Origin: Candidatus Nitrosopumilus sp. | GTDB taxonomy: Archaea > Thermoproteota > Nitrososphaeria > Nitrososphaerales > Nitrosopumilaceae | Length of the DNA: 52,247 nucleotides | Reading direction: 5' to 3' | Assembly: GCF_028278985.1 (NCBI RefSeq) | Contig: NZ_JANQTA010000030.1 | Coordinates: 1-52,247, forward strand | Part shown: positions 1 through 52,247 of the stretch, in pieces | Layout: each line of letters begins with the position of its first letter | Position numbering within the stretch: position 1 is the first letter of the stretch | Program-made: the position numbers and the translations under genes | The notes under the pieces: model-generated | Databases searched by the model: none | What the model saw: the letters and a program-made list of their open reading frames with translations, nothing else | Told to the model about the DNA's origin: nothing

Positions 1-648
1 TGTTCTTTCGAACTGACCAATGTTTTCTGCGTTAATTCTAAAGTATGCTTGTAATGGCATGTCAACTTTGACACCAGGTGGAACATAGATGAAAGAACCG
101 CCACTCCATACTGCACTGTTAAGTGCTGCAAATTTGTTGTCCTCAGGAGGAATTACTTTACCAAAGTATTTCTTGAAAATTTCTGGATGCTCTTTTAATG
201 CAGAGTCAGTATCCAAAAATAGAACACCTTGTTTTTGTAAATCTTCTCTCAGGCTATGATATACAACTTCGGATTCATATTGTGCACCAACACCTGCAAG
301 GAATTTCTTTTCAGCTTCAGGAATTCCTAATTTGTCAAACGTGTTTTTGACATCTTCAGGAACATCATCCCAGTTCTTTTCTGCTTTGTCAGATGCTTTT
401 GCATAATAGTAAATATTTTGGAAATCAATAACACTAAGATCCCCACCCCAAGTTGGCATTGGTTTTTTCATAAAAATTTCATATGAACGTAATCTAAAAT
501 CAAGCATCCATTGTGGTTCATCTTTCATTTTGCTGATGCCAATTACTGTATCCTTAGTCAGGCCTTTCTTGCTAAGGTGAACATACATTTCTGTAGAATC
601 TTTAAAATCATATTTTGAATAATCCATGTCTAGATTTTCAGTTGCCAT
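1..648 (-). CDS. sufB: Fe-S cluster assembly protein SufB, N-terminal part (cut by window edge)
   Basis: The reading frame is open from the left edge to an ATG at 648 and encodes the first 216 residues of a SufB/SufD-family scaffold protein. The visible segment contains the SufB-type stretches [13 protein letters not shown] and [20 protein letters not shown], which continue in the family into the beta-helix core. SufB with SufC and SufD builds [4Fe-4S] clusters in the cytoplasm. A TATA-like element TTTATAATATA (minus strand, about 664-674) lies 16-26 nt before the ATG, suggesting a nearly leaderless transcript. The active-site Cys and the C-terminal half lie outside the window, so SufB versus SufD is decided on the N-terminal half; SufB is the clearly better fit. 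Confidence 0.93.
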
Positions 649-693
649 GAGGAAAATAACCCCGTTATATTATAAATACATGAGGAAAAATAG

Positions 694-729
694 GCACAGC
701 TAAATAGCTAGAGCTAAACTATTCTGTGC
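694..729 (-). terminator. Hairpin between the Lys-rich gene and sufB
   Basis: GCACAG (694-699) pairs with CTGTGC (724-729). AATAG (703-707) pairs with CTATT (719-723), and an inner TAGCT-AG-AGCTA palindrome sits at 705-716. On the minus strand the hairpin is followed by TATTTTTCC, so it could end transcription of the small gene at 734-931 before the sufB promoter. It is also T-rich on the plus side. The function is inferred from position only. Confidence 0.4.
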
Positions 730-733
730 TAGA

Positions 734-931
734 TTATTTTTTGGATTTTTTCTTTGATTTCTTTTTGTCTTTTTTCTGATCATTCTTGTCTTTTTTCTTG
801 TCAGTCTTCTCTTTCTTCTTATCTTTCTTCTTTTTTTCTTCTATTTCTAATTCGATCTCAATTTCAGTTTCTATTGCCTTTTCACAATGAGGGCATGTGA
901 TATGGATCTTCTTTTTAATTTCATATTCCAT
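734..931 (-). CDS. Small CxxC protein with lysine-rich tail
   Basis: A 65-residue protein with one CPHC pair (Cys13, Cys16) in an amphipathic N-terminal half and a tail from about residue 33 that is almost entirely Lys, Asp and Ser. The single CxxC could bind half a zinc site (shared in a dimer) and the basic tail could contact nucleic acid or ribosomes. I do not recognise a named family. It lies between hemD and sufB on the same strand and a hairpin follows it, so it is probably its own transcription unit. Low-complexity tails can be spurious, but the CPHC motif and the position argue for a real gene. Confidence 0.65.
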   Translation of the reverse strand: MEYEIKKKIHITCPHCEKAIETEIEIELEIEEKKKKDKKKEKTDKKKDKNDQKKDKKKSKKKSKK

Positions 932-965
932 AAACGTAGATTATTTCTAGAGTATTAGAATTTGA

Positions 966-1766
966 TCATGCAGTTAGTGTTTCTTTCATTGCATCAAAAG
1001 CGCCTGCCACAGTATGAACTTCAGCGACAGTATTTTTGACATTGAATTTTTTTAATTCATCAGACGTAAAGGGACCTATTGAAACCACTGATAGTTTAGA
1101 GAGATTTTCTAGAAGGTTTTCTTTTTCATAGTCTTTGGACATTATCTCAAAAAATCCCCTTACAGAGGATGCACTAGTAAAAAGAACACCATTCACTTTG
1201 TTTTGAGAAAATAGTTCTCGAAATTCATTCCATTGAGAAGTATCTCTAAATGCACAGACATCATAAAGATGAATTTCCATCACATCAATTCCAATTTTGT
1301 TTAGTAATTCTTTAAGAAAAGGAGTGGATGCACCACTACGAGGAACAATTACTTTTTTCCCAACAGCATTAATCTTAGTAAATTCTTCACCAACTCCAAC
1401 TGAAGAAAATGTGTTTTCGGGTTGGTGGTTTACTTTAATTCCTTCATTTTCAAGTGCAATAGTGGTTTTTGGTCCAACTGACATCACACTAGTGTTTGCA
1501 ATTGATAATTGTAATTCCTCTAATTTTCCAGATTGTTTTGCAGTATCAAATAGTAATTTTACTGCTTTTGAGCTCATGAAAACAGAATAATCAGGATTGT
1601 ATGTCTTTACAGATTCTAAAAACTCCTCAACAATTTTTTCACCCTTGCTAACTAGTTCAATTGTGGGCAAAGGCATAGGAGTAGCTTTGTTCTGTTGTGC
1701 TAGTTCAATGAATTCAGAGGCATCATCTTTAGAACGAGTGATTGCAATTATTTTACCCTCTAGCAT
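966..1766 (-). CDS. hemD: Uroporphyrinogen-III synthase HemD
   Basis: This enzyme closes and inverts ring D of hydroxymethylbilane to give uroporphyrinogen III. The protein of about 266 residues has the two-lobed HemD pattern: the N-terminal LEGKIIAITRSKD, a central VFMSSKAV, the second-lobe GVLFTSASSVRGFFE and the C-terminal SIGPFTSDEL. It is the last gene of the hem operon. The ATG at 1766 overlaps the stop of the methyltransferase gene as TAATG, which favours this start over the GTG nine bases upstream (1775). HemD sequences diverge strongly, so the identification leans on these motifs together with the hemL-hemC-cobA neighbours. Confidence 0.92.
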   Translation of the reverse strand: MLEGKIIAITRSKDDASEFIELAQQNKATPMPLPTIELVSKGEKIVEEFLESVKTYNPDYSVFMSSKAVKLLFDTAKQSGKLEELQLSIANTSVMSVGPKTTIALENEGIKVNHQPENTFSSVGVGEEFTKINAVGKKVIVPRSGASTPFLKELLNKIGIDVMEIHLYDVCAFRDTSQWNEFRELFSQNKVNGVLFTSASSVRGFFEIMSKDYEKENLLENLSKLSVVSIGPFTSDELKKFNVKNTVAEVHTVAGAFDAMKETLTA

Positions 1767-2506
1767 TATTTCCACCCAATAATATCAGAAAGATCCACTA
1801 CGTTTCCAATAATGATGTTTGTAGGAGGAACAATTTTGTTTTCTTTAACTTTTTTTGCAATGTTGGAAACGTTTCCTTTAATCATTTTTTGTTTAGGAGT
1901 AGTACCATTTTGAATTACTGCAACTGGAGTTTTTTTATCCATACCTCCTGCGACAAGCTGTTTGCAAATAACATCTAGTCTAGACAAACCCATCATAATT
2001 ACAATTGTGTCAACTGACTTTGCAAGTCGTTTCCACTTTACAACTTCATTTTTCTTTTCAGGATCTTCATGACCAGTTACAAAGACTACTGATGATGCAT
2101 GTTTTCTATGAGTTAGTGGAATGCCAGCATAAGTAGCGGAACCAATACCAGAAGTTATTCCAGGAACAATTTCATATTTTACTTTGTGATCTTTGAGAAA
2201 TTCTGCTTCTTCTCCACCGCGCCCAAATATTATAGGATCTCCACCCTTTAGTCTCACAACATGTTTTTTTGATTTTGCATATTCTACCATCAAATCATTG
2301 GTAGTGTTTTGGTGAGTAGTGTCATCTCCAACTGCTCTACCTACGTAAACTTTTTTGGCTTTTTTTGGAATCATAGAAATTATTTTCTTACTTACTAGCC
2401 TATCATACAAAACAACATCAGCTTTTTGAATTAATTCAACAGCTCTCATTGTGATTAGTTTACTATCTCCAGGACCTGCACCGACGAGATACACTTTACC
2501 AGTCAT
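1766..2506 (-). CDS. cobA: Uroporphyrinogen-III C-methyltransferase (SUMT)
   Basis: A 246-residue SAM-dependent methyltransferase that makes precorrin-2 from uroporphyrinogen III, the branch toward cobalamin, siroheme and, in archaea, the alternative heme route. It shows the SUMT signatures VYLVGAGPGD near residue 5, DRLV near 35, GGDPIIFGRGGEE near 90, the VPGIT-GIG-YAGIPLTHR block and HASSVVFVTGHE. The length equals the stand-alone SUMT domain, with no fused HemD or CysG dehydrogenase. It sits between hemC (4-nt overlap) and hemD (1-nt overlap), so it is translationally coupled on both sides. Confidence 0.95.
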   Translation of the reverse strand: MTGKVYLVGAGPGDSKLITMRAVELIQKADVVLYDRLVSKKIISMIPKKAKKVYVGRAVGDDTTHQNTTNDLMVEYAKSKKHVVRLKGGDPIIFGRGGEEAEFLKDHKVKYEIVPGITSGIGSATYAGIPLTHRKHASSVVFVTGHEDPEKKNEVVKWKRLAKSVDTIVIMMGLSRLDVICKQLVAGGMDKKTPVAVIQNGTTPKQKMIKGNVSNIAKKVKENKIVPPTNIIIGNVVDLSDIIGWK

Positions 2507-3438
2507 GCTTTATTCCACTCCTCTACCTTTTCTCTCCAATTTAATGCAAGATCTTTAACACCTTTTTCTTGTAATTCCTTTCCAGCATTATGACCAATAG
2601 AGATAGGATCATTCTTGGAGCCTCTAGTAGTAACTTGAAGAGATTGCTTTCCATCCACTGAAAAAGCAGTAACAGTCAAAGTCATTTCAGAGCCATTTGA
2701 TTTTGCGTATGCACCAATAGGAAATCTGCATCCTGAATCAACATAGTCAGATAAAGCACGTTCAGCCTCAATTTCTAATCTGGAATCAGCGTCTTCAATA
2801 CTTTTGAGCATCTGAATTGTTGATGAATCACCTTCTCTAGCAACAATTGCAATTGCTCCTTGTCCAGGAGAAGGAGAAAAATCATCAGTGGAAAGAATAG
2901 TATGATTTACCTCAACATCTAATCTAGAGATTCCAGCTTTGGCAAGAACAATAGCATCAAAATCTTCTCCTGATGCTTTCTTTATTCTAGTCTCAATATT
3001 TCCTCTGATTGGTTTGACTGTAACATCAGGTCTTTTTCGTGAAATTTGAACTGCACGTCTTAACGAACTAGTTCCAATAACAGAATTTGGTTTAATAGAA
3101 TCCAAAGTAGAACCATCTGGAGAAATAAACACATCATTTACAACTTCACGCTTTGGGATACTTGCCAAAACTAAACCAGAATCAAGTTTTGATGGAACAT
3201 CTTTTAGACTATGAACTGCAAAATCAACTTCCTTTTGGGCAACTGCTCTATCAACTTCTTTTTCAAAAATTCCTTTTTGATCAATTGTGAATAAGGGTCT
3301 GCTGTCAGTATCTCCTTTTGTAGTGATTGGTTTTATTTCAAATTCTGCATCTGGATTTACTTTTTTTAATTCTGAAATTACCCAATTTGTTTGGGCTACA
3401 GATAATTGACTCCCTCTAGCACCTACGAGATACTTCAA
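2503..3438 (-). CDS. hemC: Porphobilinogen deaminase (hydroxymethylbilane synthase) HemC
   Basis: This enzyme polymerises four porphobilinogens into hydroxymethylbilane. The 311-residue protein has the complete family pattern: ARGSQLSVAQ at the N-terminus, AVHSLKDVP with the catalytic Asp80, GTSSLRRAVQ, RGNIETRI, and SGCRFPIGAYA, in which Cys237 should carry the dipyrromethane cofactor. The start is a TTG whose bases overlap the hemL stop as TTGA, a coupling pattern used repeatedly in this window. Confidence 0.97.
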   Translation of the reverse strand: MKYLVGARGSQLSVAQTNWVISELKKVNPDAEFEIKPITTKGDTDSRPLFTIDQKGIFEKEVDRAVAQKEVDFAVHSLKDVPSKLDSGLVLASIPKREVVNDVFISPDGSTLDSIKPNSVIGTSSLRRAVQISRKRPDVTVKPIRGNIETRIKKASGEDFDAIVLAKAGISRLDVEVNHTILSTDDFSPSPGQGAIAIVAREGDSSTIQMLKSIEDADSRLEIEAERALSDYVDSGCRFPIGAYAKSNGSEMTLTVTAFSVDGKQSLQVTTRGSKNDPISIGHNAGKELQEKGVKDLALNWREKVEEWNKA

Positions 3439-4715
3439 TTTTTCACCGCTTTGAGTGCAATACGATATGCATCTAGTGTTTTGTTCAAATCAGTTGAAGT
3501 ATGTGCATCAGACAAAAAGACCACCTCAAATTGAGATGGAGCTATGAAGACTTTGTTTTTTAGTAGAGTAGAAAAGAGTTTTTTGAATTTCTTTGCATCA
3601 GCATTTACCGAAGTCTCATAGTTAGTTACAGGTTTGTCTGAAAAGAAAATTTGCATCATTGAAGATGTAAAGTTGATTTGATGTGGAATATGAAAGTCAG
3701 TGGCAAGATCATCAACTGCCTTTGAGAAGCGTGCACAATATTTCTCTAATTTTGAATATAGTTTGTTTTCAAGTTTGTTTAGTGTCTTTATTGAGGCTAG
3801 AGCAGCACTAACAGCAATAGGATTTCCTGCAAAAGTGCTTGCTTGATACACTTTGCCTCCAGGAGATAATTGGTCCATAATCTGTTTTTTGCCCCCTACT
3901 GCTGCAATTCCAAATCCATTGCTCAGGGCTTTTGCCATTGTTGTGATATCCGGTTTAATTCCAAAATATTTTTGGGCGCCACCAGTAGATATTCTAAATC
4001 CAGTAACCACTTCATCAAAAATTAGAGGAATATTGTTTTGTTTTGTAAGCTTTCTTACATGCTTTAAGAAATTTTTTTCAGGGAGAATCAGACCCATGTT
4101 GGCTAGGATTGGTTCGATGATTACTCCAGCAATGTCATTATTTTTTTTAATGATATTTTCAATATCTTCAAAATTATTGTATTGTGCAACCAGTGTTTTT
4201 TTTGATACATCCTTTAGCCCACCTTCGGAAACAGAAATTCCATTGTGTGCAGAACCAGAACCGGCTTTAACCAAAACAGAATCATGGGCACCATGATAAC
4301 ATCCTTCAAATTTGATAATTTTGTTTTTCTTTGTGTAACCTCTTGCAAGACGAATTGCAGTCATTGTTGCTTCTCCGCCAGTATTTACCAATCTAACTTT
4401 GTCAATTGAAGGATAATTCTTTACAATCAATTTTGAGAGTTCAGTTTCATTTTCAGTTGGGGCACAATACAGAGTTCCAACTTTAAGTTGCTTTGAGACA
4501 GATGAAATAATCTCTTTTCTTCTATGACCTAATAGTAATGCGCCATATCCATTGCAAAAGTCAATCAGTTTTCTGTCATCAGCATCCCAAATGTATCTAC
4601 CATTTGATTTTTTGACAAAGAATGGGTATGGCTCAAAATATCTAACAGGACTATTAACTCCAGATGGAATAACCTTTTTTGCATCATCAAATAATTTTTT
4701 TGACTTTAACAACAT
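3435..4715 (-). CDS. hemL: Glutamate-1-semialdehyde 2,1-aminomutase HemL
   Basis: A PLP enzyme converting glutamate-1-semialdehyde to 5-aminolevulinate (C5 pathway). The 426 residues show SGVNSPVR near the N-terminus, NTGGEATMTAIRLARGYT (PLP phosphate and substrate region), FDEVVTGFR with the PLP-ring Asp, and MAKALSNGFG with Lys262 as the Schiff-base lysine. It is the first gene of the hemL-hemC-cobA-hemD operon. hemA and hemB, usually nearby in relatives, are not in the visible upstream region, so the operon appears to start here. Confidence 0.97.
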   Translation of the reverse strand: MLLKSKKLFDDAKKVIPSGVNSPVRYFEPYPFFVKKSNGRYIWDADDRKLIDFCNGYGALLLGHRRKEIISSVSKQLKVGTLYCAPTENETELSKLIVKNYPSIDKVRLVNTGGEATMTAIRLARGYTKKNKIIKFEGCYHGAHDSVLVKAGSGSAHNGISVSEGGLKDVSKKTLVAQYNNFEDIENIIKKNNDIAGVIIEPILANMGLILPEKNFLKHVRKLTKQNNIPLIFDEVVTGFRISTGGAQKYFGIKPDITTMAKALSNGFGIAAVGGKKQIMDQLSPGGKVYQASTFAGNPIAVSAALASIKTLNKLENKLYSKLEKYCARFSKAVDDLATDFHIPHQINFTSSMMQIFFSDKPVTNYETSVNADAKKFKKLFSTLLKNKVFIAPSQFEVVFLSDAHTSTDLNKTLDAYRIALKAVKN

Positions 4716-4802
4716 CAGAATTATTTCAGATGTTATTATTATTCGTAATAGAAAAGGAAGTTACTAAAACATCATTTCTCAGGCACAAATTCATGCTCAA
4801 AA

Positions 4803-4970
4803 TTACAAATGGCCATACAAGTTATTGTTTTTCTTCCTATCATTGCACTGTTTACGAGTAGCCAGGGTTGACTCTTTTACAACTTGTTTAATGATGTCTG
4901 CCACTTCTTTGGATTGTAAGATTTTGGAAAATGATGAACCGTCGTGCTCAAGGAAGGAAGCAGTAGCCAT
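4803..4970 (-). CDS. Hypothetical small protein (55 aa)
   Basis: An ATG at 4970 opens a 55-codon frame that fills most of the space between hemL and the next small gene. The product starts MATASFLEHDGSSFSK, has a central amphipathic helix (EVADIIKQVVKES) and a basic C-terminus. I recognise no family. The composition and start context look like coding sequence, but the evidence is only the open frame and gene spacing. A CTATATAG palindrome lies about 73 nt before the start. Confidence 0.5.
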   Translation of the reverse strand: MATASFLEHDGSSFSKILQSKEVADIIKQVVKESTLATRKQCNDRKKNNNLYGHL

Positions 4971-5057
4971 TGATTATGCATAATTCTAATTCCATAAAAC
5001 AAAATTGTAATTATTTTCTGTAAACATCCAAATCGACGTAATCTATATAGAAATTAA

Positions 5058-5180
5058 TTATCTTAATGTGTTGCAAATATCATCACAGTAAGGACAAAAT
5101 AAAACATCTTTTCCAAATTTCCCACGCCTTAAAATTTCAGTTTCATGGTTACCACATTTTTGACATTTAGTTTTTTGCAT
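5058..5180 (-). CDS. Small zinc-ribbon protein (40 aa)
   Basis: A 40-residue frame from an ATG at 5180 containing CQKC (Cys6, Cys9) and CPYC (Cys29, Cys32), the two knuckles of a zinc ribbon, with GNHETEILRRGKFGKDVLF between them. Such one-domain ribbons are common in thaumarchaea and usually bind nucleic acid or partner proteins; no specific role can be assigned. It lies on the same strand as its small-gene neighbours. Confidence 0.75.
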   Translation of the reverse strand: MQKTKCQKCGNHETEILRRGKFGKDVLFCPYCDDICNTLR

Positions 5181-5264
5181 AAAATAATAATACATTTTGT
5201 GATCTAAAAAAACATCCTAAATAATTTACTGATTTTACGAAGAATTTCTCAGAAATATGTAATA

Positions 5265-5414
5265 TCATAAATTTAAGAGGGTACAACAGTGAAATCTAGG
5301 AATAGTTTTTTCATTACAAGAATTACAAATTAATTGAAATACAGTATTACAATCTCTGCATTTGACATATTCATTTAATCGAGTTCCACACTTTCTACAA
5401 CTTTCATCAGGCAT
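5265..5414 (-). CDS. Small Cys-rich double-knuckle protein (49 aa)
   Basis: A 49-residue protein with three CxxC pairs (CRKC, CRDC, CNSC) and a terminal CC, enough for one full zinc ribbon plus part of a second. The ATG at 5414 shares its A with the stop of the upstream gene (TAATG), so the two are almost certainly co-translated. The pairing with a DUF6659-like protein suggests a functional link, but the role is unknown. Confidence 0.75.
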   Translation of the reverse strand: MPDESCRKCGTRLNEYVKCRDCNTVFQLICNSCNEKTIPRFHCCTLLNL

Positions 5415-5824
5415 TATTCACAAATAGTGTTAACTGATTTCCAATCATGATCTCGTAGCATAAAAGAAATTTTTTTTGTAAAATAACTTGGTATTATCTC
5501 CAAATCAGAAATTACAAACAAAATTCCATCAGAGTAAGGAAATAAGAATTCAAAGACAGTTTCTCTTTGTAAGGTAATACTGTCTAAAGGTCCTATGAGA
5601 TCATCAAACTCTTTTCCCAAGGATGTCTGCAGTGTTCTCTGCATGAACAACATTTCAGATTCTTGTTTGGACATTTTTGAGATAATTCTATCATCTCTAA
5701 ATTGTGCCTCAGTAACTCTTCCATTTTTGTTCAAGGAAGATACAAAGTAAACTCGTTCATTTGATGCCAAAATATCCATACATAATCGTGAAACTGCTAC
5801 TGAGCGGTCATAATTTGTTAACAT
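5414..5824 (-). CDS. DUF6659-like thaumarchaeal protein
   Basis: A 136-residue soluble protein with an alpha/beta pattern: an N-terminal helix (AVSRLCMDILAS), a strand pair around RVYFVSSLNKNGRVTEAQF, a helix with MSKQESEMLFMQRTLQTS, and C-terminal strands (VFEFLFPYSDGILFVIS). This layout matches a small-domain family widespread in thaumarchaea that I know as DUF6659; the assignment is from memory of its pattern and is not certain. A second member lies at 47459-47821. The fold order suggests a roadblock or profilin-like domain. It is coupled to the Cys-rich gene downstream. Confidence 0.6.
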   Translation of the reverse strand: MLTNYDRSVAVSRLCMDILASNERVYFVSSLNKNGRVTEAQFRDDRIISKMSKQESEMLFMQRTLQTSLGKEFDDLIGPLDSITLQRETVFEFLFPYSDGILFVISDLEIIPSYFTKKISFMLRDHDWKSVNTICE

Positions 5825-5909
5825 TTGTTGAAATTACAACTATGAACAACTAAAGAACCACGTAATTAGATCTTGTAAAACCATGTAATCTACGTAAAAA
5901 CAGTATTTC

Positions 5910-6590
5910 TCAGGATTCGGAAATTCTTTGTTCTTGGAATTTCTTTCTAAACAAGAATGCAACTATCGTAGTACCTACAAAAGGAGCAGTCCAATATAAC
6001 CAAAGATTTTCAAATGTTTCAGATAATAACGCAGGTGCCAATGCTCTTGCAGGATTCATCGAAGCTCCAGATATAGTAGCTAAAAATAGAATATCCAATC
6101 CAACAATTCCTCCGATAGCTACACCACTAAATCCTTTCAATCCCTTTGTGTAAACAACGTAAAAAATTACCCCCATAAGCATCGCAGAAGCTAATACTTC
6201 TACTGGAAATATCAAAAATATTGAATGATCAAAATTTGGTGCATTTGCACCAAGATCTGCAAAGTCACCAATGAAAGTTAGTACAAATATTGATGCTAAA
6301 ATTGCGCCAATAATTTCAGCTGCAAAATAATATACGATTTGAATTTTTGAAATATGTCCTGTAATGTAATATCCAATTGTTACTGCAGGATTAAAGTGAG
6401 CCAATGAAATTTTTCCAAATGAGTAAACCCCAATCAGTAATGCAATAAAAGGTGCAACAGCTGCAAACGGAATTCCCAATTCACCATTGAACATTTTTAC
6501 ATCATATACAATAGAACCAGTTGCAAAAATAACAAGAATAAAAGTACCAATTAATTCAACCGTAAAAATTCGAAGATTAGAATACGTCAT
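5910..6590 (-). CDS. Aquaporin / MIP-family channel of the arsenic cluster
   Basis: A 226-residue channel with six predicted membrane helices and both NPA boxes: HFNPAVTIG (Asn67) and SMNPARALAP (Asn179), the second followed by the usual selectivity-filter Arg182. Members carry water or small neutral solutes, including As(OH)3. The arsenate reductase stop abuts its start (shared base 6590), so it should be co-expressed with arsenic genes and may release arsenite made by the reductase, as described for AqpS-type channels. No ArsB or Acr3 pump is present nearby, which supports but does not prove that role. Confidence 0.9.
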   Translation of the reverse strand: MTYSNLRIFTVELIGTFILVIFATGSIVYDVKMFNGELGIPFAAVAPFIALLIGVYSFGKISLAHFNPAVTIGYYITGHISKIQIVYYFAAEIIGAILASIFVLTFIGDFADLGANAPNFDHSIFLIFPVEVLASAMLMGVIFYVVYTKGLKGFSGVAIGGIVGLDILFLATISGASMNPARALAPALLSETFENLWLYWTAPFVGTTIVAFLFRKKFQEQRISES

Positions 6591-6985
6591 TATTTGTTCT
6601 CTAAGTTTTTTATTAAATTTGTAACTTGGTTTTTTATTTCATCACGAATTTCTCTAATTTGTACAAGATCTTTGCCTTTTGGATCTGATATATTCCAATC
6701 AATTACATCTTTTACAAATAATGCAGGACATGATTCTTTGTCCATACATCCCATATTGACAGTAATGGATTGAGAAATCATTTCATTGGTAAGTTCTTTA
6801 GGTTGTTGTTTTGTGATATCAATTCCAATTTCTTGCATTACTTTTACTACATTTGGATTAAGTTCTGATTTTGGTTGTGTTCCTGCGCTCAAAACCTCCA
6901 TTTCAGGTGCAAAATGACGCAAAAATCCTTCAGCCATTTGACTTCGTCCTGCATTTTCAACACATACAAAAAGAATTTTTTTCAT
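6590..6985 (-). CDS. arsC: Arsenate reductase, low-molecular-weight phosphatase type
   Basis: A cytoplasmic protein of about 131 residues with the P-loop CVENAGRSQ (C-x5-R-S, nucleophile Cys8) at the extreme N-terminus, and two further Cys in GCMDKESC (Cys80, Cys86). This spacing matches the thioredoxin-coupled ArsC, where three Cys relay the disulfide during reduction of As(V) to As(III). DWNISDPKG supplies the catalytic Asp. I chose the ATG at 6985; a TTG two codons upstream (6991) would add two residues. It sits between the methyltransferase (13-nt gap) and the aquaporin. Confidence 0.9.
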   Translation of the reverse strand: MKKILFVCVENAGRSQMAEGFLRHFAPEMEVLSAGTQPKSELNPNVVKVMQEIGIDITKQQPKELTNEMISQSITVNMGCMDKESCPALFVKDVIDWNISDPKGKDLVQIREIRDEIKNQVTNLIKNLENK

Positions 6986-6998
6986 TTTCAAAACCAGA

Positions 6999-7757
6999 TT
7001 ATTTTATTGCTTTTATGACCAGACTGGAAATTTTTCTTCCATTAATTTTTTCACCTTCCATATAGGATCGTTCGTCCAATACTTCGATTTTTTCAAATCC
7101 TGCTGCTTTGATGGATGAAAGATAATTTTCTTTAGTCATTGCACCATCAATGCAATCACACCATTGATCGGAATTAATTTCACCTGGTAACAATTCCATA
7201 TCAGTAATTAAATCAGAAATCACCATCCTTCCATTTTTTCTTAATATTCTAAAAACTTCTTTGAAAGCATTTGTTTTGTTTGTTGTAAGATTTATGACAC
7301 AATTACTAATCACAGCATCAACAGAGTCGTGGTGTAATGGAATATTTTCTTCAATGTCTCCTTTCTTGAATTCAACATTTGAATAACTTCCTTTTATTGC
7401 GTTTTCTCTTGCTTTCTTGAGCATTTCATCTGTCATATCAATCCCAATGGCTTTTCCTGATTCCATAACTTTTTTTGCTGCCAAAAAAATATCAATTCCA
7501 GCTCCAGAACCCAAATCAACAACAATTTCACCTTCCTTTAGATCAGCGTGGTTAATTGGAGCTCCACATCCAACTCCCAAAATTGCTTCTTGAGGAATTG
7601 AGTCAAGTTCCTTTTGATCATAACCTATCAACCTTGTTGCATCAATAGGAGAATCACCAGTGTTACATTCACCGGGCATACAACAACAATCAGTATTCCC
7701 TGAAACTGCTATCTCAGAGTATTTTTTCTTAATATCGTTTTTAATTGAATTTTCCAT
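6999..7757 (-). CDS. arsM: Arsenite S-adenosylmethionine methyltransferase ArsM
   Basis: The 252-residue protein has SAM motif I VDLGSGAGID (near residue 80) and the three conserved As(III)-binding Cys: Cys64 in GVGCGAP, Cys153 in SNCVINL and Cys202 in WCDCIDG. An extra Cys cluster (CCCMPGEC, residues 24-31) precedes the core. These features separate ArsM from other class I methyltransferases. It methylates arsenite to methyl- and dimethylarsenicals in the cytoplasm. It is the first gene of the arsM-arsC-aquaporin unit, and a palindrome lies 7 nt before the ATG. Confidence 0.92.
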   Translation of the reverse strand: MENSIKNDIKKKYSEIAVSGNTDCCCMPGECNTGDSPIDATRLIGYDQKELDSIPQEAILGVGCGAPINHADLKEGEIVVDLGSGAGIDIFLAAKKVMESGKAIGIDMTDEMLKKARENAIKGSYSNVEFKKGDIEENIPLHHDSVDAVISNCVINLTTNKTNAFKEVFRILRKNGRMVISDLITDMELLPGEINSDQWCDCIDGAMTKENYLSSIKAAGFEKIEVLDERSYMEGEKINGRKISSLVIKAIK

Positions 7758-7763
7758 GTCTCG

Positions 7764-7778
7764 GTTTACTAGGTAAAC
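7764..7778. promoter_or_regulatory. Candidate operator in the arsenic divergent promoter
   Basis: GTTTAC-TAG-GTAAAC is a perfect 6-bp inverted repeat with a 3-bp spacer in the 63-bp gap between arsM and the HxlR-type regulator. Its place at the arsM 5' end would let a bound dimer block arsM transcription. The site is visible; the binding is inferred. Confidence 0.5.
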
Positions 7779-7820
7779 TATTAAAGTTGTAAAGTAGAAA
7801 GTATTGCATAAGGTGTAATT

Positions 7821-8198
7821 ATGGAAACTAAAGGGAAGAAACTACCGATTGTTGAAAACAAGTGTGAATTTACAGGATATGATGCTTCAAAATTATTGAA
7901 AGAAACTTCGGTAATCAGAGATTTAATTACAAAAAGAGCAACACTAGAAATTCTATTTCCTTTATGTTGTACCACAAAGCCTGTAAGACACAAACAATTC
8001 AAAGAATCACTCAAAGGGATTAGTAGCAAGACATTATCAACAAGATTATCAGAGCTTGTATCTCAAGGAATTCTAGAGAGGCAAACATTTGCAGAAGTAC
8101 CTCCACGTGTAGAATACAAATTAACTGATAAAGGTCAAGAGCTCGTTGAATCAATTACCAATCTATTAGATTGGATGAGAAAGTGGTCAAAGAAATAA
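7821..8198 (+). CDS. HxlR-type winged-helix regulator, likely arsenic-responsive
   Basis: A 125-residue single-domain DNA-binding protein. The HxlR pattern is clear: RATLEILFPLCC..KPVRHKQFKESLKGISSKTLSTRLSELVSQGILER with the recognition helix around SSKTLSTRLSEL, then the wing VPPRVEYKLTDKG. Three Cys (15, 49, 50) cluster at the N-terminus and the end of the first helix, where a trivalent arsenical could bind, although HxlR proteins are not classic ArsR sensors. It is divergent from arsM across a palindrome and convergent with the PII-like gene (3-bp gap). The family is sure; the arsenic link is inferred from context. Confidence 0.85.
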   Translation: METKGKKLPIVENKCEFTGYDASKLLKETSVIRDLITKRATLEILFPLCCTTKPVRHKQFKESLKGISSKTLSTRLSELVSQGILERQTFAEVPPRVEYKLTDKGQELVESITNLLDWMRKWSKK

Positions 8199-8201
8199 TT
8201 T

Positions 8202-8504
8202 TTAAAATTTTTCTGGTCTAACTACACCAACATCTGTTACATATAGTACAATAGCAAAGTTTGCAAATAGAGTTCTAGAGATTTCTTCAACTATATCAGA
8301 TAGTTTTTCTTCACGCATAATCACTTCGACTTTAACATTTTTTTCGTTTTTTAGACCTTGTCCACGAACTCCTCTAGCACCGTTTCCATCTACTTCATAA
8401 GTTGTGTAACCTGTAATCTCATGTTTGTCTAGAATTTCAAGGATATTTTTTTGTGCTAAAATTTCACAAGTGATGGTAAGCAGTTTTACATTGAATAGTT
8501 TCAT
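8202..8504 (-). CDS. sbtB: PII-like protein SbtB
   Basis: A 100-residue PII-fold protein: beta strand KLLTITCEIL, helix NILEILDKH, a flexible T-loop-like stretch GNGARGVRGQG, and a second strand-helix-strand KVEVIMREEKLSDIVEEI and FAIVLYVTDVGVV. In bacteria SbtB binds adenine nucleotides, including cAMP, and regulates the SbtA bicarbonate transporter. Its start overlaps the sbtA stop by 4 bp, which strongly supports the pairing. The protein ends in RPEKF without the CGPxGC redox tail of some cyanobacterial homologues. Confidence 0.85.
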   Translation of the reverse strand: MKLFNVKLLTITCEILAQKNILEILDKHEITGYTTYEVDGNGARGVRGQGLKNEKNVKVEVIMREEKLSDIVEEISRTLFANFAIVLYVTDVGVVRPEKF

Positions 8505-9583
8505 CGAAATACCTCCGTAACATGTTGGAATAAGTCTATCGTTCCTTCTCCAGAATGAAGGAATGTAGATAATGTAAATAGAATTGGCAAAGTAACAATG
8601 ATGTTAAATGGGAATGTGATTCCCAATGCAGAAGTAATGTACAAACTTGGTTTTGCTTGAGGAATTGCATAACGCAAAACTGCAGGTGCTGCAATAAATG
8701 AAGCACTAGCCATAAGTAATCCAAACATTACTGCACCACCTACGCTCAATCCAAGCAGAGTTGCGACTACAACACCAATAGTTCCATTAAACACAGGAAT
8801 GATTATTGCAAAAGCAGTAAGAAATACGCCAACCTTTTTGATATCATCAAGTCTTTGACCAGCAATAATTCCCATTTCAATCATGAAAATTACTATTGCT
8901 CCAGTAAACATATCATCAAAAACGATCTTGATTGGTTCAAAACCATCTTTGCCAATAATGTAACCAATTACTATACTTCCTAGAAGAATAACAATGGCTT
9001 TTCCGGTAATGGATTCACGTAATACTTGGGAAAGTTTTGTCTTTGTTTGATTAATCCCTATTTCCAAGTCAGAAGCATCATCTCCCAAAGATTGCTTCTT
9101 TGCTTTAATCTGTTTTGAGACTGCCATATTTGTCAAAAATATTGCCATGATGAATGCCATAGGTTCCAAAACTGCTAGAATTGCTGCAATGTATCCCTCA
9201 GAAGAAACTCCTTGGTTTTTCAAAAACGATAAACCAACTGAGAAATGAACTGCGCCCACTGCACCATAAGTTGATGCAAGTGCATAAGAATCAAAGATAT
9301 TGAATTTACCAAGTCTACGTAAAATCTGATAGTGATTTAGTGTGAACAGTAATGACAAACCAATTGCAACAAACATTGGAATTAACATATTCTCAAAACC
9401 AGTATTTCTCATTTCAATTCCTCCGTGTAATCCAATTGCAGCAAGAAGATAGATGGGTAGGAATTCAGAAATTGCTTCAGGAATTTTCAAATCAGATTTT
9501 ATTCTAGCTGCAACAATTCCAAACAAGAAGAATAGAATTATTGGAGTAAGTAAGTTAGCCTGAATTAGTTCAAGAATTTCCAT
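8501..9583 (-). CDS. sbtA: Sodium-dependent bicarbonate transporter SbtA family
   Basis: A 360-residue membrane protein with about ten hydrophobic segments in two inverted halves. The first half has LKIPEAISEFLPIYLLAAIGLHGGIEM; the second has GAIVIFMIEMGIIAGQRL and GGAVMFGLLMASASFIAAPA, matching the SbtA (DUF897) family. A cytoplasmic charged loop (residues about 155-185) separates the halves. It would import HCO3- with Na+, a sensible supply for the bicarbonate-using 3-hydroxypropionate/4-hydroxybutyrate cycle of these autotrophs. The paired PII-like gene follows directly. Confidence 0.88.
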   Translation of the reverse strand: MEILELIQANLLTPIILFFLFGIVAARIKSDLKIPEAISEFLPIYLLAAIGLHGGIEMRNTGFENMLIPMFVAIGLSLLFTLNHYQILRRLGKFNIFDSYALASTYGAVGAVHFSVGLSFLKNQGVSSEGYIAAILAVLEPMAFIMAIFLTNMAVSKQIKAKKQSLGDDASDLEIGINQTKTKLSQVLRESITGKAIVILLGSIVIGYIIGKDGFEPIKIVFDDMFTGAIVIFMIEMGIIAGQRLDDIKKVGVFLTAFAIIIPVFNGTIGVVVATLLGLSVGGAVMFGLLMASASFIAAPAVLRYAIPQAKPSLYITSALGITFPFNIIVTLPILFTLSTFLHSGEGTIDLFQHVTEVFR

Positions 9584-9627
9584 TGATAATTCGGAAATTT
9601 TGTGCTAGAATAAAAACCAAGAGTAAT

Positions 9628-10287
9628 TTATTCTGGCTTTGTGTGTGAAGCTATACGCTCAGGACTAGGTCTGTGCTTGCCTGTAACAATGTAGTTGATT
9701 GCATCACTCATGAAAACTGCATGGTCTCCAATTCTTTCTAAATATCTCAAGAGAAGAGCTTCGGCCAAAGCACATCTTGTATTATCAGATTCAATTAGTT
9801 TTGGAAGACGTTCTTTGTAGATTCTATCAATAACTTTTTCATCTTCACGGATTTTGATTGCCTTTCTAACATCAAGTTCTGCAAAAGACATGACTGCTTC
9901 TTTGATCATGTGTTTTACTTTTTTAGAAGATTCAATTAACGATGCATTTGTACATTCGGATACATCGCCAAACAAGTCTCGTACCAAAGTGATATCATAA
10001 GCATATCGTCCAAATCTTGAAAATGCATAAGATATTTCAGTTGATGAACGGATCAATCTGAAATCATCAGCTACTGGTTGATATTTTAGAAGCATATCAA
10101 AGGTCAAATCTTCTACTTCAAAGTATTTCTCTCTTATTGCATCTGAGAGTTTCAAAACTTTGTCTTTAGTGTTTGTTCCATCTACATAGGAATCGATAGC
10201 TAATGAAATTGATTCAACGACCATATCGCCCATTTCTGCCATTATGTAAGATAACTTCTGAAGAGAAGCATCAATTAGACGAGTCAT
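9628..10287 (-). CDS. phoU: Phosphate transport regulator PhoU
   Basis: A 219-residue all-helical protein with two PhoU repeats. The metal-binding motifs read as E/D-x3-D variants (DAIREKYFEVEDLTFDML in repeat 1, DEKVIDRIYKERLPKL in repeat 2), and the typical ending RYLERIGDHAVFMSDAINYIVTG is present. PhoU restrains the Pst transporter and signals phosphate status. It is the last gene of pstC-pstA-pstB-phoU and abuts pstB with no gap. Confidence 0.95.
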   Translation of the reverse strand: MTRLIDASLQKLSYIMAEMGDMVVESISLAIDSYVDGTNTKDKVLKLSDAIREKYFEVEDLTFDMLLKYQPVADDFRLIRSSTEISYAFSRFGRYAYDITLVRDLFGDVSECTNASLIESSKKVKHMIKEAVMSFAELDVRKAIKIREDEKVIDRIYKERLPKLIESDNTRCALAEALLLRYLERIGDHAVFMSDAINYIVTGKHRPSPERIASHTKPE

Positions 10288-11121
10288 TTAACCAAACTGA
10301 CCTTGAACATATTTTGCAGTAAGTTCATTTTTAGGATCTGTAAACAGTTTCTTTGTTTCTCTAAATTCAATTAAATCGCCCAAATACATGAAACCAGTAT
10401 AATCAGAAACTCTAACTGCTTGTTGCATGTTGTGGGTAACAATAATTATAGTGTATTCTTTTTTCAATTCTGTTATAGTTTCTTCAATTTTTTGAGTTGC
10501 AATAGGATCAAGTGCAGATGCAGGCTCATCCATGAGTAGAACCTCGGGTTGAATTGCTAGTGCACGAGCAATACAAAGTCGTTGTTGTTGACCACCAGAT
10601 AATTCAATTGCAGATTTTTTCAAATCATGTTTTACTTCATCCCAAAGATATGCCATCTTTAGGGAATCTTCAACAATTTCATTGAGTATTTTTTTATCTC
10701 TAACACCATTTAATTTCAGACCAGCTGTGACGTTATCGTAAATAGACATTGTTGGGAATGGATTAGGTTTTTGGAAAACCATCCCGACTTTTCTTCTATG
10801 GTAGATAGGATCTATGGATTTATCATAAAGGTCAATATTATCAATCATAACTTTCCCTTCAACTTTAGCATTTTTTGTCATATCATGCATTCTGTTTAAA
10901 CAACGCAAAAAGGTAGTTTTACCACAACCAGATGGACCAATTAATGCAGTAACAGAACGTTCTTTGAATTTCATTGTAATATCTTTGACAGCTTGAATTC
11001 CATCATAACTAATAGTAACATTTTCTGCAACCATTTTGAATTTGTCAGAATCTACAATATCTGGTTGATCAGATGTCATTTGTTTTTCAAGATCTGCAGG
11101 TTTTGTTGTCAACGCTGTCAA
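10288..11121 (-). CDS. pstB: Phosphate ABC transporter ATP-binding protein PstB
   Basis: The ATPase of the high-affinity phosphate importer. The 277 residues contain Walker [10 protein letters not shown] (62-70), the Q-loop [17 protein letters not shown], which is diagnostic of PstB, the signature LSGGQQQR, Walker B VLLMDEP, and the H-loop IIIVTHN. The N-terminal 28 residues before the first strand are longer than in bacterial PstB. It overlaps pstA by 4 bp. Confidence 0.97.
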
Positions 11122-12050
11122 TTTGATCCTTTAACTCCTTTCTTAATTAATCGTCCGAATAATGCATTCTTTCCTTTTCTGCTAGCAAAGAAGTAGCGAA
11201 CACCAAGATTAATGCCAAGAATGATTATAATCAAAACAAGAGCTGATCCCCATCCTTGAAGTTGTGCACTATCATAGGGTAGCAACGACAATCTCCAAAT
11301 TCTAAGTGGTAAAGCATCCATAGGAACATCCATGCTACTAAAGAACTGACTACTACCCAAAATAGTCATGATCAAAGGAGCAGTTTCGCCACCAATTCTA
11401 GAAACAGAGAGTAAAACTCCTGTTATCATACCATTTTTGGCAGCAGAAATTACAATTCTAAAGGTAATAACCCATTTTTTCAGTCCCAAAGCGGTTCCTG
11501 CTTCACGATATGTGACTGGAACCATTTTCAATGATTCTTCAGTAGTACGCGCCACAATTGGGAACATGATAAGAGATAATGCAAAAGCACCAGCCCATAC
11601 TGAAAAATGACCTAGAATCAATACAATCATCAAGAATGCAAAAATACCTAGAACAATTGACGGAAACTCCATAAAGACATCATTGAAAAATCGAATACTT
11701 TTTGCAAGTTTGTTATCACCATATTCAGAAAGATAGATTCCAGACATTACACCAATCGGCACTCCAATTAAACTTGAGAGACCAATAATTATCAGAGTAC
11801 CTTGTATGGCAGGACCAATTCCACCCTCACCAGTACCAATTGCACCAGGAGTTTCTGTTAAAAATTCATAACTGATAGCAGAAATTCCATTTTTAAAAAC
11901 TTCAACAAGAATACTTCCTAACGGAATTATTGCAATTATCACACATGCAAAAACTACAATACGAACAGCCTTATCAACTACCAATCTCTTTTCAACATTT
12001 TGTTTGAAGAGTGCACGATATTGTTGTCTACGTTCTGTAGTGGTACTCAA
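11118..12050 (-). CDS. pstA: Phosphate ABC transporter permease PstA
   Basis: A 310-residue permease with six membrane segments and the EAA loop [25 protein letters not shown]. Family marks include [22 protein letters not shown] and [11 protein letters not shown]. It pairs with PstC to form the translocation channel. Its start overlaps pstC by 4 bp and its end overlaps pstB by 4 bp, so the subunits are translationally coupled. Confidence 0.96.
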
Positions 12051-13048
12051 TTATTTATTGCTCCCTCTTTTACTTTTAGCATTCTTGTAACTAAAATGTG
12101 AGCAACAACATTGATTGCAATTGCAATTAATAACAATACTAACGCAACACCAATTATTGCTGGAAGATGTAATGTTCCCAACGAAGCTTCATTGAATTCA
12201 TTTGCAATAATGCTAGACATTGTTTGACTTGAATCAAACAAAGAACCAGGAATTGCATTCAATCCAGTTGCATTTCCAATTAACATGGTAACTGCCATAG
12301 TTTCACCCACGGCTCTACCCAAACCAAGAATAGATGCACCAATTAAACCAGTTTTAGAATAAGGAAATACAGCTAATTTGAACATTTCCCATTTTGTTGC
12401 ACCTAACATGTATGCTGCTTCTTTTTGTTGTTGAGGTACAGCTTTCATTACTTCACGAGATACAGCAGAGACAGTAGGGATAATCATAATTGCCAAAATT
12501 ACACTTGCAGTAAGTATGTCAAGACCGAATGGAGTATCTGAAAATAACCAAATAGAATCACCAAATGCATCATGAAGGGGTTTTTCAACCCAATCCTTGA
12601 AATAAATTCTGAAAACAAAAAGACCCCAAAGTCCGTAAATTACACTTGGTACGGCAGCTAGTAACTCAACAAGAAATCCTAATGGACCGCCAATCTTTGC
12701 AGGTGCGTCTGAGATGAACATTGCTATCCCTAAACTTAGTGGAACACCAATTGCCATAGCAAGTCCTGCAGTTACCAATGTTCCAATGATGTACGGTAAT
12801 GCTCCAAATGATTCACGGCCTTCAACTGCATTCCAATCTGTTTTTGCAATAAATGATAATCCATCTTCTTCCCAAATAGGATAAGATTCAGCGACTAGTT
12901 GAAAAACTAAAAGTGCAACCATTATGAGAACATAAACACCAGCTAACAATGCTCCAATTTTGAAAACTTTATCAGAAATTGGTCGCCTTTTGGGTTTTTC
13001 AGGTTTTAATTTTGGCCTAGCCATGTTTTTGAAGCGTGAAAATAGCAT
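12047..13048 (-). CDS. pstC: Phosphate ABC transporter permease PstC
   Basis: A 333-residue permease with a cytoplasmic Lys/Arg/Pro-rich N-terminus, six membrane segments, and the EAA loop KEAAYMLGATKWEMFKLAVFPYSKTG followed by GLGRAVGETMAVTMLIGN, typical of PstC. It is the first gene of the operon. A TATA-like ATAAAATAT on the minus strand (about 13065-13073) ends about 17 nt before the ATG, so the mRNA is probably leaderless. Confidence 0.96.
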   Translation of the reverse strand: MLFSRFKNMARPKLKPEKPKRRPISDKVFKIGALLAGVYVLIMVALLVFQLVAESYPIWEEDGLSFIAKTDWNAVEGRESFGALPYIIGTLVTAGLAMAIGVPLSLGIAMFISDAPAKIGGPLGFLVELLAAVPSVIYGLWGLFVFRIYFKDWVEKPLHDAFGDSIWLFSDTPFGLDILTASVILAIMIIPTVSAVSREVMKAVPQQQKEAAYMLGATKWEMFKLAVFPYSKTGLIGASILGLGRAVGETMAVTMLIGNATGLNAIPGSLFDSSQTMSSIIANEFNEASLGTLHLPAIIGVALVLLLIAIAINVVAHILVTRMLKVKEGAINN

Positions 13049-13060
13049 TATCTAACATGT

Positions 13061-13096
13061 GATCATATTTTATGAGAAGATCATAGATCTATATAG
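13061..13096. promoter_or_regulatory. Candidate phosphate-control region between pstC and the AbrB-PhoU gene
   Basis: The 95-bp divergent gap holds two direct GATCATA words (13061-13067, 13079-13085) flanking the pstC TATA box, and a CTATATAG palindrome (13089-13096) 41 nt from the pstC ATG. The same CTATATAGA word lies upstream of the secreted gene at 16078 and of pstS. A role as operator is inferred from position. Confidence 0.45.
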
Positions 13097-13143
13097 TTTC
13101 ACATCAAAATTGTAAAAAGGAAAGTTTAGCAAATAGTTGTTAA

Positions 13144-14187
13144 TTGGAAACTATAGAAAGTGCAAAACAAACAAGAAGAATGCAACTCAGTGGAGGTTCT
13201 ACATACATTATTTCACTCCCTAAAAGTTGGATTGAAGAGCTAAAGATCAAAGTAGGAGATAATGTCACCATAATTAAAAATGCAAATCAATCATTAACAC
13301 TAATTTCAAAAGAAAAAAACAATGAAACAGGAAAAAGTACTGCGATCATTTCATCCAGTCAAAAAGATTCAGGAGAAACTATCAAACGCAAAGTAATTTC
13401 GGCATATTTGGCAGGATACAAAACAATCAAAATTAAAACAAAAGGAATGAGGATTCCTGCTGAGCATTCCAGAGGCATTAGAGAGTTGGTTCGTTCTACA
13501 ATGATTGGAACAGAAATTGTTGAATCTAGTTCAGAAACCATGATTATTCAAATATTGACAAGATTACCAGAATTATCATTTGAAACTGCGTTAAAGAGAA
13601 TGTATCTAATGGCAAATAACATGGTTCTAGAAGCCATGGAATCGATAGAAGAAGTAGACATTGCTCATGCAGATGAAGTAGTAAATATGGATGACGAAGT
13701 AGACAGATTTGGACTATACATGAGAAGAAATCTTGTTCTTGCTGTTGGCAACGAAAGTATTCTTCAAGACATGGGGTTAAGAAAAGCATCGGATTGTTTA
13801 GGATATAGAGCTATTGTTAGTAGAATTGAAAGAATTGCGGACCATGCAGGATTAATTGCTAAAAGAACAAAATTTGTAGAAGATGAAATTGATTCAAAAA
13901 TTTTTACAAAAATAAAAAAATTATCCGAAAAATCATTAGAAGTTTTTGAGAAATCAATTGCTGCAGTTCAAGAACATGATTTTGAAAAAGGGGAAAAAGT
14001 TGCTGAAGAAGTAAGCCAAGTAATTGATGAAGAAAAACAGATAATGAGTAAAGTAAAAGAAAATGAAAAAAATGTAACTATTATCAGATTTATTTTAGAA
14101 GATTTGAGAAGGATTGCTGAATATTCAAGTGACATTGCAGAAGTAGCTATAGATGAAAATATTCAAAATATCATTACAGAAGAATAA
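13144..14187 (+). CDS. AbrB/PhoU-domain transcriptional regulator
   Basis: A 347-residue protein fusing an N-terminal swapped-hairpin AbrB/SpoVT DNA-binding domain (MQLSGGSTYIISLPKSWIEE, KVGDNVTII, about residues 13-45) to two PhoU-like helical repeats (RIERIADHAGLIAKR near residue 225; FILEDLRRIAEYSSDIAEVA near the end). This architecture is typical of archaeal phosphate regulators and would couple phosphate sensing to DNA binding. It starts at a TTG (13144); the next Met is residue 13, just before the AbrB domain. It is divergent from pstC, the natural target. Confidence 0.9.
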   Translation: METIESAKQTRRMQLSGGSTYIISLPKSWIEELKIKVGDNVTIIKNANQSLTLISKEKNNETGKSTAIISSSQKDSGETIKRKVISAYLAGYKTIKIKTKGMRIPAEHSRGIRELVRSTMIGTEIVESSSETMIIQILTRLPELSFETALKRMYLMANNMVLEAMESIEEVDIAHADEVVNMDDEVDRFGLYMRRNLVLAVGNESILQDMGLRKASDCLGYRAIVSRIERIADHAGLIAKRTKFVEDEIDSKIFTKIKKLSEKSLEVFEKSIAAVQEHDFEKGEKVAEEVSQVIDEEKQIMSKVKENEKNVTIIRFILEDLRRIAEYSSDIAEVAIDENIQNIITEE

Positions 14188-14297
14188 TTTATAGAAAAAC
14201 TCCATTCAACTAGCCTCAAATATTCAAAAAATAATCTTTTTTGTCAAAAAATTAACTTTCTTTTCATTTTATTGAACAAAAATGATCATTTAGAGGA

Positions 14298-14450
14298 ATG
14301 ATTGAATGGTTTTCCCAAGTCTTGTGTTGGAAACATGAAGGGATAGTAGATTCATCAACTGTTGCAAATGCATACATCTGGTTGACTTCTCATTTTACAG
14401 AGGTAGTAGGTCATGCAAGCTGCAGCATAAGTTATGTTGGAACTATCTAA
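14298..14450 (+). CDS. Hypothetical small protein (50 aa)
   Basis: An ATG preceded directly by AGAGGA, a plausible ribosome binding site, opens a 50-codon frame. It encodes a Trp- and His-containing product starting MIEWFSQVLCWKHEGIVDSS with two Cys. It resembles short conserved proteins seen near phosphate genes in related genomes only in a general way; I cannot name a family. It lies alone in the 292-bp gap between the AbrB-PhoU gene and the secreted protein read toward it. Confidence 0.5.
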   Translation: MIEWFSQVLCWKHEGIVDSSTVANAYIWLTSHFTEVVGHASCSISYVGTI

Positions 14451-14479
14451 ATCAAAATAAAAGGAAAAGAAAAGAGAAT

Positions 14480-16078
14480 CTACTGTACGTAGAAGCCTTG
14501 ACCCCAATCGTGGGTATCTCTAAGGTCACTTGATTTAATGTTCTTTGCTTTTTCTATTTCAAACATTGCATCATAGACAGGATTGTTAGGATGATATCCT
14601 AAACATTCAAAGTCGATGATGTTTGCCAAAGCAAATCCCTTAAAGTAACCGTCTTCTTTATCGCGGTCTGATTCAACAACATAATCTGTTACCCTACAAT
14701 CTTTGTAGTTAAATGAACGAACATGTTTTCCATCCACAAGTAAATCAACATCGACTTGGAATAGCTGTAAAACAGGATTTGTTCCAGATTGACGTTGGAT
14801 GCTAAGATTTTCATCTATTACATTATAGAGTAGCGGAGTATCACCAACAATTCCTTCAAGTGTAAAGGTAGGACTAGATTTTGCTAACACATCATCACCT
14901 TGATCATAGAATGGAAAGTCAATTACTTCTTGTCCTTCTTCATAGGTAAATGTAGTAATTGCTTGAACGTTTCCAGAAACTGGGAATTCATGTGCTGGAA
15001 GTTCATTGGATACATATCTTGTTTTCCAAATTGGAGCATCACCATAAAGTGATTCTAAATTATCATTGACTGGAGTTAGGCCAGCGCAATTAAATCCAAT
15101 TTGATTAACCATTGCAAATCCACTTTTTCCTGTGAATCCATCTTCTTTATCTTGCCAGGTAGTGATTTGTGCAGTATCTACAATACAATCCCTATAGTCA
15201 ATAGCACGAAGAGTCTGACCACCTTTAGTAAATTCAACTAATGCATCAAAGTCATTGTTGAATGCTGCAGTAATGCCAGAAACTTTTCTTGATTTATCAA
15301 TTGCTGCATAGAGCAAAGGATAATCTGCTACAACACTTTCTACTTCAAATTGAGCAGCAACATTGTCAAAATCTTCTGAAAATCCAGAGGTAGTTTCAAA
15401 GAATGGGAATTCAATTCTCTCTACTCCTTCATCAAAGTCAAAAGTGACAATTGTTCTTACATCATTTGCAAATTTGTAGTCAAGTGTACCATAGTCAGTG
15501 AATGTTCTTTCAGATGCTCTTACAGGTGTTACAGAAGGACCAACTTTGTCCAATCCACCACAATTGAATTCAATGTCATCGACTATTGCAAAACCAGTCT
15601 TAGAGGACATGTAACTTTCTTGGTCATCTCTAAGTGTTTTTACTTCATAATCTGTGACATCACAATCATGATAGTTTAGAGTTTTAATCACTTCACCATT
15701 TTTTACAAAATCAACATCTACTTCAAAATAACGATAGTCATATTCAAAGCTAGAACCGCCTGAAGTTTGAAGTCTGTATTGATATGCTTGGTCTAGTGCT
15801 TCATACAAATGAGGTGCATCAGTTAAAACTCCTTCAACATTAAATGAGATACCATTGTTTGCAATGAAATCTTCACCCATGTTGAATACTGGGAAGTTGT
15901 GTACTTCTACACCATCTCTAAAGGTAAATGTTAGAATTGCTTCTATATCATCTGCCATTTTGTATTTTGTTGTTGATTCTTCTTCTGCAAATGCACTGTT
16001 AAATTCTGCAATAGTTCCAAGTGCAAGAATTGCAACTAAGCTGAATGTTGTCGTCATCATTGCGTTTTTTGTCATCAT
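14480..16078 (-). CDS. Secreted protein with three tandem copies of an unknown domain
   Basis: The 532-residue protein has a signal peptide (hydrophobic TTTFSLVAILALGTIAEF, probable cleavage after SAFA) and three repeats of about 155 residues. Each repeat runs from a strand such as IEAILTFTFRDGVEVHNFPVF, through a middle with LYEALDQ, LYAAIDK or LYNVIDE, to a Cys in NYHDC, DYRDC or NYKDC and a second Cys in EFNCGGL, GFNCAGL or DFECLGY. The two Cys per repeat probably form a disulfide outside the cell. It lies between the AbrB-PhoU regulator and pstS and has the CTATATAG word upstream, so a role in phosphate acquisition or envelope adjustment is possible. The family is not known to me. Confidence 0.85.
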   Translation of the reverse strand: MMTKNAMMTTTFSLVAILALGTIAEFNSAFAEEESTTKYKMADDIEAILTFTFRDGVEVHNFPVFNMGEDFIANNGISFNVEGVLTDAPHLYEALDQAYQYRLQTSGGSSFEYDYRYFEVDVDFVKNGEVIKTLNYHDCDVTDYEVKTLRDDQESYMSSKTGFAIVDDIEFNCGGLDKVGPSVTPVRASERTFTDYGTLDYKFANDVRTIVTFDFDEGVERIEFPFFETTSGFSEDFDNVAAQFEVESVVADYPLLYAAIDKSRKVSGITAAFNNDFDALVEFTKGGQTLRAIDYRDCIVDTAQITTWQDKEDGFTGKSGFAMVNQIGFNCAGLTPVNDNLESLYGDAPIWKTRYVSNELPAHEFPVSGNVQAITTFTYEEGQEVIDFPFYDQGDDVLAKSSPTFTLEGIVGDTPLLYNVIDENLSIQRQSGTNPVLQLFQVDVDLLVDGKHVRSFNYKDCRVTDYVVESDRDKEDGYFKGFALANIIDFECLGYHPNNPVYDAMFEIEKAKNIKSSDLRDTHDWGQGFYVQ

Positions 16079-16161
16079 TGAATTGCATATTCCAAATGAT
16101 AGTATAAGCTGGATCCTTATTCACTACGATTAGAATATTGCAGTAGGTAGACTTCGTAACT

Positions 16162-16169
16162 CTATATAG
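16162..16169. promoter_or_regulatory. CTATATAG palindrome upstream of the three-repeat secreted gene
   Basis: An 8-bp palindrome 84 nt before the ATG at 16078, reading CTATATAGAG on the minus strand. It matches sites before pstC and pstS. It could be a shared operator or simply a strong TATA element. Confidence 0.35.
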
Positions 16170-16187
16170 TACTACAGAAAAAAATCA

Positions 16188-16207
16188 AATTCTAAAAAAT
16201 TAGAATT
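16188..16207 (-). terminator. Terminator of pstS
   Basis: An 8-bp perfect stem (AATTCTAA / TTAGAATT) closes an AAAA loop 57 nt after the pstS stop. On the minus strand it is followed by GATTTTTTTC, a seven-T tract as expected for archaeal oligo-T termination. Confidence 0.6.
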
Positions 16208-16263
16208 ACAAATCAAAATTACAAAATAAAATCAAGTTAAAGAAAATAAAGAAAAGAAAAAGT

Positions 16264-17517
16264 TTAGACTTTGAGAATTCCTTCTTTAATGAGGAATTGT
16301 AGTCCGTTGATGTAGTCTTCGTCTGTGATTAATCCTTCAGACCACCATTTGGCATTATCTCTAATCCATTTTGGAATTTCTAAGCTTCCAGTATCTGCAG
16401 ATGCTTCATAATTCCACAATGTTTCTCCATCATAGGTTACTTGACCTAATCCTACTTTACCAAGTTCAGTTACCTTATCGGCAAGGGGAACATAGAGTAA
16501 GCTTGATGAGAATTCTTGACCATCAGTAATCATCCAATAAATCAAGTGGATTACAGCTTTTGCCTGTTCTTTGTTATCAGTTACTGACTTTAGATCATCA
16601 TACACTAAGAGGTATGTGAAACTTGCTAGAGGATATGAATCGGCACCTGGTGCATTTACAAGAGATACACCTACCCAGCTGTCGATAGCGGCAGGTAATG
16701 AATCTGCAACACCGCTAGAAGCGGCAGAAATGGTATCTAATGTTGGTTCGATGAATCCAGATTTATCACCATTTTGTACTGATGCATAAGACATTCCTGT
16801 TTGGAATGCATAAGCAAGTTCAATGTATCCAATAGAGTATTCGGTAGATTTTACAATACCTGCAACTCCTTCATTTCCTGCAGCAGCTAAACCGTTTGGC
16901 CATGGAACAGATTTACCTTTTCCAATTTGCTCATCCCATGTAGGACTAACAACTGTTAGATAATCAGTAAAGATGAAAGTAGTTCCAGAACCATCTGATC
17001 TGTGAGCAGTTACAATATCTTTGTCAGGAAGATTCAAACCTGGATTTTCTGCTGCAATAGCAGGATCATTCCATTTTGTAATTTCTCCCAAAAATATTCC
17101 GGCAACTGCATCAGCAGTCAATTTGAGTCCTTTATTTGGAACTTCAGGTACGTTGTAAACTAGTACTACACCACCAATTGATTCTGGGATGTGTAATGTA
17201 CCTGGAGCTAGTTCTCTTTCTGAGTCACTCATTGGTTTGTCTGAGGCTGCAAAGTTTACAGTTTTTTCAATGTGTTGTTTAATTCCACCACCACTTCCAA
17301 TTGATTGGTAGTTTAGGTTAACGTTGTCATACAAGTTATTGTATTCAACTCTCCACAAATCAATTAGTGGGAATGGAAATGTTGCACCAGCAGCAGTAAT
17401 ATTGTATTCAATATTATCCTGAGGGGCATCTGGCATTGAATCTGCGTTTGCACTTAATGGAGGTACTATTGCAACTAGGGTTGCAATCAACAGTAACGAA
17501 GTTATCTTTGTTCTCAT
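16264..17517 (-). CDS. pstS: Phosphate-binding protein PstS with C-terminal W-W surface module
   Basis: A 417-residue secreted binding protein: signal peptide (TSLLLIATLVAIVPPLSANA), then the PstS phosphate loop pattern AAGATFPFPL, YQSIGSGGGIKQ, AASDKPMSD and HRSDGSGTTFIFTDYL, all phosphate-contacting regions. The last 37 residues form a separate module (IPKWIRDNAKWWSEGLI..GLQFLIKEGIL) also found in the proteins at 26822 and 47984. The module may attach the protein to the S-layer or membrane, since no lipobox or C-terminal helix is visible. It is transcribed apart from pstCAB but has the same CTATATAG word upstream. Confidence 0.95.
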   Translation of the reverse strand: MRTKITSLLLIATLVAIVPPLSANADSMPDAPQDNIEYNITAAGATFPFPLIDLWRVEYNNLYDNVNLNYQSIGSGGGIKQHIEKTVNFAASDKPMSDSERELAPGTLHIPESIGGVVLVYNVPEVPNKGLKLTADAVAGIFLGEITKWNDPAIAAENPGLNLPDKDIVTAHRSDGSGTTFIFTDYLTVVSPTWDEQIGKGKSVPWPNGLAAAGNEGVAGIVKSTEYSIGYIELAYAFQTGMSYASVQNGDKSGFIEPTLDTISAASSGVADSLPAAIDSWVGVSLVNAPGADSYPLASFTYLLVYDDLKSVTDNKEQAKAVIHLIYWMITDGQEFSSSLLYVPLADKVTELGKVGLGQVTYDGETLWNYEASADTGSLEIPKWIRDNAKWWSEGLITDEDYINGLQFLIKEGILKV

Positions 17518-17590
17518 TGGATTTACATGATTCGGAATTTATTTACAAATAACAATAATAGATTACGAAAAAACAATACGTCTCTATTAT

Positions 17591-17598
17591 CTATATAG
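17591..17598. promoter_or_regulatory. CTATATAG palindrome upstream of pstS
   Basis: This palindrome sits 75 nt before the pstS ATG, inside the larger TCTATATAGA. It is the third copy near phosphate genes. A shared operator is inferred and not demonstrated. Confidence 0.4.
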
Positions 17599-17605
17599 AA
17601 AGAAC

Positions 17606-19171
17606 CTATTCTTCACAGTTTACTAGAACATCAGTTACGGAATATGGGTAGCAGCGATCAAGATAGGTTCCGCCATCAAGAACATCAGATCCTGCATGAG
17701 AATATAGAATATCAATTCCGGCATCGCCTTTTAGAACATCATCGCCAGAATCTCCTTTGAGCACATCATCCCCTTCATTTCCAGAAATAATGTCATTGCC
17801 GGGACCACCGTAAATACAATCATTACCAGATCCACCAGATATCATATCATCTCCAGATAATCCAAATATCAAATCATCACCATCAGTGCCAACAATGACA
17901 TCATCAGATTCAGTTCCTTCAATGAAATTGTAATCAGATGCATTCTTGCCACAAGCTACAACATTTACTGTTTGATAGGCACTCGAAGTATGTCCACTGT
18001 TATCAAATGCAACCCAGATAATATTTGAGATTCCCGGAGAGAACAACTCAGGGGCATTGTTAATGAGAGCCTTTATTCCACTTTCATCAGTGGCAGTGGC
18101 ATTTCCAATGTTTACGCTGGTTAATCTTCCTGTTGCCTCTACAATAAGAGACTCTGGAGCAATGATTTCAGGCTTGGTTTGATCAATTACTTCTTTCTCA
18201 ATTACAGGTTCAAAGTATGGAATTTGATCTTCAGATTGTTCATAAAATTCTGTTTCAAAGATTTGTATTTTATGAGTTGAAGAATCAACAATTAACAATT
18301 CACCATTTATGCCAATTTCAATATCAGAAATTGTTACAAAAGAATCAGGATATGGACCAATTGTTTGAACAGGTGTCAATAACAAATTTGCATCAGGAGA
18401 CAAATGTAAGATTCTACCATTTGCACTGTTAACTACAAACAATTCGCCATTAGGATCAACTGTGATAGATTCTGGAGAAAATACATATTCATTGTAATAA
18501 TATGCAAGTGACTTTACAAAAACACCATCAGAAGTAAATTTGTCAATTTTTCCATTTCCTCTGTCAGTTACATAGACATTACCTTCTGAATCAATTGCAA
18601 TTCCAACTGGTGCAACAAATTGTCCCTCACCTAGACCACTTGAGCCAAATGAAGAAATGAATTCTCCTTCAGTTGAAAATATTTGAATGCGTTGATTACC
18701 AGTATCTACAACATAGAGTTTGTCATTGTAAAGTCTAATATCATTTGGGAAGAATAATTGTCCATCATAGCTACCTTTTTGTCCCCATTCTAGAACAAAT
18801 TCACCACTTAAACTAAATTTTTGAATTCTGTGAAGATCTCTATCTACAACAAAGACAGCATCACTACTTACTGCAATTCCTGCAGGATAGTAAAATCCAC
18901 CAGATTGTTTTCCACTAGAACCCCAATCAAGTATGTAATCACCACTACTTTGGAATTTTTGAACTCTTTTAGTTCCTAAATCATTTACATAGATAGTACC
19001 ATCTTCACCAACTCCAATTTGTAATGGGTTAACAAATTTGCCTGGCTGAGTTCCAAGTGAACCCCATTTTCCAATTTCCTCATAATCAGACATTCCAAAA
19101 GAATTTTGGGTAAATGAATTAGCTAGAAGAAATACTGAAAATATTGAAAGTACGAGAAACAGTTTCAACAA
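17606..19171 (-). CDS. Secreted NHL-repeat protein with HYR-like and RTX calcium-binding repeats
   Basis: A 521-residue extracellular protein. After a signal peptide come about six NHL beta-propeller blades (GIAVSSDAVFVVDRDLHRIQKF, GIAIDSEGNVYVTDRGNGKI and similar) to about residue 315. A HYR/Ig-like domain (PESLIVEATGRLTSVNIG..ATDESG) follows, and then a C-terminal run of RTX nonapeptides (GSGNDCIYGGPGNDIISGN and repeats, residues about 425-500) that should fold around Ca2+. RTX repeats are best known in bacterial exoproteins, so transfer is possible. The start is one of two consecutive TTG codons. Function unknown; adhesion or substrate binding is likely. Confidence 0.88.
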   Translation of the reverse strand: MLKLFLVLSIFSVFLLANSFTQNSFGMSDYEEIGKWGSLGTQPGKFVNPLQIGVGEDGTIYVNDLGTKRVQKFQSSGDYILDWGSSGKQSGGFYYPAGIAVSSDAVFVVDRDLHRIQKFSLSGEFVLEWGQKGSYDGQLFFPNDIRLYNDKLYVVDTGNQRIQIFSTEGEFISSFGSSGLGEGQFVAPVGIAIDSEGNVYVTDRGNGKIDKFTSDGVFVKSLAYYYNEYVFSPESITVDPNGELFVVNSANGRILHLSPDANLLLTPVQTIGPYPDSFVTISDIEIGINGELLIVDSSTHKIQIFETEFYEQSEDQIPYFEPVIEKEVIDQTKPEIIAPESLIVEATGRLTSVNIGNATATDESGIKALINNAPELFSPGISNIIWVAFDNSGHTSSAYQTVNVVACGKNASDYNFIEGTESDDVIVGTDGDDLIFGLSGDDMISGGSGNDCIYGGPGNDIISGNEGDDVLKGDSGDDVLKGDAGIDILYSHAGSDVLDGGTYLDRCYPYSVTDVLVNCEE

Positions 19172-19239
19172 TAATTGATTTCAAAATTTAAGAAACAATA
19201 CCAAAGTTAGCTAATGTTACAATTCTTGTCAACTTTCTG

Positions 19240-20025
19240 TCAAAATGGCTTGTTTACTTCACGCGTAAACACGTAACTTGCAAGTCCAACCATTACAAGA
19301 ACAAATGCACAAATAATTCCCAGGCTCAAAATTATAGAGATCCCACCTTCTGAAACTCCTGTCATCATTTCTCGGACAAGCAAAACGGTGTAAGTTACAG
19401 GATTTAGTTTTGCAATTGCAGCAAGCCAATCAGGTAATAATTCCAAGGGGAATAAAGCTGGACTGAGCATAAACAATGGCATTCCAAGAAAATTAATCAC
19501 ACCCCAAAAGGTTTCTTGAGACTTTGCAGTAGCTGCTACCATCACAGAGATTCCAGAAAATCCCAAAGAAAACAAAATAACAATTGCCATAATTGGTGCA
19601 ATCATTAGAGGGTTAGGAAATGTAACTCCAATAGCTAAAGCAATTCCTAAAATCAAACTAGCTTGTAAAGCTGAAATTAAAGAGATTGCAGACATTTTAC
19701 CTAATGCAATTGCAGAACGAGAAATTGGTGAAGTTAGTGCTTTATTCATAAATCCATAACGTCTATCCCATAAAGTATTGACCCCACCAAAAATACTTGT
19801 AAAAATTGCAGTTAGAATAATCACACCTGGTGCCATAAACTCAATGTATTCACCTTCAAATCCGACTGATTGAATCAAAGGTTGAGTTCCTGAAAAAGTA
19901 TTACCAATCACAATAATCCAAATTGCAGGTTGGATTAATCGAATTAAGACACCACTTCGGGATTTTTTGTAACGTTTTAGTTCCCTCCAAAAAATCGTAT
20001 AAGTATCATACATCAAGGTGTTCAT
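19240..20025 (-). CDS. ABC-2 type transporter permease
   Basis: A 261-residue membrane protein with six hydrophobic segments. The family pattern includes YTIFWRELKRYKKSRSGVLIRLIQPAIWIIVIGNTF and a central GVNTLWDRRYGFMNKALTSPISRSAIALGK loop typical of DrrB-like permeases. It forms an exporter with the ATPase encoded just upstream (4-bp overlap). Drug, lipid or polysaccharide export is possible; the substrate cannot be told. Confidence 0.9.
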   Translation of the reverse strand: MNTLMYDTYTIFWRELKRYKKSRSGVLIRLIQPAIWIIVIGNTFSGTQPLIQSVGFEGEYIEFMAPGVIILTAIFTSIFGGVNTLWDRRYGFMNKALTSPISRSAIALGKMSAISLISALQASLILGIALAIGVTFPNPLMIAPIMAIVILFSLGFSGISVMVAATAKSQETFWGVINFLGMPLFMLSPALFPLELLPDWLAAIAKLNPVTYTVLLVREMMTGVSEGGISIILSLGIICAFVLVMVGLASYVFTREVNKPF

Positions 20026-21041
20026 ACACGTAACCTCTTCATTTTTGCATGTTCTCGTTTTCTGTTGTATGTTGAATCATCATCTCGAATTTCATGTCCG
20101 GTATATGAGATGAAAACATCATCAAGTGTTGGCTTTGTTAGAGAGATTGAAGTGATTGTCATAGAAAGATTATTTGATATTTGGAAAATTTTTGGAATTA
20201 CTTCGGTACCATTTGATGCAAATAATGTAAACTTGTTTTGATCACGATTAATCTTTGAAACATGTTCTAGTTTTTCAAATTCAGATTGTATAGATTCAAA
20301 ATTCTCATCATTTTCTATAGTAATTGAAATTACCTCATTTCCCATTGCATTTTTCATATTTTCAGGGGAATCAATTACTTGGATTTTTCCTCCATCAATA
20401 ATTCCTATTCTATCACATAATTGGTCAGCTTCTTCCATATAGTGAGTAGTAAGAAAAATTGTCATGTCAAACTCATCATGAATTTTCTTGATATATTCCC
20501 AAATTTTGCGCCTAGTTTGAATATCAAGACCTACTGTAGGCTCATCTAGAAACAAGACTTTGGGACGATGTAGTAAACCACCAGCAATATCTAGTCGTTT
20601 TCTCATTCCACCTGAATAAGTAACAACTGCCTCGTTTTGTTTATCAGTCAACTCTATCAAATCTAATACATCATCAATTCTAGAATCAATTTCTGAGGTT
20701 GGAATGTGATTCAGTTTTGCTTGAAGAATTAGATTTTCTCGTCCTGTAAGATATTCATCTACAGTAGTCTCTTGTTGAACATAACCAATGTTTTCTCTAA
20801 CTTTTTTTGGATTTTGTCTAACATCAAACCCAGAGATCATTGCTTTTCCAGATGTGGGTTTTAACAGAGTTGTAAGAATCATCATTGTAGTACTTTTGCC
20901 AGCTCCATTAGGACCCAAGAATCCAAAAATTTCACCAGTCTCAACTGAAAAGGATACATCGTTAACTGCAGTGACATCTCCAAATGATTTTACAAGAGAC
21001 TGTGTTTCAACAGAATACAATATTTTGAACGCTTTTCTCAA
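20022..21041 (-). CDS. ABC transporter ATP-binding protein, DrrA type
   Basis: A 339-residue ATPase with Walker A GPNGAGKST, Q-loop GYVQQETTVDEYLTGRENL, signature YSGGMRKRLDIAGGL, Walker B VLFLDEPTVGLD and H-loop TTHYMEEAD. A C-terminal extension of about 100 residues (ENMKNAMGNEVISITIEN..) is usual for DrrA-like exporters. The annotated start is TTG (21041). A second TTG at residue 8 gives MYSVETQ and is equally plausible, since homologues begin close to the first strand. Confidence 0.92.
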   Translation of the reverse strand: MRKAFKILYSVETQSLVKSFGDVTAVNDVSFSVETGEIFGFLGPNGAGKSTTMMILTTLLKPTSGKAMISGFDVRQNPKKVRENIGYVQQETTVDEYLTGRENLILQAKLNHIPTSEIDSRIDDVLDLIELTDKQNEAVVTYSGGMRKRLDIAGGLLHRPKVLFLDEPTVGLDIQTRRKIWEYIKKIHDEFDMTIFLTTHYMEEADQLCDRIGIIDGGKIQVIDSPENMKNAMGNEVISITIENDENFESIQSEFEKLEHVSKINRDQNKFTLFASNGTEVIPKIFQISNNLSMTITSISLTKPTLDDVFISYTGHEIRDDDSTYNRKREHAKMKRLRV

Positions 21042-21112
21042 TTATAAATTGCTAAGTATTGTTTCAATCGATCCTCATAAAAAATTTAAAGACCAATATG
21101 AAAATTTTTGCG

Positions 21113-21211
21113 ATGAAAGGACTTTGTCAGAAATGTCACGCTTCAAATGTTGAAATCATCATAGTAGAAGGAATTCCACTATGTGAAGCATGTATCAAAA
21201 AAGCAAATTAG
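21113..21211 (+). CDS. Tiny zinc-ribbon protein (32 aa)
   Basis: A 32-residue frame with CQKC (Cys5, Cys8) and CEAC (Cys24, Cys27), the complete two knuckles of a zinc ribbon around VEIIIVEGIPL. A TTTAAA element about 24 nt before the ATG fits leaderless transcription from it. An in-frame ATG at 21098 would add five residues. It is divergent from the ABC exporter. The role is unknown. Confidence 0.7.
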   Translation: MKGLCQKCHASNVEIIIVEGIPLCEACIKKAN

Positions 21212-21241
21212 ACATTATTTGAAAAAAGAAATGTAAAGAGA

Positions 21242-21694
21242 TTATTCAAGAGTCTTGAATTCATCTTTTGTCATTCTTAAAATGACTTTTTCTCCAACTC
21301 CCCAAATATCTGATCTGGACAGGACTTTAGAATTCAACAAACCATCACTGACTTCAATAGTTTCAATTTCATTTGTATCAGGATGTCTGTGAATGTGTTT
21401 CACCTTTCCAATTTTACGACTGTCTATGTCAGTTACTGGAATTCCAATTCTTACAGGAGGTCTGCTCAAGAGCAATGTCTCTTCAGAAAATTTGTCAATG
21501 TAATCTTCTGAAAGAAAGTAATCTCTTCTAAATCCCTGATGGATTGTAACACCAGAAACTGCTAATGTGTCTTGATTGATATGGATGTGTTTTACTTTAC
21601 CATACTGAATTCCTTCTCTGTCAATTACTTTTTTTCCAGTAAATGTATCAGCAGTAGCCAAATTGGTTGGCATTCCTTCTAGTTTTACGGACAT
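21242..21694 (-). CDS. PRC-barrel domain protein (two repeats)
   Basis: A protein of about 150 residues with two PRC-barrel-like repeats: TGKKVIDREGIQYGKVKHIHI and VTDIDSRKIGKVKHIHRHPDT, each with the small beta-barrel pattern of strands and a GKV turn. PRC-barrels occur in RNA processing (RimM), photosynthetic centres and archaeal cell-division factors (CdpB proteins). This one is closest to the soluble archaeal two-repeat type, but a division role is not shown. ATG at 21694 is preferred over GTG at 21700. Confidence 0.8.
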   Translation of the reverse strand: MSVKLEGMPTNLATADTFTGKKVIDREGIQYGKVKHIHINQDTLAVSGVTIHQGFRRDYFLSEDYIDKFSEETLLLSRPPVRIGIPVTDIDSRKIGKVKHIHRHPDTNEIETIEVSDGLLNSKVLSRSDIWGVGEKVILRMTKDEFKTLE

Positions 21695-21784
21695 AGTCAC
21701 AAATCATGAGATTTGCTTATCATAACAGATATCAGAATTTTCTATCAATGGGGTTAAATTACTTGACAGAACAAGTAACCACGC

Positions 21785-22105
21785 ATGGAAATCAAAGAAA
21801 AAATTTTCAGACCAATTCTAATTACAAAGGGGCGAGTTTCAGGAAAACCTCATTCAGTTGAATTAAGGGCAGTAAATCATAATGGAAAGATTTACGTTTC
21901 AAGACACAGACCTGATGGAGACTGGTTCAAAAATGCAATAAAAAATCCTGCAATCAAAATAGAGTATAATGGACAAACATATTCTGGTAGAGCTAATGAA
22001 ATAACAGATGAAGAGTTGAACAAAAAAATTTCAGAATTAAAATATCCTGGAGAAGAAAGAGCTAAAGAAAAAAGAGTTACAATAGAAATTACATTAGAAG
22101 AATAA
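21785..22105 (+). CDS. Deazaflavin (F420)-type nitroreductase-family small protein
   Basis: A 106-residue split-barrel protein: the start IFRPILITKGRVSGKPHSVELRAV and WFKNAIKNPAIKIEYNG match the Ddn-like deazaflavin-dependent nitroreductase family (PF04075). These enzymes use F420H2, which thaumarchaea make, to reduce quinones or nitro compounds. The protein is shorter than mycobacterial Ddn and lacks the N-terminal membrane helix. It reads away from the PRC-barrel gene and meets the regulator gene tail to tail with no gap. Confidence 0.7.
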   Translation: MEIKEKIFRPILITKGRVSGKPHSVELRAVNHNGKIYVSRHRPDGDWFKNAIKNPAIKIEYNGQTYSGRANEITDEELNKKISELKYPGEERAKEKRVTIEITLEE

Positions 22106-22861
22106 TTATTTTTTAAAATATTTTACAAGATAAAAAATTGTCAATCCACCTAAAATTGTAGTAATTATTACTAAAGGTAAAAATAATTCAGAACTGGATG
22201 CGGAAGTCATTTGTATTGCTTCTTCATTAGCAAAATTTTGAAATTCAACTACCTCATCAGATTCTAAATTAGCTGCACTATCATCCAAATCAGATTCAGC
22301 AACAGGTGCCGCAGCAATTCTAGCAGAGGATTCAGGGGCAGATTCAGAGAATTGAAGTTGCTTTTCAGACATTTCACTTGCAAACTGAGCAGGATCATCT
22401 ACAACAACTGAATTTGGTTGTTCTAACTGAAATGCAGAAAGCAATCCAGAAATTCCAGTAGCAATACCCAATCCTGCTACTTTGTAAATATGACGAAATG
22501 AGCGAACCAATAACTTACTCTCCCTAGTTTTTTCAGAAAGTTTTGGAGGTACAATTACAATACTAAATTTTGATGCAGTATAGATTTTCATATCTTGGGA
22601 TTTTGAATTTTTTTCAATCTTGGAAATTTTTACGACACCAAGATCTTGAAGTTTATTCAAATGGTACTTTACAAGTTGAAGTGAAATCTCTGTTTTTTGA
22701 GAAATTTGAGTTGCAGAGAGTTCTTCATTGAACAATAATTGAAGGATTTCACGGCTAGAATCATTGGTAAAGAGTTCCCCAAACGATTTTATCTTTTCAT
22801 CGTCAGTAGCTAAAATTTTAATTTTTTCTGTTAGTTCATCAGGATTCTCATCTACAGACAT
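22106..22861 (-). CDS. Membrane-anchored winged-helix transcriptional regulator
   Basis: The 251 residues comprise an ArsR-type winged helix (residues about 25-100: FTNDSSREILQLL, ATQISQKTEISLQLVKYHLNKLQDLGVV), a hydrophobic segment (VAGLGIATGISGLLSAF, about 128-145), an Ala/Ser/Glu-rich loop of about 70 residues presumably outside the cell, and a C-terminal membrane helix (LPLVIITTILGGLTIFYLV) ending in KYFKK. The DNA-binding domain thus sits at the inner membrane face and the loop could sense an external signal. It is divergent from the beta-propeller gene across a palindrome, its probable target. Confidence 0.85.
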   Translation of the reverse strand: MSVDENPDELTEKIKILATDDEKIKSFGELFTNDSSREILQLLFNEELSATQISQKTEISLQLVKYHLNKLQDLGVVKISKIEKNSKSQDMKIYTASKFSIVIVPPKLSEKTRESKLLVRSFRHIYKVAGLGIATGISGLLSAFQLEQPNSVVVDDPAQFASEMSEKQLQFSESAPESSARIAAAPVAESDLDDSAANLESDEVVEFQNFANEEAIQMTSASSSELFLPLVIITTILGGLTIFYLVKYFKK

Positions 22862-22936
22862 TAGAGTTGTTATTGTAAATCATGTATATGTAAATTGTTT
22901 GGTAAAAATGAAATTTCACTAATCCTTTTATCTTCA

Positions 22937-22952
22937 ACTACTAAATAGTAGT
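22937..22952. promoter_or_regulatory. Palindromic candidate operator between the membrane regulator and the propeller gene
   Basis: ACTACTA-AA-TAGTAGT is a perfect 7-bp inverted repeat in the 143-bp divergent gap. It overlaps a TATA-like CTAAATAG that would serve the beta-propeller gene, whose leader carries GGAGTGA about 10 nt before the ATG. Confidence 0.55.
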
Positions 22953-23004
22953 AATCACTAAATGATAGTTTTCAAAATTGAAGGCATTCGGAGTGAAATA
23001 AAAA

Positions 23005-25212
23005 ATGAATTCAAAAATAACAATCCCAATTGCAGTTGTCATTTCGGTTATAGTTACAGCTGGAATAATGTATTCAGTTGGATTTGAACAAGAAGTTCAA
23101 GTTACTCAAACTCCACAAACGGAAATTGTCTATGTTGAAAAGACTGTCTCAGATATTTTAGAAGGAACAAATGAAATAAAAAAAATTTCATCTGAAGAGG
23201 AATTAACTGACTTGTTGCAAGCTTCTGCACTTTTTGGAGGCAATTTTTACGATAACAGAGCCAGAATGGTAGACTTTGCAATGCCAGAAGCTGCAGTAAT
23301 GATGGAGTCAGATGCTGTTGCTACTTCAGGAGCACCAGTTGCTGAATCAAAATCACAGGGTTCTGATGACTATTCAACTACTAATGTTCAAGAAGAAAAT
23401 GTTGATGAGCCAGACTATCTGAAAAATGATGGAAAATATGTTTACATTGTTTCAAGAAACACACTTTCAATAATTGATGCATATCCAGCAGAAGATGCAA
23501 GTTTAATTCTAAAAATTGCGTTAGATGTTGAGCATCAATACATCCAAAACATGTTCCTTAATGGAGACAGATTAGTTATTTTCTATAACGGACAAAGTGA
23601 TAGAGAAATCATTCCAGAGTATGACTTTATTCCAAGGCAATCTTATGATCCAGTCACCCACGCACTAATTATCGACGTATCAGACAGAGAAAATCCATCC
23701 ATCCTCAAAGACTACTCTATTGATGGCCACTTTATGGATGCAAGGATGATAGGAGACTATGCATACTTTGTTACAAACAGCTACATCAATCATCAACATC
23801 CAAGATTCCCAGTAATCATGGAAGATTCAGTTTCAATTATGACGCCTGAAGCATTTTACTTTGACAATATTGAAGAATTCTCAAACTTTAACACATTAAC
23901 TGCAATCGACATATTTGGAGATACCATAAACTCTGAAACTTTTCTAATGGGACACACTGGAACATTTTACGTATCTGAAAGTAATTTCTATTTGACATAT
24001 CAGCAATATCTTCCATTTGGTTTCCATGAAGATTCTTCAAGAGATAGATTCTTTGATGTTATAGTTCCATTATTACCAGCAAGTGTTCAAGATGAAATCA
24101 AATCCATACAAAGTGATTCTTCACTAAGTTCTGCTCAACAGTGGTCAATGATTTCTGAAGTAATGCAAAACTCTTACAATCAAATGGACAAAGTCCAAAA
24201 AGACAAACTCTTTGAAGATATCAAAGAAGCATTAATCGAATACGACACTAAAATTCAAGAAGACACTAGAAAAACAATCATCCACAAAATTGCAATTGAT
24301 GAAGAAAAAATTGAATATGTTGCTAAAGGCTCAATTCCAGGTAGATTGTTAAATCAATTTTCAATGGATGAAAATGGTGACAGGTTCAGAGTTGCCACAA
24401 CTACTGAAATCTATACTCAGTATGAAGGAACAATTCGTTCAAATGCAGTATACATACTTGATGAAAATCTGAAAATTGTAGGAGGATTAGACCAAATTGC
24501 TCCAGATGAAAGTATTTTCTCTGCCAGGTTTATTGATGACAGACTATACATGGTAACATTCCAACAAATCGACCCATTTTTTGTGATTGATTTGTCTACT
24601 GACACGCCTAAAATCCTTGGAGAGTTAAAGATTCCTGGATTTTCAAATTACCTTCACCCATATGATGAAGAACACATCATTGGAGTTGGTAGAGATACTA
24701 AAGAAATTGGAGATGGCAGAGTTCAACAGTTAGGAATCAAGATTGCACTATTCAATGTAGCAGATGTCAGTAACCCAATAGTTGCTGATGATATCGTCAT
24801 TGGTGACAGATCAACTCATTCAGAAGCACTACATAACCACAAGGCATTTTTCTTTGATAAAACTAGAGGTGTTTTATCCATCCCAATAACTGGTGATGCA
24901 AATGAGCTTGATGAATTATCAAGTTCAAAAATGATTGCACCAGAATATGACAGATGGAGTGGATTTTATGTATTTGATCTTGATGGCAAATCAGGCTTTG
25001 ATTTGAAAGGAACCGTTACGCATTCTGATGGCGATTCAAGATATTATGGAATGGGTAATGCTAGAACATTCTATATTGATGATGTATTGTATACAGCTTC
25101 TGAAAGTTATTTGAAAATGAATTCATTTGATAATCTGGATGAAGTAAACACAATCAAATTAGAGAATACTGGTAAATTCATTGAATACTTGGAAGAAGAA
25201 TTTATCAGATAA
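23005..25212 (+). CDS. Membrane-tethered or secreted beta-propeller domain protein
   Basis: A 735-residue protein with an N-terminal signal-anchor (ITIPIAVVISVIVTAGIMYSV), a variable linker, and a long beta-propeller of the archaeal/bacterial secreted type (PF09826-like): NVQEENVDEPDYLKNDGKYVY, LIIDVSDRENPSI, ARMIGDYAYFVTN, ARFIDDRLYMVTFQQIDPFFVIDL, LHPYDEEHIIGVGRD and HNHKAFFFDKTRGVLSIPI. A helical insert (SSLSSAQQWSMISEVMQNS, residues about 370-415) interrupts the blades. It should act at the cell surface. Its promoter faces the membrane regulator, suggesting a signal-response pair. Confidence 0.9.
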   Translation: MNSKITIPIAVVISVIVTAGIMYSVGFEQEVQVTQTPQTEIVYVEKTVSDILEGTNEIKKISSEEELTDLLQASALFGGNFYDNRARMVDFAMPEAAVMMESDAVATSGAPVAESKSQGSDDYSTTNVQEENVDEPDYLKNDGKYVYIVSRNTLSIIDAYPAEDASLILKIALDVEHQYIQNMFLNGDRLVIFYNGQSDREIIPEYDFIPRQSYDPVTHALIIDVSDRENPSILKDYSIDGHFMDARMIGDYAYFVTNSYINHQHPRFPVIMEDSVSIMTPEAFYFDNIEEFSNFNTLTAIDIFGDTINSETFLMGHTGTFYVSESNFYLTYQQYLPFGFHEDSSRDRFFDVIVPLLPASVQDEIKSIQSDSSLSSAQQWSMISEVMQNSYNQMDKVQKDKLFEDIKEALIEYDTKIQEDTRKTIIHKIAIDEEKIEYVAKGSIPGRLLNQFSMDENGDRFRVATTTEIYTQYEGTIRSNAVYILDENLKIVGGLDQIAPDESIFSARFIDDRLYMVTFQQIDPFFVIDLSTDTPKILGELKIPGFSNYLHPYDEEHIIGVGRDTKEIGDGRVQQLGIKIALFNVADVSNPIVADDIVIGDRSTHSEALHNHKAFFFDKTRGVLSIPITGDANELDELSSSKMIAPEYDRWSGFYVFDLDGKSGFDLKGTVTHSDGDSRYYGMGNARTFYIDDVLYTASESYLKMNSFDNLDEVNTIKLENTGKFIEYLEEEFIR

Positions 25213-25857
25213 TCACACAATGTGAACTATTGTAGAGACTCCACGTTTGTCAACTTCCACATGATTTTCTATTTCAAAAACAGTTACTGTGAATGAAATC
25301 ACATCGCGTTGATGTGCTTTTTCTGCATGAAGTTTTAGATGAATATCCATCAAATCAAATTCTTCATCAGGAAGATCTGTTTCTTCCAGATATGCGCCAC
25401 ATGTAGATTCGATTCTAAAGCGGTCATCTTTAAAATGAAAACCTAGTTTCATTTTTCTTCCATCTCTACCACTTGCCTTTACATTAACATCAATAACACC
25501 AGGCTTGGATTCGGTGTAGCTTGATTGTTGATTTACAAAGACGCCAATTTGCATGGGTTTTCCAGCAGTAGATTCGGCCATCTTTTGAATTCCATCATTC
25601 ATGGTCACATCAATTGCTTTGATAGTTTGTGCAACTTTTGCAATCCACTCGTTAGTTCTAGTGATGGTAGCACGAATTCCTGCACGACGGCGTTTATCTT
25701 CATCTTCAGGCAATTTGTAATAATCTACCCAAGCCTCATAATCATGGGAAATATCCTCAATAAAGTCAATACATGTTCGCTTGTATTCAGTAGGATCATC
25801 TGTTCTCTCTGATGCATCATCAGTTCGCATACCATCAAAATCCATCGGCATTGCCAT
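25213..25857 (-). CDS. Hypothetical conserved soluble protein
   Basis: About 214 residues without signal peptide or membrane segment. The N-terminal half is helical and acidic (TEYKRTCIDFIEDISHDYEAWVDYYKLPEDEDKRRR). The C-terminal half is beta-rich (IDVNVKASGRDGRKMKLGFHFKDDRFRIES, DVISFTVTVFEIENHVEV). The likely start is the ATG at 25857; the frame remains open to 25890, which would add VFLELVWNFC-like residues that do not look native. I do not recognise the family. It is divergent from the next gene. Confidence 0.7.
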   Translation of the reverse strand: MAMPMDFDGMRTDDASERTDDPTEYKRTCIDFIEDISHDYEAWVDYYKLPEDEDKRRRAGIRATITRTNEWIAKVAQTIKAIDVTMNDGIQKMAESTAGKPMQIGVFVNQQSSYTESKPGVIDVNVKASGRDGRKMKLGFHFKDDRFRIESTCGAYLEETDLPDEEFDLMDIHLKLHAEKAHQRDVISFTVTVFEIENHVEVDKRGVSTIVHIV

Positions 25858-25935
25858 ACAGAAATTCCAAACAAGTTCTAAAAAAACCAATCTTGAAAGA
25901 TTATGATTATAATAGGAATTTTTGAAACACCATAC

Positions 25936-26418
25936 ATGATATTTACCGAATTAATCACAGATCTTCAAAATCAACTCAAACGAGATTTGGCACAGATTCG
26001 ATTCATGTTAAAGAAAAATCCGGCTATGGGATATACCAAAATTGTTGAAATCGGAAAAGAAGTCGGTAAGAGATACAATATCAAACTAGTAGTTAATTTT
26101 CCAAAAGAGGGCAGAATTGAAGAGTTTGACATGTATGGAAAAAGAGATTTGAGTTTAATTATTGATCAAGAAAGAAAGAGATTTCCAATAGATAGACAGC
26201 TAATCAAAGACAAGGCAATTGAGATTCTTGGAGATGTTAAAACAGAGGATGCTTACATGTATGAAAATAAAGAAGGGGTCAGAGTATTTACAAACAAATG
26301 GAAAATCGATATTTTGCCTCATTCAGTTCATATCTGGACAGAATTTGATGAAAATGTTACAAAGTTTTGTGATTGGTTAATGGAAAACGCCTATCAAATG
26401 AAAAAGCAAGAATCCTAG
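25936..26418 (+). CDS. Hypothetical soluble protein
   Basis: About 160 residues starting MIFTELITDLQNQLKRDLAQIRF; the frame stays open upstream to 25903 (alternative start). It has a helical N-terminus and a mixed C-terminal part with KWKIDILPHSVHIWTEFDENVTKFCDWLMENA. No family recognised. It runs into the TPR gene tail to tail with a 4-bp overlap of the two stops. Confidence 0.65.
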   Translation: MIFTELITDLQNQLKRDLAQIRFMLKKNPAMGYTKIVEIGKEVGKRYNIKLVVNFPKEGRIEEFDMYGKRDLSLIIDQERKRFPIDRQLIKDKAIEILGDVKTEDAYMYENKEGVRVFTNKWKIDILPHSVHIWTEFDENVTKFCDWLMENAYQMKKQES

Positions 26419-26774
26419 GCTTCGTTTAATTTCTCTAAGAGATCCAGTGCCTCATCATTTTTAGGTTGGATTTCTAAAATTCTATTTACACAATCAATTG
26501 CCTCATCTTTTTGTTGCAGGGCAAGATGAACATTAGTTTTTAGAGTTAATGTTTCAACGTCTTTTTTGTCAAGTTCAAATGCTTTCTCAAAGTAAGGCAG
26601 TGCTTTTTTTGCATCATCTACAATAAAGAATGCACTTCCCATGATAAACATGAAATCATGGTCTTCGGCAAATTTGTCTTCTAGACTTTTTCCAAATGCT
26701 ATAGCCTCATCATACTCCCCATCTTTGAGAAGTTTTTTCATCTTACGTTTTGGATAGAGAGTGAATCCTGCCAT
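26415..26774 (-). CDS. TPR-repeat protein
   Basis: A 119-residue cytoplasmic protein made of about three tetratricopeptide repeats: DGEYDEAIAFGKSLEDKF, FFIVDDAKKALPYFEKAFELD and ALQQKDEAIDCVNRILEIQPKNDEALDLLEKL carry the W/L-G-Y-A-F-A-P consensus. It starts MAGFTLYPKRKMKKLL. TPR proteins scaffold partner proteins; the partner is unknown. Confidence 0.85.
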   Translation of the reverse strand: MAGFTLYPKRKMKKLLKDGEYDEAIAFGKSLEDKFAEDHDFMFIMGSAFFIVDDAKKALPYFEKAFELDKKDVETLTLKTNVHLALQQKDEAIDCVNRILEIQPKNDEALDLLEKLNEA

Positions 26775-26821
26775 ATTCTATACAGTATTTTTTGAAATTA
26801 AAACAATTTGAATGTAGACAC

Positions 26822-28309
26822 CTAGGAAATATTCATGATTCCTTCTTTGATTAAGAATTGTATACCTTGAACAAAGGAGTTATCATCAATTGCTCCATCT
26901 GCCCACCAACCAGCATTTGTCTTAATCCAATCAGGGATTCCATCAGATCCACCACTAGAACCCTGAGTTGTAGGTGGAATTTGCATTATTCCTTCTTTAA
27001 TCAAGAATTGAATTCCTTGAACAAAAGAACCATCATCGATTGCTCCATCTGCCCACCAACCAGCATTTGTCTTAATCCAATCAGGGATTGCAGGAGTGGA
27101 GGGAGTAACTGGATCTGGGATTGTTGGTATTGATGGAGAACCACCTTCACCAGCAAAAATCGTTACGGGAATTTCAACATAGTCAGATGCAGTAGATGGG
27201 ACAATTCCTTCAGGTGCTAATCCGTAAATCCAAACAACATATTTTGCTTCTCCAGGTTCTTCTTCTACAATCAAGTCAAGGATATACTGACCTGATGGAG
27301 AGTAAAGAAATGGTCTACCTTCTTCCTGAGCAATGGAACGTAATGGTTTAAGATTATCATCTACTACAAGAAAGTCAAATTGAACTTGATTCAAAAATTC
27401 AGTATCATCAAATTTACTGATGAATTTGATTAGCCAGTCCATTTCACATCCTTGAACAGGATCCTCAGGTCCGTAAAATACATGAACTTGATAATCAAAA
27501 CCTACCGTTGACTTCTTTACAGCAGTAGTTTTTTCTATATCAGTTTGACAGCCTTGAGCTGCAAATTTATCTGCAGTAGAAACAATTCCAACAAATGGAC
27601 TTGATTCAACATTTTCTCTATATTCTAATAAAGTGAATTCATATTCAGGTGGAGGAATTCCTTCTGAAACATGAGTGAAAGTTTTAGCTTTAATTGGGAA
27701 TGGAAAATCATCTACAATCCAAACTTTACTTGATGCGCCACCAGTTTTCCAGCCTACTTGAACAGTTTCCCAAGTTCCGGCTGGAACAGTTACAGTTTCA
27801 ATTACTTGAGGTAAAACTTGTTCTCCACCAATGTTACCAATTTTTCCCCAAGATGTAGCTGAGAATGCCTTTGGACCTTTTCCATGTGATGGACCATCAG
27901 ATGTTGCAAATGCTGAAAGCCAAACAACAGAGGATTTGAATGCACCTCGATAAACACCAAGTTCTTCACTACCGCCAGTTGGTTCTGGAGCAATCTTTCC
28001 AAGCTCCATTTCGCCAACAACTACTTTGTTACCATCATAAACTACTGTTTCAGCTAACCATTTTGTTTCACTTCCAGAAGTAACATCACCTTTTATCCAC
28101 AAATCCATTCCAAATTCTGCACATTCTTTGTAGTCAACATGACATATTTCATAAGAAAAATAATCTCCATGTTTGAGTCCTTCACCAGCATGCCAAGTAC
28201 CCTCTTTGTCTACACCGCCTTGTTGGAATTGAGCAAATGCTGAAGGCATCATCAATGAACCTAAAAGTAATGCAGTAATTACTGACAAAGCAAGAAAAAT
28301 TCCTTTCAA
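26822..28309 (-). CDS. Secreted surface protein with two C-terminal W-W modules
   Basis: A 495-residue protein: signal peptide (FLALSVITALLLGSLMMPSAFA), a large beta-rich extracellular domain without recognised family (HYDYFSYE-like start GDYFSYEICHVDYKEC, SAFATSDGPSHGKG, FVVDDNLKPLRSI), a Pro/Thr/Ser linker (PTIPDPVTPSTPAIP), and two nearly identical 37-residue modules (IPDWIKTNAGWWADGAIDD..GIQFLIKEGIM) separated by a Gly/Ser linker. The DNA of the two modules is a near-perfect direct repeat (about 26836-26940 and 26980-27085), implying recent duplication. It likely forms part of the envelope. Confidence 0.85.
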   Translation of the reverse strand: MKGIFLALSVITALLLGSLMMPSAFAQFQQGGVDKEGTWHAGEGLKHGDYFSYEICHVDYKECAEFGMDLWIKGDVTSGSETKWLAETVVYDGNKVVVGEMELGKIAPEPTGGSEELGVYRGAFKSSVVWLSAFATSDGPSHGKGPKAFSATSWGKIGNIGGEQVLPQVIETVTVPAGTWETVQVGWKTGGASSKVWIVDDFPFPIKAKTFTHVSEGIPPPEYEFTLLEYRENVESSPFVGIVSTADKFAAQGCQTDIEKTTAVKKSTVGFDYQVHVFYGPEDPVQGCEMDWLIKFISKFDDTEFLNQVQFDFLVVDDNLKPLRSIAQEEGRPFLYSPSGQYILDLIVEEEPGEAKYVVWIYGLAPEGIVPSTASDYVEIPVTIFAGEGGSPSIPTIPDPVTPSTPAIPDWIKTNAGWWADGAIDDGSFVQGIQFLIKEGIMQIPPTTQGSSGGSDGIPDWIKTNAGWWADGAIDDNSFVQGIQFLIKEGIMNIS

Positions 28310-28433
28310 ATCTATAAAAAATTGGCAAAACGGATAGTTAAACGTTATTCATAAATTGAAAAACAAGTAAAAATACAATCGACGATCTTTTCAAATAAGC
28401 AAATATAGAGGCAAAATTACAGAAAAATTAGAC

Positions 28434-28601
28434 ATGTGTGATTGCTCAAAAATTCACTTGTATGGAGTAGAATTCAAACTAGATGGAATGACAGTAGTTC
28501 CAACATGCAAAGATTGTGGTTTTCCCCTTGATGAGAAACAGGCAGACAAATTCCAAAAAGAATTAGTCAAATCATGGGGTATGGAAGAAGAAGAAGAATA
28601 A
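28434..28601 (+). CDS. Small zinc-binding protein (55 aa)
   Basis: A 55-residue frame starting MCDCSKIHLYGVEFKLDG, with CDC at the start and CKDCG later (Cys25, Cys28), enough for one zinc site, and an acidic EEEEE tail. It is convergent with the Cys-rich gene next door. A complete frame with start and stop; function unknown. Confidence 0.7.
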   Translation: MCDCSKIHLYGVEFKLDGMTVVPTCKDCGFPLDEKQADKFQKELVKSWGMEEEEE

Positions 28602-28628
28602 AAAGAAAAGAAAAAAGTTTGTCTTTCT

Positions 28629-28763
28629 TTAATGTTCTGCGTTTTTACAAAGATCGCCGTTACAATCACAAGTAGAATCACAGTAACATTCACTCTGCAT
28701 TGCACAATCGCATTCAACGCCGTTATCGGCGGATGCTGCACAACCACATGCTGCGTCTGACAT
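28629..28763 (-). CDS. Cys-rich metallothionein-like small protein (44 aa)
   Basis: Ten Cys in 44 residues, arranged as CGC, CDC, CYC, CDC plus singles, with Asp, Ser and Ala between them and only one His. That layout, with no aromatic core except one Tyr, is characteristic of metallothionein-type metal chelators rather than a zinc-finger fold. The ATG at 28763 opens the frame and TAA closes it at 28629. It could buffer copper, which these ammonia oxidisers need in bulk, or zinc. No family match can be claimed. Confidence 0.7.
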   Translation of the reverse strand: MSDAACGCAASADNGVECDCAMQSECYCDSTCDCNGDLCKNAEH

Positions 28764-28899
28764 ATGATACAGCAAACATTACTTGTTTTAAAACATTATT
28801 TTATTAACATAAAATTCAGAATCAAGTTAGAAAAATTATTACAAATTTTTTGAATTTTAATAAAATGCACTAAGCTTTTTGCAATAAATTATTTAGAAA

Positions 28900-29784
28900 T
28901 TACGTAGTAGAAATTATTTCTAGAATGGAATTTGCAGAATTTTTTACAGATTCAGATTGATGGATTAAATCATTAGAGTCAGCCTCCACATCAAAAGCAA
29001 TCTTCAAGATATGAAATAGATCCTGTTCTCTATTCAATCTGTCTTTTATGCTTATGAAATTATTTCTATTTACATATCCCAGATAGAAATAACAGTTAGC
29101 AAGCATAGAATTTGAAACAAAATAATCATGTTTGAATCTAATTAAATTAGAAAAGGAGGAATCGTTAACAACATCAGAAAACCCGATTGTAGACTTTACC
29201 ATTCTTTCAAGAAGAGTAGGAATAGCACGTTCAATTCCAATAGTTTGAGTAGCAACAGAAATGTGATCATTTATAGGATTTTTTTCTAATTTTCTTAATG
29301 CATCAAGCATACTAGAAGAGTTAGAATGAATTTGGTTTAATGCAGAAATAGCATCAATTAGAAAATAAGAAGAACATTTTTGCCAACAGGGTGCAAAAAT
29401 ATCAGCGTTTTCAACAGCATCTTTAGTCTTTTGGCAACAAAAAAGGGATTCAATTAAGCAATTTTTTGCAAAATCAGAAAAGAGTTGCTGCCGTTTTTCT
29501 TTAATTTTAGATAATAACATTTTCAATTCCCAGGAATCATCCTGAATTATTTGAAGAGTATCATACTGAAGAAGTAATTTAGAATTATTTTCAGATAATG
29601 TACCGTGATGAAGTACAATCAGATTTCTCTCATTTTCAATTAATTGATTTTGTTCAGGTTTTCCATCAAAGACTACTAAATCAAATACATTAGAATCAGA
29701 ATTATCATTAGTTAATTTGTATTCTGCCATTCCAATAGGAAAATCAGAGAGATTATGATCTTTGATTACTTGTGAAAAATCCAT
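28900..29784 (-). CDS. Hypothetical soluble protein (294 aa)
   Basis: A 294-residue mostly helical protein with seven Cys, six of them concentrated in the middle (NCLIESLFCCQKTKDAVENADIFAPCWQKC) and a C-terminal helical array (FFHILKIAFDVEA.. SANSILEII). An N-terminal beta part reads VFDLVVFDGKPEQN and NLIVLHHGTLS. I recognise no family. The helical half with Cys resembles some HEPN- or nucleotidyltransferase-associated modules only vaguely. It is the last gene before the tRNA. Confidence 0.6.
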   Translation of the reverse strand: MDFSQVIKDHNLSDFPIGMAEYKLTNDNSDSNVFDLVVFDGKPEQNQLIENERNLIVLHHGTLSENNSKLLLQYDTLQIIQDDSWELKMLLSKIKEKRQQLFSDFAKNCLIESLFCCQKTKDAVENADIFAPCWQKCSSYFLIDAISALNQIHSNSSSMLDALRKLEKNPINDHISVATQTIGIERAIPTLLERMVKSTIGFSDVVNDSSFSNLIRFKHDYFVSNSMLANCYFYLGYVNRNNFISIKDRLNREQDLFHILKIAFDVEADSNDLIHQSESVKNSANSILEIISTT

Positions 29785-29806
29785 ATGGATTCTTGATTAG
29801 ATTTTT

Positions 29807-29899
29807 CTATAAAGTAACCAACTCACAAAAATTTACTAATTCATCCAAAGTCGAAACATTTCCTTTAAATTGAGATTGAAATTGTTTTTTATCAAGCTC
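29807..29899 (-). pseudogene. Possible 3' gene remnant at the tRNA edge
   Basis: A 31-codon open stretch with protein-like composition (KKQFQSQFKGNVSTLDELVNF) ends in TAG at 29807. Upstream it meets a stop inside the tRNA gene and has no plausible start codon. It may be the tail of a gene cut off when the tRNA region was rearranged. The stretch is short enough to arise by chance. Confidence 0.3.
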
Positions 29900-29970
29900 C
29901 TATAGTGTAGTCCGGTTAAGCATACTGCCCTCTCAAGGCAGTGACTCGGGTTCAAATCCCGATGGGAGCA
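29896..29970 (+). tRNA. tRNA-Glu (anticodon CTC)
   Basis: The acceptor stem GCTCCTA pairs with TGGGAGC (one G-T pair); the D-arm holds GTGTAGTCCGGTTAAGCAT; the anticodon stem CTGCC/GGCAG closes the loop CTCTCAA with anticodon CTC; the T-arm is CGGG-TTCAAAT-CCCG. Discriminator A at 29970, no encoded CCA and no intron. The tyrosine recombinase gene starts 45 nt downstream on the same strand, a typical integration arrangement. Confidence 0.95.
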
Positions 29971-30014
29971 TTACACATCTGGTTTAATACTCTGCCAGTA
30001 TTATGATATGATTA

Positions 30015-31358
30015 ATGTCAAAACAGCAGATTTCCGGCTCAAAGCAGGACAAGATAAAACTCTACAATTATGATAGAATCATCACCAATACTTTTGCCCT
30101 GATGGAAAAAGATCTCAATGAAAATAATTTTAGAATTATCAAGAAGTTTGACAGGGTCCTGGTAAACGAGTCATTATCCGATGCCAGACGCTCTAAGATA
30201 CTTGGAACGCTACTAAGTTTGTCAAGAATGCTCAAAATGAATTGGGATGAAACCACCAAAGAAGACATTGAAGAACTAGTGTACAACTTTAACAAAAAAT
30301 TCAGCAAAGATGGTCAAGAGACAAACACAACTGCAGACCACAAAAAGATTCTCAAGAACTTTTACAGATGGTTAAAGTTTGATTCAAGAGACCAAAAGCA
30401 AGTTGGGGATCCTACAGAAACAAGTTGGATTAGAATCAAGAAACCAAAAGAAAATCTAACTGCAGACATGCTAATTACAGAAGCAGAAAAAAATTCTTTG
30501 CTCAAAGCATGCGGAGAGAATCTCAGGGACAGAGCATTTGTCCACACGTTTTCTGATTTAGCTTGCAGGCCTGGAGAAATATTGAGTCGTCAAATCAAAC
30601 ATGTAAGATTTGATGACAAGGGAGCAGTGATTGTAGTTGATGGAAAAACTGGACCTAGACCAGTCAGAGTAATTGAATGCGTTCCAGATTTGGCATCATA
30701 CTTTGACAAGCATCCAAAAAACGACGATCCTGATGCACCGTTATGGATTGCAATGGATGAGAAAAAGTTCGGAGAGGCTTGGTCTTATCATGCAATGAGG
30801 AAAAGACTGCAAAGAGTTTGCGATGTTGCCGAAGTACACAAGAGAGTATGGCCAAATTTGTTCAGACATACAGGTGCAACAAAAACAGGAATGTTCCTTA
30901 CTGAATCACTGCAAAAGAAGAGATACGGATGGTCTTCAGGCTCTAAAATGCCAGGTCGATATGAACACATGATGAATTCAGACGTAGAAGAGGCAATGCT
31001 CAAACACTATGGAATTTCAACTACCAAAAAAGAGAACTTGGTAAACAAACCAAAAATCTGCCATATTTGTGACCTTCCAAATTCCTACGATTCTAAAATC
31101 TGCTCAAAATGTGGCAAGCCGTTGGACCTCAAAACAGTACTAGAAAATGAAGAAAAAAATGAAGAAGAAAGACAAAGTCTCAAAAAAGAAGTTGACAATC
31201 TAAAGGAGAATATGGATACCATAATTCAGCAAAAAATGGAAGAATACAACAAATCATTCATCAAAGAAATAGAGAAAATCTATGACAAGGAAAACGATGC
31301 ATTGATCAAGCGACTGGATGACATGGATGAAAAGTTCTACAAGAAAAACAAGTCATAA
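30015..31358 (+). CDS. Tyrosine recombinase (integrase) with zinc ribbon and coiled coil
   Basis: A 447-residue site-specific recombinase. Residues 20-140 form the core-binding domain; the catalytic domain shows Arg185 (ACRPGEILS), Lys211 (DGKTGPRP), Arg284-His285 (PNLFRHTGAT), Trp306 and the likely nucleophile Tyr316 (GRYEHMMN). The first His of the usual H-x-x-R is Asn281. A zinc ribbon (C349-x2-C, C363-x2-C) and a long coiled coil follow, an architecture common in thaumarchaeal integrases. Next to tRNA-Glu it marks one end of an integrated element. The gene is intact, so integration has not split it as SSV-type integrases do. Confidence 0.92.
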   Translation: MSKQQISGSKQDKIKLYNYDRIITNTFALMEKDLNENNFRIIKKFDRVLVNESLSDARRSKILGTLLSLSRMLKMNWDETTKEDIEELVYNFNKKFSKDGQETNTTADHKKILKNFYRWLKFDSRDQKQVGDPTETSWIRIKKPKENLTADMLITEAEKNSLLKACGENLRDRAFVHTFSDLACRPGEILSRQIKHVRFDDKGAVIVVDGKTGPRPVRVIECVPDLASYFDKHPKNDDPDAPLWIAMDEKKFGEAWSYHAMRKRLQRVCDVAEVHKRVWPNLFRHTGATKTGMFLTESLQKKRYGWSSGSKMPGRYEHMMNSDVEEAMLKHYGISTTKKENLVNKPKICHICDLPNSYDSKICSKCGKPLDLKTVLENEEKNEEERQSLKKEVDNLKENMDTIIQQKMEEYNKSFIKEIEKIYDKENDALIKRLDDMDEKFYKKNKS

Positions 31359-31375
31359 CATGTGTCATGTTACAC

Positions 31376-31620
31376 GTCGCAAAAATTGGTGATACCAGTT
31401 TCTTGTTTTATCAAAGCATCACTCAAATTATTTCATTTTCTTATTTCCAACTTGTCCAACCAACCCAAAGATATAGGGAAAATGGTTGGTTGGTTGGATT
31501 TTTAGGCACAAAATTAAGCAATTCACAACCCAATTCACAACCAGTTTTTGATAATTTAGGCACGATTTCCAACCCGGTTGTGACCCAAAAAATCATTTTT
31601 TTCTTTGATGTGTATATATA
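31376..31620. repeat. 245-bp structured unit, copy 1
   Basis: Landmarks: a 27-bp block beginning AAATTGGTGATACCAG at 31383; an 11-bp hairpin (TCCAACCAACC 31455-31465 with GGTTGGTTGGA 31488-31498) around a loop with ATATAGGGA; TTAGGCAC at 31502; two direct CACAACC words at 31524 and 31536; a second TTAGGCAC at 31556; and GGTTGTG at 31576 complementary to CACAACC. No convincing protein is encoded. Unit borders are approximate. Confidence 0.8.
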
Positions 31621-31815
31621 CAGACGTAAATTGGTGATACCAGTTTCTTGTTTTCTAAAAAGCACAACTCAAAATGTTCTATTTTCTAAATTCTAACCTA
31701 CTAACTAACCGGCAGAATATAGGGAATTGTGTTAGTTAGTTAGTTTTTAGGCACGAAATTGGGCAAAACCTAACCAAATACCTAACCAATTTTGCCATAT
31801 TCTAGGCGTGAAAAA
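31621..31815. repeat. 245-bp structured unit, copy 2 (truncated at right)
   Basis: Every landmark of copy 1 recurs exactly 245 bp later: the identical 27-bp block at 31628, a hairpin (ACTAACTAAC 31700-31709 with GTTAGTTAGT 31735-31744), the loop ATATAGGGA, TTAGGCAC at 31747, and two direct CCTAACC words at 31769 and 31781. The arms and words differ from copy 1 but changed together. Flanking GGCAAAA/TTTTGCC encloses the words. Its tail runs into the 3' end of the cupredoxin gene. Confidence 0.8.
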
Positions 31816-31845
31816 TAACCTGTTATTGTCTAAATTCTGGTGATT

Positions 31846-32616
31846 TCAAGAGCTGAATTTCAAAAACAAATCATTTAGAACTGCAAGCTGCTCCATTGCA
31901 AGTGCCCTAAGTGATTTTATTTCATCTTTTAGCTCTGCAATGTGATCTTTTTGTTCAGAAATTGTCTGTCTCATACTGTTTGATTCGGATTCCAGCTCAT
32001 CATACATGATTCTTAATTGTCCCTTGTCCAATGCCAGCATTTCGGCACGTGTTTTTTCAGTCTCTAATTGTGACTTTAGATTTTCAACCTCGTAATTCAG
32101 TGTAGTTATTCTGTTGCTAAGTACAACGTTGATTCTGGAATCCTCATCATAACCGTTGTTATTTTGTGCCGGATTGTTTCCATTAGAATTTGGTGGGGTG
32201 TATCTGTCCTTGTTTTCTGGTTCATCTGGAAGCTCAAAGACAACTATGTTTCCTTCCATCCAAGGATGGAGAATACAGAAATAATCATAGCTTCCTACAC
32301 TGGTAAATCTGAAAGAATAATCATAGCTTCCCATTATCAGTCCTGAATCAAACACACCGTCCGGACCATCTGTCGGATTTCCACTTGTAACTGAATGTGC
32401 AGCAGCGTCCTTGTTAATCCACTTTACAGTGCTTCCTTGTTGAACAAGGACTCCTGATGGATCGTAACAGCTGTTGCTTGTCTCGCAACCTGGTGCGGCA
32501 GTTCCAGAAGGTATTGAGATTGTAACAGTTTCTGCAAATGCTTCTTGAAGTGTTATTGAAAACATGGTTCCAAAAAGTAATGAAAATGTAATGGCTACCA
32601 TAATTGTATTATGCAT
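31846..32616 (-). CDS. Secreted cupredoxin (plastocyanin-like) with C-terminal coiled coil
   Basis: From the ATG at 32616: signal peptide (TIMVAITFSLLFGTMFSITLQ, cleavage near EAFA), then one blue-copper domain with ligands His74 (AAHSV), Cys114, His117 and Met120 (YFCILHPWMEG), a linker rich in Asn/Pro, and an 80-residue coiled coil ending the protein. It would carry electrons outside the membrane, in line with copper-based respiration in ammonia oxidisers. The frame is open upstream to 32721 but that extension has no sense before a signal peptide. It is divergent from the ribbon-helix-helix gene. Confidence 0.9.
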   Translation of the reverse strand: MHNTIMVAITFSLLFGTMFSITLQEAFAETVTISIPSGTAAPGCETSNSCYDPSGVLVQQGSTVKWINKDAAAHSVTSGNPTDGPDGVFDSGLIMGSYDYSFRFTSVGSYDYFCILHPWMEGNIVVFELPDEPENKDRYTPPNSNGNNPAQNNNGYDEDSRINVVLSNRITTLNYEVENLKSQLETEKTRAEMLALDKGQLRIMYDELESESNSMRQTISEQKDHIAELKDEIKSLRALAMEQLAVLNDLFLKFSS

Positions 32617-32711
32617 ATGTTGAATTAGACAGTTCAATAGATTATAAAGTATTCTATTATATTCTACTAGAATACCTTGGTTATGTGTTACAAAGTATGC
32701 CGTTATCATAT

Positions 32712-32855
32712 ATGAAGACAAAGACTACTGTATCTATAGACATAGAAGTCTACAAGTGGATTGAATCTATGGTCAAGCGTGGAAGATTTGCGACAATAAG
32801 TCATGGTATTGAATATTGTGCAAGAATAGTCAAAGAACAAAAATTGATCAATTGA
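32712..32855 (+). CDS. Ribbon-helix-helix (CopG-like) DNA-binding protein (47 aa)
   Basis: The ATG at 32712 starts MKTKTTVSIDIEVYKWIES, a short N-terminal strand followed by two helices, and continues MVKRGRFATISHGIEYCARIVKE. This is the ribbon-helix-helix pattern of small repressors (basic strand TKTTVSI, turn GRFAT, helix 2 SHGIEYCARI). The longer open frame from 32604 overlaps the cupredoxin signal region on the other strand and is unlikely. It probably regulates itself, the cupredoxin or the integrated element. Confidence 0.8.
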   Translation: MKTKTTVSIDIEVYKWIESMVKRGRFATISHGIEYCARIVKEQKLIN

Positions 32856-32910
32856 AGAATCAACACGTCAGATAGATTAATGCTGATTTTGAGTCAGAAT
32901 ACTGATTATT

Positions 32911-33072
32911 TTACATTATTAGGTCTCTATCGGTAATTTCACATTCGCATCCAAAATTTGTACAAGCCCAAGTATAGTAAGGATATCCATTATTGTGAAA
33001 ATTTACCGTTTTCATATGTCTTTCAGAATGTTTACAGTATAGACAAGTAGGTGTTTCGTAATCCCAACTCAT
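32911..33072 (-). CDS. Small zinc-binding protein (53 aa)
   Basis: A 53-residue frame from an ATG at 33072 with CLYC (Cys10, Cys13) and CTNFGCEC near the C-terminus, aromatic residues between (NNGYPYYTWACTNFGC), which look like a single zinc ribbon. Convergent with the ribbon-helix-helix gene. Function unknown; typical of mobile-element cargo. Confidence 0.65.
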   Translation of the reverse strand: MSWDYETPTCLYCKHSERHMKTVNFHNNGYPYYTWACTNFGCECEITDRDLIM

Positions 33073-33231
33073 GAGGTATTATGCTTATAGAATTAGTAAA
33101 AGATTGTGCTAGGAACAATTGTATTAATTATGTTTAATTGAGAGCCTTAGACTGATTTTACATTTCTCTATGAGAGAATTAAGGGACAAATCTCAACAGA
33201 TTTGAACTTGGAAAAAATTCCAAAATTTTAG

Positions 33232-33264
33232 TGTAAAACATGGCACAGTTGTCTGTGTTTTACA
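33232..33264 (-). terminator. Hairpin downstream of the 336-aa membrane protein gene
   Basis: TGTAAAACA plus CAG (33232-33240 and 33246-33248, with a 5-nt bulge) pair with CTGTGTTTTACA (33253-33264) over a TTGT loop, 22 nt after the stop at 33286. A second small stem TTGGAA-AAAA-TTCCAA follows at 33208-33223. T-rich sequence lies beyond on the minus strand. The remaining non-coding 33073-33231 shows nothing else clear. Confidence 0.45.
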
Positions 33265-33285
33265 TGATTTGATCCAAAATAGATT

Positions 33286-34296
33286 TTAATAAAGAGTTTT
33301 CATCAAATTCCCATATTTTTCCACAAACAATTTTAAATTTTCTATGAATACTTTAAGATCATTTGGATTTATCTCATTTGTATGGGTTATTTTAAAAATT
33401 TTTAATGCATTTGAATATAATTCAATTAAAAAATCTATTTCTTCAGAATCAAGATTTTTTACTGTTTTATTATTTTTAACATGTTGTAGTGATTCAATTC
33501 TATTTTCGGTTCTAGTCTTAAATGAATTTAATTCAACTTCAATACCTGGAAATTTTAAATGTGTTAGAATCCAGTTGGGTAAAGATTTAACATCATAAAT
33601 TTTTTCAGTTATAAAATCGAGATATGGTTGTTGTGCATTAGGATTATACAAAGAAAGATTTCGTAATTCAAGATTTGGATATTTTTGAGAGATTTTTTTA
33701 ATAAAATCTTGAAGTAGATAGTCAATTTCTTGGGTATATCTATTTGGGAAGTTTCGTTCTAATGATAAAATGATGTTATTTAATAACGGAAATATGCCTG
33801 GATGTCCATCATTAATTCTTTTCATCTGAGAAATCAAGGAAGACAATCCATTTTGTGTGTAAGCTTCGAGATACATCGAATTATTAGAATGATGAAATTC
33901 AATAGTTTGAAGATTTGAAGAAATCTCATTTTTTGTTAAACGTTTAGCTTCTAATTCAGAAATATTTAATGAAGTTGAAGGATACAGAGTTGCAAAAATA
34001 TTAACAAGACATCGTCCTATGTCTTCCTTGACATAGTTTACTTGATTATCCAAAAATTGGGACACCTTATTTGTTTGCTGATTTTGTTTATGTGCAATAA
34101 CGGCTATCAATGTACCTAGAAAAATTTCAACAGCAAGTGTCATATTATTTCCAATTTGATTTGTATCTTCATTAAACCAATTTAGCACAGATAATGAAAC
34201 AGCTATATAGAATATTGATAGTAAAATCCAAATTTTATATTGAGATACCCTGTTTTTAATTTTCTTTAATTGAATTTGTGTATTTAGTGAAATCAA
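33286..34296 (-). CDS. Hypothetical membrane protein (336 aa)
   Basis: Two membrane helices near the N-terminus (IWILLSIFYIAVSLSVLNW, TLAVEIFLGTLIAVIAH) lead into a large helical cytoplasmic part rich in Lys, Asn and Leu. No catalytic motif is apparent. The composition is more AT-driven (Asn, Ile, Lys) than the core genes, as often seen in acquired genes. I recognise no family. Confidence 0.6.
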   Translation of the reverse strand: MISLNTQIQLKKIKNRVSQYKIWILLSIFYIAVSLSVLNWFNEDTNQIGNNMTLAVEIFLGTLIAVIAHKQNQQTNKVSQFLDNQVNYVKEDIGRCLVNIFATLYPSTSLNISELEAKRLTKNEISSNLQTIEFHHSNNSMYLEAYTQNGLSSLISQMKRINDGHPGIFPLLNNIILSLERNFPNRYTQEIDYLLQDFIKKISQKYPNLELRNLSLYNPNAQQPYLDFITEKIYDVKSLPNWILTHLKFPGIEVELNSFKTRTENRIESLQHVKNNKTVKNLDSEEIDFLIELYSNALKIFKITHTNEINPNDLKVFIENLKLFVEKYGNLMKTLY

Positions 34297-34356
34297 TTAA
34301 ATAAATAACTATCTTCTTATTTTTAGCATTTTGGTGCAGTAAATATTGAACCTCAA

Positions 34357-34379
34357 AACATGGATAACTCTTCCATGTT
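34357..34379. repeat. Inverted repeat between two hypothetical genes
   Basis: AACATGGA and TCCATGTT form a perfect 8-bp inverted repeat with a 7-bp spacer, midway in the 142-bp gap. It could be a terminator for the gene ending at 34439 or an operator for the gene starting at 34296. No T tract follows. Confidence 0.4.
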
Positions 34380-34438
34380 ATTCGTCTAAATTATGAAAGA
34401 TATTTTGTAAATATTGGACGGTTCAAATCTTGGCAAGT

Positions 34439-35140
34439 TTACACTCCTTTTATTCTGTGATTACAAAAAAAGAAGATCTTTGATGACCACACAACTGAGA
34501 GTTGATTAGGGAATAACTTTTCATCAGGATGTTGGAAAGCCAATCCTTGTTCTTCATCGAAAAACCATTTTTCTGAATCCAATATTTCATCTTCCCAACT
34601 CACTCCAGCATAATGTTTGAAAGTAAGTATGGTGTAAGCAATGTGATGCAAAATGGATAAACCTGCTAAAGCATTAATGGTATTAGATAACGTACCATAA
34701 TCAATCCCTTCAATTATGTCATGTTTGATTTTATTATATGCAAACCACCATTCTATATTATCGGAGTTTTTTAAGAAAGGTTGAAGGAGAATGTTAACAC
34801 TACCAGGGTTTGCCATACCCACATGTTGTATTGTCAATAGTTTTTTTCTGTCAAGTCGATTCAAATAATCATATGAGCTACGTCCATTATTTTCTGGTAC
34901 CAAGTCTAGTTCGCTTAGTAACAGTTTAGATATTTTTTCAATCTGAGGACAAATACTGAGAATAAGATTGACCAATCTAGGTGAATGTATTTCATTCCAA
35001 CCCTTTGCAGGATCATTTTGGGTATACGGTATTATTTCATTGAATTCAATAAATTGACGTTCAGTTGACAGATACAACTGCTTCATTTTCAATAAATTCT
35101 TTTCAAATTCACTTACAGTCTTATTCACAGCAGTATTCAT
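34439..35140 (-). CDS. Hypothetical helical protein, HEPN-like motif
   Basis: A 233-residue, mostly helical soluble protein. The segment EWWFAYNKIKHDII matches a YNKxKH motif seen in several HEPN-like domain families found in defence and toxin settings. Without an aligned fold this is only a hint. An earlier helix (LVNLILSICPQIEKISKLLLSEL) fits the first helix of such domains. Neighbours are other unknown accessory genes. Confidence 0.6.
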   Translation of the reverse strand: MNTAVNKTVSEFEKNLLKMKQLYLSTERQFIEFNEIIPYTQNDPAKGWNEIHSPRLVNLILSICPQIEKISKLLLSELDLVPENNGRSSYDYLNRLDRKKLLTIQHVGMANPGSVNILLQPFLKNSDNIEWWFAYNKIKHDIIEGIDYGTLSNTINALAGLSILHHIAYTILTFKHYAGVSWEDEILDSEKWFFDEEQGLAFQHPDEKLFPNQLSVVWSSKIFFFCNHRIKGV

Positions 35141-35218
35141 CTCAACATCTTAAAAAATCCAGATCTTAATCTTGAAAGAATTTTCCACAAACTTACGTCT
35201 AGTCTTTACCAACTTTTT

Positions 35219-35539
35219 TTATGATTCACATCCAATTCCATCTCCATCTCTGTCAAATCCATGAGGATCAGAGCCAGATACTCTGAAATTAGAATGTGGA
35301 ATTTCTCCACAATCCAGATCTGGAGGATATGGCGGAATGCAAACAGAGTACGAAGGATCACAGGAGGGTCTTGCTGGTTGAGATGATTGTTGAAATGATT
35401 GAGATAACTCGTGTGGAGCAGATGATTTTGGTATGTCTGCTGTATCACTACTTTGGTTTGGAGAAACAAGATTTCCAGCAATTACTATTCCTGCCATTAC
35501 AACCACTATTACAATTGCAACAATAAATCCAGCTTTCAT
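35219..35539 (-). CDS. Excalibur-domain secreted protein
   Basis: A 106-residue protein with an N-terminal membrane anchor or signal (GFIVAIVIVVVMAGIVIAG), a Ser/Gln/Pro-rich spacer, and a C-terminal Excalibur-type calcium-binding motif (DPHGFDRDGDGIGCE), which carries the D-x-D-x-D-G loop and two conserved Cys (CGEIPHSNF..GIGCE). Excalibur domains occur at bacterial surfaces and in nuclease-associated proteins. Its role here is unknown. Confidence 0.8.
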   Translation of the reverse strand: MKAGFIVAIVIVVVMAGIVIAGNLVSPNQSSDTADIPKSSAPHELSQSFQQSSQPARPSCDPSYSVCIPPYPPDLDCGEIPHSNFRVSGSDPHGFDRDGDGIGCES

Positions 35540-35618
35540 ACATTATGAAAATATAATAAGATAATTAAAAATTAGCTTCATAGTCTTAGTCGGTTCTGGC
35601 AAGAATCGGGACATGAAA

Positions 35619-36074
35619 TTAGGCTTTGCTTTTAGAAGCAACATAAACAGTACCTGCAATCACAGCAACTGCAAGTACAACTCCTAGAATGGTAGTCCAA
35701 TGACTTGGTTTTACTGCCTTGACAATTTTTCTTTTAATGCAAGTAACAGGAGGAATTTTCTTTAGTTTGTAAGGAATTGAAAAATGGTTTAGAATTATCT
35801 CTGTTTCTTTATGTGCAGAATAACTGTGTTCTGGGTTTAAGTGTGCAAACATGTATTCAGGGGGATATTCCATTTCACTTTCTATTGTTCCGTCTTGTAA
35901 AACTTTGAAATGAACTTGTGTGAATTCATCTATTCTTTTTGTTCTACTAAAAATTTGTCCACGTGGTTCTTCGAGAATTTGTTTTTTGAATCCTGTTTGT
36001 TTCATTTTATCAATTGTTTCTGAATTTAATGAAAGTATTTGAAAACAATGACAGTGATGTGGATCTAATTGCAA
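35619..36074 (-). CDS. Hypothetical tail-anchored protein
   Basis: About 151 residues, with a soluble part (TRKRIDEFTQVHFKVLQDGTIESEMEYPPEYMFAHL type sequence) and a single C-terminal membrane helix (TTILGVVLAVAVIAGTVYVA) ending KSKA. The long form starts at a TTG (36074) and includes HHCHC; an ATG at 36005 (MKQTGFKKQ) may be the true start. It lies 11 nt after the TGT-like gene, so it is likely in that operon. Confidence 0.6.
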   Translation of the reverse strand: MQLDPHHCHCFQILSLNSETIDKMKQTGFKKQILEEPRGQIFSRTKRIDEFTQVHFKVLQDGTIESEMEYPPEYMFAHLNPEHSYSAHKETEIILNHFSIPYKLKKIPPVTCIKRKIVKAVKPSHWTTILGVVLAVAVIAGTVYVASKSKA

Positions 36075-36085
36075 TTTTATGTACC

Positions 36086-37411
36086 TTAACTTATGTATGG
36101 CAACATACGTTTGAAATTAGAAAGTTCAGACAAGGATAATTTTTCAATTGCCAACTCTATTTTTTGATCAAGAACAAATTTGTTAACATCTTCCAACATT
36201 CTACTTACTACAAGCATGTAATGCATTCTACGTAATACATTCCATTCATCTTTAGAAGGAATTGAAGTAATGCCACGACATATTTCGCAACTACATTTCA
36301 ATCCACCGTTAGCGAACATTATTTTTACATCACGCCATGGTAATACGACTAAATGTTTAGGACTAAAAAATCCCCCATACCCTTCACTATCTGGTGAAAA
36401 TCCACCACCGTCTTTATCCAATGCTCTTAAACTTGTAGAAACAAAATCAAAGCCTCCTGTGATGGCAGGATACATTTGATATCCTGCTTCAAGTAACATG
36501 AAAACTTTTTCCTCATCATTTTGTTTTACTACATTAACTGCTTCCAATATTTTCTTGAACATTCGCCTCTGGTAGACATAGGTAACTTTGTCTAATTCTA
36601 AATTTTTAATTTTTAACACGATGAACTTGGAATCCACAGATTTCAAATAATCTATCAAAAGGTCGACTAGTGCCTCACTTTTTAGCCATTGAGGAGTAAG
36701 AACCACATATGTAGCACAATTTTCTCCTACCCATACTGCTTGTGCTATTTTATTGATTTGTTTTGTAACCTCTAATAGTTCTGGACTGTACACAGCAGGT
36801 ACTGGAGGCAATCCAATATCTGCACGCATGGAGTTTTGTAAGTCAAGAATTTTTGTAACTACATCAGATAATTTTCTCTTATCTTTTGCTAATCCTAACC
36901 AAAATTTCTCATATTCAATTTTTTCTTTTACATAACCTTCTGATTTTGTTAGTTCGCCTTTTTCCACTTTTGTTACAATGGCAAGTATTCGTTTTGCTAG
37001 TTTACGAACTTCTATTGGCGTGTCTTTGTTAGTAGAAAGAATTTTTCTGTATTGAGAGTACCATGTGTACTCCATACAAGGATCAATTAGAATCGGAGTT
37101 GTTTCAATAACATCTTTTTCAAAATCATAAGCAAGTTTTCCATCTAATGTTGTTTGATAGATGGATTGCAATAATGGCTTTAGTGTATTATGAAGTTCAA
37201 ACATTCTAAACGTCATCATCCTAGCATGAGTTGATTCAGAAGGATGTTGTTTTAAATTATCAAAATAAGGAATGAAGTCGTAATCATAACTTGTTATTAA
37301 TGGTGCTAATGTATGAAATGGTACTCTTTTGTTGCCAACTCTTAGAAAACCATTTCTAGTGCATCTATCCCATTTTGGCTCTTCAACATTTAGTGGTTTG
37401 TTACTGATCAC
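36086..37411 (-). CDS. TGT-superfamily-like protein (possible DpdA-type)
   Basis: The 441-residue protein is not an obvious family member, but its C-terminal part reads like tRNA-guanine transglycosylase: GGFDFVSTSLRAL (Asp322 at the place of the nucleophile), then CSCEIC (Cys373, 375, 378) and, 18 residues on, RRMHYMLVVSRMLEDV with His397, mirroring the TGT zinc site C-x-C-x2-C..H followed by H-N-hydrophobic helix. Upstream strands (KFIVLKI, KVFMLLEAG) fit a TIM barrel. DpdA proteins, TGT paralogues that put 7-deazaguanines into DNA, have this layout. The GTG start overlaps the winged-helix gene (GTGA). Similarity is by eye only. Confidence 0.45.
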   Translation of the reverse strand: MISNKPLNVEEPKWDRCTRNGFLRVGNKRVPFHTLAPLITSYDYDFIPYFDNLKQHPSESTHARMMTFRMFELHNTLKPLLQSIYQTTLDGKLAYDFEKDVIETTPILIDPCMEYTWYSQYRKILSTNKDTPIEVRKLAKRILAIVTKVEKGELTKSEGYVKEKIEYEKFWLGLAKDKRKLSDVVTKILDLQNSMRADIGLPPVPAVYSPELLEVTKQINKIAQAVWVGENCATYVVLTPQWLKSEALVDLLIDYLKSVDSKFIVLKIKNLELDKVTYVYQRRMFKKILEAVNVVKQNDEEKVFMLLEAGYQMYPAITGGFDFVSTSLRALDKDGGGFSPDSEGYGGFFSPKHLVVLPWRDVKIMFANGGLKCSCEICRGITSIPSKDEWNVLRRMHYMLVVSRMLEDVNKFVLDQKIELAIEKLSLSELSNFKRMLPYIS

Positions 37412-37920
37412 TTGTCTACCACTCTTGCTCCATATGCGTGTAACTCAGTAATAAAGGATTGTAGATCAACAAAGTTTATCGTTACAGCACCTTTTACAGT
37501 AGGATTGTTGTATTCATCTTCAATTTTTTGTTGAATACATATTGATTTTTCATCCCCATTATCTAATACAAAAAATGAGTATGTACTTTCGTTGTTTTTT
37601 GATTTCATTTCTTCTTTTTGTTTAATTGAACCTGTGCGTTTGTAAAATGCAATTTGCATTCGTCCTAGTTGCCTACTCTCTTTGAATACTTGCTGAGTAG
37701 ATACCAATGCATCTAGGTGTTTGGTAATTGTAGGTCTTGCAAGACCGGTTTTCTCGATGATTTCAGATAATGCGTAATCTTTTTTTTCATCTAATGTATT
37801 CAAAATCAAATTTTGAACATATCTGCCACGCTCTCTAGGGCGCAATCCTTTCAATTCCTCATTAGTAAGGAGGGATGTAGTTACGTTTTTTCGCATGTTT
37901 TTACCAACCATGTATAACAT
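37408..37920 (-). CDS. Winged-helix transcriptional regulator
   Basis: About 170 residues (a Met at residue 4 is an alternative start). The winged helix spans about residues 30-95: GRYVQNLILNTLDEKKDYALSEIIEKTGLARPTITKHLDALVSTQQV, with the recognition helix ARPTITKHLDAL and a wing before FYKRTG. The C-terminal half is a small alpha/beta domain (ESTYSFFVLDNGDEKSICIQQ). It overlaps the TGT-like gene by 4 bp, so it probably controls that unit. GTATAACAT occurs at its start (37912) and again at 37975. Confidence 0.8.
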   Translation of the reverse strand: MLYMVGKNMRKNVTTSLLTNEELKGLRPRERGRYVQNLILNTLDEKKDYALSEIIEKTGLARPTITKHLDALVSTQQVFKESRQLGRMQIAFYKRTGSIKQKEEMKSKNNESTYSFFVLDNGDEKSICIQQKIEDEYNNPTVKGAVTINFVDLQSFITELHAYGARVVDK

Positions 37921-38253
37921 ATATGTATTACTACCTTGTTAATAACCTTGTTTAACATAGTTGTTTTCATGCTAGTATAACATGGATTTTAAAATGGTAG
38001 TAAATCATACATGTTTTCAGGCACGAATTAACAGTTTGGTAGTTTTTGTAATTGCATTGGACTACTTTCCTTTGGTTATCAAAAGAAATTGCAAACCGAA
38101 AAGAAGGATATGATGCAAGTGGGTTGTACCATTGAATTACTTTAGAGATTCGAACCAAAGCAAAAATTCTCCATAAGGGATGTGCTATAGTTGATCAAAG
38201 GAAATCATGCTTAGCGTTGGTTTTCCCTTTTATGTTGAATTTAGACTTGCAAA
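37921..38253. other. Non-coding interval of 333 bp
   Basis: No gene is evident. It holds a second GTATAACAT word (37975-37983), an AACATG..CATGTT inverted repeat directly before TTTCAGGCACGAATT (near 38014; similar to the AGGCAC word in the 245-bp units), and an AATTCTCCATAAGG box at 38166-38178 that recurs at 50485 and 50587. The promoter of the winged-helix gene lies at its left end. Confidence 0.5.
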
Positions 38254-40038
38254 TCAATGCTTAATTTGGATTCGCTTTTTTTCTTTTGTTTCAGTTTCTA
38301 TAACAATTATTTTTCCCGTTATCCATGGGTGTACCATGCAAAAATATTCGACAACACCTGCTTTGTCAAAAACATGTTCAAACTTTTCATTTGGCATAAA
38401 CAATGAACTATCAAAATCTCCATCAGGACCTCCGTCAGGAGTTCCACTTGTAATTGTATGTGCTGCATTGTCATCATTTATCCATTTTACAATGGTTCCT
38501 TTTTCAATGGTTATGATTTCTGGCTCCAAGTATTTTCCATCATGAGGAACAGATGATTTGGGCAAAATTTTCACTGTTTTCTGCGGCTGTTCAAAATTTA
38601 CTTTTGCAGTGGCAATGATATCTAAATTAGATTTTTTGATATTTGCTGGAACACTCCAGTCAACATATTTTGCAAAAATGCTATCTCCTGTAGAAATCTG
38701 AAGGCGATTGTTTCCAGAGATTTTTTTATCTAAAAGAACGACTCCTTCAAAAATACCTGTAGCCTCACTTGTTTCAGACAATTCCACCTCTATTCCTTCT
38801 AAATCTGTATCAGACCAAACTCTAATTTTTACAACATCTATTTTTTCAGGATCCAAGTTCATATCCGGATCAATTACTCTTATTTTTGCAGAAGATGGGG
38901 ATGAATAGTATTCATTATCCCATTCAATTTCACCTATATTGTATCGAATCATTGCAGAACCGGTGTATTTTTCATATTCAGTAATCATTTCTACATTTAA
39001 GATGTCATCTTTATCACATGCTAATTTACCATTTATTGGACCATTTCCTTTCGTAATCCCAATTTTTTTAGGAATTTTTTTGGCATTTTTTGGAAAATTG
39101 TTTTTTAAACTAGTAAGCGTGATGTCACCTGTAAAAATTCCTGAGTCTTTTCCTGTTTCTATCAATTTATAATTCAAAAGCTTTCCTTTTTTTGTAGATA
39201 TGTTTACTTTGCAATCAGGCTTATTTCCAATTACATCAGCTTTATGAGAATCAAAATTAAAATCTGGAGCAACTATTGTAAGACACACTTTATCTGTAGG
39301 AACATACACTCTTTGATCTAATTCAATTGCTGCACCAAAATTAGATGAGAAAATTGAAAGTTTTTCATTTCCACTACTAGATTTGAATTCAATTAAAATT
39401 TCCTCTCCAATAGAAACCGGCAGTTGGCCATTAAATGGACCTGTTCCTTTTGCCTTGTTTTTTACTCTTTTACCTTTTTTCTGTGTGTATAATGGAGTAA
39501 GTTCTAAAACTCCTTGAAATATTCCTGTAGAATCACCTGTTTCACGTAATTTGTAACCCTTGATTATTCCATGACTAGAAGAAAGTGTTAAGAAATGTTC
39601 TGGTTTGTTTCCAATAATCTCAGCTTTCTGATTGTCCTTATCTAAATCAGGAGCAATCACTGTCACAATTACATCCGAACCATTGATGTAAACTGATTTG
39701 TCTGTTTGAATAACCGGTCTACGTTTTGCAATGATTGTAGAGTCAGATGCTTCAAAATTACCATATTTTGCAATTACAGTATAACTATGCCCTAATTTCC
39801 AAACATTTCCTTTCATCCTAACATCGGTTTGGAATAAGTAATCAGGAGGACGCTCTAAATTATGTGTCTTATACGGATTAATGGTTCTAGAAATAATTGA
39901 TTTTTTATTATTATCAATTATATCCATATGGATTGACTCATTTGGAATCAAATCAAATATTCTAAAACGAATATGCATGATGCTATCTAATGGATATACT
40001 GTTCGGTCAAATGACACTGTAATTGGGTTTCCTTTCAA
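38254..40038 (-). CDS. Multi-domain beta-sandwich protein with C-terminal cupredoxin domain
   Basis: A 594-residue protein with three to four repeats of an Ig-like module (VYINGSDVIVTVIAPDLDKDNQKAEI, VYVPTDKVCLTIVAPDFNFDSHKADV, SSAKIRVIDPDMNLDPEKIDV, each followed by ETG.STGIF.G) and a blue-copper domain at the end (AAHTITSG, YFCMVHPWITG). The copper ligands His, Cys, His are present but the axial Met is Ile. Such modules normally occur in secreted thaumarchaeal proteins, yet no signal peptide is seen after the TTG start (TTGA overlap with the cyclase). The true start or export route is uncertain. Confidence 0.8.
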   Translation of the reverse strand: MKGNPITVSFDRTVYPLDSIMHIRFRIFDLIPNESIHMDIIDNNKKSIISRTINPYKTHNLERPPDYLFQTDVRMKGNVWKLGHSYTVIAKYGNFEASDSTIIAKRRPVIQTDKSVYINGSDVIVTVIAPDLDKDNQKAEIIGNKPEHFLTLSSSHGIIKGYKLRETGDSTGIFQGVLELTPLYTQKKGKRVKNKAKGTGPFNGQLPVSIGEEILIEFKSSSGNEKLSIFSSNFGAAIELDQRVYVPTDKVCLTIVAPDFNFDSHKADVIGNKPDCKVNISTKKGKLLNYKLIETGKDSGIFTGDITLTSLKNNFPKNAKKIPKKIGITKGNGPINGKLACDKDDILNVEMITEYEKYTGSAMIRYNIGEIEWDNEYYSSPSSAKIRVIDPDMNLDPEKIDVVKIRVWSDTDLEGIEVELSETSEATGIFEGVVLLDKKISGNNRLQISTGDSIFAKYVDWSVPANIKKSNLDIIATAKVNFEQPQKTVKILPKSSVPHDGKYLEPEIITIEKGTIVKWINDDNAAHTITSGTPDGGPDGDFDSSLFMPNEKFEHVFDKAGVVEYFCMVHPWITGKIIVIETETKEKKRIQIKH

Positions 40039-40757
40039 TTCTTTTTCCTCTTCCTTTTTGAAGATAGTGATAATTTAGTTTGTTTGTTTTGTTTCAATAA
40101 CTCTAATAATTTTTTTGGATTTATTTCATCTTTCTTTAATCCTTCAAAAATAACACGGCCAGATTCTTCTTGAATTGGTTTCTCTGTGAATTTTGAGTTG
40201 TCATTATTTCCAAAACACTCCCCATAAGCAGAATAGACTGGTATGATTTCTTCATGTTTAATTTCGATATTTCCAATATAGTGAATGTTCTGTTTGTATT
40301 CATCAGATATTTCTATGAGTTCTTGTGCTGTATTAGCACTAAGTAAAATATGAGATGCGTCTCCGGCACTCATAATTCTTTGAGCATGAATAAGACCTCG
40401 CCCCCAATAATTTCCCTGTCCCTTAACTCCTCTGGTTTTTGAAATTAACCCTGAGTTAATTCCTATTCGGACCAAAATTTTTTCTTTTTTGGGTTTATTT
40501 TTATTAAAACGATTTAATTTTTTATGGAGATCAATTGACAACTCTAACGGTAAACGTGGATTTTCAGTAAAACAAATTGCAACCCCATCTCCTGTATGTG
40601 ATGTAATTGTAGAATTTTTTAGAATTTTACTATTTGTGATATACCTAAACATAGTTTCTAATTTTTTACTTTGTGTCTCAGTAGATCCTAAACTTCTATC
40701 GGACAATGAAACCATGTCTACAAAAAATACATGTACAAAAAGCTCTGTATTTTTCAA
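40035..40757 (-). CDS. Class III nucleotidyl cyclase domain protein
   Basis: A 240-residue soluble protein whose first 170 residues match a class III cyclase domain: metal ligands Asp14 (FFVDMVSLSD) and Asp57 (HTGDGVAICF), the strand VRIGINSG, and NYWGRGLIHAQRIMSAG with the transition-state Arg127; the usual Asn before it is His124. The purine-selecting Lys is not evident, so the product nucleotide cannot be named. No receiver, HAMP or membrane part is present. The C-terminus is a Lys/Arg-rich tail. TTG start overlapping the Mrr-like gene; expression in a nuclease operon suggests Pycsar-like signalling. Confidence 0.8.
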   Translation of the reverse strand: MKNTELFVHVFFVDMVSLSDRSLGSTETQSKKLETMFRYITNSKILKNSTITSHTGDGVAICFTENPRLPLELSIDLHKKLNRFNKNKPKKEKILVRIGINSGLISKTRGVKGQGNYWGRGLIHAQRIMSAGDASHILLSANTAQELIEISDEYKQNIHYIGNIEIKHEEIIPVYSAYGECFGNNDNSKFTEKPIQEESGRVIFEGLKKDEINPKKLLELLKQNKQTKLSLSSKRKRKKN

Positions 40758-41230
40758 ATATTATTATCTCCATTAAAATTCTCTATAAGTTTGATGACAT
40801 CTTTTCTATTCCATAGAACAATTCCTATTTTTGTAGCCAATTCTCGTGCCCCATTTGTGTAAAATGAATTTGTAATTACTATACCAACGTCTGCGTCATA
40901 ATATGCTACTGCACCATGTGCTTCTTGTACTGCACCATTTGACACTTTTCTGTCAATAGAATATCGTTTTGCTTGAAAAACATATTTGGTACCATCTTTT
41001 GTTGCAAGCACATCCCCACCTTGATCACCGCTTTTTCCAGTTACTACTACATCTGAAAATCCATCGCTTTTTAGCAACTCAGCTACAAACTCTTGAAATG
41101 CATTCCCATCTAATCTGTCAGCTTGAAACATGTTCAATTTCTGAATATTTGTTCTTGTTGGATCATTTCTATTTTTAATTTGAGGTTTTGTGATATTTGT
41201 CTTTTCAATTTCTGCATGAATTAACTCCAT
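40754..41230 (-). CDS. Mrr-like restriction endonuclease
   Basis: A 158-residue PD-(D/E)xK nuclease of the Mrr_cat type: an N-terminal helix GNAFQEFVAELLKSDGF, the catalytic core SGDQGGDVLATKDGTKYVFQAKRY with Asp73 and Gln86-x-Lys88, and the later DVGIVITNSFYTNGARELA. Mrr-like enzymes cut modified or foreign DNA. There is no N-terminal winged helix as in classic Mrr, so targeting may come from its operon partners. ATG shares a base with the upstream stop (TAATG). Confidence 0.9.
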   Translation of the reverse strand: MELIHAEIEKTNITKPQIKNRNDPTRTNIQKLNMFQADRLDGNAFQEFVAELLKSDGFSDVVVTGKSGDQGGDVLATKDGTKYVFQAKRYSIDRKVSNGAVQEAHGAVAYYDADVGIVITNSFYTNGARELATKIGIVLWNRKDVIKLIENFNGDNNI

Positions 41231-41442
41231 TAATTTTCTCTTTGGTAATTTTTTTTAATCATCTGATCTTGTACAATTACAATGGCAAAACTTTCTCTAT
41301 ATTCTTCATCATCATATGAAAAATTTTGCATGAAATGTTGAATTACATTAGATAAAGTTCGTGTAGATTCAAAATCAGTCCAAAAATTATTTTCGAGATC
41401 TAGTGCTATTGGAGAATAAGCATCCCCACCAAGATATGCCAA
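41230..41442 (-). CDS. Hypothetical small protein of the SNF2-Mrr operon (70 aa)
   Basis: A 70-residue acidic protein from a TTG directly after the TAG of the Cys-array gene, with a GGAGAT ribosome-binding-like motif. It ends in a stop overlapping the Mrr ATG. The sequence (SPIALDLENNFWTDFESTRTLSNVIQHF) matches nothing I know. Its fixed place in the operon makes it a likely accessory subunit. Confidence 0.6.
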   Translation of the reverse strand: MAYLGGDAYSPIALDLENNFWTDFESTRTLSNVIQHFMQNFSYDDEEYRESFAIVIVQDQMIKKNYQREN

Positions 41443-43200
41443 CTATCTCCATCCTCCTTTTTTATGAACTAGAACCTGTTTTTTGATTTTATCAAACACA
41501 ATTATTTTACTTCCAAATAATTTTTTGACTTTAAACACAGAGAATTTACTGTTTGATGCGCACTCCCATTTCTTTATTTTTTGGAGTTCTTTATAGGATT
41601 GAATAATCTCTTGAACCTCTTGGTGTTCTTTTTCTACTGGTTGCAATTTTCTACATGTGTTGCAAAGTTTTCCACCAACACAACTGCTGTTGTAAGATTG
41701 TTCACATAGATTACATTTTCTGGAATCTTTCAAACAATGATTTTCCCCACAAATTCCACAGATAGTAATATCAGTTGAGCAAAAACGAGATTTACATTCG
41801 ACACATTCAATAGAGTCTGATTGGCATAGACGTTTTTTACATATTTTACAGGCATAAAGAGACTTTTCACAGAATCTTTGGAAACAAATCTGACAGCTAT
41901 CAGAGCAAAAATAACATGTTTTCTCAGAACAATGGGTACACGTAATAAGATGATTCTTGCATGTCAATTCGGTACAAAAATTACATCTTGAGGTACAATC
42001 AGAACAAAGTCCCTCTTGGCACACATAGCATGGATTAAGTTCATCAGCACATGATGCACAAACATCCTTCCCACATTTTACGCAATGAGTTGTACAAAAG
42101 TCACAACTTAGATGAGAATTAACGCAGAGATGAGTCATTTCCATTTGGTTATTACAGACTTCACAAGTCATAATGAAATTTTTTGAAGGATCAACATATT
42201 TTGTATAAATTTGCTTATCTGAAACATTATTTTTAAATTCTAAATTACAATCTGTTACGCTATACGAATACACTTTAGCTGCTACAAGTGCAAAATCCAC
42301 TATTGGGCGGTATCTCTTCTCTATTTGTTCTATCTGAACTGCTTTATCTTTAGTTAATCTTTGAACTAGTTTTCCTAGTTTCTCTTGTTCTTTTACAATT
42401 CTTTCCTCTTGTTTACTTTTTTGTTCTGCGTATTTTACCTGAGTTTCATACGACCGTGCATTCAAAATTTTTCTATCATATTCATGTAATTTATTCCTCT
42501 GTAAACTAACATCTTGATTGTATTCTTTCATTCGTCTTTCATGTGCTTGGAGAACCGAATTGATGTCTCTTGTTTTGTTGTTTTCAGTTAAATCTGCATA
42601 TTTTAGTGCCAGATACTGAATTTCATCATCTAGAAATTCTGTTGCTTTGCTATATGCATAGTCAATTCTAGAATCGTTTTGCTCATATTTTATTTCTCCT
42701 AACGATTCATCAACCATTATTTCCGACGGAAATTCAAGGATCTCAAGTGTCTCTAAATCAACATCGACCCACCTTAGCATAGCAACTCGTTTGATACTCT
42801 TCACGTTAATATTGAAAAAATACCTAACTGCCATTTTGATTTCTTCTTTAGAATCAATACAAGCAATTTCACAATTATGAGTAGGTATTGTGCCTACTTC
42901 TTCTTGTGGATTTTGTACCCGTTTTTGGAGATGTACACCGACCACGGGAGCCTGTTTTCGAATCTGGCTGAGAATAATATCTAAAAAATTACTTCCAGGC
43001 ACAACAAGTTCACATGAATGGGTTTCGGCAATTTCATGATCAAATGTAACTCTCTTGGAGATCGTTCCAAAAATGGATTCAAATTCCTTAGGTATTGTAA
43101 TAGAATACAATCCATGAGATTCTTCTACTTCAGCTCCAATCTTCTGCAGATAATCTAGAGAAAGTTCTTTTGAAAGTTCTAAAATTTCTTTATCGTTCAT
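41443..43200 (-). CDS. Protein with coiled coil and tandem Cys-knuckle array
   Basis: 585 residues in three parts. Residues 1-190 form an alpha/beta domain without known family. Residues about 200-300 form a coiled coil (ALKYADLTENN through KAVQIEQIEKR). Residues 346-516 hold about 37 Cys, arranged in roughly nine or ten CxxC-x4-C modules (CVKCGKDVC, CYVCQEGLC, CTHCSEKTC, CKICKKRLC, CGICGENHC), each likely one zinc knuckle. The short C-terminal tail is basic. The array resembles B-box/treble-clef stacks and may bind DNA or the SNF2 protein encoded 2 bp upstream. The family is unknown to me. Confidence 0.75.
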   Translation of the reverse strand: MNDKEILELSKELSLDYLQKIGAEVEESHGLYSITIPKEFESIFGTISKRVTFDHEIAETHSCELVVPGSNFLDIILSQIRKQAPVVGVHLQKRVQNPQEEVGTIPTHNCEIACIDSKEEIKMAVRYFFNINVKSIKRVAMLRWVDVDLETLEILEFPSEIMVDESLGEIKYEQNDSRIDYAYSKATEFLDDEIQYLALKYADLTENNKTRDINSVLQAHERRMKEYNQDVSLQRNKLHEYDRKILNARSYETQVKYAEQKSKQEERIVKEQEKLGKLVQRLTKDKAVQIEQIEKRYRPIVDFALVAAKVYSYSVTDCNLEFKNNVSDKQIYTKYVDPSKNFIMTCEVCNNQMEMTHLCVNSHLSCDFCTTHCVKCGKDVCASCADELNPCYVCQEGLCSDCTSRCNFCTELTCKNHLITCTHCSEKTCYFCSDSCQICFQRFCEKSLYACKICKKRLCQSDSIECVECKSRFCSTDITICGICGENHCLKDSRKCNLCEQSYNSSCVGGKLCNTCRKLQPVEKEHQEVQEIIQSYKELQKIKKWECASNSKFSVFKVKKLFGSKIIVFDKIKKQVLVHKKGGWR

Positions 43201-43202
43201 TT

Positions 43203-44966
43203 TTATCTACTCGTTGACAAATCAAAATTAGCAAATACTTGATCATCAAAGTCCATAATCGTATCATGCAAGTTTTTTTTGGTGTGAGATAGCCTATCAC
43301 CTAATGCTGAGAACTTGTTTTGTGTATCTTTTCTAGTTGTTGCTGACATGTATGATTCAAAAATTTCTGAAGGAAGTTTTTCAAATCCTTCATCTTCGAA
43401 TAATAAATCAAGATCTCCTATAGTCATTTTAAATAAATTAATTTTGTCAAATAGTAATTTTAGAACATATTCCTCAATACTTCCAATGATTGCTAAATTA
43501 TGAATATGGACATCTTCCTCCTGCCCGATTCTATGAACTCTTCCTACTCTTTGCTCTACTCGCATTGGATTCCATGGCAAATCATAATTGATCACTTTAC
43601 TACAAAATTGAAAATTTTGACCTTCGCCACCAGCTTCTGTTGCAATCATAATTTGAATATCTCGTTTAAATTTACTAACCGCGGTATCTCTTTCCCGTGC
43701 AGACATTGAACCGTTAAATTTTACTGCTTCAATTTCTTCATCATCAAAATAATCAAAAATGTAATCTTGTGTGTCTCTAAATTCTGTAAATATCAGATGT
43801 TTTTCTTCGGGGTTTTCTTTGATTATGTCCCGTAATCTTTGCATTTTAGAATCAACTTTAATTTTGTCAGCCAACTCCAAAATACTCTCAAGTTCATCTA
43901 CATACTGAGGGAATTGCTGTTTTTTGTTCCTAATTGCGCCTCTCAAAGCAGATGTACTGCTTGAAATTTGCCTCTGAAGTGTCATTAGAGGCAGGACAAA
44001 GTTTCTTCCTCCTTTTTGTGCAAGCCATAATTTCCTAACAAATTCTGTTGCATGTTGATACAGTTGACTTTCATATTCAGATGGCTCTAAAAGATGAGTT
44101 CTCGGAATTCTATCTGTAAATTCAATGTATTCTTTTACTTCTTCTCGCGTTGTTCTGATAACTGCTTGTCTTAGAATTTCTTGTAATTCAAATCTTCTTT
44201 GAGGAATAATTTTCTGTGCCTTTTTATCACTTGTAAAACTAGATGCAAAATCTCTCCAAGACCCGAGATATCCTGGTTTGATTATTTCAACTAGGTTGTA
44301 TAGCTCTTCTAAACTATTTTGAATTGGAGTAGCGGATAATAAGAAGATAAATTTTTTCTGTAATTCTCTTACAAACTGATTTGCCTGGGTAGTGGATTTT
44401 TTTAACCTATGAGCCTCATCTACAATTACTACATCCCATTCAATATCTTTTAACAAATTTGCATTTCGTGGTTGAATGGCGGATGATATTGAAGTGATAA
44501 GCATAGTATGTTTATCATATCCTTCAAATCTAGAATCATCTTTGTTAACTATGAAATCAAGTTCAAATTTTGACTTTAGTTCTTCTTGCCATTGACTTCG
44601 TAATGAGGGAGGAGTAAGAATTAATGCATTGCGTATTATTCCAGTTACAAAATATTCTTTTAGTAAAATCCCTGCTTCAACTGTTTTTCCCAAACCCACT
44701 TCGTCGGCTAGGATTACTCTTCCATTAAGATTGTTTTTTACAAGTTTTGCTGCCATGATTTGATGATCAAAAATTGAGATAGTTGAATTTAATGAATTTT
44801 GTATTGTTAGACCGCGAGATTGTTGGGCATTGATTATTTCATATGCCTTTAATAGATTTGACAAATCCTTAGGTCTATCAAAAATTAATTGCCTAAGTTT
44901 GTTTTTTACGCCATAGGTATCAAAATACCTTAACTCAACTCGATTATCACTATTCCAATTTGACAA
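43203..44966 (-). CDS. SNF2-family DNA-dependent ATPase/helicase
   Basis: A 587-residue complete SF2 SNF2/HepA-like motor: motif I DEVGLGKTVEAG (Lys94), Ia LTPPSLRSQWQEEL, II VDEAHRLKK (DEAH at 182-185), III SATPIQNSLEELY, IV HLIFTEFRDTQDYI, V ATEAGGEGQNFQFC, and VI QRVGRVHRIGQ. There is no separate N-terminal domain of HepA. SNF2 motors without a chromatin context in archaea are often part of DNA-defence or modification systems (for example DISARM, Dpd). Starts at a TTG 6 bp after the nuclease-like gene. Confidence 0.92.
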   Translation of the reverse strand: MSNWNSDNRVELRYFDTYGVKNKLRQLIFDRPKDLSNLLKAYEIINAQQSRGLTIQNSLNSTISIFDHQIMAAKLVKNNLNGRVILADEVGLGKTVEAGILLKEYFVTGIIRNALILTPPSLRSQWQEELKSKFELDFIVNKDDSRFEGYDKHTMLITSISSAIQPRNANLLKDIEWDVVIVDEAHRLKKSTTQANQFVRELQKKFIFLLSATPIQNSLEELYNLVEIIKPGYLGSWRDFASSFTSDKKAQKIIPQRRFELQEILRQAVIRTTREEVKEYIEFTDRIPRTHLLEPSEYESQLYQHATEFVRKLWLAQKGGRNFVLPLMTLQRQISSSTSALRGAIRNKKQQFPQYVDELESILELADKIKVDSKMQRLRDIIKENPEEKHLIFTEFRDTQDYIFDYFDDEEIEAVKFNGSMSARERDTAVSKFKRDIQIMIATEAGGEGQNFQFCSKVINYDLPWNPMRVEQRVGRVHRIGQEEDVHIHNLAIIGSIEEYVLKLLFDKINLFKMTIGDLDLLFEDEGFEKLPSEIFESYMSATTRKDTQNKFSALGDRLSHTKKNLHDTIMDFDDQVFANFDLSTSR

Positions 44967-44972
44967 ATTCTA

Positions 44973-46268
44973 TCATGTTTCTGCAATTATTTCCTTGGCA
45001 ACGGTTTCCTTTTGTGTTATACTTTCCACACTTGATTCAATGTCCATGTATGCACGTATGAGTTCATTGCGAAGTTTACTTCGATCTTTCCATAATGTTT
45101 GATGTAAACGAATTTCTTTATCTTGTAATTTACGCATTTTCTCATTCGTTTCATATACGATCTTAATCAGATTTGAGAATTCTGAACTTATCATATAATC
45201 AAAGAGTTTTGCCTCTTTTGCATCCCTATCTTTTGCACCTTTTTTTATCCGTGAAATTTCAATTATGTTGTCTCTGCATCTAGTTACAACTTCAATCAGT
45301 ATCCTTGGATTTACAATAATCATTCCATCTTTGAGTCCATAGATTCCATTTGGAGCATATGATTTTGGAATGTCAGTTGAAACTATGATGACGTATTTTA
45401 TATTACTATTTTCAGCATATTTCTTAGCTTTTTCAATATCTGTAGATTTTACTTTTGTATTTTCTTTATTGTCAAAAGCAATTTGAATATCTAATTTTTT
45501 CTCATTCGATACAATTGTTTGATAAATATCTGCAGTGGAAATGCCTCTTTTCTGGCGATTGAATTTATCATTTGGAAATGCAGCATGTAATTGTTCTAAC
45601 AAATTCAATTCACCTACTTCACCTTTTAGCTCTGACTGAGTTTGAGAAAGTTTGTTTTGTAATTCTTCAGCTTGGTCATTTGCACGTTTTATCTGAATAT
45701 CTTTTTGACGTAGTTCTTTTTCTATTTCCAATAGTTTAATATCATAATCACTTTTTGCTTTTTCATATGCAATCTGATGTGCTTTTTGTTTGATTTTTTC
45801 TAATTTCTTAATCTCTTCATTCTTTTCTTTCATTAAGGCTTTCATTGATTTGTTAAATTGAAGTTCTGCATCTTTATGCTGTTTTTTAATTTGTTTGATC
45901 ATTTCTTCATATTGTTTTTTATTACTACGTCCTGTTTCATCAGATTGTTTTTTTGTTTGTTTTAACATATCTGCATAATGTTGTTTCAGTTTGATTTCTG
46001 ATTGCTTCTTATCTTTTTCTAAATCTGTACGAAGCGTGTTGATTTGAACCTTGTAAAATGTTTGTTGTTCTTTTTTATCATTTTCATGTTTTTTTGTAAT
46101 TTCATCTAATTTCTTGTCAAATTTTTCTTTGTTTTTTTGCTCTTCATTTTTGTATCTTTCTTCAATTTGCTTTTCTAATTTGTTTAATGCCAAATTGTAT
46201 TCTTCAGTTGTAATAGGCCTATTACAAAGTGGACATTGTTGTTCAGAATCAAACTGAGATTTGCTCAT
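44973..46268 (-). CDS. Coiled-coil protein with DUF2130-like nuclease domain
   Basis: A 431-residue protein opening with a CPLC knuckle (Cys12, Cys15), then about 190 residues of heptad-rich, Lys/Glu coiled coil, then a domain GEVGELNLLEQLHAAFPNDKFNRQKRG..ADIYQTIV..LDIQIAFDNKEN resembling the DUF2130 (PF09903) PD-(D/E)xK-like fold, with Asp-based acidic sites and a Lys. A further helix bundle closes it. It resembles DUF2130 proteins linked to defence loci. First gene of the seven-gene operon, with an ATG start. Confidence 0.75.
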   Translation of the reverse strand: MSKSQFDSEQQCPLCNRPITTEEYNLALNKLEKQIEERYKNEEQKNKEKFDKKLDEITKKHENDKKEQQTFYKVQINTLRTDLEKDKKQSEIKLKQHYADMLKQTKKQSDETGRSNKKQYEEMIKQIKKQHKDAELQFNKSMKALMKEKNEEIKKLEKIKQKAHQIAYEKAKSDYDIKLLEIEKELRQKDIQIKRANDQAEELQNKLSQTQSELKGEVGELNLLEQLHAAFPNDKFNRQKRGISTADIYQTIVSNEKKLDIQIAFDNKENTKVKSTDIEKAKKYAENSNIKYVIIVSTDIPKSYAPNGIYGLKDGMIIVNPRILIEVVTRCRDNIIEISRIKKGAKDRDAKEAKLFDYMISSEFSNLIKIVYETNEKMRKLQDKEIRLHQTLWKDRSKLRNELIRAYMDIESSVESITQKETVAKEIIAET

Positions 46269-46365
46269 TTAGATAAAATAAGAGAACTAGAATTTAAAGA
46301 GGATCATTATTTTTAAAAATAATATTGAGATCATATTTTTATAGAATATTAAGATACGAAAAAGT

Positions 46366-46572
46366 ATGAAAAGAGAACCTTTTAGAAAAGTTCGCAGCGA
46401 TAAAAAAATTGGAAACATAAAAGATCTTCCAAAAAAAGCTGTAGAAGGTAGAAGAAAAGATACACAACTAGGCACTATTTTGAATGAAAATAATGTTACG
46501 AACAAAGAAGAGCTAAAAAGAAAATTCAGGAATCATAATAGATTAAACAAATTCAATCAACGTACAGATTAG
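46366..46572 (+). CDS. Hypothetical small basic protein (68 aa)
   Basis: A 68-residue Lys/Arg-rich protein (KREPFRKVRSDKKIGNIKDLPKKAVEGRRKD) with a helical C-terminus. A TATA-like TTTTTATAG lies about 25 nt before the ATG, fitting leaderless expression. It is divergent from the SNF2 operon with a 97-bp gap. It may bind nucleic acid; family unknown. Confidence 0.6.
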   Translation: MKREPFRKVRSDKKIGNIKDLPKKAVEGRRKDTQLGTILNENNVTNKEELKRKFRNHNRLNKFNQRTD

Positions 46573-46652
46573 ATTTATGCATCATTGAAATCAGATTGAC
46601 AAATAAAAAAAATATTTTGGAATCACCCAATGTAGAAAAAAATTAGAGACAT

Positions 46653-47051
46653 TTATGGTGAATGTACTTTAGGAGGATAATTAATTTGGATTTTTTCTCC
46701 TTTGGGCGGAGTATCTTTATCATTACAGAGTTTACCCTTATCCCCACCATAGCCATAGTATAATGTGTGTTCGATATTACTTCGCATAGTTTCATCGGGC
46801 ACCAAAGCATAGTAGATATGTCTGTTCTCGTCAGTTGCTTCTTGCATGCATTTTTTGTTATCTCTTTTGTGAGCATTGATTCTTTCGGCAATATCGCCTT
46901 TTCCTACATATCGTGCTATTTGATTAGTTTGGCCAAGAGTATTTGCAATTATGTATACACCTTTTTCTTCGGAATACGTTACAGGTTTTTCCTCACTGTT
47001 TTTTTCTTTATGAATCATAGGTCCTTTCCATTCAACATGCATACGATACAC
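46653..47051 (-). CDS. GIY-YIG nuclease-like protein
   Basis: About 132 residues with the GIY-YIG arrangement: GVYIIANTL (GIY position), ARYVGKGDIAERINAHKR (YIG position, with the Arg of the active site), and SNIEHTLYYGYGG carrying the catalytic Glu. The family cuts DNA in repair, restriction and homing. A Lys/Pro-rich C-terminus follows (PPKGEKIQINYPPKV). It lies next to the SNF2 operon but is separately transcribed. Confidence 0.65.
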   Translation of the reverse strand: MYRMHVEWKGPMIHKEKNSEEKPVTYSEEKGVYIIANTLGQTNQIARYVGKGDIAERINAHKRDNKKCMQEATDENRHIYYALVPDETMRSNIEHTLYYGYGGDKGKLCNDKDTPPKGEKIQINYPPKVHSP

Positions 47052-47140
47052 GTGACAAATTCATCTTTAAACATTTTTTTAGATTCTCACTAGTGAGATT
47101 TTAACCAATTAGAAAATGCTCCATACGAGTTTTCAATAGA

Positions 47141-47178
47141 TAGGCTTGCACATCAAATACTATTTTAGCGAATATTGG
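47141..47178. repeat. Direct repeat, copy A
   Basis: GGCTTGCAC..CAAATACT..CGA.TATTGG; the same words in the same order occur at 47931-47967. The CAAATACT/AATATTGG arms can form an imperfect hairpin. Confidence 0.5.
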
Positions 47179-47240
47179 CTTACGTGTAATTGTGATGTGT
47201 GAATTAAAATGTGTTTGTTGACCTTGGATTTAAAATAATT

Positions 47241-47354
47241 TTAAATTTTATCAAAAGACATCCAATCAATTTCTTCACTACATTTAAGACAAATTGTTGG
47301 CCTAAATTTATTTTTTTAAATTCAATGTTTACATGACGTTTTGGATTTACACAT
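47241..47354 (-). pseudogene. Degraded small zinc-ribbon gene with two in-frame stops
   Basis: A frame from ATG 47354 encodes MCKSKTSCKH, then TGA, one Ile codon, TAA, and continues KNKFRPTICLKCSEEIDWM to a final TAA at 47241 (38 codons in all). The first Cys group and CLKC would make one zinc ribbon. The two stops sit close together beside an A7 run, so a recent loss, a frameshift or, less likely, a chance frame are all possible. Confidence 0.4.
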
Positions 47355-47458
47355 TATAAAACAACTGTTTTAGTTAATTTTTTACCAATGATTCGAAATA
47401 TCTCAACTGATAGAAATATGAAAGTTGCTAGATGTTTGAACCAGAATAGCATACATCA

Positions 47459-47821
47459 TCATTTCTCTTTGGAAAATGAGTTTATGATTTCTAAAATTTC
47501 CTTGAGTACAACTTCATGAAATCCTTCACAGTCAAGACTTACAAGAATTAATCCATTCTCATTAAATGGGATTGTGATTCTTTTTACTTTTCCATACTCT
47601 GCCATAGCATACTTGGGAGCTCCAAGTTTCTCAGATAATCTGATTCTGGTTTTCCATCTATCTAACGCATCTTCAATTGACTGTTCTGTCTCAGTTTCTT
47701 CTAGTAATGGAGTCATGTCTTTTCTGACATGACAGTATTTGTTGTCTTTATGGTATATTTCGACAAAACGTACCGTGCTGCTTATCTCAAATATGGAGTC
47801 TCCAAGCTTGGAATAGTCCAT
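47459..47821 (-). CDS. DUF6659-like protein, second copy in the window
   Basis: A 120-residue protein with the same order of elements as the gene at 5414-5824: helix DSIFEIS, strands VRFVEIYHKDNKYCHVRKDM, helix ETEQSIEDALDRWKTRI, strands GKVKRITIPFNENGLILVSLDC, and a final helix EVVLKEILEIINSF. Pairwise identity is low, so the relationship is inferred from pattern. It lies alone between the nuclease-like gene and the large secreted protein. A role is unknown. Confidence 0.6.
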   Translation of the reverse strand: MDYSKLGDSIFEISSTVRFVEIYHKDNKYCHVRKDMTPLLEETETEQSIEDALDRWKTRIRLSEKLGAPKYAMAEYGKVKRITIPFNENGLILVSLDCEGFHEVVLKEILEIINSFSKEK

Positions 47822-47930
47822 TCTAGATTTATTTGCTCAACATGAAACTATGAAGGCCGTACTAACAAAAAATTGTTCTACAGATGAACATAATTACACT
47901 GCATGCCTGTAATGATTCAAAACCAGAGAT

Positions 47931-47967
47931 TTGGCTTGCACGCCAAATACTGTTTACCGAGTATTGG
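47931..47967. repeat. Direct repeat, copy B
   Basis: The second copy of the element at 47141. Here CCAAATACT and AGTATTGG form a near-perfect hairpin with one bulged A and a loop GTTTACCG. It lies just beyond the stop of the 819-residue gene, so it may also act as a transcription end. Confidence 0.5.
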
Positions 47968-47983
47968 TCAAGTATGAACAACA

Positions 47984-50443
47984 TCAATTTAATCCAGAGT
48001 CATTTGGGTTTTCAGGATCTGAAGATCCTGTATAAGAGCCTGTTACATCCTCAGACACTGAAGGAAATGCGTCAAGACTCATATGATTAAGAAAGTTGTT
48101 TAAGATATTTCCATCAATAGGCACATTTTGAATTGGATAATTGTTTAAAGTGCCAAAACCACAATTCCCAACTGCAGCAAAACCATTTAATGAAAGCGTT
48201 GTTGCAAATTGACTTGAAGAAATGTAATGTGGTTCTCCATTACATATTGAGTTATGTTGGTATATTGTAAATTGAAATGCAGGATATTGGCGTCCATTAT
48301 CTACAGTAACTAGAGGAATAGAAAAAGATTGGTTTGGATCATATGGCCCATCTATAGATGAGATGCCTGCAAGATATTCTTCAACTATATCTTCAATTGC
48401 AGCATATGCTTCATCATACGTGTCAAAATTGTATGTGCTAGTACCAAGTTTCACTTGGATTTTTCCACTAATAGTAGGTACAACAGAGGTGGAGGTAGTT
48501 GAACTGTCTGGATAAGTTATTGTTGCTTTTGTTCCACTGTTTGTCAGCAAGACAGTGGTTCCATCTGGATAAATAATAGTGACAGTGCCATTAGGATTCT
48601 CAACTCTAGAGATATTATTTTCATCTTCTAAATTATTTGAATTAGTTTCGACATCCTCGTTAGGATGCAATACTGTTCGTGTCCCATCTGGATATACAAT
48701 TATTGTGAATCCATCATCATATTGAAGAATTTCCATACCATCAGGATATGTAGTAATTTTTCCCACTCCAGGTGCAATATCTTCACTATATCCTTCAATA
48801 GTATTTCCAGCAGAGTCCATTACAGTTTCAACACCATTTGGATCAGTGGTAATTGAATTCCCATTTTGGTATGTGGTGATGGTTGTTCCATCTGGATATC
48901 TTGTCGTATGCACTCCATCTTTTGTGGTGGTAGCACTACTTCCGTCATCATAGTAAGTAGTTGTTGAGCCATCAGCATTATCAGTAGTTCCTGTTACAAT
49001 ATTTTCTCCACAGGTATCACATGCAGTATCATTATTTTCATCTTGTAATTCATTATCACATGTTTCACATGGATTTTCAGTAGGGTCTGTCTCGGTACCT
49101 CCAACTAACTCACCGCACTCTAGACATATCTCATCATCTTCTTGACCATATTCAACCCCACATGAATCACAATCAAGATCAGGTTCAGGAGGGATTGGAG
49201 ATGGTGAAACTTCAGAAACATGAATTTCGTTTCCGTCATGGGGGCCAAAGCACGTGATACAGATATTTTCATCTAATTCGCCAGAGCAAGAACCACAATA
49301 TTGACAGACGTCAAGTACTGCATCTTCTTCAAATCCAGGTAATCCACTCAGATACTCCCATTCTTCTTCTGTGATATCTCCATCATCAATAAATTCACAG
49401 ATTTGTTCAGAAAAAGTCACATCAACCAAATCAATACATTCACCAGAATCCATTGGGTTTAGAGTCAAACCATCAGGACAGAGAGTTTTCTTATCGAAGA
49501 AACATTTTCCAGGAACTAAATCAGTCCATGAATAGAAATCATTGCATTGAGGAGTTACAACAGCAGTTTGCCCATAAACATAAACAATTACAATAGTACC
49601 ATTGACATGAATATATTTAGAATATCCATAATCATCGCTTCTTTCAAAAAGCGTGGCACCAGAGATTAAAGATTCAACATATTGTTGATCTGCAAGCATG
49701 GGAATAATAGATTCAGAAACAGAAGAGTTGCCGTCTGGAAAATCTCCTAAAGTGGCACCAACACCAGTTCCAGGGTGTAAATCATCAATCACACTGTCAA
49801 CTAATTCCCCATTTTGAAATGTTGGTAAACCGTTCAGATATTCTAATTCCTCTTGTGTAAATACATCACCAGGAATAAAGATATCAGGCCAGTCTTCATC
49901 TTCATTTGTATCAAGAAGTTCACCAAGTTCTTTTACTTCATCTGTAGAAAGTTTTTGTTTTTCTTTACGTTCAGAGACTTCGTTTTGTATTTTTTCAGAA
50001 TTAATTATTCCTTGACTCATTAAATGTCCAATAGAGTTAACAATTTCACCATCTGAAACAATTCCATCACTCCAAAAACCAAAAACATCTTTTTGATAAC
50101 TTGGAATAACAAAATCTCCACCTTTTGGTACACCTGCTTGATGTTCAAGTCCAGATGACGATTTGATGAATTTATCAAGAGGAATTACATCTTGAATCAT
50201 CAAACTCTCCAATGCATTAATCATATCTGCATCAGAGATTAGACCATTTTTCCACCATTTGGCATTGCTTTTGAACCAATCAGGCATTATTGCATCAGAT
50301 TGTGCACTCTGAACTCCAGTTCCTCCTCCCCACTGTTGAGGAAATGGAATGTCTTCTTCTTGGCCATAAGACATGGAATAACTTTGTAAAAGTAAGATCA
50401 TTCTCAGAAATGTAACGATAAAAAATCTAAGCAATACTTTCAA
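47984..50443 (-). CDS. Large secreted protein with W-W modules, Cys ribbons and PDGT repeats
   Basis: An 819-residue protein: signal peptide (FFIVTFLRMILLLQSYSMSYG), two N-terminal modules of the W-W type (MPDWFKSNAKWWKNGLISDADMIN, then a diverged IPSYQKDVFGFWSDGIVSD), two acidic EF-hand-like or dockerin-like segments (LDTNEDEDWPD; FIDDGDITEEEWEYLSGLPGFEE), three zinc-ribbon-like Cys groups (CQYCGSC..CITC, CDSCG..CLEC, CETC..CDTC), a long TTTYPDGT repeat tract, and a C-terminal beta domain. Presence of Cys ribbons outside the cell is unusual. It probably belongs to the S-layer-associated envelope. Confidence 0.85.
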   Translation of the reverse strand: MKVLLRFFIVTFLRMILLLQSYSMSYGQEEDIPFPQQWGGGTGVQSAQSDAIMPDWFKSNAKWWKNGLISDADMINALESLMIQDVIPLDKFIKSSSGLEHQAGVPKGGDFVIPSYQKDVFGFWSDGIVSDGEIVNSIGHLMSQGIINSEKIQNEVSERKEKQKLSTDEVKELGELLDTNEDEDWPDIFIPGDVFTQEELEYLNGLPTFQNGELVDSVIDDLHPGTGVGATLGDFPDGNSSVSESIIPMLADQQYVESLISGATLFERSDDYGYSKYIHVNGTIVIVYVYGQTAVVTPQCNDFYSWTDLVPGKCFFDKKTLCPDGLTLNPMDSGECIDLVDVTFSEQICEFIDDGDITEEEWEYLSGLPGFEEDAVLDVCQYCGSCSGELDENICITCFGPHDGNEIHVSEVSPSPIPPEPDLDCDSCGVEYGQEDDEICLECGELVGGTETDPTENPCETCDNELQDENNDTACDTCGENIVTGTTDNADGSTTTYYDDGSSATTTKDGVHTTRYPDGTTITTYQNGNSITTDPNGVETVMDSAGNTIEGYSEDIAPGVGKITTYPDGMEILQYDDGFTIIVYPDGTRTVLHPNEDVETNSNNLEDENNISRVENPNGTVTIIYPDGTTVLLTNSGTKATITYPDSSTTSTSVVPTISGKIQVKLGTSTYNFDTYDEAYAAIEDIVEEYLAGISSIDGPYDPNQSFSIPLVTVDNGRQYPAFQFTIYQHNSICNGEPHYISSSQFATTLSLNGFAAVGNCGFGTLNNYPIQNVPIDGNILNNFLNHMSLDAFPSVSEDVTGSYTGSSDPENPNDSGLN

Positions 50444-50721
50444 GACTAGAAGATTTTACTTAAAGGTGATCGTATGGAAGTCAGAATTCCATAAGGCTTT
50501 GAGTTATTTTTGGAGAACATATTTGGTTCACAGACCAACCACCATTTCACAAATATTGGTTTCAGAGAGAGTTTAACTAAATGGATAATTCCCCATAAGG
50601 AACTGAATTTGTTTCCATAACGGTCCGGGTCTGTAAGGATTCAACTCCACAGAAACTCAGCCGCTATTTTGGGTACAAAAATGGATGCATGTAGGCATGA
50701 GAATTGTTTATCCAATAGAGA
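50444..50721. other. Non-coding interval of 278 bp
   Basis: No gene is evident. The interval contains two AATTC..CCATAAGG boxes (50485-50496 and 50587-50600), also found at 38166-38178. The left end should carry the promoter of the 819-residue protein. Confidence 0.5.
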
Positions 50722-51954
50722 TTAGAATGACTTTCTAATTTGATAAATCATTATTGTTGGAGCTGCAACGTACATGCCCAAGTTAAGTGCAATAACAGAT
50801 ATTCCTAATCCAAGAACTTCAATTTCAGAGCCACTGTCAGCCAATGTCATGAGGGATAGAGTTGAAATCATCGGAGTGATGAATGCTCTAACTGCTTCTT
50901 GGAATATTGGGTTTTCTCTTTCCCAGTCAGCTATTGTTGGTGAGAACGAATAGTACAATTGGTTGAATTCGGCCATGAAGAAAGAACCTGATGAAGTGTT
51001 CATTACTGTGTTGTCTCTAATTTCTCTCAAGAACTGTACTTGGGGGGCAAGCTCTGATCCATATGTTGCAGTTGCAATAAGACACCCTCCTCCTTCCGAT
51101 TTAGTAATTTTCGGTTCTGAAATTGGTTGTTCTATAGTCTTTTCTGCAATTGGGGGTTCTGTAATTTTTGGTTCTGCAATGATTCCACTTATGGCAATTG
51201 TTCCGCTTTGTGCAGGTTCAATTCTTAACCAAGAATCGGTATTACCTTGATAGTAAATTTGATGTTCGATTAATTTTCCATCAAGGAAAACTTGCAATGG
51301 TTTTGTCATCAAAGAATCTGGAATTCGCACAATCATAGGCATGTTATCATATATGTTAAACAAAACTTTTCCATCATCATGAATAAAGCCATCAATATTT
51401 GAATCAGACATAATTTGAACACTTTGTTTAGTACCTTTTGTAGAAACTGAAAATTCTTTGATAGTTGCATCACTAGTATCATAACTAATTGAGATTTGTC
51501 CTGGAGACATTTCTAAAGAATTATTTTCTACAGAGATTGGAAAATCATTCATTGAAACAACATTTGCCAGAGGTGGTAAAGTTATGAAGGTATTTTCATT
51601 AACAGTGTAAGAAATTCTCCACAATCCTGCATCATTCGTAACAATATCAGCATTGTAAGATAGCGTAACAAAAGTTACACCAAGTGTGTCTATACGTATT
51701 GAATCTCCTTGTTGAGTAGTATCTAAAATAATTCCTTCATCATCTATTGCTACTATTTCAGAAATTTTTTCAGAAATAGACGTCACTACTACTGTTGAAA
51801 TTGTTGATTTTGTACTAAGAGTATGAACAACTTTTGCATCTCCTTTTGCTGAGATGTTTATTTCAAGATTTTTTTCAGCTGCACCAATGCTTGTGGGAAT
51901 AATGAATACAAGCAACAAAACTGGGATAAGTGAATAGTAATTCATAATTTCCAT
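50722..51954 (-). CDS. Secreted protein with CFI-box C-terminal domain
   Basis: A 410-residue protein: signal peptide (YYSLIPVLLLVFIIPTSIGA), a beta-rich extracellular domain of about 240 residues, a Pro/Glu/Ile-rich linker (EPKITEPPIAEKTIEQPISE), and then GGGCLIATATYGSELAPQVQ, the start of the CFI-box-CTERM domain found on archaeal and bacterial surface proteins, with QFLREIRDN next, and two final membrane segments. The lone Cys of the box may be modified. The domain probably anchors or processes the protein. Confidence 0.85.
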   Translation of the reverse strand: MEIMNYYSLIPVLLLVFIIPTSIGAAEKNLEINISAKGDAKVVHTLSTKSTISTVVVTSISEKISEIVAIDDEGIILDTTQQGDSIRIDTLGVTFVTLSYNADIVTNDAGLWRISYTVNENTFITLPPLANVVSMNDFPISVENNSLEMSPGQISISYDTSDATIKEFSVSTKGTKQSVQIMSDSNIDGFIHDDGKVLFNIYDNMPMIVRIPDSLMTKPLQVFLDGKLIEHQIYYQGNTDSWLRIEPAQSGTIAISGIIAEPKITEPPIAEKTIEQPISEPKITKSEGGGCLIATATYGSELAPQVQFLREIRDNTVMNTSSGSFFMAEFNQLYYSFSPTIADWERENPIFQEAVRAFITPMISTLSLMTLADSGSEIEVLGLGISVIALNLGMYVAAPTIMIYQIRKSF

Positions 51955-52065
51955 CTAACCCGAATGTTATTAAATTCTATATTTTGGAATTTAGAATTTC
52001 TCAAATCCAAGACGTGTTTTTTTAACATAACATAACCCAAGATCGATTAATTAGCAACTAAGGAA

Positions 52066-52247
52066 TTATTCTTCATCTTCATCTTCATCTTCATCTTCAT
52101 CTTCATCTTCATCTTCATCTTCGTTGGAATTTTCAATACTAGAGTTGTCTAGTTCATCATCGTCATCATCTCTTGCTTCGTCATCTTCATCTCGCTCATC
52201 ATCGTCATCATCTCTTGCTTCGTCATCTTCATCTCGCTCATCATCGT
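52066..52247 (-). CDS. Highly acidic repeat protein, C-terminal end (cut by window edge)
   Basis: The frame is open at the right edge and stops at 52066. It encodes Asp/Glu repeats of 14 residues (pattern DDDDERDEDDEARD) followed by LDNSSIENSNEDEDEDE and a run of Glu-Asp pairs. The DNA is a 42-bp tandem repeat plus a hexanucleotide run. Such acidic tails may bind Ca2+ or basic partners; the body of the protein lies outside the window. Confidence 0.7.
   Translation of the reverse strand, partial: DDERDEDDEARDDDDDERDEDDEARDDDDDELDNSSIENSNEDEDEDEDEDEDEDEDEE
52072..52130. repeat. CTTCAT hexanucleotide microsatellite
   Basis: About nine to ten copies of CTTCAT encode the Glu-Asp tail. The six-base period keeps the frame, so copy-number change would alter tail length without breaking the gene. 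Confidence 0.85.
52139..52247. repeat. 42-bp tandem repeat in the acidic gene
   Basis: ATCATCGTCATCATCTCTTG starts each unit, which continues for 42 bp to CATCTCGCTC. At least two and a half units are visible before the window edge, encoding the 14-residue acidic repeat. Confidence 0.85.

Follow-up and report, generated by a model that had tools for sequence, protein, structure and literature searches.

Non-coding units with private words beside a tyrosine recombinase of Candidatus Nitrosopumilus, and their apparent exchange together with the recombinase tail

Genes and features of the locus

The window, i.e., the whole analysed stretch of 52,247 nucleotides from Candidatus Nitrosopumilus sp., contains a tRNA-Glu gene that forms the left border of an integrated island, followed by a tyrosine recombinase gene and two non-coding units (Table 1). 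In the genome G139, the tRNA-Glu gene directly adjoins the ortholog of a window gene near 50.73-51.95 kb (82% DNA identity), indicating that the window holds an insertion of about 20.8 kb whose left border carries the recombinase. The comparison with G139 showed no attR repeat at the right border of the island, and no 14-mer of the tRNA-Glu region recurred elsewhere in the window. The cargo at 36086-46268 is defence-like, including an SNF2-type helicase (DISARM/BREX-like by PADLOC), an Mrr nuclease (ZorD-like by PADLOC), a DUF2130 protein, and a cyclase domain. In addition, a blue-copper protein with a C-terminal coiled-coil-like tail (31846-32721) faces the units from the other side, and the contig end (52070-52247) carries a perfect hexamer repeat of TCTTCA in 8.8 copies and a 42-bp tandem repeat.

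The window recombinase matched PF00589 with an E-value of 1.7e-4 (Pfam, under the curated cut-off) and a PHROG integrase with an E-value of 1.5e-12, and its AlphaFold2 model resembled XerA, lambda Int, and Cre (Foldseek; E 2.4e-10 for XerA). The residues R185, K211, R284, H285, W306, and Y316, which we take to be the catalytic residues of a tyrosine recombinase, were invariant or nearly so in 36 homologs, and the protein was assigned to the tyrosine recombinases on both fold and catalytic residues. The model starts with the core-binding domain (helices 19-122), no N-terminal arm-binding domain being present in the predicted fold. The Foldseek matches cover the core-binding and catalytic parts, and the tail is an extra part of the predicted fold, a single predicted helix (372-445) beginning where the homology break described below lies.

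Table 1. Features of the recombinase locus in the window
Feature	Position	Strand	Basis or detail
tRNA-Glu(CTC), left border of integrated island	29896..29970	+	ARAGORN, Rfam
Tyrosine recombinase, 447 aa: core-binding and catalytic domains, zinc ribbon, helical tail	30015..31358	+	Pfam, PHROG, AlphaFold2/Foldseek
Exchangeable C-terminal tail, about residues 371-447	31125..31355	+	Sequence comparison, AlphaFold2 model
Unit 1	31383..31590	+	Sequence comparison, about 200 bp, non-coding
Unit 1, constant block, 27 bp	31383..31409	+	AAATTGGTGATACCAGTTTCTTGTTTT
Unit 1, left arm	31455..31465	+	TCCAACCAACC
Unit 1, right arm	31484..31497	+	GGTTGGTTGGTTGG
Unit 1, core 1	31499..31515	+	TTTTTAGGCACAAAATT
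Unit 1, direct words CACAACC, two copies, period 12	31524..31542	+	Word starts 31524, 31536
Unit 1, core 2	31554..31568	+	ATTTAGGCACGATTT
Unit 2	31628..31820	+	Sequence comparison, about 200 bp, non-coding
Unit 2, constant block, 27 bp	31628..31654	+	AAATTGGTGATACCAGTTTCTTGTTTT
Unit 2, left arm	31700..31709	+	ACTAACTAAC
Unit 2, right arm	31731..31743	+	GTTAGTTAGTTAG
Unit 2, core 1	31744..31760	+	TTTTTAGGCACGAAATT
Unit 2, direct words CCTAACC, two copies, period 12	31769..31787	+	Word starts 31769, 31781
Unit 2, core 2	31803..31810	+	TAGGCGTG

The two units have the same orientation and the same order of parts, namely the 27-bp block, about 45 bp, the left arm, the ATATAGGGA loop, the right arm, core 1 (TTTTTAGGCACRAAATT), two direct words 12 bp apart, and core 2 (AGGCRYG). 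The repeat comprises 33 nt at 94% and 50 nt at 76% in identical register, which is far beyond chance. An earlier note on this DNA, made from the sequence alone, had described two copies at an exact spacing of 245 bp. This spacing was found for the block, which occurs twice in the whole window, and for TTAGGCAC (31502 and 31747, with a third occurrence at 31556 within unit 1), but the loops (31471 and 31717) lie 246 bp apart. Both copies are real units, although the second one runs a few bases beyond the end given in that note (31815), with its second core at 31803. Between the units the block, loop, and cores are kept and the arms and words differ as a set, the words being disjoint; the earlier note had likewise seen arms and words differ around a constant loop. 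Its claim that arms and words correspond applies closely to unit 2 and more loosely to unit 1, where the arms (CCAACC) and the words (CACAACC) have AACC alone in common.

Relatives of the unit in Nitrosopumilaceae

Further units were collected by a DNA search of 250 genomes of the family, a sequence-only profile built from seven units, the reading of recombinase flanks, and a second profile run over 350 genomes of the order. The search of other thaumarchaeal genomes suggested in the earlier note thereby yielded a set of 16 units in 13 loci, all within Nitrosopumilaceae: the window (two units), G136:C2 (two, mutually inverted), G154:C4 (two), G024, G114, G122, G173, G097, G150, G091 (Ca. N. salaria BD31), G136:C1, G140:C60, and G123. 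Ten units were accepted on similarity alone (E <= 4.3e-8), and six (G097, G150, G091, G136:C1, G140:C60, and G123) were partly chosen by eye after sequence reading; a degenerate-looking unit in G095:C23 was left out of the set. With the first profile, 169 of the 250 genomes had some match at E <= 0.1, mostly by chance, and reading was confined to the stronger rows of both profile searches. Upon reading, 12 of 17 rows were dropped in one set (a G019 row being treated apart) and 10 of 11 in another, from the order-wide search; among the rows read from the latter (350 genomes), there was no convincing unit outside Nitrosopumilaceae. Viral contigs searched with three patterns gave no match, plasmid and phage records contained only distant integrases, and a search of genome contigs returned 23 matches, of which three were true units in Nitrosopumilus records and 20 looked like chance. 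The pattern TTTWGGCRYGAAAT was also tried as a unit finder and, albeit clearly commoner than its mirrored control in the 250 genomes, was dropped because nearly all of the 30 loci read were start codons, conserved coding stretches, or unrelated.

In G019, a multi-copy palindromic MITE-like repeat of about 80 bp (TAGAGTC...CCGTAATTG...CAATTACGG...GACTCTA) was observed on contigs C96, C22, and C134 (L055:6780-7095, L059:1936-2006, and L060:2173-2228, respectively), and its centre, GTTGGTTTTTAGGCACGAAATTTGG, resembles core 1 of the units.

Concerted change of arms and words

For 15 units (G123 was not among them), the complementarity of the right arm to the left arm and to the middle words, as well as the identity of the left arm and the middle words, were compared between own partners and 20000 permuted partners. 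None of the 20000 permutations reached the own partners in any of the three comparisons; the upstream block, taken as a control, gave an unremarkable result, with 2341 permutations as good. With the ten similarity-only units, 1 (arm-arm), 507 (right arm-words), and 5 (left arm-words) of 20000 permutations were as good, and after removal of the two window copies the remaining eight gave 11, 870, and 50, respectively. The stretch beyond core 2 showed mixed results (167, 34, and 4159 of 20000). Only 7 of the 15 units had their own arm partner as the top match of the row, because many words are related A/C-rich strings. The concert of the two arms, and of the left arm with the words, is therefore regarded as firm, and that of the right arm with the middle words as weaker. 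Thus, the proposal of the earlier note that arms and words change together extends to the other copies, in weaker form also to the eight units free of its choice, and neither a lack of conserved pairing nor arms varying independently of the words, which it had named as adverse outcomes, was seen.

Replacement of the words is seen most clearly when G091, G136:C1, and G140:C60 are aligned: the block, loop, and cores are nearly invariant, and the words differ (CCACAAA and TTRGACAA versus TTACAAA and AATCAATC) in several copies and complements. The best repeat of the middle region had a period of 12 in eight of the 15 units, 11 in three, and other values in four.

Other words are used by the arrays behind the recombinases of G140:C24, G088, and G093. 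At G140:C24, two tandem units have common constant parts and disjoint words (CTTACC four times and absent, TTAATGA absent and four times, on the same strand), and both carry AGGCACAAAT-like motifs, so that this second family repeats the rule of shared constants and private words. Moreover, the motif RGGCRYRRWW was present 2-4 times in the 1-kb 3' flank of 9 of 88 recombinases (flanks under 300 nt dropped) and once or not at all in the others; eight of these nine flanks have word arrays of different families, and one (L122) is without an evident array. Across 89 recombinases, word arrays, measured as 8-mer self-similarity, stood out (z >= 6) in 12 of the flanks that were 300 nt or longer. Another type of integrase tail was noted at L100, L094, and L097 (G098, G132, and G137), with arrays of AGCTG and TTATAAGACAT words downstream, and at L091 (G199:C17) the integrase is followed by TTTATAATTAATT and AAAGAATCA-like word arrays and AAATAGGCACGATTTC.

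Spacing, orientation, and folding

A TATA-like motif lies 27-32 nt from core 1 in 12 units and 40-41 nt in three, and core 1 is separated from core 2 by 54-56 nt in the ten first-class units with a core 2 found and by 76, 77, and 86 nt in the second class. The differences of about 10, 21, and 31 bp correspond to whole DNA turns, which is suggestive given the small number of classes. In the eight loci where a unit adjoins a recombinase, the two are on the same strand in five and on opposite strands in three (G024, G114, and G154). Complementarity of the left and right arms recurs across units with a varying pairing register, RNA folding of the + strand was only modestly better than in shuffled sequences (z -1.35 and -2.11 for units 1 and 2), and an Rfam search of the window at the gathering score gave tRNA matches alone. 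As the spacings step by DNA turns and the orientation to the integrase varies, a DNA site appears likelier than an RNA.

Linkage of the units to recombinases

In 8 of the 13 loci (window, G136:C2, G024, G114, G154, G091, G136:C1, and G140:C60), less than 250 bp separate a unit from the 3' end of a recombinase gene. The recombinases of these loci match PF00589, those of the window and G114 below the curated cut-off, with the exception of the G136:C2 enzyme, which is homologous to that of G024 (E 4e-18) and to the recombinase profile. About 5 kb upstream of the units of G097, G122, and G173, on the same strand, there is a G024-type recombinase, a truncated one, or an N-terminal remnant; these belong to a second clade that the first recombinase profile missed. 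No recombinase was seen in G150, whose contig ends 0.5 kb past the unit, nor within 9.5 kb in G123. The check proposed in the earlier note, whether each unit stands beside an integrase, thus came out positive at the eight adjacent loci and loosely so at three more, with none in sight at these last two. Since the eight genomes checked had 1 to 11 PF00589 matches each, the closeness of units and recombinases is, judged from these counts, not expected by chance. In an empty-site comparison for a mini-element of integrase plus unit, the neighbour gene of G136:C1 turned out to be accessory, with matches in only 2 other of 60 genomes.

In G122:C96, we observed a recombinase truncated at the start of the tail (L054:5560-5640), at the core-like TTTTAGGCACAAAA, and a full unit 5.6 kb further with the cores in direct orientation.

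Exchange of the recombinase tail

Five recombinases have heads that are 86-89% identical to that of the window enzyme (318-330 of 370 residues) and tails that are essentially unrelated to its tail and partly to each other. Conversely, the G136:C2 recombinase has 57 of 77 tail residues in common with the window enzyme versus 59 of 254 aligned head residues, and further pairs are alike (G140:C24 with G088, G114 with G154 and G140:C60, and G140:C60 with G136:C1). At the DNA level, the homology of the window with G136:C2 runs from 229 nt before the stop codon to 224 nt past it, through the unit, whereas that with G114, G140:C24, and G097:C3 ends 155-188 nt before the stop. Among 250 genomes, the window tail was found only in G136 (75% over 65 aa); a match in G157 (E 0.001) is a broken frame.

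In a survey of 86 recombinases (3655 pairs, kinship ignored), the 3' flank was common in none of 155 pairs with a similar head and a dissimilar tail, in 28 of 61 pairs with similar heads and tails, and in both of the two pairs with a dissimilar head and a similar tail; 20 flank matches were also seen in the 1726 pairs whose heads are least alike, apparently via other shared neighbours. By these patterns, the C-terminal helix is modular and the non-coding array goes with the tail rather than the head; the unit travels with an exchangeable recombinase tail, a point missed in the earlier note. No clean rule linking tail type to words was found by eye: the window and G114 have similar heads and different words, and G140:C60 and G136:C1 have the same tail type and different words.

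Comparison with known systems

The arm-type sites of lambda, P2/HP1, L5, and Tn916 are short words in paired direct repeats within a region of about 200 bp by the integrase gene. The units resemble these sites of bivalent recombinases in their paired direct-repeat words at fixed spacing by an integrase gene. In contrast to a lambda-type attP, the window recombinase lacks an N-terminal arm-binding domain in the predicted model, the units hold no attB-like or tRNA-identical core, and neighbouring units differ in their words rather than using one word per integrase; unlike arm-type sites, they are linked to a C-terminal tail. In shufflons, and in polymorphic toxins with their immunity genes, a constant head takes alternative tails plus a downstream partner. 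The recombinase head similarly takes alternative tails together with a downstream partner, but here the gene concerned encodes the recombinase itself, and the partner is non-coding.

According to the accessible part of PMC9668308, integrons, including archaeal ones, combine a tyrosine recombinase with sites that form hairpins and keep their structure despite variable sequences, and the units are like such attI/attC sites in being hairpin-forming, variable in sequence, and associated with a recombinase. They differ in that RYYYAAC/GTTRRRY boxes 40-160 nt apart were present in 0 of 15 units on either strand (by a box search, as opposed to dedicated attC models) and in that one or two units occur instead of a cassette array. 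As far as the accessible text on thaumarchaeal integrated elements (PMC6563490) and on tyrosine recombinases of archaea (PMC8371274) describes them, such elements have the recombinase at a tRNA gene border, and the window element is of the same class. A description of the units or of a tail-plus-array exchange was not found in the accessible text of the open-licence literature, including these two papers.

Interpretation and alternatives

We tentatively favour, at a little less than an even chance, an exchangeable tail-plus-array module in which the unit would be a protein-binding accessory DNA site of integrative elements that controls recombination. The unit would act in cis as a multi-protein binding array spaced by the DNA helix, its constant cores (AGGCRYRAAAT) being bound by a shared factor and the private word, repeated in both orientations, by a word-specific factor. 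Array and coiled-coil tail would be passed on jointly, as a single exchangeable module, and the adjacent recombinase might engage this accessory, arm-type-like assembly directly via the tail or via a partner, whereby the timing or direction of recombination would be controlled, a role suggested by the place of the units and their linkage. Against this reading, neighbouring units with different words occur at one recombinase (the two window units, G136:C2 A/B, and G154 a/b), more than a single reader would require, and the differing words of G140:C60 and G136:C1 despite the same tail type leave no clean tail-to-word code. Tail and array may also be linked simply by lying side by side, and the two loci with no recombinase in sight and the failure to find attR of the window island count against the reading as well. 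A more specific and rather doubtful version is a lock-and-key arrangement, in which the tail is inherited with an array whose private words serve as its address, so that a swap of both would re-code the control of recombination while the target-choosing head stays, and one element could carry several differently addressed arrays.

Iterated element-specific words are also typical of plasmid iterons and partition sites, and the units could serve the excised element as replication origins or for partition, with an element-specific initiator as the reader of the words and the tail linkage as hitch-hiking. Direct repeats of fixed period, the presence of both orientations, private words as in incompatibility groups, and the different words of integrated elements of one genome (G136:C1 and G136:C2) agree with this; we consider it unlikely, as the neighbouring genes covered by a Pfam scan included none recognisable as an initiator, replication, or partition gene, one element holds two differently worded units at three loci (several word sets per element), and the position at recombinase 3' ends is left unexplained. 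The two orientations and the recombinase neighbourhood also set the units apart from plasmid iteron and partition sites. Quasi-palindromes are substrates of template-switch correction, and neutral homogenisation of the words within each unit, as inverted and direct copies exchange templates by switching, with the cores alone under selection, would account for private words and concerted change without any reader. Such a process is distinctly unlikely to suffice, because the words keep their period and spacing, the cores between them are not converted, and G140:C60 and G136:C1 differ by the swap of two words on an unchanged backbone.

The structured RNA with alternative pairings that the earlier note had offered as an option draws on the complementarity of the right arm to both the left arm and the middle words, including a 16-nt two-word match in G140:C60. 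The DNA-turn spacing, drifting register, varying orientation, weak folding, and lack of an Rfam family all count against it as a first choice, and no transcript data on the units turned up in the literature search, making it very unlikely. Quite unlikely, too, is that the units are recombination sites whose core motif joins segments, including recombinase tails and cargo, somewhat like cassette boundaries. This alternative is kept alive by the truncated G122 recombinase, which ends at the expected tail start on a core-like motif with a complete unit downstream; the exchange of tails and the two G154 units about 1.08 kb apart, which flank a candidate VOC-like gene (named by reading), also fit. 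Nevertheless, it relies on a single breakpoint, a core was not noticed where head and tail of the window recombinase meet, all 15 units are without attC-like boxes, and the words are not explained by it.

Implications for marine ammonia-oxidising archaea

To our knowledge, the control of directionality and specificity in archaeal tyrosine recombinases is poorly known. If the favoured tail-plus-array exchange is true, it would provide naturally occurring pairs, both matched and mismatched, with which accessory DNA recognition could be tested, and a possible route to re-programmable integrases. Furthermore, the units mark integrative elements in abundant marine archaea that gene similarity searches have overlooked, and together with the swapped tails they hint at an unrecognised control system of mobile DNA in marine ammonia-oxidising archaea.

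What the first reader, a model, noticed from the sequence alone, without database searches (positions are those of the whole stretch)
38254..46268. Seven-gene operon joining SNF2 motor, two nucleases, a Cys-knuckle array and a class III cyclase: candidate new defence system
Seen directly: the genes run on one strand with gaps of 6, 2 and 0 bp and overlaps of 1, 4 and 4 bp, so they form one unit. Order of products: DUF2130-like coiled-coil nuclease, SNF2 ATPase, 585-aa Cys-knuckle protein, 70-aa protein, Mrr-like endonuclease, class III cyclase, cupredoxin-domain protein. From family knowledge: SNF2 motors with PD-(D/E)xK nucleases occur in DISARM, Dpd and related systems, and class III cyclases trigger effectors in Pycsar. 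I know of no described system with all of these. A defence role, with the cyclase as alarm and an effector yet to be identified, is inference.
Basis: partly seen in the sequence, partly recalled or inferred. Interest (0 to 1): 0.85.

Follow-up and report, generated by a model that had tools for sequence, protein, structure and literature searches.

The report
Split RapA-type DNA motor with nuclease

Summary
The operon is real: seven same-strand ORFs with the stated gaps and overlaps. It is not a seven-gene system. The '70-aa gene' is the N-terminal part of the Mrr nuclease, one unbroken gene in a relative. The DUF2130, cyclase and cupredoxin genes occur apart from it in relatives and are absent from the one other locus that carries the whole core. 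The core is SNF2 + 'Cys-knuckle protein' + Mrr.

The SNF2/Cys pair belongs to a widespread two-gene unit, HepA(YqhH)-YqhG, found in Bacilli, haloarchaeal plasmids, cyanobacteria, Pseudomonadota and others. By profile and predicted fold, the partner is the detached C-terminal half of RapA/HepA motors; E. coli RapA was its only significant PDB match. The Cys array is a lengthened zinc-finger tail: 0-6 CxxC motifs in most members, 15 here, 23 in a KSB3 bacterium.

In Nitrosopumilaceae the unit is rare (4 of 250 genomes), lies beside a tRNA-Glu/integrase in the window and near dndBCDE in one relative, and carries Mrr in both complete loci. Best reading: an accessory helicase-nuclease restriction module in split-RapA format. 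Defence is inferred; a cyclase alarm is unsupported. PADLOC, DUF499 and DUF1156 tests place it in no named system.

The parts
43203..44966 (-). Core: SNF2 motor of the HepA(YqhH)/RapA type, 587 aa, ATPase core only (Walker A DEVGLGKT, DEAH, QRVGRVHRIGQ intact), without the RapA C-terminal half
   Evidence: Pfam SNF2-rel_dom 1e-37 and Helicase_C; NCBIfam DrmD/DpdE/RapA matches all far below cut-off; tree with 54 SNF2s
41443..43200 (-). Core: YqhG-type partner, 585 aa = detached RapA/HepA C-terminal half plus a zinc-knuckle array
   Evidence: Iterative HMM, hhalign 95% to C-terminal halves of one-piece SNF2s, Foldseek to E. coli RapA E 1.2e-5
42166..43200 (-). Partner residues 1-345: N-terminal alpha+beta domain, beta-sheet domain and two long helices
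   Evidence: AlphaFold2 model pLDDT 82.8, Foldseek
41560..42165 (-). Partner residues 346-547: array of C-x2-C units, period about 15 aa, lengthened from the 0-6 CxxC tail of most relatives
   Evidence: model of this part is poor
40754..41442 (-). Core: Mrr-type PD-(D/E)xK nuclease with a ~90-aa N-terminal region; in the window two ORFs (41230-41442 and 40754-41230), one ORF in G106
   Evidence: Mrr_cat 8e-29; fused homologue in G106; frame analysis
41249..41256 (-). A8 run at which the Mrr reading frame is broken relative to G106
44973..46268 (-). Passenger: DUF2130 coiled-coil protein, 6 bp upstream of SNF2
   Evidence: PF09903 9e-22; relatives in G135 and G145 stand apart from SNF2
40035..40757 (-). 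Passenger: class III cyclase domain, 240 aa
   Evidence: PF00211 4e-7; relatives without SNF2
38254..40038 (-). Passenger: S-layer-like beta-sandwich repeats with C-terminal cupredoxin-like domain
   Evidence: a relative also lies 0.3 kb upstream of SNF2 in G066
29896..29970 (+). Context: tRNA-Glu (CTC) at the junction between core chromosome and accessory segment
30015..31358 (+). Context: integrase-like protein directly after the tRNA
   Evidence: Phage_integrase 1.7e-4, below Pfam cut-off

Best explanation
The functional unit is three genes: an SNF2 motor, its YqhG-type partner and an Mrr nuclease. Shown: the motor and partner together make up a RapA/HepA-type SNF2 protein in two chains (ATPase core in one; RapA C-terminal half plus zinc-knuckle array in the other), and an Mrr-type nuclease with conserved QxK motif follows in both complete Nitrosopumilaceae loci. 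Inferred: the two chains assemble into a double-stranded DNA translocase; the zinc array serves as a binding surface for the target (DNA, RNA polymerase or another protein on invading DNA); the motor, once halted or activated on foreign DNA, brings in the Mrr nuclease, which cuts. It would thus work like the helicase-nuclease effectors of BREX-related systems or ZorD, spread over three chains, as an accessory defence module on an integrated element. DUF2130, cyclase and S-layer/cupredoxin genes are strain-specific additions to the transcription unit. Step by step: split RapA unit about 0.95; co-function with Mrr about 0.75; defence about 0.55.
For: SNF2+partner gene order in haloarchaeal, cyanobacterial and alphaproteobacterial plasmids and in about 60 of 80 further SNF2 loci. 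A profile from the four Nitrosopumilaceae partners, iterated over 2,191 ORFs, collects essentially all downstream ORFs (including Pfam YqhG, PF11079) and otherwise only the C-termini of one-piece SNF2s, weakly; hhalign to those C-termini 95%, E 2.6e-8. The predicted fold of the partner has E. coli RapA as its only PDB match below 0.001 (E 1.2e-5, probability 1.00; next 0.41). All two-gene SNF2s form one clade apart from one-piece ones (94/98). Mrr follows the pair in G000 and G106. Rare and accessory: 4 of 250 family genomes. tRNA-Glu + integrase upstream, core genes beyond. dndBCDE/dndA near the G066 copy; HmaB/HmaC-like and DUF1156/DUF499 genes near haloarchaeal copies. [quoted passage not shown]
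Against: Mrr was not found beside the pair in any of the bacterial or haloarchaeal loci examined, and in Bacilli the pair is an ordinary chromosomal unit; B. subtilis HepA(YqhH) is described as RNA-polymerase-associated (PMC7385302) and yqhH loss makes B. thuringiensis UV-sensitive (PMC10054049). Only two complete loci carry Mrr, and the G066 copy has lost the zinc tail. The window's Mrr reading frame is broken. No phage or plasmid-exclusion test exists. The dnd genes of G066 are 4-9 kb away and on the other strand.
Confidence: 0.6

Rival explanations
1. Transcription or repair factor: the split RapA-type unit acts on stalled RNA polymerase or damaged DNA as in Bacillus, and Mrr is a neighbour or an auxiliary repair nuclease; no defence role.
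For: Fold match to RapA; Bacillus HepA/YqhH called RNA-polymerase-associated (PMC7385302); B. thuringiensis yqhH knock-out UV-sensitive (PMC10054049); ordinary chromosomal neighbours in many bacteria.
Against: In Nitrosopumilaceae the unit is rare and accessory, sits by an integrase, near dnd genes in one relative, and is joined to Mrr in a unit-like order. Haloarchaeal copies are on plasmids among DUF1156 genes.
Confidence: 0.25
2. The first reader's seven-gene signalling defence system, in which the class III cyclase raises an alarm.
For: Tight spacing of all seven ORFs; a relative of the S-layer/cupredoxin protein also lies next to the SNF2 in G066.
Against: Cyclase and DUF2130 are absent from the only other locus that carries the whole core (G106) and occur without SNF2 elsewhere; the S-layer-like family has about 14 matches per genome; no TIR, membrane or other cyclic-nucleotide effector was recognised in the operon.
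Confidence: 0.07
3. A maintenance or conflict gene set of the integrated element itself (for example acting against competing elements or in its own replication or transcription), not host antiviral defence.
For: Integrase by tRNA-Glu; haloarchaeal, cyanobacterial and alphaproteobacterial copies on plasmids, one of them beside ParA/ParB-type genes.
Against: No second tRNA 3' end (att site) found in the window or the draft genome, so the element's limits are unknown; no subfamily member among the best viral contigs.
Confidence: 0.08

Closest known systems
HepA(YqhH)-YqhG gene pair of Bacilli (YqhG = Pfam PF11079, 'unknown function')
   Same: ~560-590 aa SNF2 directly followed by a homologous partner; same subfamily by profile and tree
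   Different: Bacillus partners lack any CxxC tail and no Mrr follows; the window partner has 15 CxxC and is not itself recognised by PF11079
E. coli RapA (RNA-polymerase-associated SNF2)
   Same: SNF2 core plus the RapA C-terminal fold
   Different: Two chains instead of one, no recognisable N-terminal Tudor-like domain, zinc array and Mrr added
BREX-related (BR, DUF499-centred) Type-1 helicase-nuclease, including HmaA
   Same: SNF2 + C-terminal alpha+beta domains + active PD-(D/E)XK nuclease as described in PMC12839542
   Different: Spread over three genes; no DUF499 in the genome and no DUF1156 in the window's own genome
Zorya ZorD (SNF2 helicase with Mrr-like nuclease)
   Same: Same two activities; the Mrr protein matches the ZorD model at 4e-20
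   Different: Separate chains, no ZorA/ZorB in the operon, ZorD score 101 against cut-off 1500
DISARM DrmD / Dpd DpdE
   Same: Among the best-scoring SNF2 models (267 and 207 bits)
   Different: Far below cut-offs (950/610 and 500); no DrmA/B/C or Dpd partners in the operon

Membership tests
HepA(YqhH)-YqhG pair | SNF2 core of HepA type, ~550-600 aa, without C-terminal half | tested here: met
HepA(YqhH)-YqhG pair | Directly downstream partner homologous to YqhG | tested here: met
   Iterative profile reaches PF11079 members; the window protein alone does not reach PF11079
RapA | C-terminal half of RapA fold | tested here: met
   Foldseek 8so8 E 1.2e-5; a sequence-only profile did not reach RapA in the PDB
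RapA | One chain with N-terminal domain | tested here: not met
   Two genes; the helicase core starts near residue 60
RapA | Binds RNA polymerase | not testable with these tools
   needs biochemistry
BREX-related (BR/Hma) system | DUF499 ATPase | tested here: not met
   none in G000, G106, G066, G080
BREX-related (BR/Hma) system | DUF1156-type methyltransferase | tested here: not met
   none in G000; one weak match elsewhere in G106 at 3.7e-5, far below cut-off
Zorya | ZorA/ZorB motor plus ZorC/ZorD | tested here: not met
   no ZorA/B among operon proteins; ZorD model far below cut-off; rest of genome not searched
DISARM | DrmD above cut-off with DrmA/B/C and methylase | tested here: not met
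   267 vs 950 bits, no partners in the operon
Pycsar | Cyclase adjacent to a cyclic-nucleotide-sensing effector | tested here: not met
   no effector domain recognised in neighbouring genes
Pycsar | Catalytically competent pyrimidine cyclase | tested here: inconclusive
   GDG metal-binding motif kept, usual Asn before the Arg not seen in the alignment; product specificity not testable
Hna (single-chain helicase-nuclease) | One protein with helicase and nuclease, stimulated by a phage SSB | not tested
   known from PMC13381803 only

The most novel reading that the evidence does not exclude
A transcription-coupled restriction module: a split RapA-like motor rides or probes RNA polymerase on invading DNA, the zinc-knuckle array reads the complex, and Mrr cuts the template. 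RNA-polymerase recycling machinery would have been turned into archaeal immunity.
Probability: 0.12. Interest if true: 0.8.

Novelty: new variant of a known kind. Interest (0 to 1): 0.47.

Why it matters
It gives a structural identity to YqhG (Pfam 'unknown function', in many Bacilli) as the detached C-terminal half of a RapA/HepA motor, which makes the Bacillus HepA-YqhG pair directly testable as a two-chain RapA. It also shows this pair joined to a nuclease in ammonia-oxidising archaea, whose antiviral systems I found little written about, in the same combination of parts as recently described BREX-related helicase-nucleases.

Tried and rejected
Seven-gene unit: rejected by comparison with G106, G080, G066 and by per-gene searches. 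The 70-aa ORF as an independent gene: rejected. Cys array as a new domain of its own: rejected as an extension of a tail found in relatives. Membership in DISARM, Dpd, Zorya, BREX-related/Hma: cut-offs or partner genes not met. First pattern scans with the single Cys protein in genome and viral contigs found nothing; the SNF2 alignment did. The SNF2 search of viral contigs gave only distant SNF2s (at most 33% identity). att-site search with the tRNA 3' end: only the tRNA itself. PDB sequence profiles of the partner found no RapA, so the RapA link rests on the fold match and on profile-profile matches to other one-piece SNF2s. The structure model of the Cys array was poor (pLDDT 54) and is not used. 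No paper linking YqhG with HepA/RapA was found in the held library.
Full report
What is there. The seven ORFs stand at the coordinates given, on the minus strand, with gaps 6, 2 and 0 and overlaps 1, 4 and 4. The window is contig C31 of a 1.69-Mb draft genome. Left of position 29,900 are core genes (haem synthesis, phosphate uptake); at 29,896 there is a tRNA-Glu, at 30,015 an integrase-like gene, and then the accessory stretch with the operon.

Which genes belong together. The Cys protein has relatives in only 4 of 250 family genomes, its own included. In G106 (another genus) the order is SNF2, Cys-array protein, and one gene that begins like the window's 70-aa ORF and ends in Mrr; there is no DUF2130, cyclase or cupredoxin gene. 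In G080 a contig end cuts the Cys protein after an SNF2. In G066 an SNF2 and a shortened partner lie some kilobases from dndBCDE and dndA. The joined reading of the window's 70-aa and Mrr frames matches G106 and is broken at an A8 run. DUF2130 relatives (G135, G145) and cyclase relatives (16 of 100 genomes, mostly ~400-aa two-domain proteins) lie elsewhere without SNF2, and the S-layer-like family has about 14 matches per genome. One observation runs the other way: a relative of the S-layer/cupredoxin protein lies just upstream of the SNF2 in G066 (41% identity); given how common the family is I treat it as weak.

What the Cys protein is. The best relatives of the SNF2 outside this group are ~580-aa SNF2s of haloarchaeal plasmids and of bacteria, each followed by a 'hypothetical protein' of mostly 260-400 aa. 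In Bacilli that protein is YqhG (PF11079) and the SNF2 is HepA/YqhH. A profile of the four Nitrosopumilaceae partners, iterated over 2,191 ORFs from all loci, recruits these downstream proteins and nearly nothing else, apart from weak matches to the C-termini of one-piece SNF2 proteins. Profile-profile comparison with those C-termini gives 95% probability. A model of residues 1-345 (pLDDT 83) has only two PDB matches below E 0.001, both E. coli RapA. Its long paired helices inside a beta-sheet domain fit the published description of RapA's C-terminal domain, for which those authors found no other homologues (PMC12839542). So SNF2 and partner are a RapA/HepA-type motor in two chains. All two-chain SNF2s form one clade in a 54-row tree (94/98), with the four Nitrosopumilaceae sequences as one subclade (100/100), so the split is old. 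Direct sequence profiles did not reach RapA in the PDB, so the fold is the main evidence for RapA itself.

The cysteine array. CxxC counts in partner tails are 0 in Bacilli, 2 in haloarchaea and actinobacteria, 3-5 in many Pseudomonadota and Acidobacteriota, 6 in a Chloroflexi bacterium, 15 in the window and G106, and 23 in a KSB3 bacterium. The array is therefore a lengthened version of an existing zinc-finger tail. Its sequence matches the KSB3 and Chloroflexi arrays (E 1e-10 and 2e-6 in the small ORF pool; Cys-rich composition inflates such scores). The G066 copy lacks it.

How it may work. The nuclease keeps the Mrr D...QxK motif (visible in the sequence). Published BREX-related Type-1 helicases carry SNF2, an inactive REase, the RapA-type C-terminal domain and an active PD-(D/E)XK nuclease in one chain (PMC12839542). 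The window has the same parts as separate genes and in the same order, but no DUF499 in the genome and no DUF1156 in the window's own genome, so it is not a BREX-related system. I infer a self-standing helicase-nuclease module that translocates on DNA, recognises its target through the partner's array, and cuts through Mrr. A defence role is supported by rarity, integrase, dnd and HmaB/HmaC-like neighbours in relatives, and the nuclease; it is not shown. The main rival is a RapA-like transcription or repair role, since the Bacillus protein is described as RNA-polymerase-associated (PMC7385302) and its loss causes UV sensitivity in B. thuringiensis (PMC10054049).

Verdict. A real operon, but a three-gene core with passengers. 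The core is a new variant of a known kind: a split RapA-type SNF2 motor, an expanded zinc-finger partner and an Mrr nuclease. The most useful general result is the identification of the YqhG family as the detached RapA C-terminal half.

Noticed in passing
window 29896-31358: tRNA-Glu(CTC) followed 45 bp on by an integrase-like gene; everything to the left is core chromosome, to the right accessory. No second copy of the tRNA 3' end was found in the window or draft genome.
   Followed up: partly
L007 (G066:C9:50000-69999) 980-7189: Complete dndBCDE plus dndA set in a Nitrosopumilaceae-type genome, with an SNF2 and shortened YqhG-type partner 4-9 kb away.
   Followed up: partly
L042-L062: A family of archaeal class III cyclases in which the cyclase domain is fused to a ~200-aa beta-rich domain, or in f8 genomes to an N-terminal RecA/KaiC-like ATPase domain (by eye); some lie beside further cyclase-domain genes.
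   Followed up: no
L075 7598-9409: KSB3 bacterium with a 603-aa YqhG-type partner carrying 23 CxxC motifs, overlapping an SNF2 gene by 11 bp.
   Followed up: partly
L116, L121, L123: Actinobacterial YqhG-type partners of 650-730 aa with a long extra C-terminal domain of unknown kind.
   Followed up: no
L006 3-1037: A metallo-beta-lactamase-fold (RNase J-like by eye) gene lies directly upstream of the SNF2 in G080.
   Followed up: no
window 47984-50443: 819-aa predicted surface protein with zinc-ribbon-like CxxC pairs and YPDGT repeats (Tcp10_C, MiiA-type motif).
   Followed up: no
window 46653-47051: Weak GIY-YIG nuclease-like ORF upstream of the operon on the same strand (E 0.003, below cut-off).
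   Followed up: no
window 31846-32721: Second cupredoxin-domain protein in the same accessory stretch; part of its cupredoxin DNA (32347-32444) is 73% identical to 38410-38507 of the operon's last gene.
   Followed up: no
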